Assembly (NCBI RefSeq): GCF_040047665.1
Contig: NZ_CP157355.1
Coordinates: 3,162,001-3,226,000, forward strand
Length of the DNA stretch: 64,000 nt
DNA from: Chitinibacter sp. FCG-7
GTDB lineage: Bacteria; Pseudomonadota; Gammaproteobacteria; Burkholderiales; Chitinibacteraceae
Reading direction: 5' to 3'
The notes under the pieces are model-generated. The model saw only the letters and a list, made by a program, of their open reading frames with translations, was not told where the DNA came from and ran no database searches. How positions within the stretch are numbered: the stretch's first letter is position 1; every line of letters starts with the position of its first letter. Position numbers and translations under genes: made by a program. This document shows, piece by piece, positions 1 through 64,000 of this stretch.

Positions 1-1
1 A

Positions 2-172
2 CAACCTTCCTTACCGCCTGGGCGTTTGCTGCTACAAATCGACAACTGGGTCACGATGAGCGATGGCAGTGAAGCCCAATCAATTGCCAATTTTTGCTCT
101 GACGGTATTGCCTATGTGTTTATCGACTGTACCGCTGCGCCGCACGTATTCTCGATGATGATCAATCGCTAA
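2..172 (+). CDS. C-terminal end of an unidentified protein (cut by window edge)
   Basis: Frame 2 is open from the window edge to a TAA at 170-172 and encodes about 56 residues ending in FSMMINR. The translation has a balanced residue mix (for example LLLQIDNWVTM and IAYVFIDC), as expected of a real folded C-terminus rather than a shadow frame. I do not recognise the family, and no domain motif is visible. The next genes on this strand are two small ORFs. Confidence 0.4.
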   Translation, partial: QPSLPPGRLLLQIDNWVTMSDGSEAQSIANFCSDGIAYVFIDCTAAPHVFSMMINR

Positions 173-240
173 ACATCTGGTGGGGCATTTCGAGAGATAT
201 CTCAAGAGCATCGCAGAGGGTTAGCGCAGCGTAGTTGCCC

Positions 241-453
241 ATGTTGGCTGCATACGCGATTTTTGCCACTACAGCTGCGGGGATGCTCCTCATGATGGAA
301 TTCTTTATTGTGGCCAGCTCTGTTTTGCTTGCCTTATTCATCATTGCATATGCAACTTGGCTATTCATTAGTCGCTCAAAAAAGGGTGAGTCCAAATATC
401 AAAGTTTTAGAGAATGGATAAAAAATATTCTTGAGGCGTTCTGGGGTCTATGA
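241..453 (+). CDS. Possible small membrane protein
   Basis: A 70-residue ORF from ATG 241. The first ~50 residues are very hydrophobic and could form one or two membrane helices (LLALFIIAYATWLFIS). A basic linker RSKKGESK and an amphipathic tail follow. A TTG two codons upstream is also in frame. Its stop overlaps the ATG of the next small ORF (ATGA at 450-453), which would allow coupled translation. No family is recognised and no strong ribosome binding site is visible, so it may not be a gene. Confidence 0.3.
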   Translation: MLAAYAIFATTAAGMLLMMEFFIVASSVLLALFIIAYATWLFISRSKKGESKYQSFREWIKNILEAFWGL

Positions 454-575
454 AACGCGATAAATCAGGCCTCAATAGGCTATCGCTGCTGCCCAGCCAC
501 CACAACCATGCGATTGGCGAATACATCGCTATCGAGCTGGAGATGGATCAGCTGATTGTATTCAAGAAGCAGTGA
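450..575 (+). CDS. Possible small ORF coupled to the upstream one
   Basis: A 41-codon ORF whose ATG overlaps the preceding TGA. It ends at TGA 573-575, exactly where a palindromic repeat element begins. The C-terminal half (IGEYIAIELEMDQLIVFKKQ) looks protein-like. It could be a small gene or the remnant of a larger one. No function is proposed. Confidence 0.2.
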   Translation: MKRDKSGLNRLSLLPSHHNHAIGEYIAIELEMDQLIVFKKQ

Positions 576-625
576 GGGGTATTGCCTTGTAGCTAAATAC
601 CAAATTGTCCTACATGGCAATACCT
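575..625. repeat. GGGTAT-ATACCC palindromic element, copy A
   Basis: Inverted arms AGGGGTATTGCC (575-586) and GGCAATACCT (616-625) enclose about 30 bases. The right arm supplies part of the TAG stop of the leftward SulP gene. It is one of seven similar ~50 bp elements found only in the left 38 kb. Confidence 0.7.
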
Positions 626-2381
626 AGATGGAGTAATCCAGCTCTTGCGGGCTGAGCGTTTGCATGGCGGCGTGGGTGGAGATAAAGGGCGGGTGGATCA
701 GCTGGTCGAGAAAGTCGCCGTGCCGCAGTGTGTCGAGAACCGGGCCTTTGACTTCGGCCAGATGCAGTGTGGTGCCTTGGTCGGCCAGCCCCCGCTGCCA
801 GTCTTTTAGCGCGTTGACTGCGCTGTAGTCGATGCTGTTCACCGCCGACAGAATGAGTAATAGCTGCCGACTTGCCGGGTGCTGACTCAGCTGGGTGTTG
901 ATCTGGGCGATGACGTTGGCGATATTGGCAAAGTACAGATTTTCATCGATCCGCACGGCCAGTACTTCGGGCGTGGTTTCTACCTGATGGCGCAATACAT
1001 TACGGTAATGTTCGCTCTGCGCGACCCGCCCAACAATGGCGATATGCGGTTGCTGGCTGCGCCACAGATACAGTGCAATGGCGATGCCGACGCCCAGCGC
1101 GATGCCGATCATGGGGCCGGTTAGCAGCACGCCGACAAAAGTCATCAGCCACGCTACGCCATCGCGGTAATCAAAATGCCAGGCTTGGCGCAGTTGCGAT
1201 AGTGAGATCATTCGGGCTGTCGCCAGAATAATCGTTGCGGCGAGTAGCGCCTGCGGCAAAAAGGCGAGCAGGGGGAGTAATGCCCACAAAGCCAATATGA
1301 TCCAGACTGCTGACAGCATACCTGCCAGGGGGGTCTGCGCGCCCGCGTTAGTGTTGACGACGGTGCGTGAGAAGCCGCCGCTGACCGGCATGCCGCCAAC
1401 GAGGGCCGAGGCCAGATTGCAATTGCCCAGTGCGAGTAGCTCACGGTTGGCGCTGATGCCGGGATGGCGAGCGGCGGGGCTGGTTTGCTGGCGCTCGGCG
1501 GCCATGCTCTGCGCCACGGTGATGCTCTGTAAAAATCCCGCCAGCCCGATCAAGAGGGCTGGTAGCAAGAGCGATTGCACGCTGGCCAGATCGAGGCGGT
1601 GTAGACCCGTGATGGCCGGGCTGCTCAAATGCGCGGCGGGCAATTGCCCCAGCGTTTTGATCTGGTGCGTGCTGTCCAGTGTGGCGAGCAGGGCTGCAAG
1701 CGCAAGCATTACCAGTAGCGGCAGAATTTTCCCTGCCATTTGCGCGGCTTTGTCGGCCACGCCCAGTTTGCCGAGTAGCTGGCTGGTGGGATTGGCGGCC
1801 AGCCACATCAGCGCTAGACCGATCAGGCCAAAGAGTACCTGGGGTAGAGCGAGTGCCTGCAAGGCGGCAGGCAGGTTGGTGACCAGCGCTGGCAGTGTAT
1901 CGCCGCGCCATACAGTGCCGAGCAGCGCGCCGGTTTGCCCCAATGCAATCAGCAAGGCGGTGCCGGCGCTAAAGCCCTGAATCACCGGCAGTGACAAAAT
2001 CCGCGTGATACCGCCCAGTTTGAATAGGCCAAACAGCGTCAGCATCAGACCGGATAGCAGCGTGAGCGTGGCAGCGAGCAAGAGATATTGCGTGCTGCCC
2101 GGCGCAGCCAGCGGGGCGAGCGCCGCCGCCGTCATGGCTGAAGTGATCGCCATCGGCCCCACTGATTGCGTCATGCTGCTGCCAAAAAAACCATACACCA
2201 GCAAGGGGCCGATGCTGGCATACAGCCCAGCCATCGGTGGCAAGCCCGCCAGTTGCGCATAGGCCAGCCCCTGCGGAATCAACAGCAGCGCAACGATGAT
2301 GCTGGCGCTCAGATCCCCGGCCAGCCAGTCGCGGCGATAGTGCTGCATCCAGTGCGGTAGCAGGCTTAAGCTTTTGGGCAT
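624..2381 (-). CDS. SulP-family anion transporter with STAS domain
   Basis: About 585 residues from ATG 2381; a TTG at 2411 would add ten residues overlapping the upstream gene. An N-terminal cytoplasmic segment is followed by many hydrophobic helices with the SulP signature around PQGLAYAQLAGLPPMAGLYA. A C-terminal STAS domain includes LLILSAVNSIDYSAVNALKD. The family moves sulfate, bicarbonate or other anions across the inner membrane; the substrate cannot be read from sequence. It lies directly downstream of two YeeE/YedE-type genes and a persulfide-type repressor on the same strand, so sulfate or another sulfur anion is the likely cargo (inference). Confidence 0.9.
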   Translation of the reverse strand: MPKSLSLLPHWMQHYRRDWLAGDLSASIIVALLLIPQGLAYAQLAGLPPMAGLYASIGPLLVYGFFGSSMTQSVGPMAITSAMTAAALAPLAAPGSTQYLLLAATLTLLSGLMLTLFGLFKLGGITRILSLPVIQGFSAGTALLIALGQTGALLGTVWRGDTLPALVTNLPAALQALALPQVLFGLIGLALMWLAANPTSQLLGKLGVADKAAQMAGKILPLLVMLALAALLATLDSTHQIKTLGQLPAAHLSSPAITGLHRLDLASVQSLLLPALLIGLAGFLQSITVAQSMAAERQQTSPAARHPGISANRELLALGNCNLASALVGGMPVSGGFSRTVVNTNAGAQTPLAGMLSAVWIILALWALLPLLAFLPQALLAATIILATARMISLSQLRQAWHFDYRDGVAWLMTFVGVLLTGPMIGIALGVGIAIALYLWRSQQPHIAIVGRVAQSEHYRNVLRHQVETTPEVLAVRIDENLYFANIANVIAQINTQLSQHPASRQLLLILSAVNSIDYSAVNALKDWQRGLADQGTTLHLAEVKGPVLDTLRHGDFLDQLIHPPFISTHAAMQTLSPQELDYSI

Positions 2382-2385
2382 GGAT

Positions 2386-2808
2386 TTAGGCTTTTTTGGG
2401 TAGGCGTTCAAAAGTCAGCATGCCCGCCAGCATGGCGGCGGCGAACAATACCCCGTCGGGTGATCCCGTGCCGACCAAGACCAGTGCGGGCCCGGGGCAG
2501 ATACCCCCAATACCCCAGCCAATACCAAAGAGGGCGCTACCAATAATCAGTCGTTGATCAATCACCGTGCTGGTCGGCAGCTTCATGTCCTCGTGCGTCA
2601 GCAGTGTTTTGGGCGTGCGCTTGGCCAGGGTGAAAAAGACGATGCCAACGCCAATCCCGCCGCCCATCACAAAGGCCAGACTCGGGTCCCACAGCCCGGC
2701 CAGATCAAGAAAACCTTGCACCTTGGCCGGATTGGCCATGCCTGCGAGTAGTAAACCCAGCCCGAACAACAGGCCGGTTGCAAAACCCAGAATATTCATT
2801 TTCATCAT
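2386..2808 (-). CDS. YeeE/YedE-family membrane protein (second half-unit)
   Basis: 140 residues from ATG 2808, chosen because GAAGGA lies just upstream. Hydrophobic helices carry GLLFGLGLLLAGMANPAKV and the family motif GIGWGIGGICPGPALV with its conserved cysteine. YeeE/YedE proteins are linked to import of thiosulfate or related sulfur species. Here the family is split into two adjacent half-size genes, the usual form beside BigR/Blh systems. It forms an operon with the gene at 2823-3278. Confidence 0.85.
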   Translation of the reverse strand: MMKMNILGFATGLLFGLGLLLAGMANPAKVQGFLDLAGLWDPSLAFVMGGGIGVGIVFFTLAKRTPKTLLTHEDMKLPTSTVIDQRLIIGSALFGIGWGIGGICPGPALVLVGTGSPDGVLFAAAMLAGMLTFERLPKKA

Positions 2809-2822
2809 GATGTCCTTCGCGC

Positions 2823-3278
2823 TTAAAGCACGTGCTTGATGAGATAGACCGTAATAAACCCGGCCGCCATAAACGAGATCACGGCAGCGAGTGAACGCAG
2901 CGACAGGCGAGACAAGCCACAAATGCCATGCCCGCTGGTACAGCCATTGGCGTAACGCGTGCCGATTCCGACCAGCAGACCCGCCACAATCAGCCCGACA
3001 GGCGAGGTGACCATGCCCAGCGCAGGCAGTGGCGCAAACAAGCTCCAGACTGCAGGTGCGAGCAGCAGCCCCAGGACGAACAGGATGCGCCAGTTTTTAT
3101 CGCCTTTGGGGTCATTGAACAGGGCTCCAGTGGAAAACAGGCCGCCAATAATCCCGGCAATGCCAGCAATCCGGCCTGCGAGCAAAACCAGCAGGCCAGC
3201 AGAAAGGCCGATCACCGCGCCACCGAGCAATCCGGCCAGCGGCGTAAAGTTGGCTACATCAATTTGAATGAATGGCAT
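2823..3278 (-). CDS. YeeE/YedE-family membrane protein (first half-unit)
   Basis: 151 residues from ATG 3278, preceded by a GGAGACGAG-type binding site. Four or more hydrophobic segments are visible, with the signature GIGTRYANGCTSGHGICG holding two conserved cysteines. It should pair with the neighbouring half-unit to form one sulfur-compound channel (family knowledge). Its start overlaps the end of the bigR-like gene by 20 bp, so translation is probably coupled and under that repressor. Confidence 0.88.
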   Translation of the reverse strand: MPFIQIDVANFTPLAGLLGGAVIGLSAGLLVLLAGRIAGIAGIIGGLFSTGALFNDPKGDKNWRILFVLGLLLAPAVWSLFAPLPALGMVTSPVGLIVAGLLVGIGTRYANGCTSGHGICGLSRLSLRSLAAVISFMAAGFITVYLIKHVL

Positions 3279-3633
3279 GGCTCGTCTCCTTGCTGTTTGA
3301 CGTGGTGTCGATGGGCTCAGCCGGGCAATAGAGCCTATAAAGCAGCGACAGCACCTGCCGCACTTCATCGCTGGCGAGCGAGTAATAAATCCGTTTGCCA
3401 TCGCGCCGGGTATTGACCAGCCCGGCGTTGCGCAGCACGCCCAGTTGCTGCGATAGCGTGGGCTGACGGATGTCGAGTAGCGTTTCAAAGTCGGAGACAC
3501 ATTTCTCACCATCGACCATCTGGCACAGCAGCAGCAGGCGGTCTTCATTGGCCAGATTTTTGAGTAACTGCGTTGCCTCGCCAGCGGCTGCACGCATGGC
3601 CTGCATAACAGGGGTGGTGGATTGATCGATCAT
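3259..3633 (-). CDS. bigR: ArsR/SmtB-family repressor, BigR/SqrR type
   Basis: 124 residues from ATG 3633; an upstream ATG at 3666 is also in frame. The winged helix-turn-helix includes DIRQPTLSQQLGVLRNAGLV and the wing RRDGKRIYYSL. Cysteines at 37 and 103 match the pair that BigR/SqrR proteins use to sense persulfide by forming a tetrasulfide link. Divergent orientation to a Blh-like hydrolase and co-direction with the YeeE-type genes support control of sulfide/persulfide detoxification. It probably binds the AT-rich palindromic region between the two transcripts. Confidence 0.85.
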   Translation of the reverse strand: MIDQSTTPVMQAMRAAAGEATQLLKNLANEDRLLLLCQMVDGEKCVSDFETLLDIRQPTLSQQLGVLRNAGLVNTRRDGKRIYYSLASDEVRQVLSLLYRLYCPAEPIDTTSNSKETSHAIHSN

Positions 3634-3659
3634 TACAAGCACTCGGCTATCAACTAATG

Positions 3660-3688
3660 TTGACATATTATATAAATAAATATATTGT
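3660..3688 (+). promoter_or_regulatory. Promoter with AT-rich operator for the Blh-like gene
   Basis: TTGACA (3660-3665) and TATTGT (3683-3688) are 17 bp apart, upstream of the hydrolase gene. The spacer is an A/T-only imperfect palindrome (ATATTATATAAATAAATATA). BigR proteins are known to bind AT-rich palindromes that overlap such promoters, so this is the likely operator. Confidence 0.65.
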
Positions 3689-3727
3689 AAAGTAAAGCAA
3701 TTAATACAGACCATTACGGAGCCTGCC

Positions 3728-4612
3728 ATGATGCCCATCCACGATTCAGTCAAGCCGCAGGTCGAGGCATTTTTTGACCTGGCGACATTTACCATCAGCT
3801 ATCTGGTGTATGACGAGGCCGGTGGCCACGCGGCCATTATCGATCCCGTACTTGATTACGACCCGAAAGCGGCGCGCACCAGCACCGACAGTGCCGAAAA
3901 AATCGTCGCGCGGGTGCGCGAGCTGGGGGTGCAGATCGACTGGATTCTGGAAACGCACGCGCATGCCGATCATTTATCGGCAGCGGCCTGGCTTAAAGAC
4001 ACTGTAGGCGGGCAGATCGGTATCGGGCATGGCATTGACCGAGTGCAGAAAATTTTCAAGCCGATTTTTGGTATGGAAGAAGCGTTTCAAACCGATGGCC
4101 GCCAGTTTGATCATTTGTTTGCTGATAATGAAGAGTGGGGTATTGGCCGCTTGAGCTCAAAGGTATTGGCTGTGCCAGGGCATACCCCTGCTGATGTCGC
4201 CTATCTGATTGGTGATGCATTATTTTTGGGTGACACCTTGTTCATGCCTGATGTGGGCACAGCGCGCTGTGATTTTCCCGGTGGCAGTGCGGCTAATTTA
4301 TATGACTCAGTGCAGCGGCTGTATCAGCTGCCCGATGAAACCCGCGCCTTTGCCTGCCATGACTATCCGCCACCTGAGCGGCCTGCCGCCGTGTGGGAGG
4401 CGACACTGGGCGAGCACAAACAGCACAATATTCACCTCAATAGCCGCGTAACAAAGGCAGAATTCATTAAAATGCGCGAAGCGCGTGACGCCACGCTGAC
4501 CATGCCTGTTTTGATCATGCCGTCCATCCAGATCAATGTGCGGGCGGGGCATCTGCCTCCGGCTGAGGCGGATGGGCGCCAGTATCTGAAACTGCCTTTG
4601 AATACTTTGTAA
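3728..4612 (+). CDS. blh: Metallo-beta-lactamase-fold persulfide dioxygenase-like hydrolase (Blh/ETHE1-like)
   Basis: 294 residues; ATGs at 3728 and 3731 are both possible. The MBL metal motif THAHADHLS gives H77, H79, D81 and H82. Later metal-site segments are PGHTPADV, FLGDTLFMPDVGTARCDFPG and ACHDYPP. The DVGTARCDFPGG region is typical of ETHE1/Blh persulfide dioxygenases, which oxidise glutathione persulfide to sulfite in the cytoplasm. It is transcribed divergently from the BigR-type repressor, the classic arrangement. The C-terminus (MPSIQINVRAGHLPPAE) is also typical. Confidence 0.88.
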   Translation: MMPIHDSVKPQVEAFFDLATFTISYLVYDEAGGHAAIIDPVLDYDPKAARTSTDSAEKIVARVRELGVQIDWILETHAHADHLSAAAWLKDTVGGQIGIGHGIDRVQKIFKPIFGMEEAFQTDGRQFDHLFADNEEWGIGRLSSKVLAVPGHTPADVAYLIGDALFLGDTLFMPDVGTARCDFPGGSAANLYDSVQRLYQLPDETRAFACHDYPPPERPAAVWEATLGEHKQHNIHLNSRVTKAEFIKMREARDATLTMPVLIMPSIQINVRAGHLPPAEADGRQYLKLPLNTL

Positions 4613-4615
4613 GTG

Positions 4616-4700
4616 ATAAGCAAAAGCTTGCATGCAAGACGGCGAAGCCGAAGATAGTACACATGTACAGCGAGGCGAGCCAACGATGCGAGCAAGTTTT
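4616..4700. repeat. Dispersed imperfect palindrome, family 2, copy 1
   Basis: Lies between blh and trxC. The core resembles the copy at about 16,300 on the same strand and the copy at about 8,510 in reverse: GAAGCCGAAGATAGTACA, GTACAGCGAGGCGAG, then ACGATGCGAGCAAG. The outer arms (AAGCTTGCATGC and GATGCGAGCAAGTTTTT) are loosely complementary. Confidence 0.55.
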
Positions 4701-4725
4701 TGTTGATTTTGATAAGGATAAAAAA

Positions 4726-5169
4726 ATGACTATGCAGGACACGAATGTGCAAATTGGATGCCCTCATTGCCACGCGGTAAACCGTCTGGAAGCGGCGCGT
4801 CTGAACGAAGCGCCCAACTGCGGCGCCTGTAAAGCGCCTTTGCTGGCGGGCGCGCCGATTGCGGCCACCAAGGAATCACTACCGCTGATTTTGAAACACA
4901 GCAAATTGCCGGTGGTGATTGATTTTTGGGCCCCGTGGTGCGGGCCGTGCCAGCAGTTTGGCCCGACTTTTGCGGCAGCGGCCAAGGATATGGCAGGCAA
5001 AATGCTGTTTATTAAAGTCGATACCGAGGCGCAGCCGGAGCTGGGTAATCAATTCCGCGTACGCAGTATTCCAACGCTGCTGGTGGTGGAGGGTAATGCC
5101 GAGCTGGAGAGGGTGTCTGGTGCCTTGTCGCCAGGGCAATTCAAAGCCTGGTTAATGCAGTTTTTATAA
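4726..5169 (+). CDS. trxC: Thioredoxin 2 (TrxC) with N-terminal zinc finger
   Basis: 147 residues from ATG 4726, which has AAGGAT about eight bases upstream; the longer in-frame N-terminus from 4663 runs through a repeat and is unlikely. The N-terminal zinc site is C12-P-H-C15 and C32-G-A-C35. The thioredoxin fold follows with active site W71-C-G-P-C75 and cis-proline segment SIPTLLV. TrxC is a cytoplasmic disulfide reductase active under oxidative stress. Its place after the sulfur unit suggests a role in thiol or persulfide balance (inference). Confidence 0.93.
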   Translation: MTMQDTNVQIGCPHCHAVNRLEAARLNEAPNCGACKAPLLAGAPIAATKESLPLILKHSKLPVVIDFWAPWCGPCQQFGPTFAAAAKDMAGKMLFIKVDTEAQPELGNQFRVRSIPTLLVVEGNAELERVSGALSPGQFKAWLMQFL

Positions 5170-5210
5170 GCAGTGTCTGTCAAGCGGCTAGCTGCCGCAG
5201 GAGGTGTGTG

Positions 5211-5402
5211 ATGAACAATGTAGGTGGTTTGGATCGCATGGCCAGAATTGCCATCGGGCTGGCATTGATTGTGCTGGCTGCTGTTGGCGTGATCGGCGTC
5301 TGGGGTTTTATTGGCCTTGTACCACTGGCAACTGGGCTCCTGCGCTCTTGTCCTTTGTATAAGGTTTTCGGCTTTAGCACTTGTCCGATTAGCAAGGAAT
5401 AA
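5211..5402 (+). CDS. DUF2892-type small inner-membrane protein
   Basis: 63 residues from ATG 5211, with a strong site (GGAGGTG) upstream. The N-terminal signature NNVGGLDRMARIAIGLALI is followed by two hydrophobic helices and a C-terminal LLRSCPLYKVFGFSTCP with two cysteines. This matches the DUF2892 (YgaP membrane-part-like) family, often found with rhodanese and persulfide genes. Function is unproven; a link to the sulfur genes upstream is inferred from context. Confidence 0.8.
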   Translation: MNNVGGLDRMARIAIGLALIVLAAVGVIGVWGFIGLVPLATGLLRSCPLYKVFGFSTCPISKE

Positions 5403-5440
5403 ACGGCTGCGGGTGTTGAGCAAAAGCCGAATACACAATA

Positions 5441-5468
5441 AAAAAACCTGACATCGTCAGGTTTTTTT
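5441..5468. terminator. Bidirectional rho-independent terminator
   Basis: CCTGAC and GTCAGG arms with a 3-base loop are flanked by A6 on the left and T7 on the right. It lies between convergent genes and can serve both strands. Confidence 0.9.
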
Positions 5469-5487
5469 ATTGTCGGCAGCTTCAAGA

Positions 5488-6552
5488 TCAGCCTGCGCGG
5501 TAATTATTTTGCCGCGTTTCCTCAATCCAGCGGCGAATGCGCTGCACGTCGCCGATTCGCGTTTGTTTACCCGCCGAATCCATCAAAATCATCACCACTG
5601 GCATGCTGTTGATCGTGGCTTGCATCACGATGCAGCGGCCTGCTTCATTGATAAAGCCGGTTTTCGATACGCCAATACTCCAGTCCGGGTCTTTGACCAG
5701 CGGATTGGTGTTGCGATAGGTCATCAGATTATTGGTCAGATTGGAAATAAAAGTGTATTCGCTGGACGTCGAGAATTGGTGGATTTCCGGGTAGCGCTGT
5801 GCGGCTTTGACCATTAGCGACAAATCGCGTGGCGTAGCGACGTTTTGCGGGTTCAACCCGGTTGAATCGTAAAAACGTGCATGCGTCATGCCCAGTTGCT
5901 GGGCTTTTTCATTCATTTTGCGGATGAAATGCGCTCGGCCACCCGGGAAAGCATGGCCTAATGCCGAGGCTGCCCGGTTTTCCGACGACATCAAGGCCAG
6001 TAGCAACATCTCACCTCGCGTCAGCGTGGTGCCGACGGCTAGGCGTGATCCGGTGTTTTTCAATGTATCAACGTCATCGTGGGTGACGCTGATCAGCTCG
6101 TTCAGTGGCAGTCTGGCATCCAGCACCACCATGGCGGTCATCAGCTTGGTGATCGAGGCAATCGGCACCACATTGTCCGCATTGCGCTCGTACATGACCT
6201 CGCCCGTTTGCTGGTTGAGTACCACCACGCCAGCCGATTGCACGCCCGGGCTGTAAAAATTGATTGGGCTGGCATTAACGCGCGAGATCTGCACATCGCT
6301 ACGCGCACCGGCTATGGCGCGCTGCTTGATGTTAATCGTGCGTGTTGATTGTCTGGCGATTCGGGTAGTTTGCTTTTTGGCTTTGCTGTACTTTTGCGGC
6401 GATTTTTTTTGCGCAATGGCCGATTTTTTTGTGCTGGATTTTTTGGCTGAAGTGCCTGTTTTTTCTGCAGTATTTTTAGCTGCAAGAGCTGGGGTTGCCG
6501 CTAAAAATGCGCAGGTAATCAGGGCGCATAGTGGGCGAAATAACTTAGGCAT
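5488..6552 (-). CDS. pbpG: D-alanyl-D-alanine endopeptidase (PBP7/PbpG-like)
   Basis: 354 residues. An N-terminal signal peptide (ALITCAFLAATPALA) precedes a lysine-rich linker of about 60 residues. The serine peptidase S11 motifs are all present: S133-I-T-K136, SEN in LMSSENRAAS, and KTG in GVSKTGFINEAGRC. Such enzymes cut D-Ala-meso-DAP cross-links of peptidoglycan in the periplasm. The basic low-complexity linker before the catalytic domain is longer than in E. coli PbpG and may contact the cell wall (inference). It is transcribed away from phaC. Confidence 0.88.
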   Translation of the reverse strand: MPKLFRPLCALITCAFLAATPALAAKNTAEKTGTSAKKSSTKKSAIAQKKSPQKYSKAKKQTTRIARQSTRTINIKQRAIAGARSDVQISRVNASPINFYSPGVQSAGVVVLNQQTGEVMYERNADNVVPIASITKLMTAMVVLDARLPLNELISVTHDDVDTLKNTGSRLAVGTTLTRGEMLLLALMSSENRAASALGHAFPGGRAHFIRKMNEKAQQLGMTHARFYDSTGLNPQNVATPRDLSLMVKAAQRYPEIHQFSTSSEYTFISNLTNNLMTYRNTNPLVKDPDWSIGVSKTGFINEAGRCIVMQATINSMPVVMILMDSAGKQTRIGDVQRIRRWIEETRQNNYRAG

Positions 6553-6727
6553 AAAAGACCCCTTAATAAGACACTATCTGTTGCTATGTTAGTTAATGCT
6601 GATTTTACGCAAAGAGTGTGAAAAAGTCATTGTTAATCAACAAGTAGTGGTTTTTAGCTAATAAATGACATTAGAATGTGATTGGCTTGCAGTGCGTGTT
6701 AGGATATTTTTTTATTGCACTGCAACA

Positions 6728-6760
6728 ATTGTGTTGTCACAATGCTAGGGAAAACCCTAG
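6728..6760 (+). promoter_or_regulatory. Two adjacent palindromes upstream of phaC
   Basis: ATTGTG-TTGT-CACAAT (6728-6743) is followed directly by CTAGGG-AAAA-CCCTAG (6745-6760), ending 16 bases before the phaC start codon. The two symmetric sites side by side look like operators or a 5' UTR structure. No matching regulator gene is in the window. Confidence 0.5.
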
Positions 6761-6776
6761 TCTTACGGAGCCTAAC

Positions 6777-8495
6777 GTGCTGAACCATCCCGCCATGCAA
6801 GCTTTTTTCGAGCAATTAACCCAGACTAACCGTCAATGGACAGAGCAATGGGCCAAAGCATTTCCTGTGGCTGAACCTAGCCAGCATCTGACCGTAATGC
6901 ATGAAATGCTGCACAAATTGCAACAATCGCAGCCTAGCTTGCTCGGTGCGCAAACCGCTTTTTATCAGCAGCAAATGGATTTGTGGCTGGGGCTGATTGG
7001 GGCCAAGCCGGGTGTCAAAGTGGTTGAAGCTGAAAAAAGCGATCGCCGTTTTAATGCGCCGGAATGGGATACGCCGATTTTTGACTATATCCGCCAGAAT
7101 TACCTGCTGACGTCCAAATGGCTGCTCGATCAAATCAATTCACCACAGTATGACGATGCGACGCGCGAAAAAATGTCGTTCTTTACCCGCCAGTATATCG
7201 ACGCAATGAGCCCGAGCAATTTTGCTTTCACCAATCCCGAGGTGATGAAACTCGCGCTGGAAACCAAGGGTGAAAGTCTGCAGGAAGGGATGAAGCAATT
7301 GCTCGCCGACATGCAAAAAGGCTCGATCACCATGACTGATGAAAGTCAGTTTGAAGTGGGCAAAAATCTGGCCGTGACGCCGGGCGAGGTGATTTTCGAG
7401 AATGATTTATTCCAGCTGATCCAGTACACCCCAAGTACCCCCGAGGTGTATAGCCGCCCACTGCTAGTAGTTCCGCCGTGTGTGAACAAATACTACATTA
7501 TGGATTTGCAGCCAGCCAATTCGATGATGAGCTATATCGTGAGCCAGGGCTTTACCACTTTCCTGGTTTCATGGAAATCAATCGAGCCACATCAAGGCAA
7601 TTTGCAGTGGGACGATTACATCGAAAGCGGCGTGATCAAGGCTGCCGAAGTGGTGCGTGAAATCAGCAAAGCTGAAAAAATCAATGTTCTGTCGTTCTGC
7701 ATTGGTGGCGAGCTGGTGTCTACCGCGATGCCGGTCATGAAGGCGCGTGGTCTGGATTGGTTTGAGTCGGTCACGCTGATGACCGTGATGCTCGATCACA
7801 CCGACCCGGGCGAAATCAAGCACTTTATCGACTGGAATATTGTTCGTCAGCGCGAAGCACAGAAAGAAGGCGTGATCGGCGGCAAGGAGCTGGCGCGTAC
7901 CTTCTCGGCACTACGCTCAAATGATCTGATCTGGAATTATGTCGTTAATAATTACCTGAAAGGCAAAAACCCGGCACCTTTTGATTTGCTGTACTGGAAC
8001 AGCGATTCAGCTAATCTGGCTTTGCCGATGCATACCTTCTTCCTGAAGAATATGTATCTGGAAAACAATCTGCTTAAACCCAATTCATTCAGCCTATGCG
8101 GCACGCCGATTGATCTGACGACGATTAATGTGCCGACTTACATTTTTGCCGCGCGTGAAGACCATATCGTGCCTTGGCAGTCGGCTTTTGCCACGACCAA
8201 AATTTTCAAAGGCCCAATCCGTTTTGTACTCGGCGCATCAGGCCATATTGCTGGCGCGATCAATCCGGTTTCGACCAATAAGCGCAATTACTGGGTTAAT
8301 GACAATGTCGCACTCAATTCTGAGGACTGGTTTAACAGTGCCGAATCTCGTCCTGGCAGCTGGTGGCAGGATTGGTCGGCCTGGTTGGCCCCGCATTCAG
8401 GCAGCCAAGTCGCCGCGCCGAAAAAAGCAGGCAATACCAAATACAAAATGATCGAGCCAGCGCCTGGTCGTTATGTTAAAGCCAAAGTCGTTTGA
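6777..8495 (+). CDS. phaC: Class I poly(3-hydroxyalkanoate) synthase
   Basis: 572 residues from GTG 6777, chosen because GGAG sits six bases upstream and the N-terminus then matches class I synthases; the frame stays open to 6678. The alpha/beta-hydrolase core has the lipase-like box SFCIGG with catalytic C308, the conserved aspartate in AREDHIVPW and the histidine in GASGHIAGAINP. It polymerises 3-hydroxyacyl-CoA into PHA on granule surfaces. phaA follows after 190 bp with a terminator between, so the two may be transcribed separately. phaB is not next to them here. Confidence 0.96.
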   Translation: MLNHPAMQAFFEQLTQTNRQWTEQWAKAFPVAEPSQHLTVMHEMLHKLQQSQPSLLGAQTAFYQQQMDLWLGLIGAKPGVKVVEAEKSDRRFNAPEWDTPIFDYIRQNYLLTSKWLLDQINSPQYDDATREKMSFFTRQYIDAMSPSNFAFTNPEVMKLALETKGESLQEGMKQLLADMQKGSITMTDESQFEVGKNLAVTPGEVIFENDLFQLIQYTPSTPEVYSRPLLVVPPCVNKYYIMDLQPANSMMSYIVSQGFTTFLVSWKSIEPHQGNLQWDDYIESGVIKAAEVVREISKAEKINVLSFCIGGELVSTAMPVMKARGLDWFESVTLMTVMLDHTDPGEIKHFIDWNIVRQREAQKEGVIGGKELARTFSALRSNDLIWNYVVNNYLKGKNPAPFDLLYWNSDSANLALPMHTFFLKNMYLENNLLKPNSFSLCGTPIDLTTINVPTYIFAAREDHIVPWQSAFATTKIFKGPIRFVLGASGHIAGAINPVSTNKRNYWVNDNVALNSEDWFNSAESRPGSWWQDWSAWLAPHSGSQVAAPKKAGNTKYKMIEPAPGRYVKAKVV

Positions 8496-8507
8496 TTTTT
8501 AAATGGT

Positions 8508-8600
8508 AAGTAAAAAGCTTTCCAGCTTTGCTATCTCGCCTTGCCGTACGATTTGTACTGCCCACGGCTCGGTGCCTTGCTGGAAAACTTTTTGAGCATT
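8508..8600. repeat. Dispersed imperfect palindrome, family 2, copy 2 (reverse orientation)
   Basis: TCTCGCCTTGCCGTAC, TTGTACTGCC and GGCTCGGTGCCTTGCTGGA are the reverse complement of the copy near 16,300. The outer arms AGCTTTCCAGC and GCTGGAAAACT are complementary. It lies between phaC and phaA. Confidence 0.6.
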
Positions 8601-8606
8601 TTATCC

Positions 8607-8633
8607 AGCAAGGCACTGCGCCTTGCTTTTTTT
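8607..8633 (+). terminator. Rho-independent terminator after phaC
   Basis: GCAAGGC-ACTGC-GCCTTGC followed by a run of T. It would separate phaC from phaA transcription. Confidence 0.85.
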
Positions 8634-8688
8634 AGAACCAAATGCTTACAGCTAGATGTTGTTTGCTTTTGTTGCGTGAGGATTATTT

Positions 8689-9867
8689 ATGACTGAAGTG
8701 GTTATTGTTGCAGCTGGCCGTACAGCCTTGGGCAATTTCTCTGGTGGCCTGGCCAAAGTGGCTGCGCCGGAATTGGGCGCAACCGTGATTCGTGCCTTGC
8801 TCGAAAAAACCGGTGTGAAAGCTGAACAAGTGTCAGAAGTCATTTTGGGCAATGTATTGACTGCCGGTCTGGGCCAGAATCCAGCGCGTCAGGCCGTACG
8901 CCGTGCCGGTTTGCCAGATGCAGTGCCAGGCTTGACGATCAATCAGGTGTGCGGTTCTGGTCTGAAAGCGGTGGCCCTGGGCGCGCAAGCGATTCTGGCT
9001 GGTGATGCTGAGATCGTGATTGCCGGTGGTCAGGAAAACATGTCGGCCAGCCCGCATATCCTGAACGGCAGCCGCGATGGTTTCCGTATGGGTAACGCCA
9101 GCCTCGTTGATAGCATGGTGTACGACGGCCTGACTGACGCGTACAACAACTATCACATGGGTGTGACGGCAGAAAACATTGCCAAAAAATACAGTATTAC
9201 GCGTGAAGAGCAAGATGCTTTGGCATTGTCTTCACAGCAAAAAGCCGCTGCAGCGCAAGCCGCTGGCCGCTTTGTTGATGAAATCATTCCGGTGGTGATT
9301 CCGCAAAAGAAAGGCGACCCTGTCGTTTTCAACCAAGACGAATTCATCAAGCCCAACACCACGGCCGAGTCACTGGGCAAACTGCGCGCCGCTTTTGACA
9401 AAGAAGGCACAGTAACAGCGGGTAATGCATCGGGTATTAACGACGGTGCAGCCGCTGTGTTGCTAATGAGCCGTGACAAAGCCAATGAATTGGGTCTGAC
9501 GGTACTGGCTTCGATCAAGGCCTCGGCGAGTACCGGTCTTGATCCAAGCATTATGGGTATGGGCCCGGTATCGGCGACGCAAAAGGCTTTGGCTAAAGCG
9601 GGCTGGAGCATTGATGATCTGGATTTGATCGAAGCCAACGAAGCGTTTGCCGCTCAAGCCCTGGGCGTGGCGCGCGAGCTAAAATGGGATCTGAACAAAG
9701 TGAATGTGAACGGCGGCGCGATTGCCTTGGGCCACCCGATTGGCGCGTCAGGCTGCCGTGTATTGGTCACGCTGATTCATGAAATGGTCCGCCGCGATGC
9801 GAAAAAAGGTTTGGCAACTTTGTGCATCGGTGGGGGTATGGGCGTGGCACTGTGTGTTGAACGCTAA
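8689..9867 (+). CDS. phaA: Acetyl-CoA C-acetyltransferase (beta-ketothiolase)
   Basis: 392 residues, full thiolase length, with GAGG upstream of the ATG. Catalytic features: nucleophile cysteine in [11 protein letters not shown], histidine in [14 protein letters not shown], and acid-base cysteine in [12 protein letters not shown]. It condenses two acetyl-CoA to acetoacetyl-CoA, the first step of PHB synthesis, and lies just after phaC. A role in fatty-acid or ketone metabolism is possible as well. Confidence 0.95.
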
Positions 9868-9913
9868 TAGCGGGCAATACATGGGCATGTATCTAGTGTA
9901 GATGCCGCCAAAT

Positions 9914-9958
9914 AAAAAAACCGCAGCTACTTCATATAAGAAAAGCTGCGGTTTTTTA
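9914..9958. terminator. Bidirectional terminator between phaA and mscL
   Basis: Arms CCGCAGCT and AGCTGCGG with a 15-base loop, flanked by A7 and T6, lie between two convergent genes. Confidence 0.88.
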
Positions 9959-9976
9959 TTTACGCAAACATCGTGA

Positions 9977-10402
9977 TTATTTTTTCAATGAGTCACGGAT
10001 CTCGCGAAGCAAGGCGATTTCTTCCGGCGTTTCAACCACGACAGGCGCTGGCGCTTCTTCGCGCTTCATTTTATTCATCGCTTTGACCACTAGGAATATA
10101 GCGAAAGCAACAATTGTGAAGCTGATCATGCTGTTGATGAACAGGCCAAAATTGAGCGTGACCGCACCGGCATCCTGCGCAGCTTTGAGTGTCTCATAAG
10201 GGCCAGCGACTTTTGTGCCTTCGACCAAAGTGACAAACATATTGGTGAAGTCGACCTTGCCAATCAAAAAACCCAGCGGCGGCATAATGATGTCTTTCAC
10301 CAGCGAATCAACAATCTTGCCAAACGCCGCGCCGATTACGACACCGACAGCCAGATCGATCACATTGCCACGCATGGCAAATTCGCGAAATTCTTTAAAC
10401 AT
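9977..10402 (-). CDS. mscL: Large-conductance mechanosensitive channel
   Basis: 141 residues. The N-terminal helix [20 protein letters not shown] and the glycine-rich pore helix [17 protein letters not shown] are typical of MscL. A second membrane helix ([17 protein letters not shown]) and a charged C-terminal helix follow. A homopentameric inner-membrane channel, it opens at high tension to release solutes after hypo-osmotic shock. A single gene with its own terminator. Confidence 0.97.
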
Positions 10403-10439
10403 ATTGAGCTCCCTATTTTCAATAAAAAATAAATAGTAT

Positions 10440-11495
10440 TTAGTCTTTGGCGACCGTTAAGTAAACGGTAATTTCTTCACGGTCGTGATAGAGGTGCTTG
10501 GCGGTGATTTTGCATGGCATGCCGGCTTTTTCCAGCTTGGACTCGATCAGGCCAAAGCATTTGCATACTTCCAGATAGCGCTTTTTCATCGGTAGCTTCA
10601 GATTGAAAATCGAGCGGCGCGCATTACCTGCGGCAACCCATTTCGCAATCAGTTCGGCCACGCGGATCGGCTGCTCGACCATATCGCAAACCAGCCATTC
10701 AACCGGGTTTTTAGGGCGGAATTTGAAACCATCATCGCGAATATGTTTCACCTGATGGTGGCCGTCCATACTGCCCTTCATCGGGCCATTATCAATGGCA
10801 AACACTTTCAGTCCACGACTCACCAGCTGATACGTCCAGCCGCCCGGTGCAGCACCCAGATCAACCGCGCTCATGCCTTCGCGCAATTTGCTTTCCGGGT
10901 TTTCAACCAGCACCAGAATCGCCTCAAGCAATTTGAGCGTTGAACGGCTAGGGGCATCAACTGGCATGCGCAGGCGCGGAATGCCATTGACCCAGTCCGT
11001 GTCACGGGCTGGGCGCGAGGCGATAAAGACTTCATTTTGCTGCGGGAAAAACAGGTGCAGGCGATTACGGACCCGCTGTGGCTGCAGCCAGTTGTTTTCA
11101 GCGGCGGCTTTGGCGACATAATCGCCAAATTTACGGCAAAAGCTGGACAGCGATTTGCCATCGTTGGTATCGGGGTATTCAAGCCAGACATCGCTAAAAG
11201 CCGAATCTATCGTTTTGAGCGAATTCACAATTGGCGTCAGGCGGTCTTTGCCGACCAGCGTAATCCGGTCGTGCACCAGCAAGGTCTGGCGCGGGAAAAT
11301 CAGCTGTTTGTTGACAAGGCTAGTTAATGCTTTGGGATTTTTCTCGCTAGGGGTGAAGACAATCCAGCCATCGCCGCGCTCAAACGTGCCTTCACACAGG
11401 GCGTTATCGGCAATTTCTTCGGCGCAGTCTGGCTCAAAACCGGGGCGGCAATAAGCAAGAAGCGCTTTTGGGATGGCGGTGTTGATGTCAGACAT
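10440..11495 (-). CDS. rlmM: 23S rRNA 2'-O-ribose methyltransferase RlmM (C2498)
   Basis: 351 residues from ATG 11495, which gives the usual family length; upstream in-frame ATGs lack binding sites. A THUMP-like N-terminal part precedes a Rossmann methyltransferase with SAM motif [16 protein letters not shown]. Later segments are [12 protein letters not shown] and the catalytic lysine region [13 protein letters not shown]. The family modifies C2498 of 23S rRNA. No operon partner is evident. Confidence 0.92.
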
Positions 11496-11596
11496 GGTTG
11501 AGCTCGGCATTAAAAGGCGCAAGGATACCCAAGAAACGCATTCGATGCCATGCACCTTATCGGCTTGAGGACCTGGTACGCTGATCGGTGATGGCT

Positions 11597-13138
11597 TTAG
11601 TGCTGGATTTTACAAGGAATGCGCATCTCAAAGCGGGTGCCCAGGCCTTCCTGTGAGTACACCCGGATTGTGCCCCCCAGCGTTTGGGTGACCAGATTGA
11701 ATACAATATTCAGACCCAGCCCGCTGCCGCCGTTGGCGCGCTTGGTGGTAAAGAAGGGGTCGAAAATTTTATCGACGATCGCCGCCGGAACGCCTACGCC
11801 GTTATCGCTGAAATTCAGAATTACCCAGTCTTGCTCGCGGTGAGCCGCGATAGTGATCAGATTGCTATCGCGCGTTTTACCATCGTCCAGATGGCCAAAG
11901 GCGTGCAAAAGGGCGTTGTTAAGCAGATTAGTCAGAATCTGCGAAAAAGCGCCGGGAAAACTGTCCATTTTGATTTCTTCATGGCAGTCAATTTCGATAT
12001 TGACCGCCACATGCTTGATCAGCGGTCGCAAGCTGGTCATGATTTCATTCAGATAGGCGTGCAGCTCAAAATCACGTTTCACTTCGGAGGTCTGATCGAC
12101 CGCCACGCGCTTGAAGCTCTGGATCAAATCGGCTGCACGGGAGGCATTGCTTAAAATCAGTGTGGAAGATTGTTCGGCAGTCTGGCTGTAATTGACCACA
12201 TCGGATTTCTTGATCTGGCCAGTTTCAACCATCTGGTGAAATTTAACCGATTCATCGTGCAAAACGGACGCACTGGTGAGGATCACGCCAACCGGGGTGT
12301 TGATTTCATGCGCAATACCGGCCACCAAGCTACCCAGCGAGGCCATTTTTTCCGATTGCACCAGATTGGTTTGCGCTTCTTTTAGCTGGTTGAGTGCTGT
12401 TTCTGCGTCGTCTTTAGCTTGTCGCATTTCGGCTTCGGTACGCGACAAATTGGACACATCGTCCTGCAAGCGGTGGGCGATACGGTTGTAGCCCAGTGAA
12501 ACTTCGTCAATTTCCTGATAGGGGTTGCGCGGCAGGTCAATGTCCTGATAGCTGCTTTCACGCTCGGCAATCTGGTTTAAGCGATCACGCAGCAAAGAGA
12601 GCGGGCGGATCACAATCCTTTGCAATGAACCCGACAGCGCCAGTACCACCAGCAAATCCAGAATAATGATTTCGATGATCTTCTCGATCACCTGCTCTTT
12701 CAGCTGCTGATTGATGAGTTTGCGGCTGGTTGAGTAGCGGACTTCACCCAGTGTTTTGGTGCTTTCCGCCCCGCTGTAGTTCAGGCTGAACTGGGTCGGG
12801 CTTTTTTCCAGCTGGGGCAGGCTGATTTTGACAATCTGGCCTTCATCATTGCGTTTGCGGCCATCAAGAAAGGTATCGCCATTGTAGATTTCAATCGCGC
12901 TAATGCCGACATAGCTCATTTCGGCATCCAGAATACGTGCCAGCTGGATATCGTCAAAATTCCACAGTACGCCGGGAACAACGGTTTCCATTCTGAGCTG
13001 CATGCGTTGCTGGTAGTCCGCCAGTTCGGCTTCCAGTCGCTGTTGGGTTCGGTAGAAAGAAATGGCACCCGAAACAGTCAAAGCTGCGGTAAGGATCAGG
13101 ACAAATAGCAGATTCAGGTGGGTTTGGATGCGGCGCAT
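11597..13138 (-). CDS. Membrane sensor histidine kinase
   Basis: 513 residues. TM1 is at ~9-28, a periplasmic sensor at ~30-150, and TM2 at ~153-172. A HAMP-like linker and a coiled coil to ~265 follow. The H box is AGIAHEINTP with H277. The ATPase domain shows N box ILTNLLNNALLHA, G1 DNGVGV, F box DPFFTTK and G2 GSGLGLNIV. No response regulator is adjacent, so it is an orphan here. The HEINTP type often signals to NtrC-like or LuxR-like partners, but its stimulus cannot be told. Confidence 0.9.
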   Translation of the reverse strand: MRRIQTHLNLLFVLILTAALTVSGAISFYRTQQRLEAELADYQQRMQLRMETVVPGVLWNFDDIQLARILDAEMSYVGISAIEIYNGDTFLDGRKRNDEGQIVKISLPQLEKSPTQFSLNYSGAESTKTLGEVRYSTSRKLINQQLKEQVIEKIIEIIILDLLVVLALSGSLQRIVIRPLSLLRDRLNQIAERESSYQDIDLPRNPYQEIDEVSLGYNRIAHRLQDDVSNLSRTEAEMRQAKDDAETALNQLKEAQTNLVQSEKMASLGSLVAGIAHEINTPVGVILTSASVLHDESVKFHQMVETGQIKKSDVVNYSQTAEQSSTLILSNASRAADLIQSFKRVAVDQTSEVKRDFELHAYLNEIMTSLRPLIKHVAVNIEIDCHEEIKMDSFPGAFSQILTNLLNNALLHAFGHLDDGKTRDSNLITIAAHREQDWVILNFSDNGVGVPAAIVDKIFDPFFTTKRANGGSGLGLNIVFNLVTQTLGGTIRVYSQEGLGTRFEMRIPCKIQH

Positions 13139-13175
13139 GGCTGAACTTGGGCGAGTTAGGCTTTCAATCTAGCAG

Positions 13176-13835
13176 TTAATCGTGTTTTTGCAGGTATTTT
13201 CGGTCATCAAAACTGGACACCCACTGCGGTTGCCATACCACCAGCAAGGTGAGATTGAGCCCGGTGGCAAAGGCTTCGGGCCAGCCCATCAGGAAATAAT
13301 ACGGCAGGATTTCTTCCTGCAAAAAGCCCCATTCATAGCTGCCCGAGCTGGCCAGAACCAGGCAATGCAGCAGACCGAACACCCACATGCCGAGCGCGGC
13401 AGCGCCAAAACTATTCAGAAAAATATAAACGAAATAATTATGAACCAGTTTTTTCTGCGCCCAGGCCAGCAGCAGGCTGCATATCCAGATGGGGACGGCG
13501 GCTTTAAGTAGCCATACCAGGCCGATCTGCGTCCAGTCCAGATGGCCAAACAGCGCTGAAATCAGCACCACCGCCGCCATGCCCAGTAGCGCGCGATGCT
13601 GGCCGGCGATCAAGCATAGCGCCGTGCTGCCCAGTACATGAAACGCAATGCCGGACTGGATTTGCGCCCGCAATTGCCAGCTCAGCAGGATGATCACACA
13701 GGCGGCCAGCCAGCTCGTCACATGGGTCGGCGCAATGCGCGACCAGTTTTCTGCGCGTAGCGCATGCCACAGGGCAAAGCCCATTACAGCCCAGCCCAGT
13801 AGCAACCATGTCGAATTGTAAAGGGCAGGGTTCAT
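13176..13835 (-). CDS. Energy-coupling-factor (CbiM-like) membrane permease
   Basis: 219 residues, about six hydrophobic helices. Segments FHVLGSTALCLIAGQHRALLG and LLHCLVLASSGSYEW resemble the CbiM-like family annotated as energy-coupling factor ABC transporter permease in proteobacteria, which lacks adjacent ATPase genes. It may bind a metal or corrin-related substrate. The start overlaps nothing; the alpha/beta hydrolase gene ends three bases upstream on the same strand, so the two are probably cotranscribed. Confidence 0.6.
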   Translation of the reverse strand: MNPALYNSTWLLLGWAVMGFALWHALRAENWSRIAPTHVTSWLAACVIILLSWQLRAQIQSGIAFHVLGSTALCLIAGQHRALLGMAAVVLISALFGHLDWTQIGLVWLLKAAVPIWICSLLLAWAQKKLVHNYFVYIFLNSFGAAALGMWVFGLLHCLVLASSGSYEWGFLQEEILPYYFLMGWPEAFATGLNLTLLVVWQPQWVSSFDDRKYLQKHD

Positions 13836-13837
13836 GT

Positions 13838-14485
13838 TTAGAAACGCCAGGCTTTATCGACTAGCTCGGCCAGTTGCGTGAGTCTGCCGTGGAAAAAATG
13901 CCCAACGCCGGGAACGACGAGCACTGGCAATTGCTGCGGCCGCGCCCAGTCGAGCACTGCCTGCAGGCTGATTACTTCATCTTCTTCGCCATGGATCACC
14001 AGCGTGCCTTTGGGAACGGTTGGGAAATCGTAGCGGCTGACGGCTGGGCCAACCAGAATCATGCCTTCGACTTCATGCTCGCCCAGCCGCTCGCGCAGGC
14101 GGCTTTGCACCAGCGTGCCAAAAGAAAACCCGGCCAGCGTCAGCCGGTTGATGGCCGGAAACTGGCTGCGTGCGTAGGCGAGTACGGCGGCCATATCGTC
14201 GGGCTCAAGCTCGCCCCGGCTGTGTTCGCCTTCCGATTTGCCGACACCGCGCAGATTCGGGCAGAAGCACACATAACCAAGCCGCGACAAAGTTTTCGCC
14301 AGCGTATGCACGATCTTGTTATTGAACGTGCCACCCTCTGTCGGGTTCGGGTGCGCAATCAGCGCAATGCCAACAGTTTCCGACCACGCCGAATCCAGCC
14401 GCAGGCATTCGAGCTTGCCAGCCGGGCCGTCGATTTCGATTAAATCAAAAGTAGCTGCTTTGCGGGGTATATTCGTAGAAGTCAT
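13838..14485 (-). CDS. Alpha/beta hydrolase (COG2945 type)
   Basis: 215 residues from ATG 14485; an upstream TTG is also open. Features: oxyanion region ALIAHPNPTEGG, strand motif GVGKSEG, nucleophile elbow LAGFSFGTLV with serine, acid region IHGEEDEVI and histidine in VPGVGHFFHG. The Ser-Asp/Glu-His triad is therefore complete. The family contains small cytosolic hydrolases of unknown substrate. It lies in a pair with the CbiM-like gene. Confidence 0.85.
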   Translation of the reverse strand: MTSTNIPRKAATFDLIEIDGPAGKLECLRLDSAWSETVGIALIAHPNPTEGGTFNNKIVHTLAKTLSRLGYVCFCPNLRGVGKSEGEHSRGELEPDDMAAVLAYARSQFPAINRLTLAGFSFGTLVQSRLRERLGEHEVEGMILVGPAVSRYDFPTVPKGTLVIHGEEDEVISLQAVLDWARPQQLPVLVVPGVGHFFHGRLTQLAELVDKAWRF

Positions 14486-14533
14486 TTTCAAATTGTTATG
14501 TAGTTAAATACATCACCAGAGTATGCTGGTTTC

Positions 14534-14588
14534 GCCTCACGCCTCACGCCTCACGCCTCACGCCTCACGCCTCACGCCTCACGCCTCA
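14534..14588. repeat. Heptamer tandem repeat (GCCTCAC)x~8
   Basis: Nearly eight perfect head-to-tail copies of the 7 bp unit GCCTCAC fill the gap between the hydrolase and ferredoxin genes. The last unit overlaps the TGA stop of the ferredoxin. A 7 bp unit changes frame with copy number, so length variation could alter the ferredoxin C-terminus or the transcript end. Confidence 0.95.
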
Positions 14589-14897
14589 GATTTTCAGGCG
14601 CTCAACGACGCGACCATGCACGAGATGCTCGTTGATAATTTCGTCGATGTCATCTTTGTCGATGTAGGTGTACCAGGTTTCTTCCGGGTAAATCACGATC
14701 ACCGGGCCTTCTTCGCAGCGTTCCAGACAGCCCGCTTTATTGATCCGCACTTTGCCCGTACCGTTCAATCCCAGCGCTTTGACGCGCTCTTTGGCGTACG
14801 CCCACAGCGTATCGGCACCGCAGCTATTGCAGCTCTGGCGCTCGCCGGGCTCGCGCTGATTTAAGCAGAAAAATACATGATGTTGATAAAAGCTCAT
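14586..14897 (-). CDS. Thioredoxin-fold [2Fe-2S] ferredoxin
   Basis: 103 residues. Cluster cysteines sit in FFCLNQREPG, CNSCGADTLW and NKAGCLERCEEGPV, the pattern of Azotobacter-type (Shethna I / 2Fe-2S thioredoxin-like) ferredoxins. The C-terminal part includes YPEETWYTYIDKDDIDEI. These are small soluble electron carriers of uncertain partners. The gene directly precedes the heptamer repeat. Confidence 0.9.
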   Translation of the reverse strand: MSFYQHHVFFCLNQREPGERQSCNSCGADTLWAYAKERVKALGLNGTGKVRINKAGCLERCEEGPVIVIYPEETWYTYIDKDDIDEIINEHLVHGRVVERLKI

Positions 14898-14934
14898 CGT
14901 CGCCTCGGCAAGGTAAAGGTGTTAGCAGACCCTC

Positions 14935-15040
14935 TCGCGCAGCGAGGTTCCCTCTCAAGGAGAGGGCGGAGGGTGTGGGTATAAAACATCAGGGCTGCAA
15001 ATTAACGATTGCAGTTGGCTAGGGCTCGGCTTTGCCGAGA
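14935..15040. repeat. Dispersed intergenic repeat, family 3, copy 1
   Basis: Shared blocks with 28,188-28,310 in the same orientation: GCGAGGTTCCCTCTCAAGGA, GGGCGGAGGGTGTGGG, ATAAAACA and CAGGGCTGCA, then a GGCTCGGCTTTGCCGAG hairpin. Each copy ends in a short GCTTTGCC-centred hairpin. Confidence 0.65.
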
Positions 15041-15050
15041 ACTGAGCTCG

Positions 15051-16157
15051 TTAATGAGTTGTGTGCTGTAGCCCGTCCTCAATCGCCGCGCCCAGATTAT
15101 GCGCAGTGATAAACAGCGGCAAACCGTCGGTATCGAGCACCGGCTGCACATTGGCAATCATTTTGACCGAATCAACGCGGCATTCGTGCATCAGTTCGGT
15201 GACGTATTGCTCGATATACGCGACCTGATCATTTGCCGCTAGCGGCCAGACGTAGCCTTCCCAGCGTTCCGGGTCTTCGATCGTGCTAAAGGTAATGCGG
15301 ATTTCGGCGTTTTCATGCGCTGCCACCGTCACCACCGGCGTGCGGCCTTTGGTACGGATGCTGCGCAGCGCATTGCTGGTCATTACTTGCAAACGTGTTT
15401 CGAGTTGTGTCACGCGGCCTGCATCTTGCGCGGCCAGCCAGCTCATTGGCGGGCGTGGGATCGGAAATAGCGTCACGCCATTGGTTTTGAGCGTGTCGCT
15501 GATCAGTTGCGCCAGCGGCATGCCCCAGGCGCCGACTGCGCCGCCGAGTTTGATGGCTGGTGCGGCGGCTTTGTTTTGAATCGCAACGCCAACCAGATAG
15601 CGCAAGGCCACCACTTCGTCCTTGATCGCAATCGGTGCACCGGCTGAATCAATCGGAAAACGCGCTGATTCGCTAATCGTTTCGCGCCATTCGGCGATTT
15701 GTGCCGGGTTGATCGCGGCGAGCAAATCGGGCGCGAGCAGTGCGCCAGAGAGAAATACGTCGGCGTCCGCAGCGACGACGCCATGTTCACGCAGAATCGC
15801 CAGCGCCGCAGCGCCGTCGATTTCGCTTGGCAACGTCGTTTCGCCTTTAAAACCAGCCACAATCACCAGCGGAATCGCGAACGGAATCGCGTATTGGGCG
15901 GAGGTCGATTGCTCGACTTCATCGCGGATGGTTTGCCACAACTCGAACCACGCTTCTTGCGAGGGTACTTGTGTAATCGCGCCGTTCAAACCGTAATGGT
16001 CACGCGCGCCAAGCAGTTCCTTGATCAGCTGACGCAAACCCTGACGTTTGATGGCGACCTGTGCAGCGTCGCGCTCGGTCATTAGCGACATCAGTTGGCG
16101 AATCACCGGGTTTTGCGGGTTAACACGGGGATAAAGGCGGGGATCTGGCAGCGTCAT
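15051..16157 (-). CDS. Conserved hypothetical protein
   Basis: 368 residues from ATG 16157 (MTLPDPRLYP); the frame extends upstream to 16184 without a good start. There is no signal peptide and no clear membrane segment. Alanine-rich helical stretches and segments such as LFPIPRPPMSWLAAQDAGRV are visible, but no catalytic motif that I recognise. Its ends are bordered by repeats of families 3 and 2. It appears intact and well expressed by codon choice. Confidence 0.7.
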   Translation of the reverse strand: MTLPDPRLYPRVNPQNPVIRQLMSLMTERDAAQVAIKRQGLRQLIKELLGARDHYGLNGAITQVPSQEAWFELWQTIRDEVEQSTSAQYAIPFAIPLVIVAGFKGETTLPSEIDGAAALAILREHGVVAADADVFLSGALLAPDLLAAINPAQIAEWRETISESARFPIDSAGAPIAIKDEVVALRYLVGVAIQNKAAAPAIKLGGAVGAWGMPLAQLISDTLKTNGVTLFPIPRPPMSWLAAQDAGRVTQLETRLQVMTSNALRSIRTKGRTPVVTVAAHENAEIRITFSTIEDPERWEGYVWPLAANDQVAYIEQYVTELMHECRVDSVKMIANVQPVLDTDGLPLFITAHNLGAAIEDGLQHTTH

Positions 16158-16284
16158 GGCAATGCTTTTCGGGGCAATAATCAAGGCCGTGATTATACCC
16201 GCGAGCGGGCGCGATTGTCGCTGCTGCTGATGTTTGGTGCGCTTCGTGCTTTAATGAGCGCCCGCTCACCGAATAAGTCACTGT

Positions 16285-16390
16285 GCAAAAGTTTTGGCCT
16301 GAGGCCACCCCGTCCAGCAAGGCACCGAAGCCGCAGGCAGTACAGGTAGTACGACAAGGCGAGGTAACGATGCTGGAAAACTGTTGGTTT
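16285..16390. repeat. Dispersed imperfect palindrome, family 2, copy 3
   Basis: CCAGCAAGGCACCGAAGCCG, GCAGTACAGGTAGTACGAC, AAGGCGAGGTAACGATGC and TGGAAAACT match the copy at 8,508 in reverse complement and the copy at 4,616 more loosely. The arms GTCCAGCA and TGCTGGA pair. Confidence 0.6.
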
Positions 16391-16416
16391 ACTACTTATG
16401 CAAATCAGGAAACGCT

Positions 16417-16890
16417 ATGCCCGATTACAGCCTGATCGATCATCAACTGCTGAACGATCTACTGCTTGAAGCGGCCGACAACCCGCGTTTGCGCAAAAAT
16501 CGCAATTTTCATGCAAACGATCAATCGGCGTGCCATCGTCTGGCCAATGCCTTGCAGCCGGGTACCTATGTGCAGCCGCATCGGCATCTGGATGACCAAA
16601 AAGCCGAAAGCATGGTGATGCTCAGTGGCGAGCTGGGGGTTTTATTGTTTGACGATATGGGCCAGGTTGTTGCCACGCACCGATTGCAGGCTGCTGGTGA
16701 AGTGATCGGTATTAATATCGAAGCGCGTACTTATCATGCGGTTGTCGCCTTAAGCCCCTGCGTGTTTTTTGAAAGCAAGGCCGGGCCATATATTCCGGTG
16801 GCGCCCGAAGAATTGGCCAGCTGGGCTCCGGCAGCGGGCAATGCGAAAGCTGCGGATTATCTGGCGTGGATGGTGTCACTTTTTCAGTGA
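16417..16890 (+). CDS. WbuC-family cupin metalloprotein
   Basis: 157 residues from ATG 16417, which has AGGAAA upstream; the longer frame from 16384 begins inside a repeat. The cupin core has PGTYVQPHRHLDDQKAESM with paired histidines, then VMLSGELGVLLFD and a later YHAVVAL. WbuC proteins occur beside O-antigen genes but also alone, as here; the reaction is unknown. Its stop is followed immediately by palindromic element B. Confidence 0.85.
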   Translation: MPDYSLIDHQLLNDLLLEAADNPRLRKNRNFHANDQSACHRLANALQPGTYVQPHRHLDDQKAESMVMLSGELGVLLFDDMGQVVATHRLQAAGEVIGINIEARTYHAVVALSPCVFFESKAGPYIPVAPEELASWAPAAGNAKAADYLAWMVSLFQ

Positions 16891-16941
16891 AGGGTATATG
16901 GCTGCAGACTTTGTTGGATATAGCTTTCAAGGCTATACCCT
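16891..16941. repeat. GGGTAT-ATACCC palindromic element, copy B
   Basis: AGGGTATA (16891-16898) and TATACCCT (16934-16941) are the ends. The element fills the whole gap between the convergent wbuC-like and acyP genes, and its right end supplies bases of the acyP TAG stop. Confidence 0.7.
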
Positions 16942-17221
16942 AGATCGTCATCATCTCATGAAAGCCGTTATAACCCTTGAACTCGACTTTTTGCTTGCTT
17001 ACCGCATCAACATGCGCGCCATCGGGGCCGTTTTCCAGCCAGTGCGCCAGCTCGGCCAAATCGGCTGAATCGCCTTCGGCCCAGATTTCAACGCGGCCAT
17101 CGAGGCGGTTGCGCACGAAGCCCGCCAGATGGAGTTCTTCCGCAAGCTGACAGGTCGCCCAGCGAAAGCCCACGCCTTGCACCACGCCCGAGATAAAAAA
17201 ATGATTTGCCAGGGCCGCCAT
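16940..17221 (-). CDS. acyP: Acylphosphatase
   Basis: 93 residues from ATG 17221, which has a near-perfect AAGGAGG six bases upstream; the frame stays open further but runs through a terminator. The family signature is GVVQGVGFRW with the catalytic arginine, followed by GFVRNRLDGRVEIWAEG with the catalytic asparagine. A small cytosolic enzyme that hydrolyses acyl phosphates. It is downstream of metG but separated by a terminator. Confidence 0.93.
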   Translation of the reverse strand: MAALANHFFISGVVQGVGFRWATCQLAEELHLAGFVRNRLDGRVEIWAEGDSADLAELAHWLENGPDGAHVDAVSKQKVEFKGYNGFHEMMTI

Positions 17222-17267
17222 GCTAGGCCTCCTTGTCGATGGTGGAAGTGGCTGTAGTGTAGACAAT

Positions 17268-17299
17268 AAAAAACGGCAGGGATAAGCCTGCCGTTTTTT
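17268..17299 (-). terminator. Terminator after metG (usable on both strands)
   Basis: ACGGCAGG-GATAAG-CCTGCCGT flanked by A6 and T6. It lies just downstream of the leftward metG gene. Confidence 0.88.
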
Positions 17300-17330
17300 G
17301 CTGAGCAATTCAGTCCGCTTCAATCCGCGC

Positions 17331-19394
17331 TTATTTCACGCGCATCCCCGGTTTTGCGCCGTCGTGCGGCTCCAAGATATACAGGCCGCCGTCGCCACCC
17401 GCCGCCAGCACCATACCCTCGGACATGCCGAATTTCATTTTGCGCGGTGCTAAATTGGCCACCATTACCGTGTGTTTGCCGATCAGGTCTTCCGGCTTGT
17501 ACGCCGACTTGATCCCCGCGAACACATTGCGCGTTTCATTGCCGATGTCGAGCGTCAACTGCAACAATTTTTCCGCGCCTTCGACGTGCTGGGCGTTAGC
17601 AATACGCGCGATGCGCAGATCGACTTTCATAAAGTCGTCAATGCTGCAGGTTTCAGCGATGGGCGCGATCTCGAACGCGGGTGCAGCCGCTTTGACCGTC
17701 GTCGCTGCGACGGCTTCAACCGGCGCGAGCGTTTGCTTGTTTTCTTCAACCATTGCTTCGATATTTTTCGGATCAATCCGCACCATCAAATGACTGTAGG
17801 CGTTGATGGTGTGATTGAGCAGCAGGCTTTGCGCATCAGTCCATTGCAACGGCGCAATGTTCAGGAAGCTTTCCACATCCGCTGCCAGCTTTGGTAGCAC
17901 CGGTTTGAGATAGATGGTCAGCAGGCGGAAGGCATTGATCAGAATCGAGCAGACGCGCTGCAGCTCAAGCTCGCGGCCTTCCTGTTTGGCCATTTCCCAC
18001 GGCTTGTTCTGATCGACAAATTGGTTCACTTCGTCGGTCAAGGCCATGATTTCTCGAATCGCACGGCTGTATTCACGCGCTTCATAGTGCGCAGCGATGC
18101 CTTCCGCTGCCGCTTGCATTTTGCTCAGTAATTCAACGCCCGAGACGTTTCCAGAGAGGTCCGCCGCCAATTTACCTTCAAAGCGTTTGCTCACAAAACC
18201 GGCTGCACGGCTGGCGATATTGATGTATTTGCCGATCAGATCGGAATTAACGCGTGCGGTGAAGTCTTCGAGGTTTAAGTCGATGTCTTCAAAGGTATTC
18301 GACAATTTAGCCGCAAAGTAATAACGCAACCATTCCGGATTGAGGTGGTTCAGGTAGGACTCGGCAGTAATAAACGTACCGCGCGACTTGCTCATTTTTG
18401 CGCCGTCTACGGTCAAAAAGCCGTGCGTGTTGATCGCCGTTGGCGTGCGATAGCCCGCGTATTCAAGCATCGCTGGCCAGAACAGCGCGTGGAAATACAG
18501 GATGTCCTTGCCGATAAAGTGGTACAGCTCGGTGCTCGAACCTTTTTTCCAGTATTCGTCAAAATCCAGACCGAGCTTATCGCACAGGTTTTTATGGCTG
18601 GCCATATAGCCTACGGGCGCGTCGAGCCAGACGTAGAAATACTTGCCCGGCGCATCGGGGATTTCAAAACCAAAGTAGGGCGCGTCGCGCGAAATATCCC
18701 AATCGGACAAGCCTGACTCGAACCATTCCTGCATTTTATTAGCGGCTTCCGCCTGCAGTTTGCCTGGCGTATTGGTCCAGCCTTTCAAGAAGTCTTCGCA
18801 TTCGCCGAGCTTGAAGAAGTAATGCTCGGATTCACGCATTTCCGGCGTTGCGCCCGAAACGGCCGAGTACGGGTTTTTCAGCTCGGTCGGGCTGTACGTT
18901 GCGCCACAGACTTCACAGTTGTCGCCGTACTGATCTTTTGCCGCACATTTCGGGCATTCGCCTTTGACGAAACGATCAGGCAGAAACATAGCTTTAACCG
19001 GATCGTAGAGCTGGTTGATCGTGCGGCTGGCGATTTTGCCGTTGCTGCGCAATTGGCGGTAGATATTGCACGCCAATTCGCGATTTTCTTCGCTATTAGT
19101 GCTGTAGTAATTGTCAAAGCCGACATGAAAACCGGCGAAGTCGCGTGAATGCTCGCCGTGAACGCGTTCAATCAAGGCTTCTGGCGTAATGCCTTCTTTT
19201 TCGGCGCGCAGCATAATCGGCGTGCCATGTGTGTCGTCGGCGCAGACGTAATGGCAAGTATGCCCGCGCAATTTCTGGAAGCGCACCCAGATATCGGTTT
19301 GGATATATTCAACCAGATGGCCGATATGAATCGCGCCGTTGGCATAGGGCAGGGCAGAAGTAACAAGGATTTTGCGAGGAGTAAATTGAGCCAT
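17331..19394 (-). CDS. metG: Methionyl-tRNA synthetase
   Basis: 687 residues, the long form. The class I motif HIGH is in [12 protein letters not shown] and KMSKS in [12 protein letters not shown] zinc knuckle (CPKC, CEVC) lies in the connective peptide, and a C-terminal EMAP-II-type tRNA-binding domain begins near [10 protein letters not shown]. The dimeric cytosolic enzyme charges initiator and elongator tRNA-Met. Codon use fits the highly expressed backbone. It is a single gene, with no riboswitch visible upstream. Confidence 0.98.
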
Positions 19395-19612
19395 GAGTAC
19401 GCCAGAAGGTAAGCAAACAATGGCGCGATTATACCTCAGACTCGGTATTTGTCCGTTTTGCGCTGTGTGCCCATGTTGTGCCCACTGTGGTGCGTAGCCA
19501 AATTGCAGTCTCTAGCTGGAGGCAGGATGAAAATGTCGCTATCATGGTTTCAGCGTTGCGCTGGCCCGAGTGGGCGCGGTGGCAATAGAACCGGATTGGC
19601 GGAGTGGGCAGA

Positions 19613-19984
19613 ATGGGTGAAGATTTGACGGTGGCGCTTAAGCGCGAGCTGCTTGAAATTGACGTCATGTTTGATGAATTGCAGCGTGCTGTGGGCATGG
19701 ATATGCGCGATGAATTGCTCGCCCTGTTTTTTCCCACGATGCATGAGTGTTTGGCGGGGCTGCGCCTAGCGATTCCGGCTGACGACTGGGCAGCTATGCT
19801 CGCTTTTGCGCACAAACTCAAAGGCGCGTCCGGCCAGCTGGGTGCGGCGCAAATTTCGGCTTTTAGCCGAACGATCGAGCAAGCAGCCAGAGCGCAGGTG
19901 CAAAACGAGGCCGCACAAGCTTTTGCCGAGCTCGACGCGCTGTGTCTGGCGCTGGAGCAGCATCTGGCGCAGATGCCTGGCTGA
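19613..19984 (+). CDS. Histidine phosphotransfer (HPt) domain protein
   Basis: 123 residues from ATG 19613, with GGAG eight bases upstream. The helical HPt core carries the phospho-accepting histidine in FAHKLKGASGQLGA. Flanking helices FFPTMHECLAGLRLAI and AFSRTIEQAARAQ fit the four-helix bundle. Stand-alone HPt proteins relay phosphate between hybrid kinases and response regulators. The orphan sensor kinase at 11,597 has no receiver, so there is no proof they work together. Confidence 0.82.
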   Translation: MGEDLTVALKRELLEIDVMFDELQRAVGMDMRDELLALFFPTMHECLAGLRLAIPADDWAAMLAFAHKLKGASGQLGAAQISAFSRTIEQAARAQVQNEAAQAFAELDALCLALEQHLAQMPG

Positions 19985-20010
19985 GCAAGTCGCCGAGCTG
20001 GAGTCCCCTG

Positions 20011-20652
20011 ATGACCTTGCCCGAATTTACCTGGCTTTATCTGATTGGTACGGCCTCATTTACGATCTCGGGCTACCTGATCGGCGCCAAAAAGCGTTTT
20101 GACGTGCTCGGCGTCGTTATTCTGGCGCTGCTCACCGCGATAGGCGGCGGCATGATCCGCGATGTGCTGGTGATGCAGATTCCGCGTGTGTTTATCGATA
20201 ATGGCCCATTTCTGACCATTTTTACCACGCTGGCGCTGGCCTGGCTGATCAAGCTGCACCAGCGCAATCAGGGCATGTTGCGCAAATTATTCATTGTGGC
20301 TGACTCGATTGGGCTGGTGGCTTTCAGCATTGCCGGTGCGCAAATGGCGATGCTGATGGATCTAAACCTGTTTGGCGTGTGCGTACTAGCCTTTGTCACG
20401 GCGGTGGGCGGCGGTCTGGTGCGCGATATGATGGTGAACGACGTGCCGTTTATTTTGCATGAAGACTTTTATGGCACGGTGGCGATTGTGGTGGCGATGC
20501 TGTTTTATTTTGCCCGCCAGCTGGGGCTCAATTCTGCTTTGTGGGTGTGGGTATTGTTTGGGATTGGATTGACCCTGCGGCTGGTTGCGCACTGGCGCGA
20601 CCTGAGCTTGCCCAAGGTCGAGAATGATCAAGTTGCGACAGATAGGGAATGA
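20011..20652 (+). CDS. UPF0126/TRIC-type inner-membrane protein (YicG-like)
   Basis: 213 residues from ATG 20011, with GGAG upstream. Seven hydrophobic helices form two repeats, each with a glycine-rich motif: LLTAIGGGMIRDVLV and FVTAVGGGLVRDMMV. The family belongs to the trimeric intracellular cation channel-like group; bacterial members conduct potassium or related ions in vitro. Its TGA overlaps the next ATG (ATGA), so it is translationally coupled to the Nudix gene. Confidence 0.85.
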   Translation: MTLPEFTWLYLIGTASFTISGYLIGAKKRFDVLGVVILALLTAIGGGMIRDVLVMQIPRVFIDNGPFLTIFTTLALAWLIKLHQRNQGMLRKLFIVADSIGLVAFSIAGAQMAMLMDLNLFGVCVLAFVTAVGGGLVRDMMVNDVPFILHEDFYGTVAIVVAMLFYFARQLGLNSALWVWVLFGIGLTLRLVAHWRDLSLPKVENDQVATDRE

Positions 20653-21266
20653 CCATGCTGCCCGATAACCCTGCCGAGCTGATTCCGTGGCTGCAGCAGC
20701 GCCTGACGGGGCGCGATTATCCTGCGGCGGCTGACTTTGCTGCTAGTGCCAGGCGGCAGGCGTCGGTGCTGATTGGCTTGGTGATGCACGCCGATCAGGT
20801 CAATGTATTGTTTACCCAAAGAGCTGATCATCTCAGCACGCACGCTGGGCAGGTCAGCTTTCCTGGTGGCGCGATTGAGGCTGACGACGCTGATGTTATC
20901 GCCGCTGCTTTGCGTGAAACGCAGGAAGAAGTAGGTATTCCGCCAGACTGGATCAAGCCTTTGCAGCGTCTGGGCGAATACCACACCATCAGCGGTTACT
21001 GCGTTACCCCAGTGCTGGCCACTATCCGGCCGGGCTATCCGCTTGATCCTGATGCCAACGAAGTGGCCGATGTGTTCGAGTTGCCGCTCTCGGTGGTGCT
21101 TGATCCCTCGCGTTACGAGCGCCGCTGGGTCGAGCGGCACGGCGTGCGTGGTAAGACACATTTTCTGGATTATGCGGGCCGTACCATCTGGGGCGCTACT
21201 GCGGGTATGTTGCTGCAGCTGTCTTTGGTGCTGGGCTTGGAAGGTATACCCGTTGATAAAACCTGA
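20649..21266 (+). CDS. Nudix hydrolase, CoA pyrophosphatase (NudL-like)
   Basis: 205 residues; ATG 20649 overlaps the preceding stop, and a second ATG lies two codons on. The Nudix box runs from the GGAIEADDAD glycines to RETQEEVGI. The preceding STHAGQVSFPGG matches the CoA pyrophosphatase subfamily (UPF0035 signature). It would cleave CoA to 4'-phosphopantetheine and 3',5'-ADP. Followed by about 220 bp containing the typA promoter region. Confidence 0.88.
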   Translation: MTMLPDNPAELIPWLQQRLTGRDYPAAADFAASARRQASVLIGLVMHADQVNVLFTQRADHLSTHAGQVSFPGGAIEADDADVIAAALRETQEEVGIPPDWIKPLQRLGEYHTISGYCVTPVLATIRPGYPLDPDANEVADVFELPLSVVLDPSRYERRWVERHGVRGKTHFLDYAGRTIWGATAGMLLQLSLVLGLEGIPVDKT

Positions 21267-21489
21267 TTTCTAATCGGGTTGGCGCAATGGCACCTGCTGC
21301 CCGATTGACCATATTCCAACTCAATGCCATTGGCGCTATGCGAGGTGTTTTGCCGCTCGCTAATGACCGTTAGTCATTTGATTGTCAATGTTTCTGCGAT
21401 TTATTCATGGCCTTGCTTGACTGAAACTCTGAATTGTCACTTAGGCGTGATACAATCCGCGACTTTCGCAAATAGCCCACAGTCCAAAC

Positions 21490-23307
21490 ATGACCCGTGC
21501 ACTTCGTAACGTCGCCATTATCGCCCACGTCGATCATGGTAAAACCACTCTAGTTGACCAACTTCTCCAACAAGCCGGTACTTTCCGCGCCAATCAGCAA
21601 GTCGCTGAGCGCGTTATGGACAGCAACGATCTTGAAAAAGAACGCGGCATTACCATTCTGGCCAAAAACACGGCCATCGAATACAACGGCACGCACATCA
21701 ACATCGTTGACACTCCGGGTCACGCGGACTTCGGTGGTGAAGTTGAGCGCGTGTTGGGTATGGTTGACGGCGTATTGCTGCTGGTTGACGCGGTTGAAGG
21801 CCCGATGCCGCAAACGCGTTTCGTGACGAAAAAAGCACTGGCTTTGGGTCTGAAACCGATTGTGGTGATTAATAAGATCGACCGTCCGGGCGCGCGTCCT
21901 GACTGGGTTCACGATCAAGTATTCGATTTGTTCGACAAACTGGGCGCCACTGACGACCAGCTCGATTTCCAGATGATTTACGCTTCTGGCCTGAACGGTT
22001 TTGCCAAGCTGAATCTGGAAGAAGAATCGGACAATATGCGTCCATTGCTCGACTTGCTGGTGTCGGCTGTGCCAAGCCCACCGGGCGATGCTGATGCGCC
22101 GCTGCAATTGCAAATCTCTGCGCTGGACTACTCGACCTTTACCGGCCGTCTAGGCGTCGGTAAAGTGATTAACGGCCGTATCAAGCCAGGTCAGCAAGTG
22201 GTGGTAATGAATCACGACGAGCAAGTCTCTAGCGGTCGTATCAATCAGGTGCTGGGCTTTAAAGGTCTGGAGCGCATTCCGGTTGAGCAGGCTGAAGCAG
22301 GCGACATCATTATTATTTCCGGTCTGGACGAAATCGGTATCGGCGTAACGATCTGTGATAAAGACGCGCCAGTTGGCTTGCCAGTACTGGGTGTGGACGA
22401 GCCAACGCTGACGATGGACTTTATGGTGAATACCTCACCACTCGCAGGTACTGAAGGCAAGTTTGTGACTAGCCGCCAGATCCGTGACCGTCTGAATAAA
22501 GAATTGCTGGTGAACGTGGCTTTGCGTGTTGAAGACACCGACGACACCGACGTGTTCCGCGTTTCAGGTCGTGGCGAATTGCACCTGACGATTCTGCTGG
22601 AAAACATGCGTCGTGAAGGTTTTGAGATGGCCGTGGCTAAACCACGCGTTGTTTACAAAGACATCAACGGCGTGAAATGCGAGCCGTATGAAAACCTGAC
22701 CATCGACTTGGAAGACGAACACCAAGGTGGCGTGATGGAAGAAATCGGTCGTCGCCGTGGCGAATTGACCAATATGGTGTCAGATGGCCAAGGCCGTACT
22801 CGTCTGGAATACCATGTTCCAGCGCGTGGCCTGATCGGTTTCCAAGGCGACTTTATGACGCTGACTCGCGGTACTGGCTTGATGAGCCACGTATTTGACG
22901 ATTACGCGCCAGCAAAAGCCGACATGCCAGGCCGTCACAACGGCGTACTGATTTCTCAGGATAACGGCGAAGCTGTTGCTTACGCACTGTGGAAACTGGA
23001 CGATCGTGGTCGTATGTTTGTGAGCCCAGGCGACAAACTGTACGAAGGTATGGTGATCGGTATTCATAGCCGTGATAACGACCTGGTTGTTAACCCGATT
23101 AAAGGTAAGCAGCTGACTAACGTTCGTGCCTCAGGTACGGATGAAGCGGTTCGTTTGACGCCACCAGTAAAATTGACGCTGGAATCGGCGGTTGAATTTA
23201 TTGCTGATGATGAGCTGGTAGAAATCACGCCAAAATCAGTGCGTATCCGCAAGCGTTTCCTGACTGAGAACGAGCGTAAACGTAATTACAAAGCTTCATC
23301 GAACTAA
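21490..23307 (+). CDS. typA: Ribosome-associated GTPase TypA/BipA
   Basis: 605 residues, full length. G motifs: [15 protein letters not shown] (G1), RGITI (G2), [12 protein letters not shown] (G3), [12 protein letters not shown] (G4). The EF-G-like domains II, III and V and the specific C-terminal domain ([20 protein letters not shown]) follow. It helps assembly of the large ribosomal subunit and stress adaptation. A possible minus-10 TACAAT lies near 21,450. A strong terminator follows the gene. Confidence 0.98.
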
Positions 23308-23351
23308 GATGTACCATTCGCCAGCGCATTGCTGGCGAAGTATCAGCGATG

Positions 23352-23387
23352 AAAAAAAGCCAATCACTGCGGTGATTGGCTTTTTTA
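23352..23387. terminator. Terminator after typA
   Basis: GCCAATCAC-TGCG-GTGATTGGC flanked by A7 and T6 lies between convergent typA and bamC. Confidence 0.92.
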
Positions 23388-23429
23388 TTGCCTGCTATTT
23401 TTGCCATTCTTTTTTAGGGGGTATAAACA

Positions 23430-23471
23430 AAGGGGGTATGCTGCACAATGAGTGTGAAGCAATACCCCCTT
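23430..23471. repeat. GGGTAT-ATACCC palindromic element, copy C
   Basis: AAGGGGGTAT (23430-23439) and ATACCCCCTT (23462-23471), the shortest copy at 42 bp. A further half-site AGGGGGTAT lies just upstream (about 23,416). Confidence 0.7.
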
Positions 23472-23502
23472 GGCATGTATTAGTGCAGGGTTTATTTCGA
23501 GT

Positions 23503-24642
23503 TTATTTCAGCTGCAGCAACAAATCATTCAGGATTTTCTTTTGCACATCCGGATTGATTGCGCCTTCCTTGCTCGATAGCGCCAGCAGCGTTTTGCCGC
23601 CTTGCTCGGTCAGCTTGACTTCAAAAGTCTGGCCCAGCGATTTGCTAGCCGCATCGCTGGCATCCGATTTTTTCCAGAAGGCCAGTGCGCTGAAATAGCT
23701 GGTTTCGCTTTCTTTATCAATATCGCTGGCGGCACGTTGTACGGTGTAAACCCCGGTGCTGCGGTTGCGATCCTGAATATTGTAACCAATCCGGTCAAAT
23801 GCCAGACCAACGCGACGCCATGCGCGATCGTAGCCATCCAGAATCTCGATTTGCTGGCTGGCCAGCAGATTGGCGCGCGCAGGCAGGTTTTCGACAGGCT
23901 TAATGGCTTGTTGGCTAGCTTCTTTGCTGACGCCAAAGGATTGCAGCATCAAACCCATGATTTCTGCTTCCAGTTCAGGTTTTGGTGCGCTTGGTGTCCA
24001 GACTGTGCCATTCCATTGCTGGGTAGTTGCTTGACCTTCTTTGTAAACTTCAGTCATGCCACGGTGAGTGATATAGATATTGACCGCATTGGGTTTGCTG
24101 CTGCGTTCAATCCTAGCCCGGTATTTGTCCAGTGTGTCGGTTGATACAAATTGATCTGCAATCTTGCGGAATAATTTGGTGATTGCATCGGTGGGTAAAT
24201 CTGCCCGATTTTGCAGCCAGTCGGTTTCCATGATGCCGATGGTCGGATTTTCGGTGGTCAGAATAAAACCATTTGATAGCCAGAAATCTTTCACATTATC
24301 CCAAGCCTGATCTGGTGTAACATCCGCTTCAATAAAGCGGATACCATCCTGCGTTACAATCCGAGCATTGGTGTACTGAGGTAGAACGGTATTGCCCGCT
24401 TGCTTGCGCAATGATTGCATTTCTTCTGCTGCTTTGGCCGTATTGGGCGAATTGTAAGCAGATGTGCCACTGATTGCGGTTAGGTCCGGCGGCACTTCAA
24501 GTGTATTGGTATTGATGTTGTCGCTACCGCTGCGGTAATCCACCTTGCTGGTCAAGCCCAGTGAGCCATCGGTTGAGCATGCGGAACACAGAGTAATTAC
24601 TGCAGCTGCAAGGGTTAACTGCTTCAATTTGGTTGCGTGCAT
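23503..24642 (-). CDS. bamC: Outer-membrane assembly lipoprotein BamC
   Basis: 379 residues. A signal peptide ends in a lipobox-like LCSACS, so it should be a lipoprotein anchored in the outer membrane. The N-terminal region holds the segment VPPDLTAI, followed by two helix-grip domains typical of NlpB/BamC. It is an accessory part of the BAM complex, which folds beta-barrel proteins. It lies directly downstream of dapA (28 bp gap), the conserved dapA-bamC pair also seen in E. coli. Confidence 0.92.
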   Translation of the reverse strand: MHATKLKQLTLAAAVITLCSACSTDGSLGLTSKVDYRSGSDNINTNTLEVPPDLTAISGTSAYNSPNTAKAAEEMQSLRKQAGNTVLPQYTNARIVTQDGIRFIEADVTPDQAWDNVKDFWLSNGFILTTENPTIGIMETDWLQNRADLPTDAITKLFRKIADQFVSTDTLDKYRARIERSSKPNAVNIYITHRGMTEVYKEGQATTQQWNGTVWTPSAPKPELEAEIMGLMLQSFGVSKEASQQAIKPVENLPARANLLASQQIEILDGYDRAWRRVGLAFDRIGYNIQDRNRSTGVYTVQRAASDIDKESETSYFSALAFWKKSDASDAASKSLGQTFEVKLTEQGGKTLLALSSKEGAINPDVQKKILNDLLLQLK

Positions 24643-24670
24643 TCGGTTGATTCCAAAAAAGCTGAACTGA

Positions 24671-25546
24671 TTAATGAATACCGGCGTCTTTCATGGCCGC
24701 TTGCAAAATACTTTGTGCCTGATCGCTCAGGCGGGTTAGGGGGAGGCGGATTCCGGCCGGGATTTTTCCCATGGTTTCCAGTGCCCATTTCACCGGGATT
24801 GGGTTGGCTTCGATAAACAGGTGGCGGTGCAGGCCTTGCAATTGATCGTTAATCTGTTTGGCGGCATCGATTTGGCCTGCTGCTGCAGCGGCGCACATCT
24901 GACTCATGGCCTTGGGTGCAATATTGGCGGTGACCGAAATGGTGCCGTGACCGCCAATCAGGATGAAGGGCAGGGTTGAGGCGTCGTCACCGCTGTAAAT
25001 AGCAAAGTCGGCCGGAGCCTTTTTAATGAGCTCGGCTGCGCGCTCCAGATTACCGGTGGCGTCTTTGATGCCAACAATATTGGGCAGTTGCGCCAGTTGC
25101 AAGGCGGTGTCATTGCTCAGATCACACGCTGTACGGCCAGGCACATTGTAGAGCAGCGTAGGCAGAGCGGTGTTTTCAGCGATTGTTTTGAAATGCTGGT
25201 AAAGGCCATTCTGCGTAGGTTTGTTGTAATAGGGTACAACGCTCAGACCGTAATTGGCGCCGACTGCCAGCGCCTGATTGGACAGGTGAATCGCTTCACG
25301 CGTTGAATTGGCCCCCGTACCTGCAATCACGGGTACACGCCCTGCTGCTTGCTCGACGACGGTGCGAACGATCGCAATATGTTCTTCCACATCTACCGTG
25401 GGCGATTCGCCCGTTGTGCCAACAGCGACAATGCCATTGGTGCCTTGCTCAATATGCCAATCAACCAGTTTGCGTAAAGTGGGAAAATCAATTTCGCCGT
25501 TCACATCCATAGGGGTGACGAGCGCGACAAGGCTACCTGTGAGCAT
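24671..25546 (-). CDS. dapA: 4-hydroxy-tetrahydrodipicolinate synthase
   Basis: 291 residues from ATG 25546 (MLTGSLVALVTPM), the usual DapA start; a TTG 15 bases upstream is also open. The active site has the Schiff-base lysine in VGIKDATGNL, the tyrosine in YNVPGRTACD, and the pyruvate-binding GTTGESPT. It catalyses the first committed step of lysine and DAP synthesis from pyruvate and aspartate semialdehyde. Cotranscribed with bamC. Confidence 0.97.
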   Translation of the reverse strand: MLTGSLVALVTPMDVNGEIDFPTLRKLVDWHIEQGTNGIVAVGTTGESPTVDVEEHIAIVRTVVEQAAGRVPVIAGTGANSTREAIHLSNQALAVGANYGLSVVPYYNKPTQNGLYQHFKTIAENTALPTLLYNVPGRTACDLSNDTALQLAQLPNIVGIKDATGNLERAAELIKKAPADFAIYSGDDASTLPFILIGGHGTISVTANIAPKAMSQMCAAAAAGQIDAAKQINDQLQGLHRHLFIEANPIPVKWALETMGKIPAGIRLPLTRLSDQAQSILQAAMKDAGIH

Positions 25547-25561
25547 GAGTAGGAGAACCAA

Positions 25562-26106
25562 TCACAAAAAGAAACCATTCTAACCGAAGCCATAGCGGCT
25601 TGAAACAGCATAAAAGAACACTTTTTGTCTTTTCATGCTAGGTAGTGGCCGATTTGTGCTGCGGCCTTGGCTTGAATGTAAAGAAATGTTGCAAATTATT
25701 AAGAAGCTGGACGCTGCATTGTAATTATTGAGCGATCTCAAGATCATGTCAGAGCTGGGTATGCCATCCTTGCCATAAGTCCATATTCATGAGGTTTGTT
25801 GGGTTCAGGTTTGCCTCTTGCAAACCATAGCGCTAACAGAGCTGATGAATCTGCTTGTTGTGTTCAAGGTGATCTGTTTTCTGTCCCGCACATGTCGGTA
25901 GTTAAACATTGCCTAATATTGTGTTGACAGTTAATAATCGCCATACCAGTTAGAGTTCCTAGGCTATGGCTTGGGGATTCAGGGGTTGGAGTTGTAATAA
26001 AATGTCAGTCTGGGGTCTGTTGACGTTTGGTTTGCGACGGCAAACCAAACGTCAACAGACCTTAGCTGATTTATAAAAATCTTAGCGTCATTTAAAGGTG
26101 AACAAG
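25562..26106. other. Regulatory intergenic region between dapA and nagE (545 bp)
   Basis: No gene is supported here. It holds a small palindrome GGTTTGC-CTCTT-GCAAACC (25808-25826), a TTGACA hexamer at 25924-25929 that could serve as a minus-35 box, and the large hairpin listed separately. The small palindrome has the same arms as the apex of that hairpin, so both may bind one regulator of GlcNAc transport. Confidence 0.5.
26014..26061 (+). promoter_or_regulatory. Long perfect hairpin in the nagE leader
   Basis: Two 21-base perfectly complementary arms (26014-26034 and 26041-26061) around a 6-base loop start with GGTCTGTTGACG and end at the apex GGTTTGC-GACG-GCAAACC. It ends 45 bases before the nagE ATG. 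There is no T tract, so it is not a standard terminator. It could be an operator, an RNA stability element, or a relic of a repeat. Confidence 0.75.
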
Positions 26107-27600
26107 ATGAATATTCTGGGTTATCTACAAAAAATCGGCCGCTCGCTGATGGTGCCAGTCGCCGTCTTGCCTGCTGCGGCAATTATGCTGGGCGTTGGCT
26201 ACTGGCTCGATCCTGCGGGCTGGGGGTCTAATAGCCAATTGGCTGCGTTCCTGGTTAAGGCAGGTGCGGCAATTATCGACAAGATGCCTATCCTGTTTGC
26301 CGTGGGTGTTGCCTATGGTATGTCCAAAGATAAAGACGGTGCGGCAGCTTTGGCAGGTTTGGTTGGTTACCTGGTTGTCACGACATTGCTCTCTCCTGGT
26401 GCTGTTGCGCAAATCGAAGGCATCAAGCCTGAAGACGTGCCAAAAGCATTTGGCAAAATTGAAAATGCCTTTGTAGGTATCTTGGCCGGTGTGATTGCGG
26501 GCGAGGTCTACAACAAGTTCAGCCAGGTTGAATTGCACAAAGCCTTGGCGTTCTTCAGTGGCCGTCGTTGTGTGCCTATTGTGACCTCGGTCGTGATGAT
26601 CGTTGTTTCCTTCATTCTGATGGCGGTTTGGCCAGTGATTTACAATGCACTGGTTAACTTTGGTATGGCCATTAAAGATCTGGGCTCGGTGGGTGCTGGT
26701 ATCTATGCCTTCTTCAATCGTTTGCTGATTCCGGTTGGCCTGCATCACGCGCTGAACTCGGTATTCTGGTTCGACGTTGCTGGCATTAACGACATCCCTA
26801 ACTTCTTGGGTGGTGCTAAATCACTGGCGGAAGGCAAGGCTGTTGCCGGTGTAACCGGTATGTACCAAGCAGGCTTCTTCCCTGTTATGATGTTCGGCTT
26901 GCCTGGTGCTGCGCTGGCTATCTATCACACTGCAAAACCAGCTAACAAAGCAGCGGTTGCCTCTATCATGGGCGCGGCTGCAGTGACTTCTTTTGTCACT
27001 GGTGTAACTGAACCGCTTGAGTTCTCCTTTATGTTTGTTGCACCACTGTTGTATGTGTTGCATGCATTCCTGACTGGTGTGTCGGTATTCCTGGCAGCCC
27101 AAATGCAGTGGATTTCAGGCTTTGCCTTCTCGGGCGGCTTTATCGACATGTTCTTGTCATCGCAAAATCCGCTGGCAGTTAAGTGGTACATGCTGATCGT
27201 TCAAGGTCTGGTGTTCTTTGCGATTTACTACTTTGTATTCCGTGCAGCAATTACAGCTTTGAACCTGAAAACACCGGGTCGTGAAGATGAAGTGGCGGGT
27301 GACGCTGCTGCAGCCGCGCCTGCGGTATCTGCTGCGGCTGGTGATGTGGCGCAATTGGGCGCTGCTTACGTGAACGTAGTGGGTGGTGCTGCAAACATTA
27401 CCAATATCGATGCGTGTATTACCCGTCTGCGCTTGTCAGTGAATGATGCTGATCTGGTTGACGAAGCAGCTGCAAAACGCCTTGGTGCGAGCGGTGTCAT
27501 CAAGCTCAATAAACAAAGCGTACAAATCATCGTTGGACCTAAAGCCGAGCTGATCGCTGATCAGTTGCGCGCCAACGTTGGGGTTGCTGCAAAAAAGTAG
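26107..27600 (+). CDS. nagE: N-acetylglucosamine phosphotransferase transporter, IIC-IIB part
   Basis: 497 residues from ATG 26107 (MNILGYLQKIGRSLMVPV), with AGGTG seven bases upstream; an in-frame GTG lies at 26098. The IIC domain (res. ~1-375) has about ten membrane helices, with the sugar-site segment PVGLHHALNSVFWF and the glutamate region GVTEPLEFSFMF. The IIB domain (~420-495) carries the phospho-cysteine in NIDACITRLRLSV. It imports and phosphorylates GlcNAc, fitting a chitin degrader. The ORF ends at TAG just after A AAA AAG, and the IIA domain continues in the -1 frame. Confidence 0.93.
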   Translation: MNILGYLQKIGRSLMVPVAVLPAAAIMLGVGYWLDPAGWGSNSQLAAFLVKAGAAIIDKMPILFAVGVAYGMSKDKDGAAALAGLVGYLVVTTLLSPGAVAQIEGIKPEDVPKAFGKIENAFVGILAGVIAGEVYNKFSQVELHKALAFFSGRRCVPIVTSVVMIVVSFILMAVWPVIYNALVNFGMAIKDLGSVGAGIYAFFNRLLIPVGLHHALNSVFWFDVAGINDIPNFLGGAKSLAEGKAVAGVTGMYQAGFFPVMMFGLPGAALAIYHTAKPANKAAVASIMGAAAVTSFVTGVTEPLEFSFMFVAPLLYVLHAFLTGVSVFLAAQMQWISGFAFSGGFIDMFLSSQNPLAVKWYMLIVQGLVFFAIYYFVFRAAITALNLKTPGREDEVAGDAAAAAPAVSAAAGDVAQLGAAYVNVVGGAANITNIDACITRLRLSVNDADLVDEAAAKRLGASGVIKLNKQSVQIIVGPKAELIADQLRANVGVAAKK

Positions 27601-27630
27601 TTGAGGCTGCGCCGCAAGTGAGTGCGGCGC
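27591..27630 (+). other. Slippery heptamer, stop codon and hairpin at the nagE IIB-IIA junction
   Basis: A AAA AAG (27591-27597, read as GCA AAA AAG) is followed directly by TAG. Eleven bases after the heptamer comes an 8 bp hairpin GCGCCGCA-AGTGAG-TGCGGCGC (27609-27630). The -1 frame reads on from GTA GTT GAG GCT through a linker into IIA without a stop. This has the design of dnaX-type frameshifting; a missing A in a homopolymer would look the same. Confidence 0.6.
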
Positions 27631-28124
27631 CTAAGGCCTCTGTTTCAGTCGCCTCTGCTGCGGATGAATTGGTACTGCTCTCGCCAATCACCGGTGAAAT
27701 TGTCGCGCTGGAAAATGTGCCAGACGCTGCATTTGCCAGCAAAGCAGTGGGTGATGGCGTCGCCATCTTGCCAACCGGCAAAACGGTGCTTGCGCCATGC
27801 GATGGGCAATTGGTGAAGATTTTCAACACCAACCATGCTTTTGCCTTGGTGAATGATGCAGGCGTCGAGCTGATTGTGCATATCGGTATTGAAACGGTGA
27901 AACTGGGTGGTCAGGGCTTTACGCGTCTGGCCGAGCAGGGCAGCTTTGTCAAAGCTGGTCAGCCTGTGCTGGAATTGGATCTTGAATTTTTGGGTGCCAA
28001 TGCCAAATCGGTGATTAGCCCGGTGGTGCTGAGCAATGCTGATGACTTTGCGCCTTTGCTGAATCTGGCTTCAGGTTCGGTGATTGCCGGTCAGACGCCG
28101 CTGTATACCATCAAAAAGAAATAA
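27618..28124 (+). CDS. Phosphotransferase glucose-type IIA domain (nagE C-terminal part)
   Basis: 168 residues if begun at GTG 27618; the frame is open upstream to the nagE slippery site. An alanine-rich linker precedes the IIA fold: LLSPITGEIVALENV, PTGKTVLAPCDGQLV, and the phospho-histidine in LIVHIGIETVKLGGQGF. The histidine passes phosphate from HPr to the IIB cysteine. It may be made as a NagE CBA fusion by -1 frameshift, or alone from the GTG, which has GAGG eleven bases upstream. In most relatives this domain is fused to IICB. Confidence 0.88.
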   Translation: MSAAPKASVSVASAADELVLLSPITGEIVALENVPDAAFASKAVGDGVAILPTGKTVLAPCDGQLVKIFNTNHAFALVNDAGVELIVHIGIETVKLGGQGFTRLAEQGSFVKAGQPVLELDLEFLGANAKSVISPVVLSNADDFAPLLNLASGSVIAGQTPLYTIKKK

Positions 28125-28146
28125 AGCGCCTTTCGTGCTAGTAAAA

Positions 28147-28171
28147 ACGCCACCTTCGGGTGGCGTTTTTA
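28147..28171 (+). terminator. Terminator after nagE
   Basis: ACGCCACC-TTCG-GGTGGCGT followed by T run. The same hairpin recurs at 28331. Confidence 0.92.
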
Positions 28172-28187
28172 TTTGACGATAAACGCC

Positions 28188-28310
28188 ACTCGCGTCGCGA
28201 GGTTCCCCTCAAGGAGGGGACGGAAGGGGTGGGAATAAAACAGACAGGCTACAGTTTCGAGCCTCGATTTCTCAGGCACGGCTTTGCCGTGACTTGGCAG
28301 TGCTGATATC
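28188..28310. repeat. Dispersed intergenic repeat, family 3, copy 2
   Basis: Blocks GCGAGGTTCCCCTCAAGGAG, GGACGGAAGGGGTGGG, ATAAAACAGACAGGCTACAG and GGCACGGCTTTGCCGTG correspond to the copy at 14,935. It lies between two near-identical terminator hairpins. Confidence 0.65.
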
Positions 28311-28330
28311 CCACTTTGTCAGTAGCCTGA

Positions 28331-28358
28331 AACGCCACCTTCGGGTGGCGTTTTTTTA
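28331..28358. terminator. Second copy of the nagE-type terminator
   Basis: AACGCCACC-TTCG-GGTGGCGTT then a T run, identical in stem and loop to 28147-28171. It also faces the end of the leftward gene at 28376. Confidence 0.85.
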
Positions 28359-28375
28359 TGGTGTTGTGGATGTGT

Positions 28376-29068
28376 TTAATACTGAGCCAGCAAGCGCGCC
28401 AGCTGCTCAGCCGGAGCCTGATTGCTTGCTGAAAAGGCACCAAAGAAGTTGCTGGTTTGCGGGTGGTGGGGGATAAATGCTTCGTCAGGATAGTCGGCCA
28501 GAAAACGGCGAGAAATGCTGGCCATGGTCTGGATCTGTAGTTGTTGCTGAGCCATTAGTGAGGCCAGCTGGGCAATCAGATCGGCCTGTGTGAGGGTGTG
28601 ATCCAGTGCCTTGGCTTGCGTGTTTGCCTCTGATAGCAGTCTCCAGTCCAGAAATGGCGGCGCGCCTTGCGGAGTGAGCAGTGTATGCCAAAGCTGGTTG
28701 ATGTATCCGCATGAGCCCAGCGGCCCAATATGGAGCCAGCCATTGTGGATGGGTGCCAGATGGTCGATCAGGCTGGCCGCCTCGGTCAGTTGTGCATTGT
28801 TGCCGCTGGCCAGCGTGATAAAGCCGTGGCTCGGGGCGATCGGGGAAGGGACGAGCAGCAAATCAAGCAGATTGGGATGGCTGGCTTGCAGGCGATGCAC
28901 GTATTGATCATCAGGCGCCTGCACTAGCAAAACCTGCGCACCGCTGGCGATGCCCTGTAGCTGGCTGCTCAGAGGATGCAGGCTGTAGCTGTGCACAGGC
29001 GGATGAAAGCCAAGCCGCGCTGAGATTAGGGGTATAAGCTGGGAAGGGGCTACTAGATGAGTGTGCAT
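28376..29068 (-). CDS. Uncharacterised protein, degenerate dehydrogenase-like
   Basis: 230 residues from ATG 29068; the start codon lies inside palindromic element D. Segments AQVLLVQAPDDQYVHRL, GFITLASGNNAQLTEAA and HIGPLGSCGYINQLWHTLL recall the NAD-binding and middle parts of 3-hydroxyisobutyrate dehydrogenase-like proteins. The N-terminal dinucleotide-binding GxGxxG motif is missing, so it is probably not an active dehydrogenase of that type. It follows fnr on the same strand with a 21 bp gap and may be cotranscribed. Confidence 0.6.
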   Translation of the reverse strand: MHTHLVAPSQLIPLISARLGFHPPVHSYSLHPLSSQLQGIASGAQVLLVQAPDDQYVHRLQASHPNLLDLLLVPSPIAPSHGFITLASGNNAQLTEAASLIDHLAPIHNGWLHIGPLGSCGYINQLWHTLLTPQGAPPFLDWRLLSEANTQAKALDHTLTQADLIAQLASLMAQQQLQIQTMASISRRFLADYPDEAFIPHHPQTSNFFGAFSASNQAPAEQLARLLAQY

Positions 29069-29080
29069 CAATATACCCCT
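29028..29080. repeat. GGGTAT-ATACCC palindromic element, copy D
   Basis: AGGGGTATA (29028-29036) and TATACCCCT (29072-29080). It covers the first codons of the 28376 gene and its upstream spacer, so it forms part of a coding sequence. Confidence 0.65.
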
Positions 29081-29089
29081 TTGGGTAAA

Positions 29090-29836
29090 TTACTCGTCGT
29101 GGCAGGTATTGAGTAGTTTTTTCAAGCTGTCGATGTTCTCCAGCTCGATCAGGCGGTTTTGTACCTTGATAAAGCCCTGATCCTGGAATTTGGACAAGGT
29201 GCGGCTCACCGTTTCCAGCTTCAAGCCCAGATAGCTACCGATTTCTTCGCGAGTCATGCGCAAATGAAAGCTGCTGGACGAATAGCCTCGAATGGCAAAG
29301 CGTTGCGACAGATTAAGCAAAAATGCCGCCAGACGCTCTTCGGCTTTCATATTGCCCAGTAATAGCATCACGCCATGATCGCGAACGATTTCGCGGCTCA
29401 TCACTTTATGGAAGTGGCGTTGCAGCAGCGGGATTTCGCGTGACAGTTCTTCAATATCATTAAATGGTAGCTCGCAGACTTCACTGTCTTCCAGCGCAAT
29501 CGCGTCGCAAGTATGCACATCCGTGCTGATCGCATCCATGCCCATCAATTCGCCCGACATATGGAAGCCGGTCACTTGCTCGCGGCCATCTTCCGAAATC
29601 ACGCTGGCTTTGAAAAAGCCCAAGCGGATAGCGTAGAGCGAACGGAATGGCTCACCTGCACGATACAGCGCCTCGCCGCGTTTGACCGGGCGGGCCTGTG
29701 TGATGATGCCATCCAGCTCCTGCATTTCCTCCGGCGACAGACCCAAAGGCAGACAGAGTTCACGCAAGCTGCAGTTGGTGCATGAATTGCGCAGATGGCG
29801 TGGTGACATGTCGCGAACTTGGATCGGGGAAATCAT
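29090..29836 (-). CDS. fnr: FNR-type oxygen-sensing transcription regulator
   Basis: 248 residues. Cysteines 19, 22, 28 and 110 (CTNCSLRELC and HTCDAI) match the four ligands of the oxygen-labile [4Fe-4S] cluster. A cyclic-nucleotide-binding fold, dimer helix and C-terminal helix-turn-helix (MTREEIGSYLGLKLETVSR) follow; ETVSR contacts the FNR box. It activates anaerobic or microaerobic genes. An FNR box lies between it and divergent hemN, so it probably controls hemN and perhaps itself. Confidence 0.95.
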   Translation of the reverse strand: MISPIQVRDMSPRHLRNSCTNCSLRELCLPLGLSPEEMQELDGIITQARPVKRGEALYRAGEPFRSLYAIRLGFFKASVISEDGREQVTGFHMSGELMGMDAISTDVHTCDAIALEDSEVCELPFNDIEELSREIPLLQRHFHKVMSREIVRDHGVMLLLGNMKAEERLAAFLLNLSQRFAIRGYSSSSFHLRMTREEIGSYLGLKLETVSRTLSKFQDQGFIKVQNRLIELENIDSLKKLLNTCHDE

Positions 29837-29925
29837 GGGACTCTCACAAGATGATAGTTAAAACAGGCAGGGTAAGTATTGTACCTCTCCGAAGAGGTAG
29901 ATACCCCACTGTCAGTGCAAGGAAC

Positions 29926-29939
29926 TTGATATGGATCAA
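29926..29939. promoter_or_regulatory. FNR box
   Basis: TTGAT-ATGG-ATCAA is a perfect FNR consensus palindrome in the divergent fnr-hemN region, about 220 bp upstream of hemN and 90 bp upstream of fnr. Confidence 0.85.
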
Positions 29940-30159
29940 GCTCAATCATTGTACTAGCTTTTAAGCTGCGCCAGCTAGCTTGAGTTTGCACCCGCTCCGG
30001 CGTGATTTTGTGGCAATCATTTCAGCGGCGCTCTGCTTGGTCAAGCCAGCATGAAGACAAAGTCGCTTGGCACAGTCTGTCACGTAAGGCCGCGGCAAAG
30101 CATCTCGGGATAGCCCGAAGCAATAAAAAAACAGCGCAACAATCAAGGCAGAATACACA

Positions 30160-31566
30160 ATGGGCAAGGAATTAATACAGGGTCTCGGTGGGGTTGAATT
30201 CGATCGCGAGCTGATTGTTCGTTACGATGGCAAGGGCCCGCGTTATACCTCTTACCCCACGGCAGACCGCTTTACTGAAGTGGTCAGTAGCGAGCAGTAC
30301 GCACAGATTTTGCAGCAGCGCCTGCCCGGCGCTTTGCTTAGCCCACTGTCTCTTTATTTTCACATCCCTTTCTGCAATACCATATGTTACTACTGTGGCT
30401 GTAACAAAATCATTACAAAAGACACGAGCAAGGCCGATGTCTATATCGACTACCTCAACCGCGAAATCGAGATGAATGCCGCCCAGCTGCCGCAGCGCTC
30501 CAGGGTTAGCCAGCTGCATTTTGGCGGCGGTACGCCAACTTTTTTGTCCGAAGTGCAACTTGCCCGGCTGATCGGGGTGGTCAGAACGCATTTTGATTTG
30601 CTGCCGGGCGGCGAGTATTCAATCGAAATCGACCCGCGCAAAGTGGGCGAATCGATGATCCGCACGCTGGCTGGCTTGGGTTTTAACCGCATGAGCGTCG
30701 GGATTCAGGATTTCAATCCTGCGGTGCAAGAGGCCGTGAACCGGATTCAGAGCGAGGAGGAAACCCGCTCGGTGATCGAGGCGGCGCGCATGCACGGCTT
30801 TAAATCGGTCAGTGTCGATCTGATTTATGGCTTGCCCAAGCAAACCGCTGCCACTGTGGCCGAGACGATAGAACGGGTGCTCAGCTTGCGCCCGGATCGT
30901 ATTGCGCTCTACAACTATGCGCATCTGCCCGAGCGTTTTATGCCGCAACGCCGGATCAACGAGGCTGATTTGCCTGCGGCTGAAGTTAAACTCGATATTC
31001 TGCAAAATTCGATCAGCCAACTGCTGGACGCTGGCTATGTGCTGATCGGCATGGATCATTTTGCGCTGCCCAACGATGATCTGGCCGTCGCACAGCGCCG
31101 AGGGCGGCTGCAGCGCAATTTTCAGGGTTATTCAACGCACGCGGACTGTGATTTGCTTGCCTTTGGCGTGTCGTCCATTGGCAAGGTCGGTGCCAATTAC
31201 CATCAGAACGTCAAAACGCTGGATGAGTATTACGCCAAGCTCGATGCGGGCGAGTTTCCGGTGGTGCGCGGCTTGCAGATGAATCGGGATGATGTGATTC
31301 GCCGCGCCGTGATTCAGGCGCTGATGTGCCAATTCGAGCTGTATTATCAGGCGATTGAAGTCAGCTATATGATCGACTTTTTTGATTATTTTGCCCAGGA
31401 GCTGACGCTGCTGCAGCCGTTGGTTGCTGATGGTTTGCTGACTATCGAGACCGATGGCCTGTTTGTCACCGCCAAGGGCCGGATGCTGATTCGTTCTATT
31501 GCGATGATTTTTGACCAGTATCTGCGGACAAAAACCACGCAGGCAAGGTATTCTCGGCTGATCTGA
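30160..31566 (+). CDS. hemN: Oxygen-independent coproporphyrinogen III oxidase
   Basis: 468 residues. The radical-SAM cluster motif is C72-x3-C76-x2-C79 (FCNTICYYCGCN), with LHFGGGTPTFLS and later NRMSVGIQDFNPAVQEAVNR. The family-typical C-terminal HemN domain is present. It converts coproporphyrinogen III to protoporphyrinogen IX without oxygen, feeding haem synthesis in low-oxygen growth. The FNR box upstream fits this. About 200 bp of leader before the ATG holds no clear gene. Confidence 0.97.
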   Translation: MGKELIQGLGGVEFDRELIVRYDGKGPRYTSYPTADRFTEVVSSEQYAQILQQRLPGALLSPLSLYFHIPFCNTICYYCGCNKIITKDTSKADVYIDYLNREIEMNAAQLPQRSRVSQLHFGGGTPTFLSEVQLARLIGVVRTHFDLLPGGEYSIEIDPRKVGESMIRTLAGLGFNRMSVGIQDFNPAVQEAVNRIQSEEETRSVIEAARMHGFKSVSVDLIYGLPKQTAATVAETIERVLSLRPDRIALYNYAHLPERFMPQRRINEADLPAAEVKLDILQNSISQLLDAGYVLIGMDHFALPNDDLAVAQRRGRLQRNFQGYSTHADCDLLAFGVSSIGKVGANYHQNVKTLDEYYAKLDAGEFPVVRGLQMNRDDVIRRAVIQALMCQFELYYQAIEVSYMIDFFDYFAQELTLLQPLVADGLLTIETDGLFVTAKGRMLIRSIAMIFDQYLRTKTTQARYSRLI

Positions 31567-31606
31567 TTTTCCTCTGGCGCGTCGCTGCGGTGGCGCGAAT
31601 CTCTTC

Positions 31607-32281
31607 ATGCTTGAAATCAATTTGCTGGCGCTGTTTCTGGCCGGTTTGCTCGGTGGCGGCCATTGCGCTGGTATGTGTGGCGGCATTGTCACCGCATTCA
31701 GTCTGCAGCTGCCCGCCGGAGCGCGTTGGCCGTATCTGCTGGGTTTTAATCTGGGCCGTTTGGCCGGTTATGCGCTGATTGGGGCTTTACTGGGCGCTCT
31801 GGCTAGCTTTGCCACGCTGGCAGCCTTGCAAAGCGTTAAAGTCGGGCTATTTTTTGCCGCCAATGTGCTGCTATTTATTCTGGGTTTGTATATTGCAGGC
31901 TGGAGCAAGGCGCTGACGCGGATTGAAGCACTGGGTCAGCCACTCTGGCGACGGATTCAGCCGCTGATGCGCAAGTTATTACCCATCAGGAGTATCTGGC
32001 AGACACCCTTGATTGGTTTGCTCTGGGGCTGGATACCCTGTGGTTTGGTTTACACGGCCAGCCTGTCAGCACTGGCCAGCGCCAATCCGATTAACGGGGC
32101 GGGCATCATGCTGGCCTTTGGTCTGGGCACTTTACCTAACCTCTTGCTGATGGGTTTGATGGCGCACAAGCTGCAAACTTTGCTGAAAAAAATCTGGTTT
32201 CGTCGATCTTGCGGCTTGCTGGTGATGGCCTTGGCAGCACATCAACTGGCGCTGCTTGTTGGGTATATGTCGGTGCATTAG
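31607..32281 (+). CDS. TauE/SafE-like (DsbD_2, COG2836) membrane protein
   Basis: 224 residues, six or so hydrophobic helices. The signature GGGHCAGMCGGIVTAF near the N-terminus and LLWGWIPCGLVYTASLSALA in the middle carry conserved cysteines seen in the COG2836 family. Members occur with ccoNOPQ/ccoGHIS genes and are thought to handle copper or sulfur compounds in cytochrome oxidase assembly. Here it follows hemN, consistent with a low-oxygen respiration setting. The actual cargo is unknown. Confidence 0.85.
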   Translation: MLEINLLALFLAGLLGGGHCAGMCGGIVTAFSLQLPAGARWPYLLGFNLGRLAGYALIGALLGALASFATLAALQSVKVGLFFAANVLLFILGLYIAGWSKALTRIEALGQPLWRRIQPLMRKLLPIRSIWQTPLIGLLWGWIPCGLVYTASLSALASANPINGAGIMLAFGLGTLPNLLLMGLMAHKLQTLLKKIWFRRSCGLLVMALAAHQLALLVGYMSVH

Positions 32282-32310
32282 ATTGGAATTGGCTTGTGTG
32301 GCAATACCCA
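32260..32310. repeat. GGGTAT-ATACCC palindromic element, copy E
   Basis: GGGTATAT (32261-32268) and GGCAATACCC (32300-32309). It overlaps the last codons and stop of the TauE-like gene. Confidence 0.6.
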
Positions 32311-32323
32311 GGCCTGTATTGAT

Positions 32324-32815
32324 TTAGAGCTTTTTCTGCATTAACAAAGCATTGCCATATTGCGCCAGCGCAGCGTCCTGTACCGCAGTGGCTGTAAAGC
32401 CCAGCTTGCGCCAGAATATGTCGGCTTGACCTACGGCCACCAGCATCGCAACTGGAAAACCCGCCGCTGTGCCCCAATCCAGCGCGTGCTGGGCCAGCGT
32501 GATGCCCAGCTGCAGGCCGCGTCCGGCCGGATCAATCGCCAGATCGTGCAAATAAAAACGATCCGCTTGCGCAGGCCAGGCCGCGTCACCGCGATTGAGC
32601 GCGGGCGGTGTATCGCCCGCCCACGGATGGGTAAACAGATAGCCCAGCGGCTGGCCATGCATTTCAATCAGCCAGTTGCAATGGGGTGCAAACTGCAATT
32701 TGGCGGCAAAGGTTACGGCATCTTCGAGCAAGTCGGCGGGATAGCAGGCCGACTGGATGTGCAGAATGTGCGGCAGATCGGTGGGGGCGATGTTGCGGAT
32801 CAGCGGAGATGACAC
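32324..32815 (-). CDS. GNAT-family N-acetyltransferase
   Basis: 163 residues if started at GTG 32815 (VSSPLIRNIAPTDLP), where similarity to the fold begins; a GTG at 32875 would add 20 residues overlapping the divergent gene start. The acetyl-CoA site lies around LHDLAIDPAGRGLQLGITL, followed by AMLVAVGQADIFWRKLGF. The acceptor is unknown. It is divergent from the cysteine-cluster gene. Confidence 0.82.
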   Translation of the reverse strand: MSSPLIRNIAPTDLPHILHIQSACYPADLLEDAVTFAAKLQFAPHCNWLIEMHGQPLGYLFTHPWAGDTPPALNRGDAAWPAQADRFYLHDLAIDPAGRGLQLGITLAQHALDWGTAAGFPVAMLVAVGQADIFWRKLGFTATAVQDAALAQYGNALLMQKKL

Positions 32816-32875
32816 TTGACCAGGCTCTGTGTTTTGGATTGAATTCGCCCGATATTTTACTGCAAAGGTGAGCAC

Positions 32876-33220
32876 ATGAGCCTGGAAAACCCCTGCATGA
32901 GCTGTGGCGCGTGCTGCGCCGCATTTCGTGTCTCGTTTGATCGCTCCGAATTATCCAGCGAAGGTGGGCTGGTGCCTGATGGTCTGGCTGATATGGAAAC
33001 GGCCTACACCGCACGCCTGCGTGGCACCGATTATGCCCAGCCGCGTTGTCTGGCGCTGGTGGGCACCATTGGCCAGCAGGTTTCGTGTGGTATTTATCGC
33101 GAACGCCCGTCGCCATGTCGCGAATTTGGCGCGCTGGCTGAAATCGGCGTCTTCAGTGAGGCCTGTAACCGCGCCCGAGCGCGTCATGGTTTGCCGCCGC
33201 TACAGATCGCTGGCGAGTGA
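32876..33220 (+). CDS. YkgJ-family cysteine-cluster protein
   Basis: 114 residues. Eight-cysteine pattern: PCMSCGACCAAFRV at the N-terminus, then QPRCLALVG, VSCGIYRERPSPCREF and EACNRAR. This matches the family annotated as zinc- or iron-chelating (CxxCxxCC). The role is unknown; some members act on flagellin lysines. Convergent with recR. Confidence 0.9.
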   Translation: MSLENPCMSCGACCAAFRVSFDRSELSSEGGLVPDGLADMETAYTARLRGTDYAQPRCLALVGTIGQQVSCGIYRERPSPCREFGALAEIGVFSEACNRARARHGLPPLQIAGE

Positions 33221-33234
33221 TTTTTTCAGCGCTC

Positions 33235-33831
33235 TTATAGGCCGCGTCGTTCGATCAGCGCCTGAGCCAACGTGCCCGGATCGACGTGTTCCAGCTCGCC
33301 GCCCACTGGCAGGCCGCGGGCAATGCGGCTGACTTTCAAGCCCCGTGCGCGCAGCATTTCGGCCAGATAATGCGCGGTGGCTTCGCCCTCGGTGGTGAAA
33401 TTGGTCGCCAGTACGACTTCTTCGACAATCCCGTCGCTAGCACGTTGGAGGAGTTGATTGAGCGCGATGTCTTTCGGGCCAATGCCATCCAGCGGCGAGA
33501 GGCGCCCCATTAACACAAAATACAGTCCTTCAAAACTGCGCGTGTGTTCGATCGACATCAAATCGGTCGGCATTTCGACGACGCAGAGCAGGGCATGATT
33601 GCGCTGCTCATCCGAGCAAATATCGCAGACATCGGCTTCGGTAAAGGTATTGCAATGGCGGCAATGTTTCAGCGTACCCAGTGCCTCAACCAGCGATTGC
33701 GCCAAGCGGCCTGCGCCATCCTGATCGCGTTGCACCAGATGAAACGCCATTCGCGTCGCTGATTTGGGGCCAACGCCGGGCAAAACGCGCAGAGCTTCGA
33801 TCAGATTATGTAGCGAACGTGGCGTGCTCAT
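33235..33831 (-). CDS. recR: Recombination mediator RecR
   Basis: 198 residues. Helix-hairpin-helix [16 protein letters not shown], a four-cysteine zinc finger ([16 protein letters not shown]), and a TOPRIM domain with [17 protein letters not shown]. It acts with RecFO to load RecA on SSB-coated gaps. It is the third gene of the conserved dnaX-ybaB-recR cluster, but here about 217 bp of repeat sequence separates it from ybaB. Confidence 0.97.
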
Positions 33832-33883
33832 GGGGTATTGCCTTGGAGGATAATTCAGAATTGGTCTGCATGCTGATACTAGG
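33832..33883. repeat. GGGTAT-ATACCC palindromic element, copy F (degenerate right end)
   Basis: GGGGTATTGCCTTG (33832-33845) begins right at the recR start codon. The right half, AATTGGTCTGCATG then GATACTAGG, resembles copy G but has lost the CCC end. Confidence 0.6.
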
Positions 33884-33894
33884 TGGTGTATCTA

Positions 33895-34045
33895 ATGCAG
33901 CTTTCCGAGTGGTGAGCCCACGCAGAGTGTAGGAGGACGGAGCACAGAAACCGGAGTGGACTGAAGTCCATGAGGATTTCGAGCACCGCCCGACTGCAGT
34001 ATGCGTAGGGCTTTGCACGTACATTAGCAGTTCGCGCAGACCTCG
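33895..34045. repeat. Structured intergenic sequence between ybaB and recR
   Basis: About 150 bp with no ORF. It has nested inverted arms: AGCCCACGCA with TGCGTAGGGCT, and TGGACT-GA-AGTCCA in the middle. It looks like another dispersed repeat type, but only one copy is in the window. Confidence 0.45.
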
Positions 34046-34048
34046 GAA

Positions 34049-34378
34049 TTAGAAGGGTAGCTTCATGCCAGGCGGCAACGGCAGGCCCGCTGTCAACGCA
34101 CCCATTTTCTCTTGGCTCGTGCTTTCTGCTTTACGCAGCGCGTCGTTAAATGCCGCCGCGATCAGGTCTTCCAGCATGTCTTTGTCGTCCGACAACAGGC
34201 TATCGTCGATCGCGACGCGTTTGACCACATTGGCGCAGGTCATGGTGATTTTCACCATGCCAGCACCCGATTGGCCTTCGACTTCTACATTGGCCAGCTC
34301 GTCCTGGGCTTTTTTCATGTTTTCTTGCATTTGCTGAGCTTGCTTCATCAAGCCGCCCAAACCGCCTTTATTGAACAT
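34049..34378 (-). CDS. ybaB: YbaB/EbfC nucleoid-associated protein
   Basis: 109 residues. Characteristic N-terminal glycine and coiled region ([20 protein letters not shown]), then [18 protein letters not shown] and a C-terminal tail [13 protein letters not shown] small dimeric DNA-binding protein located between dnaX and recR, 33 bp after dnaX, so cotranscribed with it. Confidence 0.96.
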
Positions 34379-34411
34379 AGTGCTTCCTCTTTAAAGTAAA
34401 TAAGTGGCCGC

Positions 34412-36337
34412 TTACAAGGGCTTGATCGACGCGGCGTCGATGCTGCCGCCCATATCGCGTACCAAGGTTTGAATGAATGGATCGTTCTGAATCGCCGCCA
34501 CCGCCACTTCTTGTCGGGCGGCATTTTCGCGTACCAGCATAATCGCCGGCGTCTCGCCAGCAATTGTGCCGATATTGACGTTAACCGTGATGTCGCGCCC
34601 AAAGTATTCGGATAAGGCGCTGCGTAATTTGTCTTGATAATCACGTGTGGCGACTGCGCGATGCTCTTCGGCGACTTGCAAATCGAAGTGTATATCGCTG
34701 TAGCCCAGTAATTCTGCGTTCTGCGCCAGCATACCTGCAGCACCGAGTTTGAGCTGCACCACGAGGCCACGCCAGTCGCCATTAAATGGTTCCGCTGATT
34801 TGGGCTCGCTGTTCGTTGCGGGAGTTGGCGCAAATTCCGTCTGCGGTGCTGTCGGGGCGGGTTCAGAAACGTACTGTGCAGCCGGTTCAGCCAAGCTCTG
34901 ATGCATCGCCTCGGCGGCTTCCGTGTGCCAAGGCGGTGGCTCTAAATCATCATTTGGGCGTGGAGCGGCTTGCGACGGATTTATTGGCGCTATAGTCGCG
35001 GCTACTCGAGTTGCTGGTGTTTCGATTGGTTTCACTGGCTCAATTACAGCAGGACTTTCCACGCGGATCTGCTCAGACTTTCCCGGCGGGTTGACCTCTG
35101 CGAGGGGAGTTGGAGTAGCGGGTGCTGCGTTGATTTGTTCAGCTTGCGCTGGTGCCGTCGTGCTCACTGTTTGTGCTGGCTTGGCCGGAGACACTGCTCC
35201 GGTAACTTGCACCGGAATCGCCGTAGTGACAGTTCGAATGATTTGCTCCGGCTTCGCAGGAGCAAAGGCCAGCATCCGCAGCAGCGTCATCGTAAAGCCA
35301 GCGTATTCATCGGGGGCTAAAGGCAAATCGCGGCGACCATGCAGCGCGATTTGGTAATACAGCTGAGTGTCTTCGGGGCTGAGCGCCTGCGCTGCGGCGA
35401 CAATTTGGCCGCGCTGTGGCAGGTCATCAGCTAGCGCGTTTGGCACGGCTTGCGTCAGTGCAACTTGGTGCAAGACATTGGCCAGCTCATGCAGAGCCGC
35501 CTCATACGACAGGCCGCGCAAAGCAATTGCGTCGGTCGTTTGTAGCAGACGCGGGCCATCGTGCGCGGCGAGCGCGTCGAGTAAATCGAATAAATAGCTT
35601 TGATCGACCGCGCCGAGCATCGCGCGCACGCCTGCTTCTTCCACCTGACCTGCACCGTGCGCAATGGCTTGATCAAGGAGCGACAATGCATCGCGCATCG
35701 AACCATTGGCGGCGTGGCCAAGCAGATTGAGTGCCAGTGGCTCAAATTTGACTTGCTCGGCTTCCAGCACTTTATGCAAATGGCCAGTAACTTGCTGTGG
35801 CGTCATCTGGCGCAAGGAGAACTGCAGGCAACGGCTGAGTACCGTGATCGGTACTTTTTGCGGATCGGTCGTGGCGAGGATAAATTTAACGTGGCTAGGC
35901 GGCTCTTCCAAGGTTTTCAGCATCGCATTGAATGCTGATTTGGACAGCATGTGTACCTCGTCGATGATGTACACTTTGAACCGGCCAGCGGTGGGTGAAT
36001 ATTGCGCGTTGTCCAAGACTTCGCGGATATTGTCGATACCGGTATTGGATGCCGCGTCGATTTCAAGCAGGTCGACAAAGCGGCCCGCATCGATTTGCGT
36101 GCACGCCGAGCAAATGCCGCACGGCTCGGCTGTAATGCCGGTTTCGCAATTGAGCGCCTTGGCCATAATGCGCGCGATGGTGGTTTTACCCACGCCGCGA
36201 GTGCCAGTGAGCAGGTAGGCATGGTGAAGGCGTTCGCTGGCAAACGCATTTGCCAATGCTTTAATCACATGCTCTTGCCCAACGAGTTGGGCGAATGTTT
36301 TAGGGCGCCATTTGCGCGCGAGAACTTGATAGGCCAT
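34412..36337 (-). CDS. dnaX: DNA polymerase III subunit gamma/tau
   Basis: 641 residues. Clamp-loader AAA+ part (1-~360) with Walker A GTRGVGKTT, zinc module CGICSACTQID, Walker B YIIDEVHML and sensor/SRC region SRCLQFSLRQMT. A long proline/alanine-rich linker (~370-520) leads to the C-terminal tau domain that binds the polymerase. It loads the sliding clamp and links two polymerases. I saw no A AAA AAG site, so a short gamma form by frameshift is not evident. Confidence 0.96.
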   Translation of the reverse strand: MAYQVLARKWRPKTFAQLVGQEHVIKALANAFASERLHHAYLLTGTRGVGKTTIARIMAKALNCETGITAEPCGICSACTQIDAGRFVDLLEIDAASNTGIDNIREVLDNAQYSPTAGRFKVYIIDEVHMLSKSAFNAMLKTLEEPPSHVKFILATTDPQKVPITVLSRCLQFSLRQMTPQQVTGHLHKVLEAEQVKFEPLALNLLGHAANGSMRDALSLLDQAIAHGAGQVEEAGVRAMLGAVDQSYLFDLLDALAAHDGPRLLQTTDAIALRGLSYEAALHELANVLHQVALTQAVPNALADDLPQRGQIVAAAQALSPEDTQLYYQIALHGRRDLPLAPDEYAGFTMTLLRMLAFAPAKPEQIIRTVTTAIPVQVTGAVSPAKPAQTVSTTAPAQAEQINAAPATPTPLAEVNPPGKSEQIRVESPAVIEPVKPIETPATRVAATIAPINPSQAAPRPNDDLEPPPWHTEAAEAMHQSLAEPAAQYVSEPAPTAPQTEFAPTPATNSEPKSAEPFNGDWRGLVVQLKLGAAGMLAQNAELLGYSDIHFDLQVAEEHRAVATRDYQDKLRSALSEYFGRDITVNVNIGTIAGETPAIMLVRENAARQEVAVAAIQNDPFIQTLVRDMGGSIDAASIKPL

Positions 36338-36413
36338 GGCGCGATTCTATCAGATTCGCAATTGCTCTGAGTTGAATTGCGCCCACATGGGTAGACAAAT
36401 TTAGGTGATCAAA

Positions 36414-36638
36414 ATGGATGAAAAACAGCAGCCCTGCGCGGCAATCCTCACTGAGGTGCAACACATTGATGATGCTGCACAGGTAGACCCGGAGCCGCAA
36501 GCACCGATTGAGCCACCGCTGGAGGCCTGCTGCACCAGCGGTTGCGTGCCGTGCATATTTGATGATTATGCCGAGCAGATGAACGAACACCGGGTGGCGC
36601 ATATGGCGTGGAAAGCGCGCCAGGCCGCCAAGCAATAA
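36414..36638 (+). CDS. Small oxidoreductase-like-domain protein
   Basis: 74 residues from ATG 36414, with AGGTG upstream (GTG 36405 is also in frame). The C-terminal half has PLEACCTSGCVPCIFDDYAE, the cysteine signature of the oxidoreductase-like domain family (PF09791-type). The N-terminal half is acidic and proline-rich, probably disordered. Function is unknown. It lies 25 bp upstream of dacB and may share its promoter. Confidence 0.75.
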   Translation: MDEKQQPCAAILTEVQHIDDAAQVDPEPQAPIEPPLEACCTSGCVPCIFDDYAEQMNEHRVAHMAWKARQAAKQ

Positions 36639-36663
36639 TTTCTGAGTCGGGGAAAGTGCACTT

Positions 36664-38127
36664 ATGAAACTGTTACGCATTCAGTGGCCTGTGTTGGGTG
36701 GGCTGTTATTTTCCTGCGCGTTGGCGCAAGCGCAATTGCCCGCCAAAGTGGCGCAAAGCTTGCAGGCGGCAGGCATTCCGGCTGACGCGATCAGCGTTGC
36801 GATGATTCCATTGCACGAAACGCCGGCCGGGCAGCCCGCTGCCACAAAAAAAACCACTTCGCGCCAGTCTCAGGTTTACGATCATCTGGCCGATGTGCCG
36901 CGCAATCCGGCATCCACCATGAAATTAGTCACCACTTGGGCTGGTCTGCATCTGCTTGGCCCGGCCTGGCAATGGCAAACTGATCTGCTCAGCACGGCCA
37001 AGCCGAATAACGGTGTGCTCGCGACGGATTTGTACCTGCAGGGCAAGGGCGATCCCAAACTGACGCAGGAGCGAATGTGGCTCCTGGTCCGAGATCTCAA
37101 GGCCGCTGGTGTGGAAGATATTCAGGGCGATCTGGTGCTGGACGAGTCCTACTTCAAACGCAGTAATACCATTGCCGAGTATGACGATGATGGCGATACC
37201 GAGCGTGCCTTTATGGTCGAGCCGCACGCGCTGATGAGTAATTTTCGCACTCAGAAAATCACGATCGATTCCACGGGCGCACGCGTTAGCATTACCGCCG
37301 AGCCACCGCTGAATCCGGTGCGGGTGAGTAACCAGCTGGCGATTGCCAGCGAAGGGCAGTGCTCGGCCTGGGCGCGCCGTGTGCAGCAGCGGCCAGGGCA
37401 AAATGGCTCGGAATATCTGGTGCAGTACGTTGGCGAAATGCCGGCTGGCTGCAAAGTTGAGCGCTATGTACCAGTGCTCAATCCACGCACCTACACCGCA
37501 GCATTGTTCTGGTCGATCTGGTATCAGAATGGTGGCAAAGGCTCGGGACGCTCGGTGGATGGCATTACACCGGCTAACGCCATCAAGCTCGCCACGTCAA
37601 AATCGCCCGATATGGTGAGCAATATTCGCGACATCAATAAATACAGCAATAATCTGATGGCCCGCCAGCTCTATCTGACCCTGGGGGCGGAGCTGGGGCA
37701 ATCTCAGCCGACCACGGATGACGCTGCCGCCACCGTGATTCGTAATGGCCTGCGCGAGGCCGGGTTTAGCTGGCCTGAGCTGGTGCTGGAAAACGGCTCC
37801 GGCTTGTCGCGCAAAGAGCAAATCAGCGCCCGTCATCTGGCGCAATTGCTCGCTAGTGCTTGGCGCAGCCCGTATGCCGCTGAATACATCAGCTCGCTGC
37901 CGCTCGTTGGCATTGATGGCACGATGAAAAAACGTCTGAGCACGCCTGCGCTGGCCGGGATGGCGCACATCAAAACCGGCTCGCTGCGTGATGTGCGCGC
38001 CTCGGCCGGCTATGTGAAAGATCGTCGTGGCAATCAATGGGCGCTGGTTGCCATCGTCAATCATCCGGAGGCGGCCAAAGCACTGCCAGCGCTGGATGCC
38101 TTAATGCAAGGCCTGATCGAAAATTGA
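36664..38127 (+). CDS. dacB: D-alanyl-D-alanine carboxypeptidase/endopeptidase PBP4
   Basis: 487 residues. Signal peptide MKLLRIQWPVLGGLLFSCAL-AQA. S13 peptidase motifs: S84-T-M-K87, SNN in INKYSNNLMARQL, and KTG in MAHIKTGSLRDVRAS. The extra domain inserted between the first two motifs is present (LDESYFKR region). It trims pentapeptides and cuts cross-links in the periplasm. Complete and at family length. Confidence 0.94.
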   Translation: MKLLRIQWPVLGGLLFSCALAQAQLPAKVAQSLQAAGIPADAISVAMIPLHETPAGQPAATKKTTSRQSQVYDHLADVPRNPASTMKLVTTWAGLHLLGPAWQWQTDLLSTAKPNNGVLATDLYLQGKGDPKLTQERMWLLVRDLKAAGVEDIQGDLVLDESYFKRSNTIAEYDDDGDTERAFMVEPHALMSNFRTQKITIDSTGARVSITAEPPLNPVRVSNQLAIASEGQCSAWARRVQQRPGQNGSEYLVQYVGEMPAGCKVERYVPVLNPRTYTAALFWSIWYQNGGKGSGRSVDGITPANAIKLATSKSPDMVSNIRDINKYSNNLMARQLYLTLGAELGQSQPTTDDAAATVIRNGLREAGFSWPELVLENGSGLSRKEQISARHLAQLLASAWRSPYAAEYISSLPLVGIDGTMKKRLSTPALAGMAHIKTGSLRDVRASAGYVKDRRGNQWALVAIVNHPEAAKALPALDALMQGLIEN

Positions 38128-38134
38128 TGATTTA

Positions 38135-38187
38135 TGGGGTATCGCTCTGTAGCGCTTTATTATATTGGTCTGCATGGCTATACCCTT
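38135..38187. repeat. GGGTAT-ATACCC palindromic element, copy G
   Basis: TGGGGTATCGC (38135-38145) and GGCTATACCCTT with the inner block TATTGGTCTGCATGG. It lies between dacB and guaA. Confidence 0.7.
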
Positions 38188-38293
38188 GTTACTTATGGCG
38201 AGGAAGCGCCGCTGGCATGTTCCCGCTCGCCTCAGTGGCAATAGCGCGGTAAAATGTCGCGTTTTACCGCCAACCCACTGGATTACATACGGT

Positions 38294-39847
38294 ATGGATA
38301 AGATTCTGATTCTTGATTTCGGCTCGCAAGTGACGCAGCTGATCGCCCGCCGCGTGCGTGAAGCGCATGTTTACTGTGAACTGCACTCGTTCGACGTGTC
38401 GCTCGACTTCATCAAAGAATTTAACCCCAAGGGCATTATCTTGTCCGGCGGCCCAAACTCGGTGTACGAGTCCGATTACCAAGCTGACCCAGCCTTGTTT
38501 GAGCTGGGCATCCCGGTGATGGGCATTTGCTACGGCATGCAATGGATGGCGCAAAGCTTGGGCGGCAAAGTTGAAGCTGGCAAAGTGCGCGAATTCGGCT
38601 TTGCCGAAATTGAAGTCAATAACAACAATCCACTCTTTAAAGGCCTGTCAGACCGTGTTCATGGCGACAAAGTATGCCTGGAAGTATGGATGAGCCACGG
38701 CGACAAAGTCACTGCAATGCCAGCTGGCTTTGAAGTGATTGCCAGCAATGCATCTTGCCCGATTGCAGCAATGGCCGATGTGCAGCGTAATTTCTACGCA
38801 GTGCAATACCATCCTGAGGTGACGCACACGATTAAAGGCCGCGAAATGATCAATCATTTCGTGCTCGATATTTGTGGCGCAACCCCAAGCTGGACCATGC
38901 CCAACTACATCGACCAAGCCGTGGCCACAATCCGCGAGCAAGTCGGTAGCGATGAAGTGATTTTGGGTTTGTCGGGTGGTGTGGATTCATCGGTGGCTGC
39001 GGCGCTGATTCACCGTGCGATTGGCGATCAACTCACTTGCGTATTTGTCGACAACGGCTTGCTGCGTCTGAATGAAGGCAAGCAAGTGATGGAAACCTTC
39101 GCCGAGCATTTGGGCGTGCGCGTGATTCACGTTGATGCGACTGAGCAGTTCATGGGCCACTTGGCTGGCGTCACTGATCCAGAAGCCAAACGCAAAATCA
39201 TTGGCCGTGAATTCGTCGAAGTATTCCAAGCCGAATCAGCCAAATTGCCAAGCGCCAAATGGCTGGCGCAGGGCACGATTTATCCGGACGTGATCGAGTC
39301 GGCAGGTGCCAAAACCGGCAAAGCGCACGCGATCAAGAGCCACCACAATGTGGGCGGCTTGCCAGAAACGATGAAATTAAGCCTGCTCGAACCACTGCGC
39401 GAATTGTTCAAAGACGAAGTGCGCGAATTGGGCATCGCGCTCGGTTTAGCGCCAGAACTCGTTTATCGCCACCCATTCCCAGGCCCGGGTCTGGGCGTGC
39501 GTATCCTTGGCGAAGTGAAAAAAGAATACGCCGACTTGCTGCGCTTGGCCGATGCAATTTTCATCGAAGAGCTGCGCGCCGCGGGTTGGTACGCCAAAAC
39601 CAGCCAAGCTTTTGTCGTCTTCCTGCCGGTTAAATCAGTCGGCGTCATGGGCGATGGCCGCACCTACGACTATGTAGTGGCACTGCGCGCCGTCGTCACC
39701 AGCGACTTTATGACCGCCAAATGGGCCGAACTGCCATACGACTTGCTCGGTAAAGTCTCCAACCGCATCATCAACGAAGTACGCGGCATCAACCGCGTGG
39801 TTTACGATGTGTCAGGCAAACCACCTGCGACGATTGAGTGGGAGTGA
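38294..39847 (+). CDS. guaA: GMP synthase (glutamine-hydrolysing)
   Basis: 517 residues from ATG 38294 ([20 protein letters not shown]); the frame is open upstream to 38165 but that part is not conserved-looking. The glutamine amidotransferase has its nucleophile in [10 protein letters not shown] and histidine in YHPEVTHT. The ATP-pyrophosphatase has the PP-loop [10 protein letters not shown], and the dimerisation domain ends in PPATIEWE. It makes GMP from XMP. The 3' end of guaA is a well-known integration site for genomic islands, and an integrase lies 300 bp downstream. Confidence 0.98.
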
Positions 39848-39889
39848 TTTTACGTCTGGCAGCGATATGCAGCTGTTGGTGAAATAATA

Positions 39890-39922
39890 CAAAAAAGCCC
39901 TGTTTTTACAGGGCTTTTTTTA
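39890..39922. terminator. Terminator after guaA
   Basis: GCCCTGT-TTTT-ACAGGGC flanked by A6 and T7. Confidence 0.92.
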
Positions 39923-40144
39923 TTTTGTCTGGCAGTGGCTGGCAGCGGTAAGCTGTGTGAAGCAAAACTTTTCCATGGTATTCGTCATGGTATTGCACTA
40001 ACCTCGTACCATGAGTACAGTAGTGATACCATCATTTTATTTTGTAGTGATGATGGTATTGGTTTGTGCTAAGTCATTGAAAATAATGTAAAAGAAGCAC
40101 ATTTTTTCGATGTTTTGAATGATGGTATCAAGACGAGGTTTTTT

Positions 40145-41332
40145 ATGCTGACAGACACGAAGTTGCGCAGTTTGAAACCGGCTGAAAAAGCCTACAAAGT
40201 CAGTGATCGTGATGGCCTGTACGTGACTGTCTTGAAGACTGGCACCATTTCTTTTCGCTACAACTACCGAATTAACAATCGGCAAGAAACCTTAGTCTTG
40301 GGTTGCTATGGCGCAGATGGATTAACGCTTTCAGCCGCGCGCGACAAGCTGATAGAAGCCAAAAAGAATCTGAATATCGGCAAATCACCAGCCCGGCAAA
40401 AGGCGCGTGAGAAAAAAAAGGCAAGCGACGCCGAGAGTTTTGGTCAATGGGCCGAGTTATGGCTTAAAAACTACCAGATGGCTGATTCGACTCGGGATAT
40501 GCGTAAGTCTATCTTTGAGCGTGATTTGAAGGCCGTTTTTGGCAAGTTGAAGTTGGATGAAATTTCGCATGAGGACCTGCGCGGCTTGTGTGATGGTATC
40601 GTTGCTCGCGGTGCACCCGCATCAGCGGTGCATGTTCGTGAAATCGTCAGTATGGTTTATCGCTATGCGATTGAACGTGGACACCGCTACGAAAATCCTG
40701 CAGACCTCGTTCGGCCCGTCTCTATCGCTCGTTTCGAGGCGCGTGATCGGTCGCTTAGTGAAGAAGAAATTGGGCTTTTGTATCAGTATTTGGATCGAGT
40801 CTCGACCGCACCAACGATTCGGCTGGCCGTGAAATTAATATTGCTTACTATGGTGCGCAAATCAGAACTTACGGATGCTGTTTGGGATGAAATAGATTTT
40901 TCAAATGCAACATGGACAATTCCTGCTGTCCGTATGAAACGCAGAAAACCTCACGTTGTTTATCTATCAAATCAAGCATTGGAAATTTTTATTGCTCTCA
41001 AAACCTGTGCGGGCGGCTCTCGTTATGTACTTCCATCTCGGTACGATCCCGATTTGCAAATGTCCAAGGCAACGCTTAATCAGGTGACTACTTTGGCTTA
41101 TCGTGCTGCACAAAAAGATGGAAAGCCGTTGGAAAAATTCACAGTTCATGATTTAAGAAGAACCGCTTCAACGATGCTACATGAGGCGGGGTTCAATACC
41201 GATTGGATTGAAAAATGCCTGGCTCATGAACAGCGTGGTGTGAGGGCGGTTTATAACAAAGCAGAATATGGCACTCAAAGACGCGAAATGTTGCAAAAAT
41301 GGGCGGATATGATTGATGCTTGGACTAGGTAA
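40145..41332 (+). CDS. Tyrosine integrase of a genomic island (P4-like)
   Basis: 395 residues from ATG 40145. The N-terminal part is DUF4102-like (LTDTKLRSLKPAEKAYKVSD, DGLYVTV). A SAM-like core-binding domain and the catalytic domain follow, with arginine in TMVRKSEL, HxxR in VHDLRRTAS, histidine in LAHEQRG and nucleophile tyrosine in VYNKAEYGTQ. All catalytic residues are present, so it is probably active. Its position after guaA and before defence genes marks the left end of an integrated element. Confidence 0.95.
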   Translation: MLTDTKLRSLKPAEKAYKVSDRDGLYVTVLKTGTISFRYNYRINNRQETLVLGCYGADGLTLSAARDKLIEAKKNLNIGKSPARQKAREKKKASDAESFGQWAELWLKNYQMADSTRDMRKSIFERDLKAVFGKLKLDEISHEDLRGLCDGIVARGAPASAVHVREIVSMVYRYAIERGHRYENPADLVRPVSIARFEARDRSLSEEEIGLLYQYLDRVSTAPTIRLAVKLILLTMVRKSELTDAVWDEIDFSNATWTIPAVRMKRRKPHVVYLSNQALEIFIALKTCAGGSRYVLPSRYDPDLQMSKATLNQVTTLAYRAAQKDGKPLEKFTVHDLRRTASTMLHEAGFNTDWIEKCLAHEQRGVRAVYNKAEYGTQRREMLQKWADMIDAWTR

Positions 41333-41780
41333 AGATTTTATCGCGGCTCTGTGAATGGATTTTATTGTTAACTGTTGTTTTTGCATGGGCTGCAATTATA
41401 AAGCCATACAGCCCCCATTCGCTTTCGATGCTAAAGCATGTTAGGGATAGTTTTTTTAAGGTTTTAATGAATTCATTTTTATTGTTGTAACTAAATAGCA
41501 TATTGGTCGGGGAGATGTTCCCATTGATAATTTCTTGTGGTTTCAAGTAATCAATAAATTGATCGTAGAATTTATCTGGGCTTGTTCTTATTATGCTGGT
41601 TAATAGATTTTGATGTGGATTGATGTCCATCAGGTGAATGCCATGGATGTCTTTGAATTCAATTATCGAGATGAATTTTTCATTCTGTGGCGTTGTTGTT
41701 TCTATTTTGAGTCTTGCATATTTTTCTGCTGTTTCGAAAAAGAAAGAAGAAAGTCTATTTTCATTTTTTGAATCAAGCAT
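41325..41780 (-). CDS. Hypothetical island protein
   Basis: 151 residues, AT-rich, no signal peptide or membrane segment. Segments FISIIEFKDIHGIHLMDI and LKPQEIINGNISPTNMLFSY look folded, but no family is recognised. Its 3' end overlaps the integrase 3' end by 8 bp (convergent), and its start overlaps the AlpA-like gene end by 8 bp, so it is in one transcript with that regulator. The base composition differs from the backbone, as expected of acquired DNA. Confidence 0.65.
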   Translation of the reverse strand: MLDSKNENRLSSFFFETAEKYARLKIETTTPQNEKFISIIEFKDIHGIHLMDINPHQNLLTSIIRTSPDKFYDQFIDYLKPQEIINGNISPTNMLFSYNNKNEFIKTLKKLSLTCFSIESEWGLYGFIIAAHAKTTVNNKIHSQSRDKIFT

Positions 41781-42027
41781 CTTTATTGCTCATATTGGTG
41801 TGTTTTTTCGAGTTGACCCAGTCATTAATTTCATTCAAATCCCATGCAACTCTGCGGGATGTAATAAAAAATCGCCGAGGAAATTGCCCTTGTTTTTCAA
41901 GCTCAAAAATTGTTCTGGCCGAGAGTGGTCTTAGCCTAAGTAACTGTTTTTTATCAATTAAAATTGGCTGTTTTTGTATCAGTTCGGCAATGTTGATGTT
42001 GCGCTGAGGGTCTGTTTGCGTGGCCAT
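41773..42027 (-). CDS. AlpA-family DNA-binding regulator
   Basis: 84 residues from ATG 42027, with AAGGGA upstream; the frame extends to 42054. The MerR-like helix-turn-helix is visible in DKKQLLRLRPLSARTIFELE, followed by GQFPRRFFITSRRVAWDLNE and an INDWV segment typical of AlpA/phage excisionase-like proteins. It probably controls the adjacent integrase or excision of the island. Overlaps the hypothetical gene downstream. Confidence 0.82.
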   Translation of the reverse strand: MATQTDPQRNINIAELIQKQPILIDKKQLLRLRPLSARTIFELEKQGQFPRRFFITSRRVAWDLNEINDWVNSKKHTNMSNKDA

Positions 42028-42540
42028 TTTTATCCCTTTTGACAAGATGATCACATCATCGTCGTTCGTTCAAAAAAAAGCATGTCAAAATTTCGGTGAA
42101 TTTTTTTGCTGTGTGGTCAGCAGAGTTTTCATTGGGTTGACTGTTTTTTAATCAAGAGTCCGTGCCCTTTATTGTTGTTTTATATAGTTGTAAAGATTTA
42201 ACTACTTGGTACTCGGTAGATTTGTTGATTTTTCTTATATAAATCATGTGGTTGTAGTCTATTTCTCGATCTTAAATCTGAGCGTTTATGCGTGAATAAC
42301 TTTTTGTGATTTTAATTTTATATTTGAAATCAAACAGATAGTCTGTGTGTAATTTAATTCTTTCTTTTTTTGTAAAAATGCCAGATTTTGGCTTTTTATA
42401 CACAGGATATTAACAGCTTATGCACAGGTTGCTCTTTTGTGGTTCTGGTGTGATTTTTTGATGTTGTTATCTTTTTGATAACCATGGACATCGGTTCACG
42501 ATTCGCATAAACTGGCATCATTCACCTTTCAAAGAATGAA
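42028..42540. other. AT-rich control region upstream of the BREX locus (513 bp)
   Basis: No ORF is supported. Two perfect TTATNCACA DnaA-type boxes are at 42396-42404 (TTATACACA) and 42418-42426 (TTATGCACA), in the same direction and 22 bp apart. A palindrome GTTATC-TTTTT-GATAAC at 42466-42482 lies about 60 bp before brxR. The rest is very A/T rich and should carry the divergent promoters of the AlpA-like gene and brxR. Confidence 0.6.
42466..42482. promoter_or_regulatory. Candidate BrxR operator
   Basis: A perfect 6 bp inverted repeat GTTATC-N5-GATAAC upstream of the WYL regulator gene. BrxR proteins are known to bind inverted repeats in front of their own locus. The assignment is by position only. 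Confidence 0.45.
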
Positions 42541-43437
42541 ATGCACACGCCCGAACGCCTTCTTACCTTTTCCCAAACCCAGCGAGATCGCCTCGCTTTT
42601 ATTGAGCTGCGACTGCAGTTCATGGGGGAGTTGCGTCGGCAGGATTTAGTGTCACGTTTCGGTATTCAGACGGCTGCCGCGTCTCGGGATTTCGCCCTGT
42701 ATAAAGAGCTTGCGGCGAGCAACATTGACTACGACACCAAAGCCAAAGCCTATGTTTTGCTCGATAGTTTTGTGCCACTGTTTGAAAATTATCCTGAACG
42801 TGTGCTGGCGTGCCTCACTCAAGGTTTCGGCGATGGTGAGCCATCTGCGCTGAATGCTTGGATTCCTGCAGATTTCCCGGTGAATATTAGCCAGCCTCAG
42901 CTCGCCATACTGGCAGCAGTAACACGGGCAATTCATTCAAAGTCACCTCTTTCAATTGAATACCACTCCATATCCAGCGGGCGTAGTCGTCGTGAAATCG
43001 TGCCATTTGCGCTGATTGATAATGGCTTGCGCTGGCATGTTCGTGCTTTTGATCGCAAGAGTTCGGAGTTTCGTGATTTTGTGATTACACGCATTACCCG
43101 TGCGCAAGTGATGAAAGGTGCGCCAGTTGCTTCGCATGAACTCAATACGCAAGACATCCAATGGACTCGTATCGTTGAGCTTGAACTAATCCCTCATCCT
43201 GACCAACCGCGCCCTGAAATAACGGCGCTGGACTATGGCTTGACGGCGGGTGTGTTGCGGATGAATTTGCGAGCAGCAACGGCGGGTTATACATTGCGCC
43301 GCTGGAGTGTGGATTGCTCGCCAGATCATTCTTTGCGTGGCCCTGAGTATCGTTTATGGCTCAAAGATCACCTTGTTCTGTACGGCGTTGAAAGCGCCAG
43401 TCTGGCCCCTGGCTATGTTGCGAAGGCGGGGTCATGA
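42541..43437 (+). CDS. brxR: BREX transcriptional regulator BrxR (WYL domain)
   Basis: 298 residues. An N-terminal winged helix-turn-helix (RRQDLVSRFGIQTAAASRDF) precedes a WYL domain (LSIEYHSISSGRSRREIVPF, GLRWHVRAFDR, FRDFVITRI) and a C-terminal extension, as in BrxR of other BREX islands. It likely represses the locus until a ligand is bound. Its TGA overlaps the original brxA ATG (ATGA at 43434-43437), so the two are coupled. Confidence 0.88.
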   Translation: MHTPERLLTFSQTQRDRLAFIELRLQFMGELRRQDLVSRFGIQTAAASRDFALYKELAASNIDYDTKAKAYVLLDSFVPLFENYPERVLACLTQGFGDGEPSALNAWIPADFPVNISQPQLAILAAVTRAIHSKSPLSIEYHSISSGRSRREIVPFALIDNGLRWHVRAFDRKSSEFRDFVITRITRAQVMKGAPVASHELNTQDIQWTRIVELELIPHPDQPRPEITALDYGLTAGVLRMNLRAATAGYTLRRWSVDCSPDHSLRGPEYRLWLKDHLVLYGVESASLAPGYVAKAGS

Positions 43438-44029
43438 GTATGTACAACGCCCAACTCACCGCTGGTTCTGTTGATGATCAACGAAAGCCGCCGCATAGCC
43501 GAGTTGCTACTGCAAAAACCAGATGACGCAGCTTGGAGTCAAGCCATCAAGCTTGACAATATTTTGCAAAAAAATAACCCAGCGACCGCTATTCGCCAAG
43601 CGCGTTTAATTCGGTCGCGCTTAGAGTTGCTGGATGGCGAGGGGATTGAGCTCTGTTGCCAATGAAGGTCTTGAAGTCTGCACGCAAATATTGCTACTCG
43701 CGACAATTCGACAAAGTCGGCTCTTGGGCGATTTTTTAATTGATGTATATCGAGGCCAGCTGCGCCGTCTTGAGAGCACACTCAACATTCGTGATTGGGA
43801 TGTATTTCTGCATGAATGTGAACAGCGCGACCCAACAGTGCAAAATTGGACGGCAAACACCCGCGCCAAAATGTTGCAGGTGATCTTACGCATTCTCACC
43901 GAAGCGGCCTATTTAGAATCTGGCCGCTCGCTCAAAATGACGCCTCCATTATTGCACCCGCGAGTGCGCGCCTACCTCGCCAATCACAAAGATCACTACG
44001 CCCGTGAAGCTATGGAACACAAACAATGA
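43434..44029 (+). pseudogene. brxA: brxA (DUF1819) interrupted by two frameshifts
   Basis: The protein reads in three successive frames. Frame from ATG 43434 gives MSMYNAQLTAGS; a one-base shift near 43470 continues as LMINESRRIAELLLQ through RSRLELLDGEGIEL. A second one-base shift near 43654 continues as VANEGLEVCTQILLLATIR to the stop at 44029. Both are single extra bases, each in a CTGTTG context. BrxA is a small winged-helix DNA-binding BREX protein. No stop-free frame of full length (~197 aa) exists. The rest of the sequence is well kept, so the damage is recent or is a sequencing error. It ends in ATGA overlap with brxB. Confidence 0.8.
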
Positions 44030-44631
44030 TTGAAAGTAAATACATGACGCTTCATGAGCGATTAAACCTGATTGTGCCGCGCATTACCTCGCCTGAGTTT
44101 TTGAATAACAAGGGCCTCGGTAATGAAATCGGCTTTCATGTTTTTGACTATCCGGCAGATCAAGAAGAGATCGTTCGCGACTTTATCAAAACAGCAATCG
44201 AGCCCGCGCTGGCCAAACCGCCACATGGATTGCGTACGCATACGGTGAATCTGTTCGAGCTCGTCATCGAGCTACTGAAAGATCGCAATCTGCATGACAA
44301 AGTAATCGAGATGCAGGCGAGCAAAGGCAACAATGCCGCGCTACCAGGGCTACGCTCGGTCTTAAAAGAAGACAAGCTCGCCAAGTATCTCACCGACAAA
44401 ATCGATGTCAGTCAGCTCGATGTGCTGCTGATGACGGGCGTTGGTGCAGCCTATCCAATGGTGCGCGTGCATACACTGCTCAATGGTTTGCATGCCTATA
44501 TGAAAGACACGCCGCTGGTGGTGTTTTACCCCGGTAAATACGACGGTGCTTCGTTGCGATTGTTTGGTCTGTCTACGGATAGAAATGATGCCAATGCCCC
44601 GTATTACCGTGCATTCCAATTGCTGAAATAA
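44026..44631 (+). CDS. brxB: BREX protein BrxB (DUF1788)
   Basis: 201 residues; ATG 44026 overlaps the brxA stop, and ATG 44044 is an alternative. Family landmarks: LNLIVPRITSPEFLNNKGLG, HVFDYPADQEEIVRDF, VLLMTGVGAAYPMVRVHTLL and VVFYPGKYDGASLRLFG. BrxB is an essential core protein of type 1 BREX with no known enzyme activity; it is thought to join the PglX/PglZ/BrxC assembly. brxC follows after 32 bp. Confidence 0.92.
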   Translation: MIESKYMTLHERLNLIVPRITSPEFLNNKGLGNEIGFHVFDYPADQEEIVRDFIKTAIEPALAKPPHGLRTHTVNLFELVIELLKDRNLHDKVIEMQASKGNNAALPGLRSVLKEDKLAKYLTDKIDVSQLDVLLMTGVGAAYPMVRVHTLLNGLHAYMKDTPLVVFYPGKYDGASLRLFGLSTDRNDANAPYYRAFQLLK

Positions 44632-44663
44632 GCATACCTACAAATTTAGGCAGGAGCCTTGCT

Positions 44664-47600
44664 GTGAATATTCGTCAACTGTTCAAAAAAGACATTGCTC
44701 GCCCTATCAATGGGGTCATTAAAGCGGATCAGCGTGATCTCGATAGCATCTGGCAAGAGCTCGATGAGTACGTGGTCACCAATCAGTTAAACGAATATTT
44801 CCGGCGTTTTTTTGATACCTACCTTGCGGGCTATGATCGCCCGAATGATGCGGTGATTGCCTCACGGATGGGCGCATGGGTGTCTGGATTTTTTGGCTCA
44901 GGTAAATCCCACTTCATCAAAATTTTGTCCTACTTGCTGGAAAACATCGAAGCACAGGACTCAAGCACTGGCCAGCGTAAACGCGCCGTTGATTTCTTTG
45001 ATGAGCATAAAGTGCCCGATTCGATGCTGCGGGCGGATTTCCAGCGTGCTGCGCAGTTTTCGACAGACGTCATTCTATTCAACATCGATGCTAAAGCTGA
45101 TAGCAAATCAGATCGTGATGTGATCTTGCAGGTCTTCCTGCGCGTCTTTAACGAAAAACTCGGGCTTTCAGGCGATGCACCACACATCGCGCACATGGAG
45201 CGTTACCTGACTGGCAAGGGCGCATACGAGGCCTTTAAAACAGCATTTGCGGCCAGCAATGGCAGCAGCTGGGAAAACGAGCGCGATGCGGTCGACTTTC
45301 TGCGTGATGACGTGGTGAACGCGCTTTCAGTTGCCTTGGGGATGAGTGAAGACTCTGCAGCCGCTTGGTTTGATAATGCGCGCGAGACCTACCGCATCAA
45401 CATCGAAAGTTTTGCCGAGTTGGTGAATGAATACCTCAAAACCAAGCCTAAAAACCATCGAGTGGTCTTCTTGGTCGACGAAGTGGGGCAGTTTATTGGC
45501 GACAACACGCAGTTGATGCTCAATTTACAAACGATTACCGAGCAACTTGGCACGCTATGCAATGGTCAATCTTGGGTCGTCGTGACCAGTCAGGAAGACA
45601 TTGATGCGGCGCTAGGCGAAGCCAATAAAGCCAAATCACAAGACTTCTCCAAAATTCAGGGGCGCTTTCATACGCGTTTGTCACTGGCTAGCTCCAATAC
45701 CGATGACGTCATCGGTGCGCGTCTATTGGCCAAGACTGAAGAAGCACACAACGAGCTGCGCGATGTGTTTGCCGCCAAAGGCGACATCATCAACAATCAG
45801 CTCGCCTTTAGCTCCGAAGGGATTACGCTGCGCAGCTACAAAGATGCCGCTGAATACGTCAAATACTACCCATTCGCGCCGTATCAGTTCACTTTACTCT
45901 CGAAAATCTTTGAAGCGATTCGTCGTCACGGCGCAACGGGCAAGCACCTATCCAAAGGTGAACGCTCTTTGCTCGATGCCTTCCAAACGGCAGCAACATC
46001 CAAAGATGTAATCGACGAAAGCATCGATTGCATGGTGCCCTTATACGAATTTTATCCTTCAATTGAAAGCTTCCTCGACACCACCATCAAGCACTCGATG
46101 GACAAAGCAGAAGCCGAGATTGGGGGCTTGTTCCAAGCCTTCGATATTAAGCTGCTCAAAACGCTGTTCCTGATTAAGTACATCCCCGAAATCGTCAAAG
46201 GCACGGTCGATAATCTAGCGACCTTGTGCGTTGATGAGATCGATGCCGATAAGCTCGCGCTCAAGCGCCAAATTCAGGAAAGCCTTGCTCGCCTCGAAAA
46301 AGAAAATCTGGTGAATCGTAACGGCGACGATTGGATGTTCCTCACCCACGAAGAGCAAGATATCGCGCGCGAGATCGGCCACGAAACCATTTCAGCCGAT
46401 GAACAAACGCGCAAATTGGCGAGCCTAGTGTTTGAAGACGTATTCAAATCTGCCAGCAAAGTGCGCCACCGTGATAGCAAAGGCGATTACGAATTCAACC
46501 GTCTGCTCGACGGCAAGCCCTATAAGCAATCCAGCCATGAGCTCAGCCTTGAAATCATCACCGAGCTACACGACGAATTTGGCGCTTACACCGATCAGAA
46601 ATGCAGCATGGTCACCGCCAGCTCGCCACGCGCGATTTTGAAACTCGATGCGGGTGAGCGTTTGTATGAAGAATTGCTCGCCTATTTGAAAGTCGATCAG
46701 TACATCGCCAGCAAATACGACAACGCCAGCCAAGCCGGTAAAAAAATCCTCACCTTTATCAAGGATGAAAACCGCGAGCGCGAAGATCGCTTGCGCCTGC
46801 AAATGAGCAATCTGCTTGCTGCCGCCAAACTGTACGTGGTGGGCGAATTGGTCGAACTGAAAGTCAGCTCGGCCTCATCGGTACTCGACGAAGCGATCAA
46901 TTACTTGGTGTCCAACACCTATAACAAGCTGAGTTACCTCAAACCCAGCGGCAATCCATTTGAAGAAATCCGCGCCGTATTAACTGCTGCTAGCACGCTG
47001 CAAACTAGCTTCCTGACTGGCGATGACGTGCCAAACGCACTAGCGCTCAAAGAAGTAGGAGACTTCTTGCACCTCAAAACCGGCATGGGCGGCGTTACGC
47101 TGGAAGACACCGTTGCCTATTTCAGCCGTATTCCCTTTGGCTGGAAGCCCGATTGGGAAATCGTTCACCTGGTGGCGCGCTTGTTTATGGCCGGAGAAAT
47201 CACGCTGATGATGAATGGCGGCGCATTGAGCGCCAGCGATGCTTTAGATCCGTTGACCAAAGCCGCACGCTTCAAACAAGTCACCATTCTGAAACGCAAA
47301 AAAACCGGCGCAGTCGAGCTGAAAAAAGCGCGTGATCTTTTCAAAGACCTGTTTGCTGGCCTAGGTAATGAAGACGAAGATAAATTGGTTGTCGAATATC
47401 GCCAGCAATGGCGTGGCTGGCAAGAGCAACTAGCGGGCTATCACTCGTTAGCCAATCAAGCCAATTACCCCGGCAAAGCTGACATCGAAACTATTCAGGC
47501 ACTGATCAAAAAACAAACCGCTATCAGCGATAGCGCCGCGTTTATTGAGTCCTTACTCAAATCCAGTGATGACTGGCTCGATGCCGAAGAAGATCGCCAA

Positions 47601-48356
47601 GATTTGGCTGGCTTTTACGACACCAGCAAAGGCCAGATCATCACTTGGCGCCGTATGCTGAGCAGCTTGCAAGCCCTCAAAGACAATCGCGACAAGCTGT
47701 TGGACGACACAAAAGCTGCGCCCGCCTTACGTGAACTAGAAGGTTTGCAGAGCAACCCGCGCCCGTACAAACAAATCAGCAAAATTGAAACACTGCTTGG
47801 CATCGTCGAGCAAGTCAACGAAGCGCTGGCTGCCGAAAAACGTAGCCATGCGCTGCAGCAGATCGACAAGAAAATCGCCGAAGTCACCAGCGGCCTCGAT
47901 CAGCTTGCCGCGCCGCCAGAGCTGAGCAACAAAGCACTGAGCAAGCTGCAGCAGCTTCGCCAAACTGTCGAGAATGAAACCAGCATTCCGCAAATTTTTT
48001 ACCTGCAAAATCAAGCGGGCAATCTTCTTGATATCGCAATGGATGTATTGGCCGAATATCAAGCCAAGCTAGCAGCAATCAAACCTGCGCCAGCGCAGAC
48101 ACCCAAGCCAGCACCGCAACCTGTATTGGTTGACGGTGGGAAGCCAACACCAGTTGCTGCTGTAGTTCAAACGGTGGCCGACTCAGCTGCGCCAGTTTAT
48201 GCCCTGATTAAACCGAGCAAAACCGTCAAAGCAGCAAACTTTGCTGGTAGCAAACTCTATCTGGAAAGCGAAGCCGATGTGGAAGCCTATCTCGCCAAAT
48301 TGCGTAGCGAGTTGCTTGGCATCGTGAATGCAGGTCAACGGGCGCGGATCGAATAA
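44664..48356 (+). CDS. brxC: BREX ATPase BrxC (PglY-like)
   Basis: 1230 residues, the usual size. Walker A is GFFGSGKS at 75-82 and Walker B is VVFLVDEVGQFI. A long helical middle and a C-terminal half follow, with a proline/alanine-rich linker (PAPAQTPKPAPQPV) before the last ~60 residues. BrxC is a large P-loop ATPase required for BREX methylation and phage restriction. The gene is intact. GC content and codon use are close to the backbone, unlike the AT-rich integrase flank. Confidence 0.95.
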   Translation: MNIRQLFKKDIARPINGVIKADQRDLDSIWQELDEYVVTNQLNEYFRRFFDTYLAGYDRPNDAVIASRMGAWVSGFFGSGKSHFIKILSYLLENIEAQDSSTGQRKRAVDFFDEHKVPDSMLRADFQRAAQFSTDVILFNIDAKADSKSDRDVILQVFLRVFNEKLGLSGDAPHIAHMERYLTGKGAYEAFKTAFAASNGSSWENERDAVDFLRDDVVNALSVALGMSEDSAAAWFDNARETYRINIESFAELVNEYLKTKPKNHRVVFLVDEVGQFIGDNTQLMLNLQTITEQLGTLCNGQSWVVVTSQEDIDAALGEANKAKSQDFSKIQGRFHTRLSLASSNTDDVIGARLLAKTEEAHNELRDVFAAKGDIINNQLAFSSEGITLRSYKDAAEYVKYYPFAPYQFTLLSKIFEAIRRHGATGKHLSKGERSLLDAFQTAATSKDVIDESIDCMVPLYEFYPSIESFLDTTIKHSMDKAEAEIGGLFQAFDIKLLKTLFLIKYIPEIVKGTVDNLATLCVDEIDADKLALKRQIQESLARLEKENLVNRNGDDWMFLTHEEQDIAREIGHETISADEQTRKLASLVFEDVFKSASKVRHRDSKGDYEFNRLLDGKPYKQSSHELSLEIITELHDEFGAYTDQKCSMVTASSPRAILKLDAGERLYEELLAYLKVDQYIASKYDNASQAGKKILTFIKDENREREDRLRLQMSNLLAAAKLYVVGELVELKVSSASSVLDEAINYLVSNTYNKLSYLKPSGNPFEEIRAVLTAASTLQTSFLTGDDVPNALALKEVGDFLHLKTGMGGVTLEDTVAYFSRIPFGWKPDWEIVHLVARLFMAGEITLMMNGGALSASDALDPLTKAARFKQVTILKRKKTGAVELKKARDLFKDLFAGLGNEDEDKLVVEYRQQWRGWQEQLAGYHSLANQANYPGKADIETIQALIKKQTAISDSAAFIESLLKSSDDWLDAEEDRQDLAGFYDTSKGQIITWRRMLSSLQALKDNRDKLLDDTKAAPALRELEGLQSNPRPYKQISKIETLLGIVEQVNEALAAEKRSHALQQIDKKIAEVTSGLDQLAAPPELSNKALSKLQQLRQTVENETSIPQIFYLQNQAGNLLDIAMDVLAEYQAKLAAIKPAPAQTPKPAPQPVLVDGGKPTPVAAVVQTVADSAAPVYALIKPSKTVKAANFAGSKLYLESEADVEAYLAKLRSELLGIVNAGQRARIE

Positions 48357-48377
48357 TGAAAGGCGGCCTTTGCAACT

Positions 48378-48462
48378 CAGTTCGTGCAATAAATGCACGA
48401 ACTGCCCAATGGGGGTTCTCGGCTATAACCGATCAGAGCAATGTGCAAGTTTTGCACATTGC
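48378..48462 (+). promoter_or_regulatory. Two strong palindromes between brxC and the kinase gene
   Basis: CAGTTCGTGCA-AATAA-TGCACGAACTG (48378-48404) and GCAATGTGCAA-GTT-TTGCACATTGC (48438-48462), each with perfect 11-base arms. Both contain GTGCA/TGCAC near the centre. With no T tract they look more like paired operators, or RNA processing hairpins, for the downstream kinase pair than like terminators. Confidence 0.6.
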
Positions 48463-48512
48463 TGTTTGGTCTGAAAGTGGCGTTGTACTAAAGGAAATTG
48501 GGAGTGCATTCG

Positions 48513-49106
48513 ATGTCTGAACAGCCATCAAAGCAGCTTGTCGTCGTTGGTGGCCCCAATGGTAGTGGTAAATCGACTTTTGCCGATGAATATGTCGCTT
48601 TGTACCAGCTGCGTTATCTAGGTGCCGATGCCATCGCCGCCGAGTTAGCCCCGAACGACCCATTTAGCGTGCGGGTCGAAGCGGGAAAGCAATTCGTTCG
48701 CCGCTTAAAAGCGGCGTTGCAGGCGGGTGAATCCTTGGTGATTGAGTCCACACTCGCGGGTAAAGGCTTGGATAAACACCTATTGCAAGCGAAAACGTTT
48801 GGCTATCAAATCAGTCTTGTTTTTGTCACGCTGGATTCGCCAGATTTATCGATTGCCCGTATCCGCGAACGAGTAGCCAATGGTGGGCATCATGTGCCCG
48901 ATGAAGATGTCATTCGCCGTTTTGACCGTGCGCGCAACCAGTTCTGGCATACCTTCCGCCATTTGGCGGATGACTGGCAGCTCTTTAGCAATACCGGCGA
49001 AGGCTTTACTTTGATTGCGCTCGGTCAGAGCGACGATTACGAAGTAACGGATATCACAGAACTTAACGAATTCACTGCCAGTTTGGAGCAAACCCATGAG
49101 CACTAA
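48513..49106 (+). CDS. Zeta-toxin-like P-loop kinase
   Basis: 197 residues from ATG 48513, with GGGAG eight bases upstream. Walker A is GGPNGSGKST (13-22). The family segments YLGADAIAAELAP, GESLVIESTLAGKG, FVTLDSPDLSIARIRERV and HHVPDEDVIRRFDRA match bacterial zeta-toxin-like proteins. True zeta toxins phosphorylate UDP-GlcNAc; this shorter type may have another substrate. It overlaps a small partner gene by 11 bp, the layout of a toxin-antitoxin pair, but the partner is not an epsilon antitoxin. Such pairs are common cargo in BREX islands. Confidence 0.85.
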   Translation: MSEQPSKQLVVVGGPNGSGKSTFADEYVALYQLRYLGADAIAAELAPNDPFSVRVEAGKQFVRRLKAALQAGESLVIESTLAGKGLDKHLLQAKTFGYQISLVFVTLDSPDLSIARIRERVANGGHHVPDEDVIRRFDRARNQFWHTFRHLADDWQLFSNTGEGFTLIALGQSDDYEVTDITELNEFTASLEQTHEH

Positions 49107-49318
49107 ATCTAACCTCAAGCCCAGCGCCTACCAGCGCGCGCTGGAAATGCAGCGCATTGGCAATGCCGCCACCCATAAAGCACAGGCCAATAATCGTGCT
49201 AAAGGCATCCCTAATTTCTATTCTGTGGGCGTACCGGATTGTCAGCGATGTCGCGGGTGCAGAAAGTGTAGTTCCGTCTTCGGTAAACCAGCCAATTCGC
49301 CAGCGTAAACCTAAGTAG
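49096..49318 (+). pseudogene. Small partner of the zeta-like kinase, frameshifted
   Basis: From ATG 49096 the frame encodes KPSAYQRALEMQRIGNAATH and NRAKGIPNFYSVG, then degrades into a cysteine/arginine-rich tail. Removing one base near 49234 gives a natural-looking end (RIVSDVAGAESVV, then PSSVNQPIRQRKPK, TAG 49316-49318), about 73 residues. I take this as the original reading. As it stands the ORF stops at 49308. Function unknown; position suggests antitoxin or cofactor of the kinase. Confidence 0.55.
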
Positions 49319-49578
49319 CCTGATGCGTTCGGCGGTCATTCGTCCTTGCAGAAGAACGAATTGAATCCTGTGAATTTTATTTGATGGGTATGTTCATAAA
49401 TGCCTTTTTTTATCAATGCCTACACGCAGATACATGACACATCTATGATGAGGCGATGAAACCTAAGGCAACTTGTGCAAAAAATTCACAAGTTTAAATC
49501 AAAGGTCGTGACCGTTGAATTTACTTTCTGAATCGCCGAATGCCTATTTTTTCGAAAGTATTTCACAAAAGGTGATGA
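49319..49578. other. Intergenic region with an inverted repeat
   Basis: 260 bp, AT-rich and without a supported gene. It contains AACTTGTG-N9-CACAAGTT at 49472-49496, a possible operator for the small membrane protein gene. Confidence 0.4.
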
Positions 49579-50061
49579 ATGACTAAACCAACTCCAGAGC
49601 CCTTTCTTGTCGATCCACTGAGTGATAGCGCTAAAAGCGAACGAAAGAATCTACTGATTTCATCTTTTTTTGGGTTGGTTGTTGCGCTCACTGGTTTGGT
49701 GCCAACGAAAATATCTTCGCTTGGCATTGAGTTCAGTCTGGTTGATCAGGCGAATTTCTTGAAAATCATGGCCGTTCTAGTCGCTTACTTCCTCATTGGT
49801 TTTGTGGTCGTTGCAACTGCAGACGCATTCATTCTTCGGAAAAAATATCAAGATTATTTAGAGCATGTGCAGTCGTATCTGGACAGTTGGACTGAGGATG
49901 ATCAAGTTGCACACGACAATTTTTACCATTCATTGCCGACAATAAGTTGGTTTTATCAGAAATCAAAATGGGTGCTTTTAGCGAGGTTTGTCTTTGATTT
50001 CATCTTGCCTATCGCATTGGGTGTGACTTCCTGCGCTTATTTGCTCAATAAAGTCGCCTGA
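49579..50061 (+). CDS. Small membrane protein inserted in the BREX locus
   Basis: 160 residues from ATG 49579, with AAAGGTG upstream. Predicted membrane helices: SSFFGLVVALTGLVP, FLKIMAVLVAYFLIGFVVVA and a C-terminal FVFDFILPIALGVTSCAYLL. Between the second and third lies a soluble segment rich in acidic residues and aromatics. No family is recognised. It sits 28 bp before pglX, so it is probably in the BREX transcript and could serve as an effector or anchor (inference). Confidence 0.75.
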   Translation: MTKPTPEPFLVDPLSDSAKSERKNLLISSFFGLVVALTGLVPTKISSLGIEFSLVDQANFLKIMAVLVAYFLIGFVVVATADAFILRKKYQDYLEHVQSYLDSWTEDDQVAHDNFYHSLPTISWFYQKSKWVLLARFVFDFILPIALGVTSCAYLLNKVA

Positions 50062-50089
50062 GTTTCCTGAAAAATATCGAGTCTAATAA

Positions 50090-53000
50090 ATGAACAAATC
50101 CAAACTCAAATCCTACGCCCCCGAGGCGCGCAAAGACTTTATCGCCATGGTGCAAAGCCGTGCCGCGCAGTTGGGTATTGCTGAATCTAAAGGCCAGCTC
50201 CAAGTCGAGCCGTGCGAGGTGCAGGGCCAAGTAGCCATTATCGCTGGCCAAGCCTTCCCTGCCAAAATCGCCAATCAGCGCAATGTGCTCATCGCCCGCA
50301 TGCAGCGCGATGGCTTTGCCGCTACCATCGAGGCCATTGCCTACACCTGGTTCAACCGTTTTGCCGCTCTGCGCTTTATGGAGTTGAAAAACTACCTCAG
50401 CCACGGCCAGCGGGTGCTCTCAAGCGTGACTGAAGGCGGCTTGCCGGACATCCTTACTCACGCGCTCGAACTCGTCGAAAGCGGCGATCTGCCCGGCATC
50501 AGCGTCGCGGACGTCTCTGAGCTCAAGCTCGCCAGCAAAGATGGCGAGCTGTACAAACGCCTGCTCGTCGCCCAGTGCAACCAGCTCGCCGCGCACATGG
50601 GTTTTCTGTTTGAACGCATCGACGACGACAGCGAGCTGCTGCTGCCCGACAACCTGCTGCGCACCGACTCGGTCATCCGCAAGCTGGTCGACAGCATCGA
50701 CGAGGCCGACTGGGATCAGGTCGAAATCATCGGCTGGCTCTACCAGTTCTACATCAGCGAGAAAAAAGACCAGGTCATCGGCAAGGTGGTGAAGTCCGAA
50801 GACATCCCCGCCGCCACGCAATTGTTCACGCCCAACTGGATCGTCAAATACCTGGTGCAAAACAGCGTTGGCCGCCTCTGGTTGCAAGCCAACCCCAGCT
50901 CCACGCTCGCCAGCCAGATGCAGTATTACATCGCCCCCGCCGAGCAAACGCCGGAAGTCAACGCCCAGCTCGACGCGCTGATCAGCGCCCGCATTAGCGA
51001 GGACGGCGACACGCTCAACCCCGAATCGATCACCGTGCTCGACCTCGCCTGCGGCTCAGGCCACATTCTGGTCGAAGCCTACGATCTGTTAAAAGCCATC
51101 TATCAAGAGCGCGGCTACCGCGAGCGCGACATTCCGCGCCTGATTCTGGAAAAGAACCTCTACGGCCTCGACATCGACGACCGTGCCGCCCAGCTCGCCG
51201 CCTTTGCTTTATTGATGCGCGCCCGCGCCGACGACCGCCGCCTGTTTAGCGACCCGGTCCAGCTCAACGTCTTGTCACTACAGGAAAGCGCCGGGCTCGA
51301 CGCTGCGCAACTGGCGCAAGATCTGGGGTTGAATGATGCGGCGGAACGCAACGCGCTCAATACCCTGCTTAGTATCTTTACGCAGGCCAAGACCTTCGGG
51401 AGCTTGTTGCAGATACCCCATGCGCTCGCGCAAACCTTGCCGCAACTCGCCAACCGCATCGCCGCCGCGCAAAACAGCGGCGATCTCTACGCCCAATCCG
51501 CCGCCGCCACGCTGCAACCTTTGCTGCAACAAGCGCAAGTGCTGGCGCGGCAGTACGATGCGGTGGTCGCTAACCCGCCGTATATGGGCGACAAAGGGCA
51601 GTCACCTGAATTAAAAGGGTTCATAAAAAAATATTATCCAATTTGTCGTGCGGATCTATTTGCACCCTTTATGATGCAAAGTTCTTTCTTGACTAGGAAG
51701 GAAGGTTTTTTCGCTCTCGTAACAATGCAATCCTGGATGTTTTTGACTTCATTTGGCGATTTGCGCGCTCAATTGCTTGAATTAAAAACAATATCCAGTA
51801 TGGTTCACATAGGTTTTAATAGCTTTCCAGAGCTAAATTCCAAGGTGGCTTTGGCTTGTGCTTCAGTTTTTAGGAATACTCATCTTTCTGGGTTTGATGG
51901 TGTCTATGTTGATTTAAATAATGCGCCGCATGCAGCTGACAAAGAGTTGTTGTTTAATGTCGAGCATGAACGTAGGCGCTATATGGCAAAGCATGAGGAT
52001 TTTTATTTGATTCCGTCAAGCCCAATCGCATACTGGGTTTCTTCCTCTATTCGAGAGTTGTTCAAGAAAAACCCAAGGATGGCGACTTGCGCTGATGCAC
52101 GGCAAGGCATGGCGACAACAGATAATAAAACCTTCCTAAGGTTTTGGTTTGAGATATCAAGCAAAGAAATTGAACAAGGCGGTGAGAATTATCATGGGAA
52201 ATGGTTTCCCTATAACAAAGGTGGCGAGTACAGGAAGTGGGCTGGTAACAATTTAAATGTTGTTAGGTATGAGAGAAATGGTGAGGTCTTGCTGGATTTG
52301 GTTAAAGGGAAGTATCCAAAAATTAGCGATCCTGAGTTTGTAATTAAGAATAGGCGATATTATTTTAGGTCAGGAATTACTTGGACTGATATTTCTCTCG
52401 ATATTTCGGCGAGACTGGTGCCAGTAGGGTATATATTTGACACTGCCGGCCCTATGGCTTTCTTTGAGGCGGAGGATGATCAAATGTGTTGCATGGCTTT
52501 GTTGAATAGCAAGCTATGTGGTTTGTTGTCGAGTATTTTGAATCCTACGCTGCATTTTACTTTGGGAGACTTTCAAAATCTGCCGTTTCTTAAGGTTAAT
52601 AATCTGGCAGAGCTAAGAGCGCTGATAGATCATGCTGTGGACGTAGCCCAAGCCGACTGGGATGCAAGTGAAATATCTCCTGATTTTCAGAAATTAGAAT
52701 TTATCTTTAAAGGAGCATTAGTTAAAGAATCATGGTCTAACTGGGAGGCGGATTCTTTGGGGCGAGCTTCACGCTTGGCTGAAATTGAAACTTCTATTAA
52801 TCAAATATTCAGAACTGAATTCCATTTGGAGCACGAGTTCGATCCATTTGTGTCCCAGCAAGAGGTGACCTGCTTACGAGCCGACCGCGAAAAAGACATG
52901 CAACGGCTGGTGTCCTACGCCATCGGCTGCATGATGGGGCGCTACAGTCTCGATGAGCCGGGGCTGGTGTATGCGCACGCAGGCAATGTAGGCTTTGACC

Positions 53001-53380
53001 CACAGCGCTATACCCGCTTTGCCGCTGATGCCGACGGTATCGTGCCGGTGAACGATCTGCCGTGGTTTGCCGATGATGCCACCAACCGCGTCAAAGAATT
53101 CCTCGTCGCCGTATGGGGGCAGGACACGCTGGCGGAAAACCTCGCCTGGCTGGCCGATAGCCTTGGCCGCAAGGCGGACGAAACGGCGGAAGACGCGCTG
53201 CGCCGCTATATCTCCGGCAGCTTTTTCAAAGATCACTGCCAAACCTACAAAAAGCGCCCGATCTACTGGCTGTTCTCCAGCGGCAAGCAAAAAGCCTTCG
53301 AAGCGCTGGTCTACCTGCACCGCTACAACGACAGCACGCTCGCCCGCATGCGCGCCGAATACGTCGTCCCGCTCACCTAG
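50090..53380 (+). CDS. pglX: BREX adenine-specific DNA methyltransferase PglX (C-terminus split off)
   Basis: 1096 residues to a TAG at 53378-53380. SAM motif I VLDLACGSGHILVEAYD (~317-324) and catalytic NPPY (495-498). Codons ~507-920 are strikingly AT-rich while both flanks are GC-rich; that block covers the expected target-recognition domain. The frame ends at MRAEYVVPLT, about 85 residues short of the family end, and the missing end is in the next frame (53385-53639). PglX methylates the fifth adenine of a 6-7 bp site to mark self DNA. Confidence 0.93.
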   Translation: MNKSKLKSYAPEARKDFIAMVQSRAAQLGIAESKGQLQVEPCEVQGQVAIIAGQAFPAKIANQRNVLIARMQRDGFAATIEAIAYTWFNRFAALRFMELKNYLSHGQRVLSSVTEGGLPDILTHALELVESGDLPGISVADVSELKLASKDGELYKRLLVAQCNQLAAHMGFLFERIDDDSELLLPDNLLRTDSVIRKLVDSIDEADWDQVEIIGWLYQFYISEKKDQVIGKVVKSEDIPAATQLFTPNWIVKYLVQNSVGRLWLQANPSSTLASQMQYYIAPAEQTPEVNAQLDALISARISEDGDTLNPESITVLDLACGSGHILVEAYDLLKAIYQERGYRERDIPRLILEKNLYGLDIDDRAAQLAAFALLMRARADDRRLFSDPVQLNVLSLQESAGLDAAQLAQDLGLNDAAERNALNTLLSIFTQAKTFGSLLQIPHALAQTLPQLANRIAAAQNSGDLYAQSAAATLQPLLQQAQVLARQYDAVVANPPYMGDKGQSPELKGFIKKYYPICRADLFAPFMMQSSFLTRKEGFFALVTMQSWMFLTSFGDLRAQLLELKTISSMVHIGFNSFPELNSKVALACASVFRNTHLSGFDGVYVDLNNAPHAADKELLFNVEHERRRYMAKHEDFYLIPSSPIAYWVSSSIRELFKKNPRMATCADARQGMATTDNKTFLRFWFEISSKEIEQGGENYHGKWFPYNKGGEYRKWAGNNLNVVRYERNGEVLLDLVKGKYPKISDPEFVIKNRRYYFRSGITWTDISLDISARLVPVGYIFDTAGPMAFFEAEDDQMCCMALLNSKLCGLLSSILNPTLHFTLGDFQNLPFLKVNNLAELRALIDHAVDVAQADWDASEISPDFQKLEFIFKGALVKESWSNWEADSLGRASRLAEIETSINQIFRTEFHLEHEFDPFVSQQEVTCLRADREKDMQRLVSYAIGCMMGRYSLDEPGLVYAHAGNVGFDPQRYTRFAADADGIVPVNDLPWFADDATNRVKEFLVAVWGQDTLAENLAWLADSLGRKADETAEDALRRYISGSFFKDHCQTYKKRPIYWLFSSGKQKAFEALVYLHRYNDSTLARMRAEYVVPLT

Positions 53381-53384
53381 CTGC

Positions 53385-53639
53385 ATGGCAGAACGCATCA
53401 AACTGCTGGAAGACGACTCCCTCAAAGCCAGCACCGGCGCAACCAAAAAAGCCATCGACAAACAGATCGACAAGCTGAAAAAGAAACTAGAAGAACTGCG
53501 CCTCTACGACGAAAAACTCCGCCACTTCGCCGACCAACGCATCACGCTGGATCTGGATGACGGCGTGAAAGTCAATTATGGTAAATTCGGTGATCTGCTG
53601 GCGGATGTGAAAGCGATTTCCGGCGGATCAGACGATTAA
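53385..53639 (+). pseudogene. pglX: Detached 3' end of pglX
   Basis: 84 residues from ATG 53385: AERIKLLEDD, a lysine-rich helix and RITLDLDDGVKVNYGKFGDL, the standard C-terminus of BREX-1 PglX. One extra T at 53378 explains the shift: without it the protein reads EYVVPLTSCMAERIKLL. It could be translated alone from its ATG, or PglX works without it, or the extra base is an error. Confidence 0.75.
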
Positions 53640-53662
53640 GTACGGCCAATCAAGGAAAAACC

Positions 53663-54820
53663 ATGCATTTAAAATCACTGCATATCAAAAATTTTCGCGC
53701 GCTGGAAGACTTCCAAGTCAGCAAGCTGGGCCGTGTCAATTTGATCGTCGGCAAGAATAATTCCGGCAAAAGCTCGGTACTGGAAGCGCTGCGGATTTAT
53801 GCGGGGAATGCGCATCCACATTTATTGGAAGATCTTGCCATAAGTCACAATGAGAAATGGCGACTTAATACTAAAGAGTTTGAGTTACAGGATGATTTGC
53901 CTTTTAGATCTTTCTTTGCAAACCGGAGTTTTCCTAAAACTGATGGCGTTGGAATTGATATCGGAGATGGTACCGGTGAAAATTCCGTGAAGATTGAACA
54001 TGTTTTTTATTTTGAGGAAGAATACGCTGAATCTGATGCCGAAGGTGAAGGTAGAACACGTCTTCGAAGAATGCAAGTTTTAAAAAGTGAGTTGGCTAAA
54101 TTTGAAGGTGAGGATATTAATGAATCACTTGCGATTCAAATCGACGATAGTAACCTTGTGATCCTGCGTTTTAGTGGCCCTAATGGCAGACTTAGGCCTC
54201 TCCTGAGAATGCATAAAAGGATGCCATGCTCTTATATTTCTACCCAGTTCACTTCTGAAGATGATTTAGCTGATATGTGGGATAGAGTCGGTCTCACGGA
54301 AGCACAGGAATTTGTTAAAAGTGCACTTCGTATTGTTAGTCCTGATTTCGAAGAAATTCTATTTGTTCGAGATGATGAAAGTGATGAGAGTGATTCTGGT
54401 TCATTGTCTAGAAGTGCAATCGTTAAGTTGAAGAATGTGAATATACCAGTACCTTTGAATAGTATGGGCGATGGTATTTTTCGGATTCTTCAACTATTTC
54501 TTAAGCTGTTTGCTGCCAAGGGCGGTTTTTTGCTAATTGATGAATTCGAAAATGGCCTGCATTACTCAGTTCAAGAGGAAGTCTGGCGACTTATTTTTGA
54601 TCTGGCTGACGTGCTTGATATTCAGGTCTTTGCAACGACTCACAGCTGGGACTGCATCGAGAGCTTTGCCAAAGTCGCCGTTGAAAAAACGGCAACAGAA
54701 GGCGTGCTATTCCGCGTTGGCCGCAGTGTGAGAACCAGCGATCAGGGCCGAGTGATTGCAACGGTGTTTGACGAGCAGAAGCTATTCAATATCACCCAAT
54801 CAGATGTTGAGGTGCGCTGA
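53663..54820 (+). CDS. OLD/AAA15-type ATPase
   Basis: 385 residues. ABC-type head: LKSLHIKNFRALEDF, Walker A GKNNSGKS (30-37), Walker B with D293-E294 in FLLIDEFENGLHY, and the H-loop ATTHSWDC. A variable AT-rich middle (codons ~55-310) is inserted, with an acidic stretch ESDESDSGS. It overlaps the DUF3226 gene by one base (TGATG), so the two are a unit. ATPase plus TOPRIM pairs of this layout include PARIS (AriA/AriB) and split OLD nucleases. It would sense phage proteins or DNA and release or activate the TOPRIM partner (inference). Confidence 0.85.
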   Translation: MHLKSLHIKNFRALEDFQVSKLGRVNLIVGKNNSGKSSVLEALRIYAGNAHPHLLEDLAISHNEKWRLNTKEFELQDDLPFRSFFANRSFPKTDGVGIDIGDGTGENSVKIEHVFYFEEEYAESDAEGEGRTRLRRMQVLKSELAKFEGEDINESLAIQIDDSNLVILRFSGPNGRLRPLLRMHKRMPCSYISTQFTSEDDLADMWDRVGLTEAQEFVKSALRIVSPDFEEILFVRDDESDESDSGSLSRSAIVKLKNVNIPVPLNSMGDGIFRILQLFLKLFAAKGGFLLIDEFENGLHYSVQEEVWRLIFDLADVLDIQVFATTHSWDCIESFAKVAVEKTATEGVLFRVGRSVRTSDQGRVIATVFDEQKLFNITQSDVEVR

Positions 54821-55476
54821 TGGCTGATCGTTTATTACTGGTTGAGGGTGAGGCAGATCGTGCTTTTTTTGAGCTGCTTTGCAGGTCACAAACCATTCTG
54901 GCTGGCATTAATGTCGCGCCGCCTGTTGAGGTCGGAGGGCGTAAAAATACCAAGCAGGGTGTTTTAAATCTGCTGGCTACGCTGATTGGTGATTTAAACG
55001 ATGGTCGATTGCAGGCTCTGGCGATTGTAGTGGATGCGGATTGGGTGGCTAATGGTGGTGGTTTTGCCAATACAGTTAGTCAAGTCACTCGTGAGGTAGC
55101 TGCACAGGGTTATGACACGCTGCCCATAGCCCTTGCTGCTGGTGGTTTGATCTACAAACACAACGATGGTTTGCCCGATCTTGGCGTTTGGGTAATGCCA
55201 GATAATGCATCCGAGGGCATGCTGGAAGACTGGATCAAGCAATCGGTATTGCCCGCTGAACGCGGCATTTTGGCGCAAGCCGAAATGACCGTGGCCTGTC
55301 TAGTTGTCCCAAAATTCAATGCAAATCGCTTGAGTAAAGCTGAAGTGGCAACTTGGCTGGCTTGGCAAAAGAGGCCTGGTGAAGGTCTTTATTATGCAGT
55401 CGAAGGCAATCTGCTTGACTCCACTGCGGCATTACATATTGGTTTGGTTCAGTGGTTGAAAACTGTGTTTCCGTAA
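54820..55476 (+). CDS. DUF3226 TOPRIM-like protein, partner of the ATPase
   Basis: 218 residues. TOPRIM-type acidic sites: E9 in LLLVEGEADRAF and the D72-x-D74 of AIVVDADW. The family hallmark is VWVMPDNASEGMLEDWI. A lysine/asparagine loop RKNTKQGV follows the first strand. In PARIS the TOPRIM partner (DUF4435) is a tRNA nuclease toxin; DUF3226 is a different TOPRIM family, so the target here is open. It overlaps the ATPase stop. Confidence 0.82.
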   Translation: MADRLLLVEGEADRAFFELLCRSQTILAGINVAPPVEVGGRKNTKQGVLNLLATLIGDLNDGRLQALAIVVDADWVANGGGFANTVSQVTREVAAQGYDTLPIALAAGGLIYKHNDGLPDLGVWVMPDNASEGMLEDWIKQSVLPAERGILAQAEMTVACLVVPKFNANRLSKAEVATWLAWQKRPGEGLYYAVEGNLLDSTAALHIGLVQWLKTVFP

Positions 55477-55529
55477 TGGTTTGTGCCTTTTTCAATCCTC
55501 TCATTTAGCCATCCAATTGGTCTGCACAC

Positions 55530-58500
55530 ATGAATTTCCCAAGTGAAGCCGTCGATACCGCTACGGCAAATTCAGTATCAAACCCTAGCTTTCAGCTCAA
55601 AAAACTCATCCTGATTGATTCGCTCAGTATCGGCCGGATTATTGAGTTTCCGGTGGATGGCGGGGCGGTTTTGACTGGGCGTAATGGCCGTGGCAAAACG
55701 TCGATGCTGCAATTGTTGCTGCTGTTTTACGGTGAAAGCCCCAATCGGATTGTGACCACCGAAGCGGGGAAACACACCTTTACTGGCTACTATCTACCGC
55801 GTACTACTTCCTATATTGCTTTCGAATATCAGCGCCCCGATGGTGGGCTGCGGATGGTGGTGGCATATGCCGATAAGCATGGCGAGAAAGTGTGTTTCCG
55901 CTTGCTGCGAGAAGGCTTTGATCCCAGGCAGTTCGTGACCGCTGATGGGGCTTTCGTGCCTGCGCCACAGTTTGTGCGCCATTTAAAGCTGGCTGGCTTT
56001 CGCTGCCATGAACAGCAAATTGAATCTTTGGCTGAATACCGCGCCATCATGCTGGCAACGCACAGCACTAGTGGTGATCGCAAACGCTTGCGCGAGATTC
56101 GTGAGCTTTCGTCAGATTACGGTTTTACGCTGCCCAATAAACCACTGCATCAGATTGAAAAAATCATCACCGGTATGTTCCGCCGCAAGACTAATTTTGA
56201 AGACTTGCAGAGCATGGTGGTGGAATGTACCAGCGATACGCAGCAAACGCTGAGTATGACGGCAGATCGTAAAAAGCTGGAAGATTGGCCGCGCCACTAT
56301 GCCGCCTACACGTCGGTGATGACGCTTGAGCCGGTGATGGAGCAAGCCGATCAAGCGGCACAGCGGCTGGAAGCGACGCGTGCCAGCTTGGGCGAAGTCA
56401 AAGGCAAGCTCGCGTCCTTGCTTTTGCATTTAGAAGACCAATGGCATGGCTTCGCTGAGCAAAAATCTAAGCTCGACACCGAGCATCAGCAGGCACGTAA
56501 TCGATATACCGATGCGCGTGGGCAGTTACAAAGCAAAAAAATTGAAGCAGAAAAAAATGCGCAGTATGCCGAGGGCAAAGCCACCGAGCTTCAGCAGGCG
56601 TGGGATCGCTACGAGCAGCAAGGGATTCGGTCAAGCGATGAGCTGGTGAAGCGAGCCCCTGATTTGCGCGATGAAAAACAGCAGCTTGAGAAACGGCAGG
56701 AAACGCTGCTGGGTGAGCAAAGCGAAATTGCACAACGTTATGAAACCTTAAAGCAAAAGCAGCAAGCACGGTTTTATTCCGAGAAAGAAGATCTTGACCA
56801 ACAGGCGGATCAGGAACGGCAGCGATTTGAAACACTCGAACACCAGCTAGAGCAGAAAATTGCAGGGGAGCGACTTGATTTAGATGCCACGCAAAAAACG
56901 CAGCGCGAGCCTTATGCCTTGTCCTTAGCACAAGCGCAGGAAGCTGTTGGTTCTTGGCGTACTCAGCTTAATAACCCTCAAGTACCTCCAGAAAGTCAGG
57001 CCCTGGTCGATGCCAAGCAGCAAGCGTTGACCGACGCGCTAGAAAAGAAAAATCAGCGTTCTAACGTCCAGCAAGAAAAAACGACTGCATTTAGTACAGC
57101 AAAAATCAATTTCGAACGGCAAGAGCGCAAAGTTGAAGAAAAGAAAAAAGAGCTAGCCAAATTTGAGTCTGCACTGCTAGAGAAGCAGCGCTTTGCCATG
57201 CCCGAGCCGGGCTCCTTGCTGCATTTTTTGCGTTCTGAATGCCCTGACTGGACGCAAGATATTGCACGCGTAATTGATGGCGAACTGTTAACGCGCACTG
57301 ATTTAAGCCCGCAGTTTATTGAGCGACTAGATTCGCTGTATGGGCTCAATCTTGATTTATCTAAGCTGGCTCCGCATGCGCTGGCCGACGAATCAACGGC
57401 ACAATTTGAAATTACGCAGCAGCAACGCCAAGTCGCCCTGTCTCGTACAGAGTTGGAGGCTGAGCAAGCGACACTCGGCCAATGCAGCAGTGTCTGTGCG
57501 CAAACTGAAACGGCCATGCGGCAACATGAGCAAGTATTGTTGCAAGCCATGGCTCACGTGGAAACTGCCAAGGCTGAATTGGCATCAGCGAAACAGCAGC
57601 TAAACGAGCAACGAAATCTCGCCAAAGCGAATGCGGAAGCGGGCTTGGCCAAGGCCAAACTGGTATTGGAGCATTGTCAGCGCGAGATCGACCAACTTGA
57701 TCGTGCTGGTCGAGATGCTCGCGATGAGCTGGAGCAAAAGGCACTGCAGGAGAAAAAAGCTTTAACCGAGCAGAAACGCGGAGCGATTGATGCACTGAAT
57801 ACCAAAGAAAAAGCAGCGAGAGCCGAGCTAGCACAAACGCTGCTGCAATTGGATGTCGAATGTCGTTCTGCGCTGCAGGCGAAGGGTATTGATACTGAAC
57901 GTTTGCAAGAAATTGCTGATCGTTTGCGGCTTATTGATCGTGATCTTGGTCAAATCAAATTGGTCATTGAATCGGTGCAGAGTTGGCGTCTCTGGCTGCG
58001 CGATGAATGGCCTAAGCGTGAAAATTGGCTACAAGATGCTCGCCAACATCGCGCGCAGGAAGAGGCATTCAACCAGAAGCTCAAAACGCTAGATCGTGAG
58101 TGGAAAGAGGGTGACGTCCGATATCAAACTCAGTTTGAACAACTCAAGCAACAGCTCGAAAAACTCGACCAACAGCAAAAATTGACGCGTACTCGACTTG
58201 AAAAGATGGTGGCATACACCGCGATCGAGGTCCGTACGTTTGATCCTAGCTGGACTTTAGATCTGCTCGTTGGCTTAGCCAATAAAGCGTATGACGATGA
58301 GCAGCAGAGTAAAGCCGAAGTGCGTCGCTTAGTGAACGAACTTCGGCGGGGCTTCGCGAAAACGCAGGGGGCGAAACCGAGTGAATTTATCGAGTTAAAT
58401 CACCTTGCCCTGATTGATGCACCCGATGAAGCATGGGTGCCGCTATTTAGAAGCTGGTTTACCGAAGAGCATCGTACTGTGCAGCGCATTTTGCTGATGG

Positions 58501-59216
58501 ACGCGCGTTTGATCGCGGGTACGGTGATTCAATTTCATCGCACCATGGATGAGTTCCATAAAAAAGTGCTGCAATTTAATCGCGAATTGCAAAATCATCT
58601 GGATCAAAATATTTCATTTGAAAGCATTAGCCAGGTGAAGGTTGAGGTGGTTTCGACGATCCGTGAATTGGCGTATTGGCAGTCGATTTGCGAGATGGCC
58701 GAGGCGAATCATCATTGGGTTAATGGCATGAGCAATGAATTACCGCCTGCGCCGTTTGCAAAAACGCTGGATGATTTGCTGAGCCATTGGGAAACCAAGT
58801 CTGGGATTCAGGCTGATTTAAAGCAGCTGATCCGGATTCAGGGTGAAGTGGTTGAAAATGGTAATACGCGCCAATTCAGGAAAGCTTCGGATTTGGAAGC
58901 GGTGTCATCCAATGGCTTGTCCTACCTAGTGTTGGTCAGTATTTTTGTGGCCTTTATTAACCGGATTCGCCGAGATGCCAATGTGAATATTGTCTGGGCT
59001 TTGGATGAGCTTAAAGATCTCGATAGCGGCAATGTGGTGCATCTGATCGAGCTATTAAAGTGCAATCACATCACGCTGGTGTCGGCGTTTCCAGATCCAG
59101 ACCCAGAGACTTTGGCGTTATTTAATCATTGCTTCACGGTGGAACCAGACCGACGCTTGATGCAAGTGAGAGTCGCTGACCCATATTTGCTGGAGGAGGA
59201 GGCCGCTCATGTTTGA
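55530..59216 (+). CDS. SMC/MukB-like ATPase (JetC/MksB-like, DUF3584 type)
   Basis: 1228 residues from ATG 55530, which lacks a good binding site. Walker A is GRNGRGKT (50-57); the YYLPRTTSYIAFEY block follows the first ATPase half. Long coiled coils span ~280-540 and ~650-1000 around a hinge-like domain (~560-640: SLLHFLRSECPDWTQDIA). The C-terminal half has signature SSNGLSYL (~1126) and Walker B ALDELKDLD with D1159-E1160. It should form the motor of a condensin that extrudes DNA loops. It leads a four-gene operon; in Wadjet and Mks loci this gene normally comes after the MukF- and MukE-like genes. Confidence 0.85.
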   Translation: MNFPSEAVDTATANSVSNPSFQLKKLILIDSLSIGRIIEFPVDGGAVLTGRNGRGKTSMLQLLLLFYGESPNRIVTTEAGKHTFTGYYLPRTTSYIAFEYQRPDGGLRMVVAYADKHGEKVCFRLLREGFDPRQFVTADGAFVPAPQFVRHLKLAGFRCHEQQIESLAEYRAIMLATHSTSGDRKRLREIRELSSDYGFTLPNKPLHQIEKIITGMFRRKTNFEDLQSMVVECTSDTQQTLSMTADRKKLEDWPRHYAAYTSVMTLEPVMEQADQAAQRLEATRASLGEVKGKLASLLLHLEDQWHGFAEQKSKLDTEHQQARNRYTDARGQLQSKKIEAEKNAQYAEGKATELQQAWDRYEQQGIRSSDELVKRAPDLRDEKQQLEKRQETLLGEQSEIAQRYETLKQKQQARFYSEKEDLDQQADQERQRFETLEHQLEQKIAGERLDLDATQKTQREPYALSLAQAQEAVGSWRTQLNNPQVPPESQALVDAKQQALTDALEKKNQRSNVQQEKTTAFSTAKINFERQERKVEEKKKELAKFESALLEKQRFAMPEPGSLLHFLRSECPDWTQDIARVIDGELLTRTDLSPQFIERLDSLYGLNLDLSKLAPHALADESTAQFEITQQQRQVALSRTELEAEQATLGQCSSVCAQTETAMRQHEQVLLQAMAHVETAKAELASAKQQLNEQRNLAKANAEAGLAKAKLVLEHCQREIDQLDRAGRDARDELEQKALQEKKALTEQKRGAIDALNTKEKAARAELAQTLLQLDVECRSALQAKGIDTERLQEIADRLRLIDRDLGQIKLVIESVQSWRLWLRDEWPKRENWLQDARQHRAQEEAFNQKLKTLDREWKEGDVRYQTQFEQLKQQLEKLDQQQKLTRTRLEKMVAYTAIEVRTFDPSWTLDLLVGLANKAYDDEQQSKAEVRRLVNELRRGFAKTQGAKPSEFIELNHLALIDAPDEAWVPLFRSWFTEEHRTVQRILLMDARLIAGTVIQFHRTMDEFHKKVLQFNRELQNHLDQNISFESISQVKVEVVSTIRELAYWQSICEMAEANHHWVNGMSNELPPAPFAKTLDDLLSHWETKSGIQADLKQLIRIQGEVVENGNTRQFRKASDLEAVSSNGLSYLVLVSIFVAFINRIRRDANVNIVWALDELKDLDSGNVVHLIELLKCNHITLVSAFPDPDPETLALFNHCFTVEPDRRLMQVRVADPYLLEEEAAHV

Positions 59217-59835
59217 ACGTACGGTTCGGCTCTTACTGGAAGGTACATTTGTTTGCGAGATTACGCATCGTGAAGCGTTTTCCTTTTTGAATAACCCAGC
59301 CAATCAGCAGAGCGTGAATGATTATTTGGGCAAAATTGGTCTGAAACTATCCAGAACTCAGCATGGTGGAGCATTTTTTGCTGCGCATATCGAAACGGGT
59401 GGGCCAGAGAAAAAAGCCGCGAAAGAAGTATTCATCAAGATCAAACATGAGTTGCGCCCCTTGGTGGCTTTCCTTGAATTGGTAATGCGTGTCTCGCAAA
59501 AGGATGATGTGATTTGCGCTGGCTTTGTGATTGAGACGGCAAGCTTGATGTTATCGATTGATAGTAATCCAACGCTGCGCAACGATTTGCAGTCGCTAGC
59601 TAACTTGGTGAAAGGGCAAGCTGCCGATAGCTCGGATCGTGCCCGATTTAATAAAGTGCTGAATCGCTTTAAGGACGAAGGTTATTTGTTTCTCGCCAAT
59701 AGTGAGCGCGAAATTTATCAAGTGACTGGCAAGATCGAATTCATTATGGAGGCCATTGCTTTCTTGTCCGAACATGAAAAGATCGGGCTTGATGACGAAG
59801 AAACCGAAGTCACCAGCCAAGGATCATTGCTGTGA
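59209..59835 (+). CDS. MukE/MksE/JetB-like subunit
   Basis: 208 residues; ATG 59209 overlaps the SMC stop by 8 bp. An N-terminal hydrophobic helix (RTVRLLLEGTFVCEITH) is followed by winged-helix-like segments (SVNDYLGKIGLKLSRT) and a second one (FNKVLNRFKDEGYLFLANSE, YQVTGKIEFIMEAIAFL). Length and layout fit the MukE/JetB family of small kleisin-binding proteins. Identity rests on these features and on operon context; primary sequence similarity in this family is low. Confidence 0.65.
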   Translation: MFERTVRLLLEGTFVCEITHREAFSFLNNPANQQSVNDYLGKIGLKLSRTQHGGAFFAAHIETGGPEKKAAKEVFIKIKHELRPLVAFLELVMRVSQKDDVICAGFVIETASLMLSIDSNPTLRNDLQSLANLVKGQAADSSDRARFNKVLNRFKDEGYLFLANSEREIYQVTGKIEFIMEAIAFLSEHEKIGLDDEETEVTSQGSLL

Positions 59836-61082
59836 CCACGGGCGTTGCACATATTGCAGCCTATCTTGAGGTGCTGCATAAACATCGTGATCTAGTTGCC
59901 GATGCCTATATCAATGGCGGTATCACGCTGACTGATGAAACTCAGCGCGCCTTGTATTTGCTCAAGCAGCACCGTGCGCTGGTGCCTGCGGTGCAGGATG
60001 AGTTTCGCCTCAATTCAAGTTTAAGCCGTCACTTGGATGAAGTTTTTCTTCGGCAGCGCAATTACGCCGTCAGTGCCAACTTTGCCGAGCAAATTGATCG
60101 TTTGCCACAATTGATTGATGAGTATCTGAAGGCATGCCTTGATAACCGTGCTGAAGATCGAGATACCTACTCGGATGACTTTAAATCGGGTGTGTTTGAG
60201 TTGGCCGAAGGACTCGATTCATTCTTAGCCCTGATGCGCTCCTTGGCGGATAACCGTTTTGCCAATGTCAGCACCCTAGAGCAGAAAAAACGCCAGAATG
60301 AGTTTTATCTGGGCAAGTGCGAACAAATTGGCATTGCTTTAGGTGCATTACAAGATGCGGCATTATTGGAGCAATTAAGTGGTTCATCGTTATTACAGCC
60401 CTTGCAGCAAATCTACCAGAGTCAAATTTTAGAGCGCTTGCCGCAATGGCGTGCCTCGTTGATGGATATTTCAACGGTCTTAAAAGAATATCTATACCGC
60501 CTGCGCCAGGTCGAGCCACAAGCTCAGCGTTTACGTGCATTTGCCCAGTTTCTACGAAAGAATCCAGATTACATCCCGCCTGATGTGGATGAACTCAATC
60601 ATTTGCCTGATTGGTGCTCAACGTTCGAAGGTTTCAAAATCTCAGCCCATGCTGATTTATCGGATAATCTGACTCGCGATGCTTTAGTTGAAGTCGCGCA
60701 ATCCATACCTGCTCCAACATTGCGCTTTGCGGTAGAGCGCCAAGCTGGCCAGATGATTACGGATGACGCGCAAGGCCGAGTCAACATTATCGCCGCATCA
60801 CCAGTTCAGCGGGCATTTGCATTGTATTTGAAGGCAGTAAGACAATCTCAAGAACCGATTTCAGCCATTGAGTGGCTACGAAAAATGCCCGACTATCAGT
60901 CCATTGATGAGGCTGCATGGCTGGTTTATTTACTGCATGCTTGGCAGATTCTAGAAGCCAAGAAAAAGATATCTGGGTTAGCGATGCGCCGTGTGGAAAA
61001 CACTGTCGCCTACCCGGGTCTGAGTGAAGCGATGTCTGGCAACCTGATTGTGAGCGATGTGGAAATATGGAAAAAAGCTTAA
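59832..61082 (+). CDS. MukF/MksF/JetA-like kleisin
   Basis: 416 residues from GTG 59832, overlapping the previous stop (GTGA). Mostly helical: AYLEVLHKHRDLVADAYI, FRLNSSLSRHLDEVFLRQRN, a middle of long amphipathic helices, then LRAFAQFLRKNPDYIPP and a C-terminal domain. This fits the MukF-like kleisin, which bridges the heads of the SMC dimer. It overlaps the TOPRIM gene by 16 bp. The assignment is by length, helical pattern and position; I am less sure of it than of the SMC gene. Confidence 0.6.
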   Translation: MTTGVAHIAAYLEVLHKHRDLVADAYINGGITLTDETQRALYLLKQHRALVPAVQDEFRLNSSLSRHLDEVFLRQRNYAVSANFAEQIDRLPQLIDEYLKACLDNRAEDRDTYSDDFKSGVFELAEGLDSFLALMRSLADNRFANVSTLEQKKRQNEFYLGKCEQIGIALGALQDAALLEQLSGSSLLQPLQQIYQSQILERLPQWRASLMDISTVLKEYLYRLRQVEPQAQRLRAFAQFLRKNPDYIPPDVDELNHLPDWCSTFEGFKISAHADLSDNLTRDALVEVAQSIPAPTLRFAVERQAGQMITDDAQGRVNIIAASPVQRAFALYLKAVRQSQEPISAIEWLRKMPDYQSIDEAAWLVYLLHAWQILEAKKKISGLAMRRVENTVAYPGLSEAMSGNLIVSDVEIWKKA

Positions 61083-61942
61083 TCAAAACCTTGCTGCGTA
61101 TTGTTCAGAATGATGACGAGAAAACTTCGTCTTCGCGTGGATTAGAACAATTTGCCAATATGCATCAAATCGGTCACTTGCAGGGTAGAAGCTATGTATT
61201 TAATGCTGCCGATAAGCAAATCATTAAAGACCTACTCAAGGTTGAAGCGGGGATTGATGCTGATTCAACACGCCCCGAGGCATGGGATGGATTAAGTCGT
61301 ACGGAAAGCTTGGCATTAGCTAGTAATGAAAAACTCAGTCAAAGTAATGTGAGATTGAACCGCGTTGCAGTTAAAGCTTTAGCCGGAAGCGTGGTTTGCC
61401 TTGGTGATGAGGCGCTGAAACTTCCTGATGGAAGCCATTTGGAACTGGATTGGCAGCAAGTTGCAATACTAAATCGGCACGATGGCGTGATGTTGGTTGA
61501 AAACTGGGAGGCATTTGAAAATATCCATCAGTTGCAGTTTGAGCCCAACATGGCATCTCGCAATCCACTCGTCGTGTTTCGGGGTATGCCGCAGGTGTAT
61601 CGTCAAGACTATGTAGTCGCGCTTTTGGATTCTCTCAAACTTCCGGTTTATGCATTTGTCGACTTTGATCCTTCCGGTCTCGTGATCGCGCTGAGTACAC
61701 CTTATTTCGTGAGTTTAATTGCACCACCCAATGACATGCTGCAAGCGGCCTTTAAAGCGTGCACCAACGGCGCAAGATTTCAAAGCCAACTGCCAGAAAC
61801 GCAAGCTGTACTAGAACAGTGTAATCATTCTGAAATTAGTCAATATTGGCAATTGTTTAAAAATGCTGGAGTAGCCTTACCTCAAGAATATTTCTTGTCA
61901 GGCATTTCATTAGAAATAACAAACGAATTAACTCAATACTAA
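61067..61942 (+). CDS. TOPRIM protein resembling JetD/MksG/Topo VI-A
   Basis: 291 residues, shorter than JetD (~390). The C-terminal TOPRIM has the acidic E145 in VMLVENWEAF, LVVFRGMPQVYRQD, and D199-x-D201 in AFVDFDPSGLVIA, matching the metal site of JetD and topoisomerase VI-A. The N-terminal ~100 residues may be a winged helix. JetD is the nuclease that cuts plasmid DNA reeled in by JetABC. Here it should do the same for this SMC complex, on phage or plasmid DNA (inference). pglZ begins 8 bp after its stop. Confidence 0.8.
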   Translation: MEKSLIKTLLRIVQNDDEKTSSSRGLEQFANMHQIGHLQGRSYVFNAADKQIIKDLLKVEAGIDADSTRPEAWDGLSRTESLALASNEKLSQSNVRLNRVAVKALAGSVVCLGDEALKLPDGSHLELDWQQVAILNRHDGVMLVENWEAFENIHQLQFEPNMASRNPLVVFRGMPQVYRQDYVVALLDSLKLPVYAFVDFDPSGLVIALSTPYFVSLIAPPNDMLQAAFKACTNGARFQSQLPETQAVLEQCNHSEISQYWQLFKNAGVALPQEYFLSGISLEITNELTQY

Positions 61943-61949
61943 ATTGGCC

Positions 61950-64000
61950 ATGACAAAAATCCAGCAATCTCTTTTTTCTCAATTTGAGCAACATCGTTTT
62001 GTCTTTTGGCACGACATCGAAGCCAATTTTGCCTCTGAACTAACGGGCTTAGGCGATATCACCATTGTTCAGCTTGATAGCACCCCAGCATTAGCCGTGA
62101 AGCTAGATATTGAACGCGCACCTGCAGATAGCAAATGGCTGTTTTATAGCCAGCAAGCGCAGCCTGCGCCTGAGGATGATTGGCTGCTGGATGTGCGTAT
62201 GCGCGCCAAGCCTTTTCATGCGGATGAAGCATCGATTCAGTTAGAAGATCTGGGCTTGCACACGGTTTCTGTGCGTGCGCATTTGAAAGAGAGAAGTGCA
62301 TTTTTACGCGCCAAAGAGCGTTTTGAGAAACTCAAGCGACTAACCTTGTCGACCGATCAGGCGGCGGATCTGGATCGAAAAATGATTGCGGTGCTGATTC
62401 GGGCTGAGCAAGCCGATTTGTTCAGTATGCTGACCAAGCTGTTTACGGCTATGGATGCAGAAGGCGAGGTTAATTTGGCGGTCGAGCCTAAGGGCTGGGC
62501 TGAGTTATTGACCTACGGTTTACGCGCTGCATTTTGGGATTTGGTCGAGGCGGAGTTGGGTTATCGTGATACGAACCCGTCTTTGCGTGATTTGTTGTTC
62601 CATTTGATGGTGACCGATTTAGCGCAAGGTTTGGTCGGCGATTTGCCAAGCCAGTTATCCCATTTCCAAATTCATGATCGTGCTAAGGCGGCATCGGCTT
62701 CGGTGTTTTTGTCGCAGTGGCGTGGCAGTATCACGCATTACGGTAGCTATGATGCAGTCTCTGCTGCCGTTGCTGAAGCATTGCAACTGACGACGATCAT
62801 TGCCACGTTGCCAGCCGAGAAAATGCTGGATGCGATGACGTTTGCCGAGGTTGAAAAGTGGATTATCAAAGATCTGCGTGATCGGATATTGAGCAGCGCA
62901 GTTGCATCGGCTGACGCGGTACATGCCATTTTTGAGCGCCGCCGTGACGGACATTGGGCGAACCCCAAATTGGCTGCCACGAGTGATGTCACTCGCGCAT
63001 TGCTCAATTGCTATGAGGCACTGGAAGCCGCAGCCGATTTCTTGTGTTTGTGTGAGCAATACAAAGCTGGCTTTAGTTTTGATAGCGCTATGTCGGGCAT
63101 CGAAGCGTATCAAAAAACGCTTTACCACTTTGATCAGCATTATCGCCATTTCCATCGTGCCGCCGAGCAAGTCGATATGATGGGCTGGCAATTATTGCAA
63201 TTGCTGCGCGAGCGCGTTGAAGAGGCCTATACCGGTTGGTTTGTGCCGCAACTGGGTATTGCATGGAGCAAGTTGCTAGAGGGCGATAGCGGGTTACTCA
63301 AAAACTGGTCTGTACCTGGCGTGATTAATCAGCAAGACTTTTATCGCCGCGAAGTAAAAGCCACGCTGGATAACACCAGCGTGAAGCGCATCTTTGTGAT
63401 TATCTCGGATGCTTTCCGCTATGAAGCCGCTGAAGAGTTGAGTCGACAAATTCTCACACGCAATAAATACAAAACCGAGCTACGGGCAATGCTGGGTGTT
63501 TTGCCAAGCTATACCAGTTTAGGCATGGCCGCATTATTACCGCACGATACTTTGAGTTATAAAGTCGGCGCTAATATTAGCGTTTTGGTTGATGGTAAAT
63601 CGACCGCATCTTTAGAAGATCGTAATGCTATCTTGGCGAAACACGGCGGCATTGCCATTAATTGGGAAGAGTTGGTTAGCCTAGGAAAAGATAAAGCACG
63701 TGATCGAGTTCGCGATGCGTCCGTCGTGTACATCTACCATGACCAGATCGATATGCTGGGTGATAAGGCAGCATCGGAGAATAAAACGTTTGAGGCGGTC
63801 GAAAACACCCTCGAAGAGCTCAATCGCTTGGTGGGTTTTGTGGTTGGCAATTTGGCGGCATCAACCGTGCTAGTGACCGCCGACCATGGCTTCTTGTATC
63901 AGGAATCTCCGCTGGATAACGCAGATCGTTCTACCTTGAATATCAAAGCCATCGGCGCATTGAAAGCCAAGAAGCGTTATGTATTGGGGAACGATCTAGG
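61950..64000 (+). CDS. pglZ: BREX phosphatase-fold protein PglZ (cut by window edge)
   Basis: Open from ATG 61950 to the window end (683 codons seen; family length ~830-860). The N-terminal MTKIQQSLFSQFEQHRFVFW is typical of BREX-1 PglZ. The alkaline-phosphatase core shows VIISDAFRYEAAEEL, SYTSLGMAALLPH, VVYIYHDQIDMLGDKAASE and VLVTADHGFLYQE with its metal-binding residues. PglZ works with PglX and is needed for both methylation and defence. brxL is expected next but is outside the window. Confidence 0.95.
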   Translation, partial: MTKIQQSLFSQFEQHRFVFWHDIEANFASELTGLGDITIVQLDSTPALAVKLDIERAPADSKWLFYSQQAQPAPEDDWLLDVRMRAKPFHADEASIQLEDLGLHTVSVRAHLKERSAFLRAKERFEKLKRLTLSTDQAADLDRKMIAVLIRAEQADLFSMLTKLFTAMDAEGEVNLAVEPKGWAELLTYGLRAAFWDLVEAELGYRDTNPSLRDLLFHLMVTDLAQGLVGDLPSQLSHFQIHDRAKAASASVFLSQWRGSITHYGSYDAVSAAVAEALQLTTIIATLPAEKMLDAMTFAEVEKWIIKDLRDRILSSAVASADAVHAIFERRRDGHWANPKLAATSDVTRALLNCYEALEAAADFLCLCEQYKAGFSFDSAMSGIEAYQKTLYHFDQHYRHFHRAAEQVDMMGWQLLQLLRERVEEAYTGWFVPQLGIAWSKLLEGDSGLLKNWSVPGVINQQDFYRREVKATLDNTSVKRIFVIISDAFRYEAAEELSRQILTRNKYKTELRAMLGVLPSYTSLGMAALLPHDTLSYKVGANISVLVDGKSTASLEDRNAILAKHGGIAINWEELVSLGKDKARDRVRDASVVYIYHDQIDMLGDKAASENKTFEAVENTLEELNRLVGFVVGNLAASTVLVTADHGFLYQESPLDNADRSTLNIKAIGALKAKKRYVLGNDL

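Follow-up and report, generated by a model that had tools for sequence, protein, structure and literature searches.

Wadjet is a well-studied immune motor that measures DNA. Three types have been named and most work has addressed type I, as far as the available portions of the literature indicate. In the parts available of three reports, the characterized Wadjet and MksBEFG relatives act on plasmids (PMC10123090, PMC12287153, and PMC12647877). For comparison, Wadjet reference loci were retrieved through JetD_C; 13 of the 20 fetched were readable, and in these A and B were assigned from their position and size. Gene order was A-B-C-D in all 13, as well as in one type II locus (L122). The type II query also matched a Priestia plasmid that carries no annotation. 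For type III no reference locus was found, and a search of 299 genomes gave 0 matches, for the controls as well.

An operon led by its SMC gene

The window, the whole 64,000-nucleotide stretch of Chitinibacter sp. FCG-7 DNA analyzed here, contains a four-gene operon in the order C-B-A-D (55530-61942, forward strand), set into a type 1 BREX locus downstream of pglX and ahead of pglZ (Table 1). ORF calls bear out the original prediction as to this position and the overlaps of 8 bp (C/B), 4 bp (B/A), and 16 bp (A/D). Gene content and profile matches likewise support its view that the operon pairs a condensin with a nuclease, as Wadjet and MksBEFG do, and the order that it had called unlike known Wadjet does differ from that of the 13 reference loci and the type II locus. 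C-B-A-D is complete in 39 of 48 loci, the window included, and recurs in one phage record; its repetition across loci suggests that the arrangement is more than chance. Spacings in these loci, derived from longest-ORF starts, include many overlaps of 1-16 bp, with some larger overlaps or short gaps. The cassette is under purifying selection. Promoter and terminator scans were uninformative, each returning fewer sites than shuffled sequence (5 versus 9.7 and 5 versus 11.2, respectively). Among the literature matches listed, the portions available hold no description of the C-B-A-D order, and the available part of PMC10853773 has nothing on such a branch.

Table 1. Positions of the operon, its conserved motifs, and neighboring genes in the window
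Feature	Coordinates	Strand	Basis
C, SMC/MukB-like ATPase, DUF3584, 1228 aa	55530..59216	+	Pfam PF12128, 583 bits
C presumed Walker A, residues 50-57 (GRNGRGKT)	55677..55700	+	Alignment of 9
C presumed ABC signature-like motif, residues 1126-1131 (SSNGLS)	58905..58922	+	Alignments of 9 and of 5
C presumed Walker B, residues 1153-1160 (NIVWALDE)	58986..59009	+	Alignment of 9
B, KITE subunit, MksE/JetB-like, 208 aa	59209..59835	+	Pfam MksE PF21980
A, probable kleisin, MukF/JetA-like by predicted fold only, 416 aa, GTG start	59832..61082	+	Structure model
D, predicted TOPRIM nuclease, DUF7281, MksG/JetD-like, 291 aa	61067..61942	+	PF23947, 81 bits
D active site E145-N146	61499..61504	+	Aligned with JetD 'IEN'
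D active site D199-x-D201	61661..61669	+	Aligned with JetD 'DxD'
D Q273-E274, aligned with C-terminal 'EQE' of JetD	61883..61888	+	Alignment
BREX-1 pglX (context), frame ends early	50090..53380	+	C-terminal part in another frame, 53067-53639
PDC-M38A, AAA_15/OLD-like ATPase (context, outside cassette)	53663..54820	+	PADLOC, 492 bits
PDC-M38B, DUF3226 TOPRIM-like protein (context, outside cassette)	54820..55476	+	PADLOC, 253 bits; Pfam DUF3226, 148 bits
BREX-1 pglZ (context)	61944..63998, runs off window	+	TIGR02687, 722 bits for window part

Predicted motor subunits

The DUF3584 match of subunit C, foreseen in the original prediction, is full length (residues 27-1204). Residues G50, N52, G55, K56, and T57, within what we take to be the Walker A motif, are invariant in 9 of 9 aligned sequences. 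So are S1127 and G1129 of the presumed ABC signature-like motif, which is shared by most of the 5 sequences in the second alignment, and D1159 and E1160 of the presumed Walker B. With alignment A1, the head region matched JetC profiles at probabilities of 95.5% (group 1, residues 18-219) and 98.3% (group 2, residues 18-420); with alignment A7 the values were 79.8% and 98.1%, against 6-15% for reversed controls. Comparison with all 13 JetC together gave 98.6-99.0%, the best stretch there being coiled coil. The profiles thus place C as a predicted SMC ATPase subunit related to JetC.

Subunit B, proposed to be a MukE-like protein of 208 residues, matched the MksE profile at 39.6 bits (cut-off 27), a score that counts against placing it outside MukE. 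It also matched the JetB group 1 profile (E 2.9e-5, probability 74) and all 13 JetB combined (E 3.4e-5), with no match to the group 2 profile alone (2.6%). Judged by these profiles, B would be a KITE subunit related to JetB/MksE. The core of B that aligns starts near residue 4, against about residue 46 in the profile of JetB group 1. B lacks the N-terminal leader present on most of the 13 JetB, for which start positions were assigned mechanically. A loose 'IFDR' pattern lies near the N-terminus of 1 of the 13 JetB and internally in another; it is too rare for its loss from B to be claimed, and only absence of the leader stands.

No Pfam or PADLOC family was found for subunit A, and its sequence matched neither JetA nor the A protein of a Persicobacter relative described below. 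Its predicted model (pLDDT 79.9, pTM 0.41) drew MukF, MukEF, or MukBEF entries as the first five rows of a Foldseek search against the PDB, a weak match (best E 0.0044, TM-scores 0.15-0.24) with which other helical bundles tie. The loosely MukF-like fold of this model makes A a probable kleisin. PDB sequence searches with A, B, and C gave matches judged to be chance or coiled coil.

A compact predicted TOPRIM nuclease

Subunit D has 291 residues, whereas JetD has 375-439 across the 13 reference loci, confirming the expected shortfall of about 100 residues. PF09983 (JetD_C) was absent from its Pfam matches at E up to 1, and the whole genome gave 0 matches to that family. The acidic residues named in the original prediction, E145 and D199xD201, are present and align with those of JetD. 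Along with N146 and Q273-E274, they are the same in all 42 sequences of the alignment, the present D being one of these, and no tyrosine is invariant in that set; position 274 is Q in the phage copy. The predicted model of D (pLDDT 93.3) had MksG (8b7f) and JetD (7til) as top PDB fold matches, and a PDB search by sequence returned topo VI-A at E 1.2e-4. Alignment and model together identify D as a predicted TOPRIM nuclease with JetD active-site residues. As D lacks much of the N-terminal part of JetD and the core of B starts so near its own N-terminus, D is probably recruited differently from JetD. The literature search gave no paper that mentions DUF7281. By title and start of abstract, none of the retrieved papers on DUF3584 concerned defense; one, in the part available, gives a DUF3584 phage match at E 0.006 (PMC5735904).

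Predicted function and alternatives

We favor, with reasonable though incomplete confidence, the view that the four genes specify a Wadjet-like immune complex forming a separate branch. Its most likely function, a prediction, would be to extrude circular foreign DNA by means of the SMC subunit and to cut it, without dependence on BREX. By analogy with Wadjet, C and B would join A, as kleisin, to make a motor that loads onto DNA and extrudes loops. Once a small closed circle had been fully reeled in, the motor would stall and trigger D, which would cut the circle, such as a plasmid, by metal-dependent hydrolysis. Discrimination would depend on DNA topology and size rather than on the BREX methyl mark. 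The position inside BREX would reflect insertion into a defense island, possibly with a transcript in common, as the gene spacing would allow.

The same motor and nuclease might instead respond to phage DNA, for example circularized or replicating forms, either alone or in addition to plasmids. The setting within BREX fits this proposal, as do the adjoining OLD-like ATPase/TOPRIM pair and the HNH, WYL, SIR2-WYL, and helicase-NOV_C genes near the copy in a genome of the same genus (G003). We nevertheless consider it unlikely, since the characterized relatives cited above target plasmids and the cassette is itself carried in a phage record (PP438435.1), labelled as a cyanobacterial virus. INPHARED yielded that one record by tblastn with C, and its D is a relative. 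The same search with D gave no match, so D searches under-detect. IMG/VR gave no phage-borne copies by scans with D alone or with the C alignment, and PHROGs gave 0 families for the 6 proteins of the phage stretch.

A housekeeping condensin for chromosome or plasmid upkeep or segregation, MksBEF-like and with D as a topoisomerase-like partner, seems less probable still. In its favor, the outgroup closest to the cassette contains a Bacteroidota A-B-C locus that lacks the nuclease, and of the 11 plasmid records whose cassettes are unbroken, 10 exceed 100 kb. Large plasmids carry more genes anyway, and plasmid size was dropped as functional support. Against upkeep stand horizontal transfer, a patchy distribution (of 6 genomes in the genus, this one counted, 2 gave no DUF3584 match), and a TOPRIM domain whose acidic residues are invariant and which has no invariant tyrosine.

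The BREX locus has its type 1 core of BrxA, BrxB, BrxC, PglX, type A PglZ, and BrxL; BrxL and the end of PglZ were located beyond the window (L064). In the genome, pglZ is an open frame of 820 codons (TIGR02687, 888 bits), starting at TTG 61944 or ATG 61950, which puts the end of D 1-7 bp upstream. Core BREX frames are not all intact: brxA, at 131 aa, covers only model positions 74-200, and an overlapping frame at 43471-43665 resembles its start by eye. An assembly error may lie behind the breaks in brxA and pglX. The PDC-M38A/B pair (53663-55476), missing from the original prediction, separates pglX from the cassette. By tblastn, BREX sequence occurs at 1 of 40 other C-bearing loci, several of which have short flanks. 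That locus belongs to a second genus carrying the same nested block, and synonymous divergence indicates that the block moved between genera. Its pglZ is a stub, no brxC turned up in that genome, and all four cassette genes are open. Within Chitinibacter, two other genomes with the cassette (G002 and G003) showed no match to PglZ or BrxC. Most relatives found lie outside BREX, on chromosomes, plasmids, and the viral record.

An accessory role in BREX, with the cassette recognizing the methyl mark set by PglX or depending on BREX proteins, is therefore very improbable: the placement next to pglZ, the shared nested block, and a 2026 survey that, in the part available, finds nucleases embedded widely in BREX loci (PMC12839542) favor it, but rare linkage, the pglZ stub, and the failure to find brxC in that genome rule out co-function as the main reading, and brxA and pglX are broken here while the cassette is intact. 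Of the original prediction, the Wadjet-like distinct branch stands. Travel with BREX is not supported, a single other locus being linked, and neither is use of its self/non-self mark, most relatives found having no BREX.

Comparison with known systems

The arguments seem to us evenly balanced as to whether this BREX-independent immune complex would be a fourth Wadjet type, with the C-B-A-D order, DUF3584 as motor, DUF7281 as compact nuclease, and a leaderless KITE as its hallmarks. Such a type would spread on plasmids, on chromosomal islands, and on at least one large cyanophage, would arm mobile elements against one another besides defending hosts, and would recruit its nuclease unlike JetD. 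The branch offers a natural experiment on which parts extrusion-triggered cutting needs, given its order, shorter nuclease, and leaderless KITE. Carriage by large plasmids and a phage record opens to direct test how a sensor of DNA size avoids attacking the element that carries it.

With type 1 BREX the cassette shares its locus, but its proteins match no BREX family and it is mostly found without BREX. MukBEF resembles it loosely in the predicted fold of A, and differs in its mukF-mukE-mukB order, in having no adjoining nuclease gene, and in the lack of sequence matches between B and MukE or A and MukF.

Two Bacteroidota relatives, a Persicobacter plasmid (L071) and a Parabacteroides record (L074), form the nearest outgroup in the C tree. 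Both keep the usual A-B-C order, and their A genes, placed by position and size only, have no sequence match to A here. The Persicobacter locus adds D last (A-B-C-D). It has a DUF3584 C (213 bits), an MksE B (119 bits), and a 285 aa D that aligns with ours at E 1.7e-10 and scores 25.1 bits for DUF7281, under the cut-off of 27. The Parabacteroides locus has no D.

Type II Wadjet fills the same four roles, but L122 is ordered A-B-C-D, with a 438 aa DUF2398 B, a 1392 aa C, and a 447 aa D. Type I and MksBEFG share the combination of SMC, KITE, kleisin-like, and TOPRIM nuclease genes in one overlapping operon; profile comparison pairs C with JetC and D with JetD, and the predicted fold of D matches MksG and JetD. 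Type I differs in gene order, in a longer D with JetD_C rather than DUF7281, and, for most of the 13 JetB, in a B with a leader, and its models match weakly. The best PADLOC Jet scores were 15.2 bits (C), 27 bits (B, JetB1), none (A), and 14.4 bits (D), judged against ten reference proteins (174-1627 bits) rather than PADLOC's own thresholds. These scores, gene order, and D length rule out membership in type I or II and support a distinct branch of condensin defense.

The cassette and its BREX surroundings

The cassette comprises four ORFs on one strand, overlapping by 8, 4 and 16 bp, for an SMC ATPase (C), a KITE protein (B), a probable kleisin (A) and a putative TOPRIM nuclease (D). On its 5' side are a WYL regulator, brxA, brxB, brxC, two small ORFs, pglX and PDC-M38A/B; on its 3' side pglZ starts immediately, and brxL lies further on, outside the window. 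As BREX genes stand on both sides, the original prediction that the cassette lies inside a type 1 BREX locus was upheld. The source genome contained one PglZ match and one BrxC match. Since brxA and pglX each appear divided between two frames, BREX in the window may be failing, or the assembly may contain small errors. No tRNA genes were found within the 64-kb window.

Coordinates of features in the window and in other fetched stretches
Feature	Sequence	Coordinates	Observation
Tyrosine integrase	window	40115-41332	immediately 5' of the BREX locus
brxA	window	43471-44029	apparent division between two frames
Small ORFs, brxC-pglX gap	window	48498-49106; 49579-50061	one AAA_33/zeta-toxin-like kinase; the other without family
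pglX	window	53067-53639	apparent division between two frames
PDC-M38A/B	window	53663-55476	OLD-like ATPase and DUF3226 TOPRIM-like protein, between pglX and cassette
Cassette	window	55530-61942	C-B-A-D
Cassette	L018, Azospira conjugative plasmid pAZI09	9929-16388	~6.6 kb from type IV CRISPR csf3 gene
C alone	L041, Thiodictyon MAG	9875-13660	B, A and D not detectable
C-B-A	L063, Colwellia	13651-15506	D not detectable
Cassette	L070, plasmid pVIM-Exn692 (IncC)	5926-13676	adjoins Tn7-like transposition genes
A-B-C relative	L074, Parabacteroides distasonis record	6155-11585	no nuclease gene; housekeeping genes adjoining
Cassette	Dolichospermum phage Dfl-JY45, PP438435.1 (L123)	86907-93262 (5914-12269)	complete C-B-A-D

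Family assignment of the four proteins

C (1228 aa) matched DUF3584 across its entire length (583 bits), with conserved residues that we take to be the Walker A, signature and Walker B motifs. B (208 aa) matched MksE at 39.6 bits, above the cut-off of 27, and DUF4194 at 31.9 bits, slightly under the cut-off of 32.7. D (291 aa) scored 81 bits for DUF7281 and 30.6 bits for the topo VI-A/Spo11 TOPRIM family; no family matched A (416 aa). The PADLOC Jet models were matched weakly by C (15.2 bits), B (27.0) and D (14.4) and not by A; the top PADLOC match of C was AriA, at 28 bits.

Distribution and gene order

Relatives of C were found in 42 plasmid records (8 with query coverage of at least 80%), at 27 loci in GTDB species genomes, in 6 of 100 near relatives above the cut-off (source genome counted) and in one phage record. 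Profiles were run on 48 loci, the window among them; plasmid records L073 and L077 (C fragments only), H2 and other plasmid matches fell outside this set. Complete C-B-A-D with a single ORF per gene was present at 39 of the 48. Three more kept the order with C broken (L062, L070 and L078), by an IS256-like element in L070 and with A broken as well in L078. Contig ends cut two others (L038 and L054), and two were partial (L041 and L063). The two Bacteroidota loci, with A taken from annotated position, were ordered A-B-C-D (L071) and A-B-C (L074).

The C tree, built by a quick method with SH-aLRT support only, midpoint rooting and long-branch and composition warnings, split 47 rows from MukB and 11 JetC (support 99) and 45 Pseudomonadota rows from the two Bacteroidota rows (modest support, 80). 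In a plausible history, C-B-A-D arose a single time, in this branch, from the usual order as the ancestral state.

The phage record (209 kb) is a phage by its depositor's label, since the ~165 kb inspected held no named virion gene and mostly hypothetical annotations. Its cassette matched DUF3584 (653 bits), MksE (28.8) and DUF7281 (117), and its A matched the family profile (E 4e-69). Its D retains K89, E145, N146, R172, G173, D199, D201 and Q273, with Q in place of E274 and D in place of E88.

BREX linkage and horizontal movement

It had also been proposed that the cassette travels with BREX, which was not borne out. By tblastn with the window's BREX proteins, BREX sequence was present at 1 of 40 other C-bearing loci (leaving out L064, the window's own downstream stretch), although linkage could be missed at several loci with short flanks, and for plasmid loci L070-L078 was judged from annotation alone. 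The exception, L069 in an Iodobacter genome (G035), carries M38A and M38B (57% and 72% identity, respectively) beside the cassette, along with a stub of pglZ interrupted by a stop codon; G035 had no BrxC match. PglZ exceeded the cut-off in none of 17 genomes, the sole match being in G035. Neither PglZ nor BrxC was matched in G002 and G003, two same-genus genomes whose cassettes are 73-91% identical.

Synonymous divergence of the cassette was 0.41-0.53 between the window and Iodobacter and 0.86-1.59 between the window and G002/G003. For rpoB the pattern was opposite (1.42 and 0.58-0.61, respectively). This reversal, together with a C tree consistent with the cassette pattern (support 97), indicates that the nested block moved horizontally. 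All four genes had dN/dS of 0.05-0.17 against these three relatives.

Comparison with reference Wadjet loci

Reference loci were sought via the JetD_C family; among 185 genomes from the class, 24 matched it. Twenty stretches were fetched, and 13 with four adjacent same-strand ORFs of expected sizes were used, leaving out seven that were truncated or ambiguous. All 13 were ordered A-B-C-D, with A and B placed by position and size. PADLOC type I models were matched by C and D of two loci (L099 and L104) and of L106, and A of L099 is DUF3375.

Profile-profile comparison was performed against group 1 (6 loci), group 2 (7 loci) and all 13. With alignment A1, the C head region matched JetC with a probability of 95.5% against group 1 and 98.3% against group 2; with the alternative A7 the values were 79.8% and 98.1%. 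Values against all 13 JetC (98.6-99.0%) are less probative, as the best stretch was coiled coil. B matched JetB at 73.9% (group 1), 2.6% (group 2) and 71.9% (all 13). D matched JetD at 12.7%, 90.8% and 92.9% with alignment A4, and at 7.4%, 65.9% and 87.8% with A6. A remained below 2% against JetA profiles. Among the controls, mismatched subunits did not exceed 2.2%, and reversed profiles reached no more than 15% for C and stayed under 1% for the other three proteins. The broader C-B-A-D family set matched all 13 at 75% (B) and 95% (D), with no match for A.

Two sources name three Wadjet types (PMC10586767, PMC12647877). By PADLOC scores, gene order and D length, the cassette falls outside types I and II. 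A 2026 BREX survey describes BREX-embedded nucleases, including OLD-TOPRIM pairs like M38A/B; in a term search, its main text mentioned Wadjet, condensin and kleisin nowhere and SMC once (PMC12839542). The literature matches listed gave no account of the C-B-A-D order, which may be named elsewhere.

Proposed mechanism

By analogy, the cassette probably works like Wadjet. JetABCD is described as extruding the plasmid before JetD is activated (PMC12647877). C-B-A would likewise extrude DNA, which D would cut, as modelled on JetABCD and on MksG (PMC10123090). No tyrosine was invariant across the aligned D sequences, which argues against a topoisomerase reaction.

In the alignment of D with JetD, E145-N146 fell on the JetD IEN, D199-x-D201 on DxD and Q273-E274 on EQE. 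MksG requires E236 and D279, with E349/E351 put forward as alternative nucleophiles (PMC10123090); we infer that the aligned residues occupy these same positions. The TOPRIM part begins near residue 125 in D versus ~247 in JetD, so the N-terminal part of D is shorter. B begins MFERTVRLLLEG without a leader, whereas most of the 13 JetB, their starts called mechanically, have one. Because JetD contacts the JetB N-terminus, according to a review (PMC10586767), the leaderless B and the shorter D probably mean that D docks differently from JetD.
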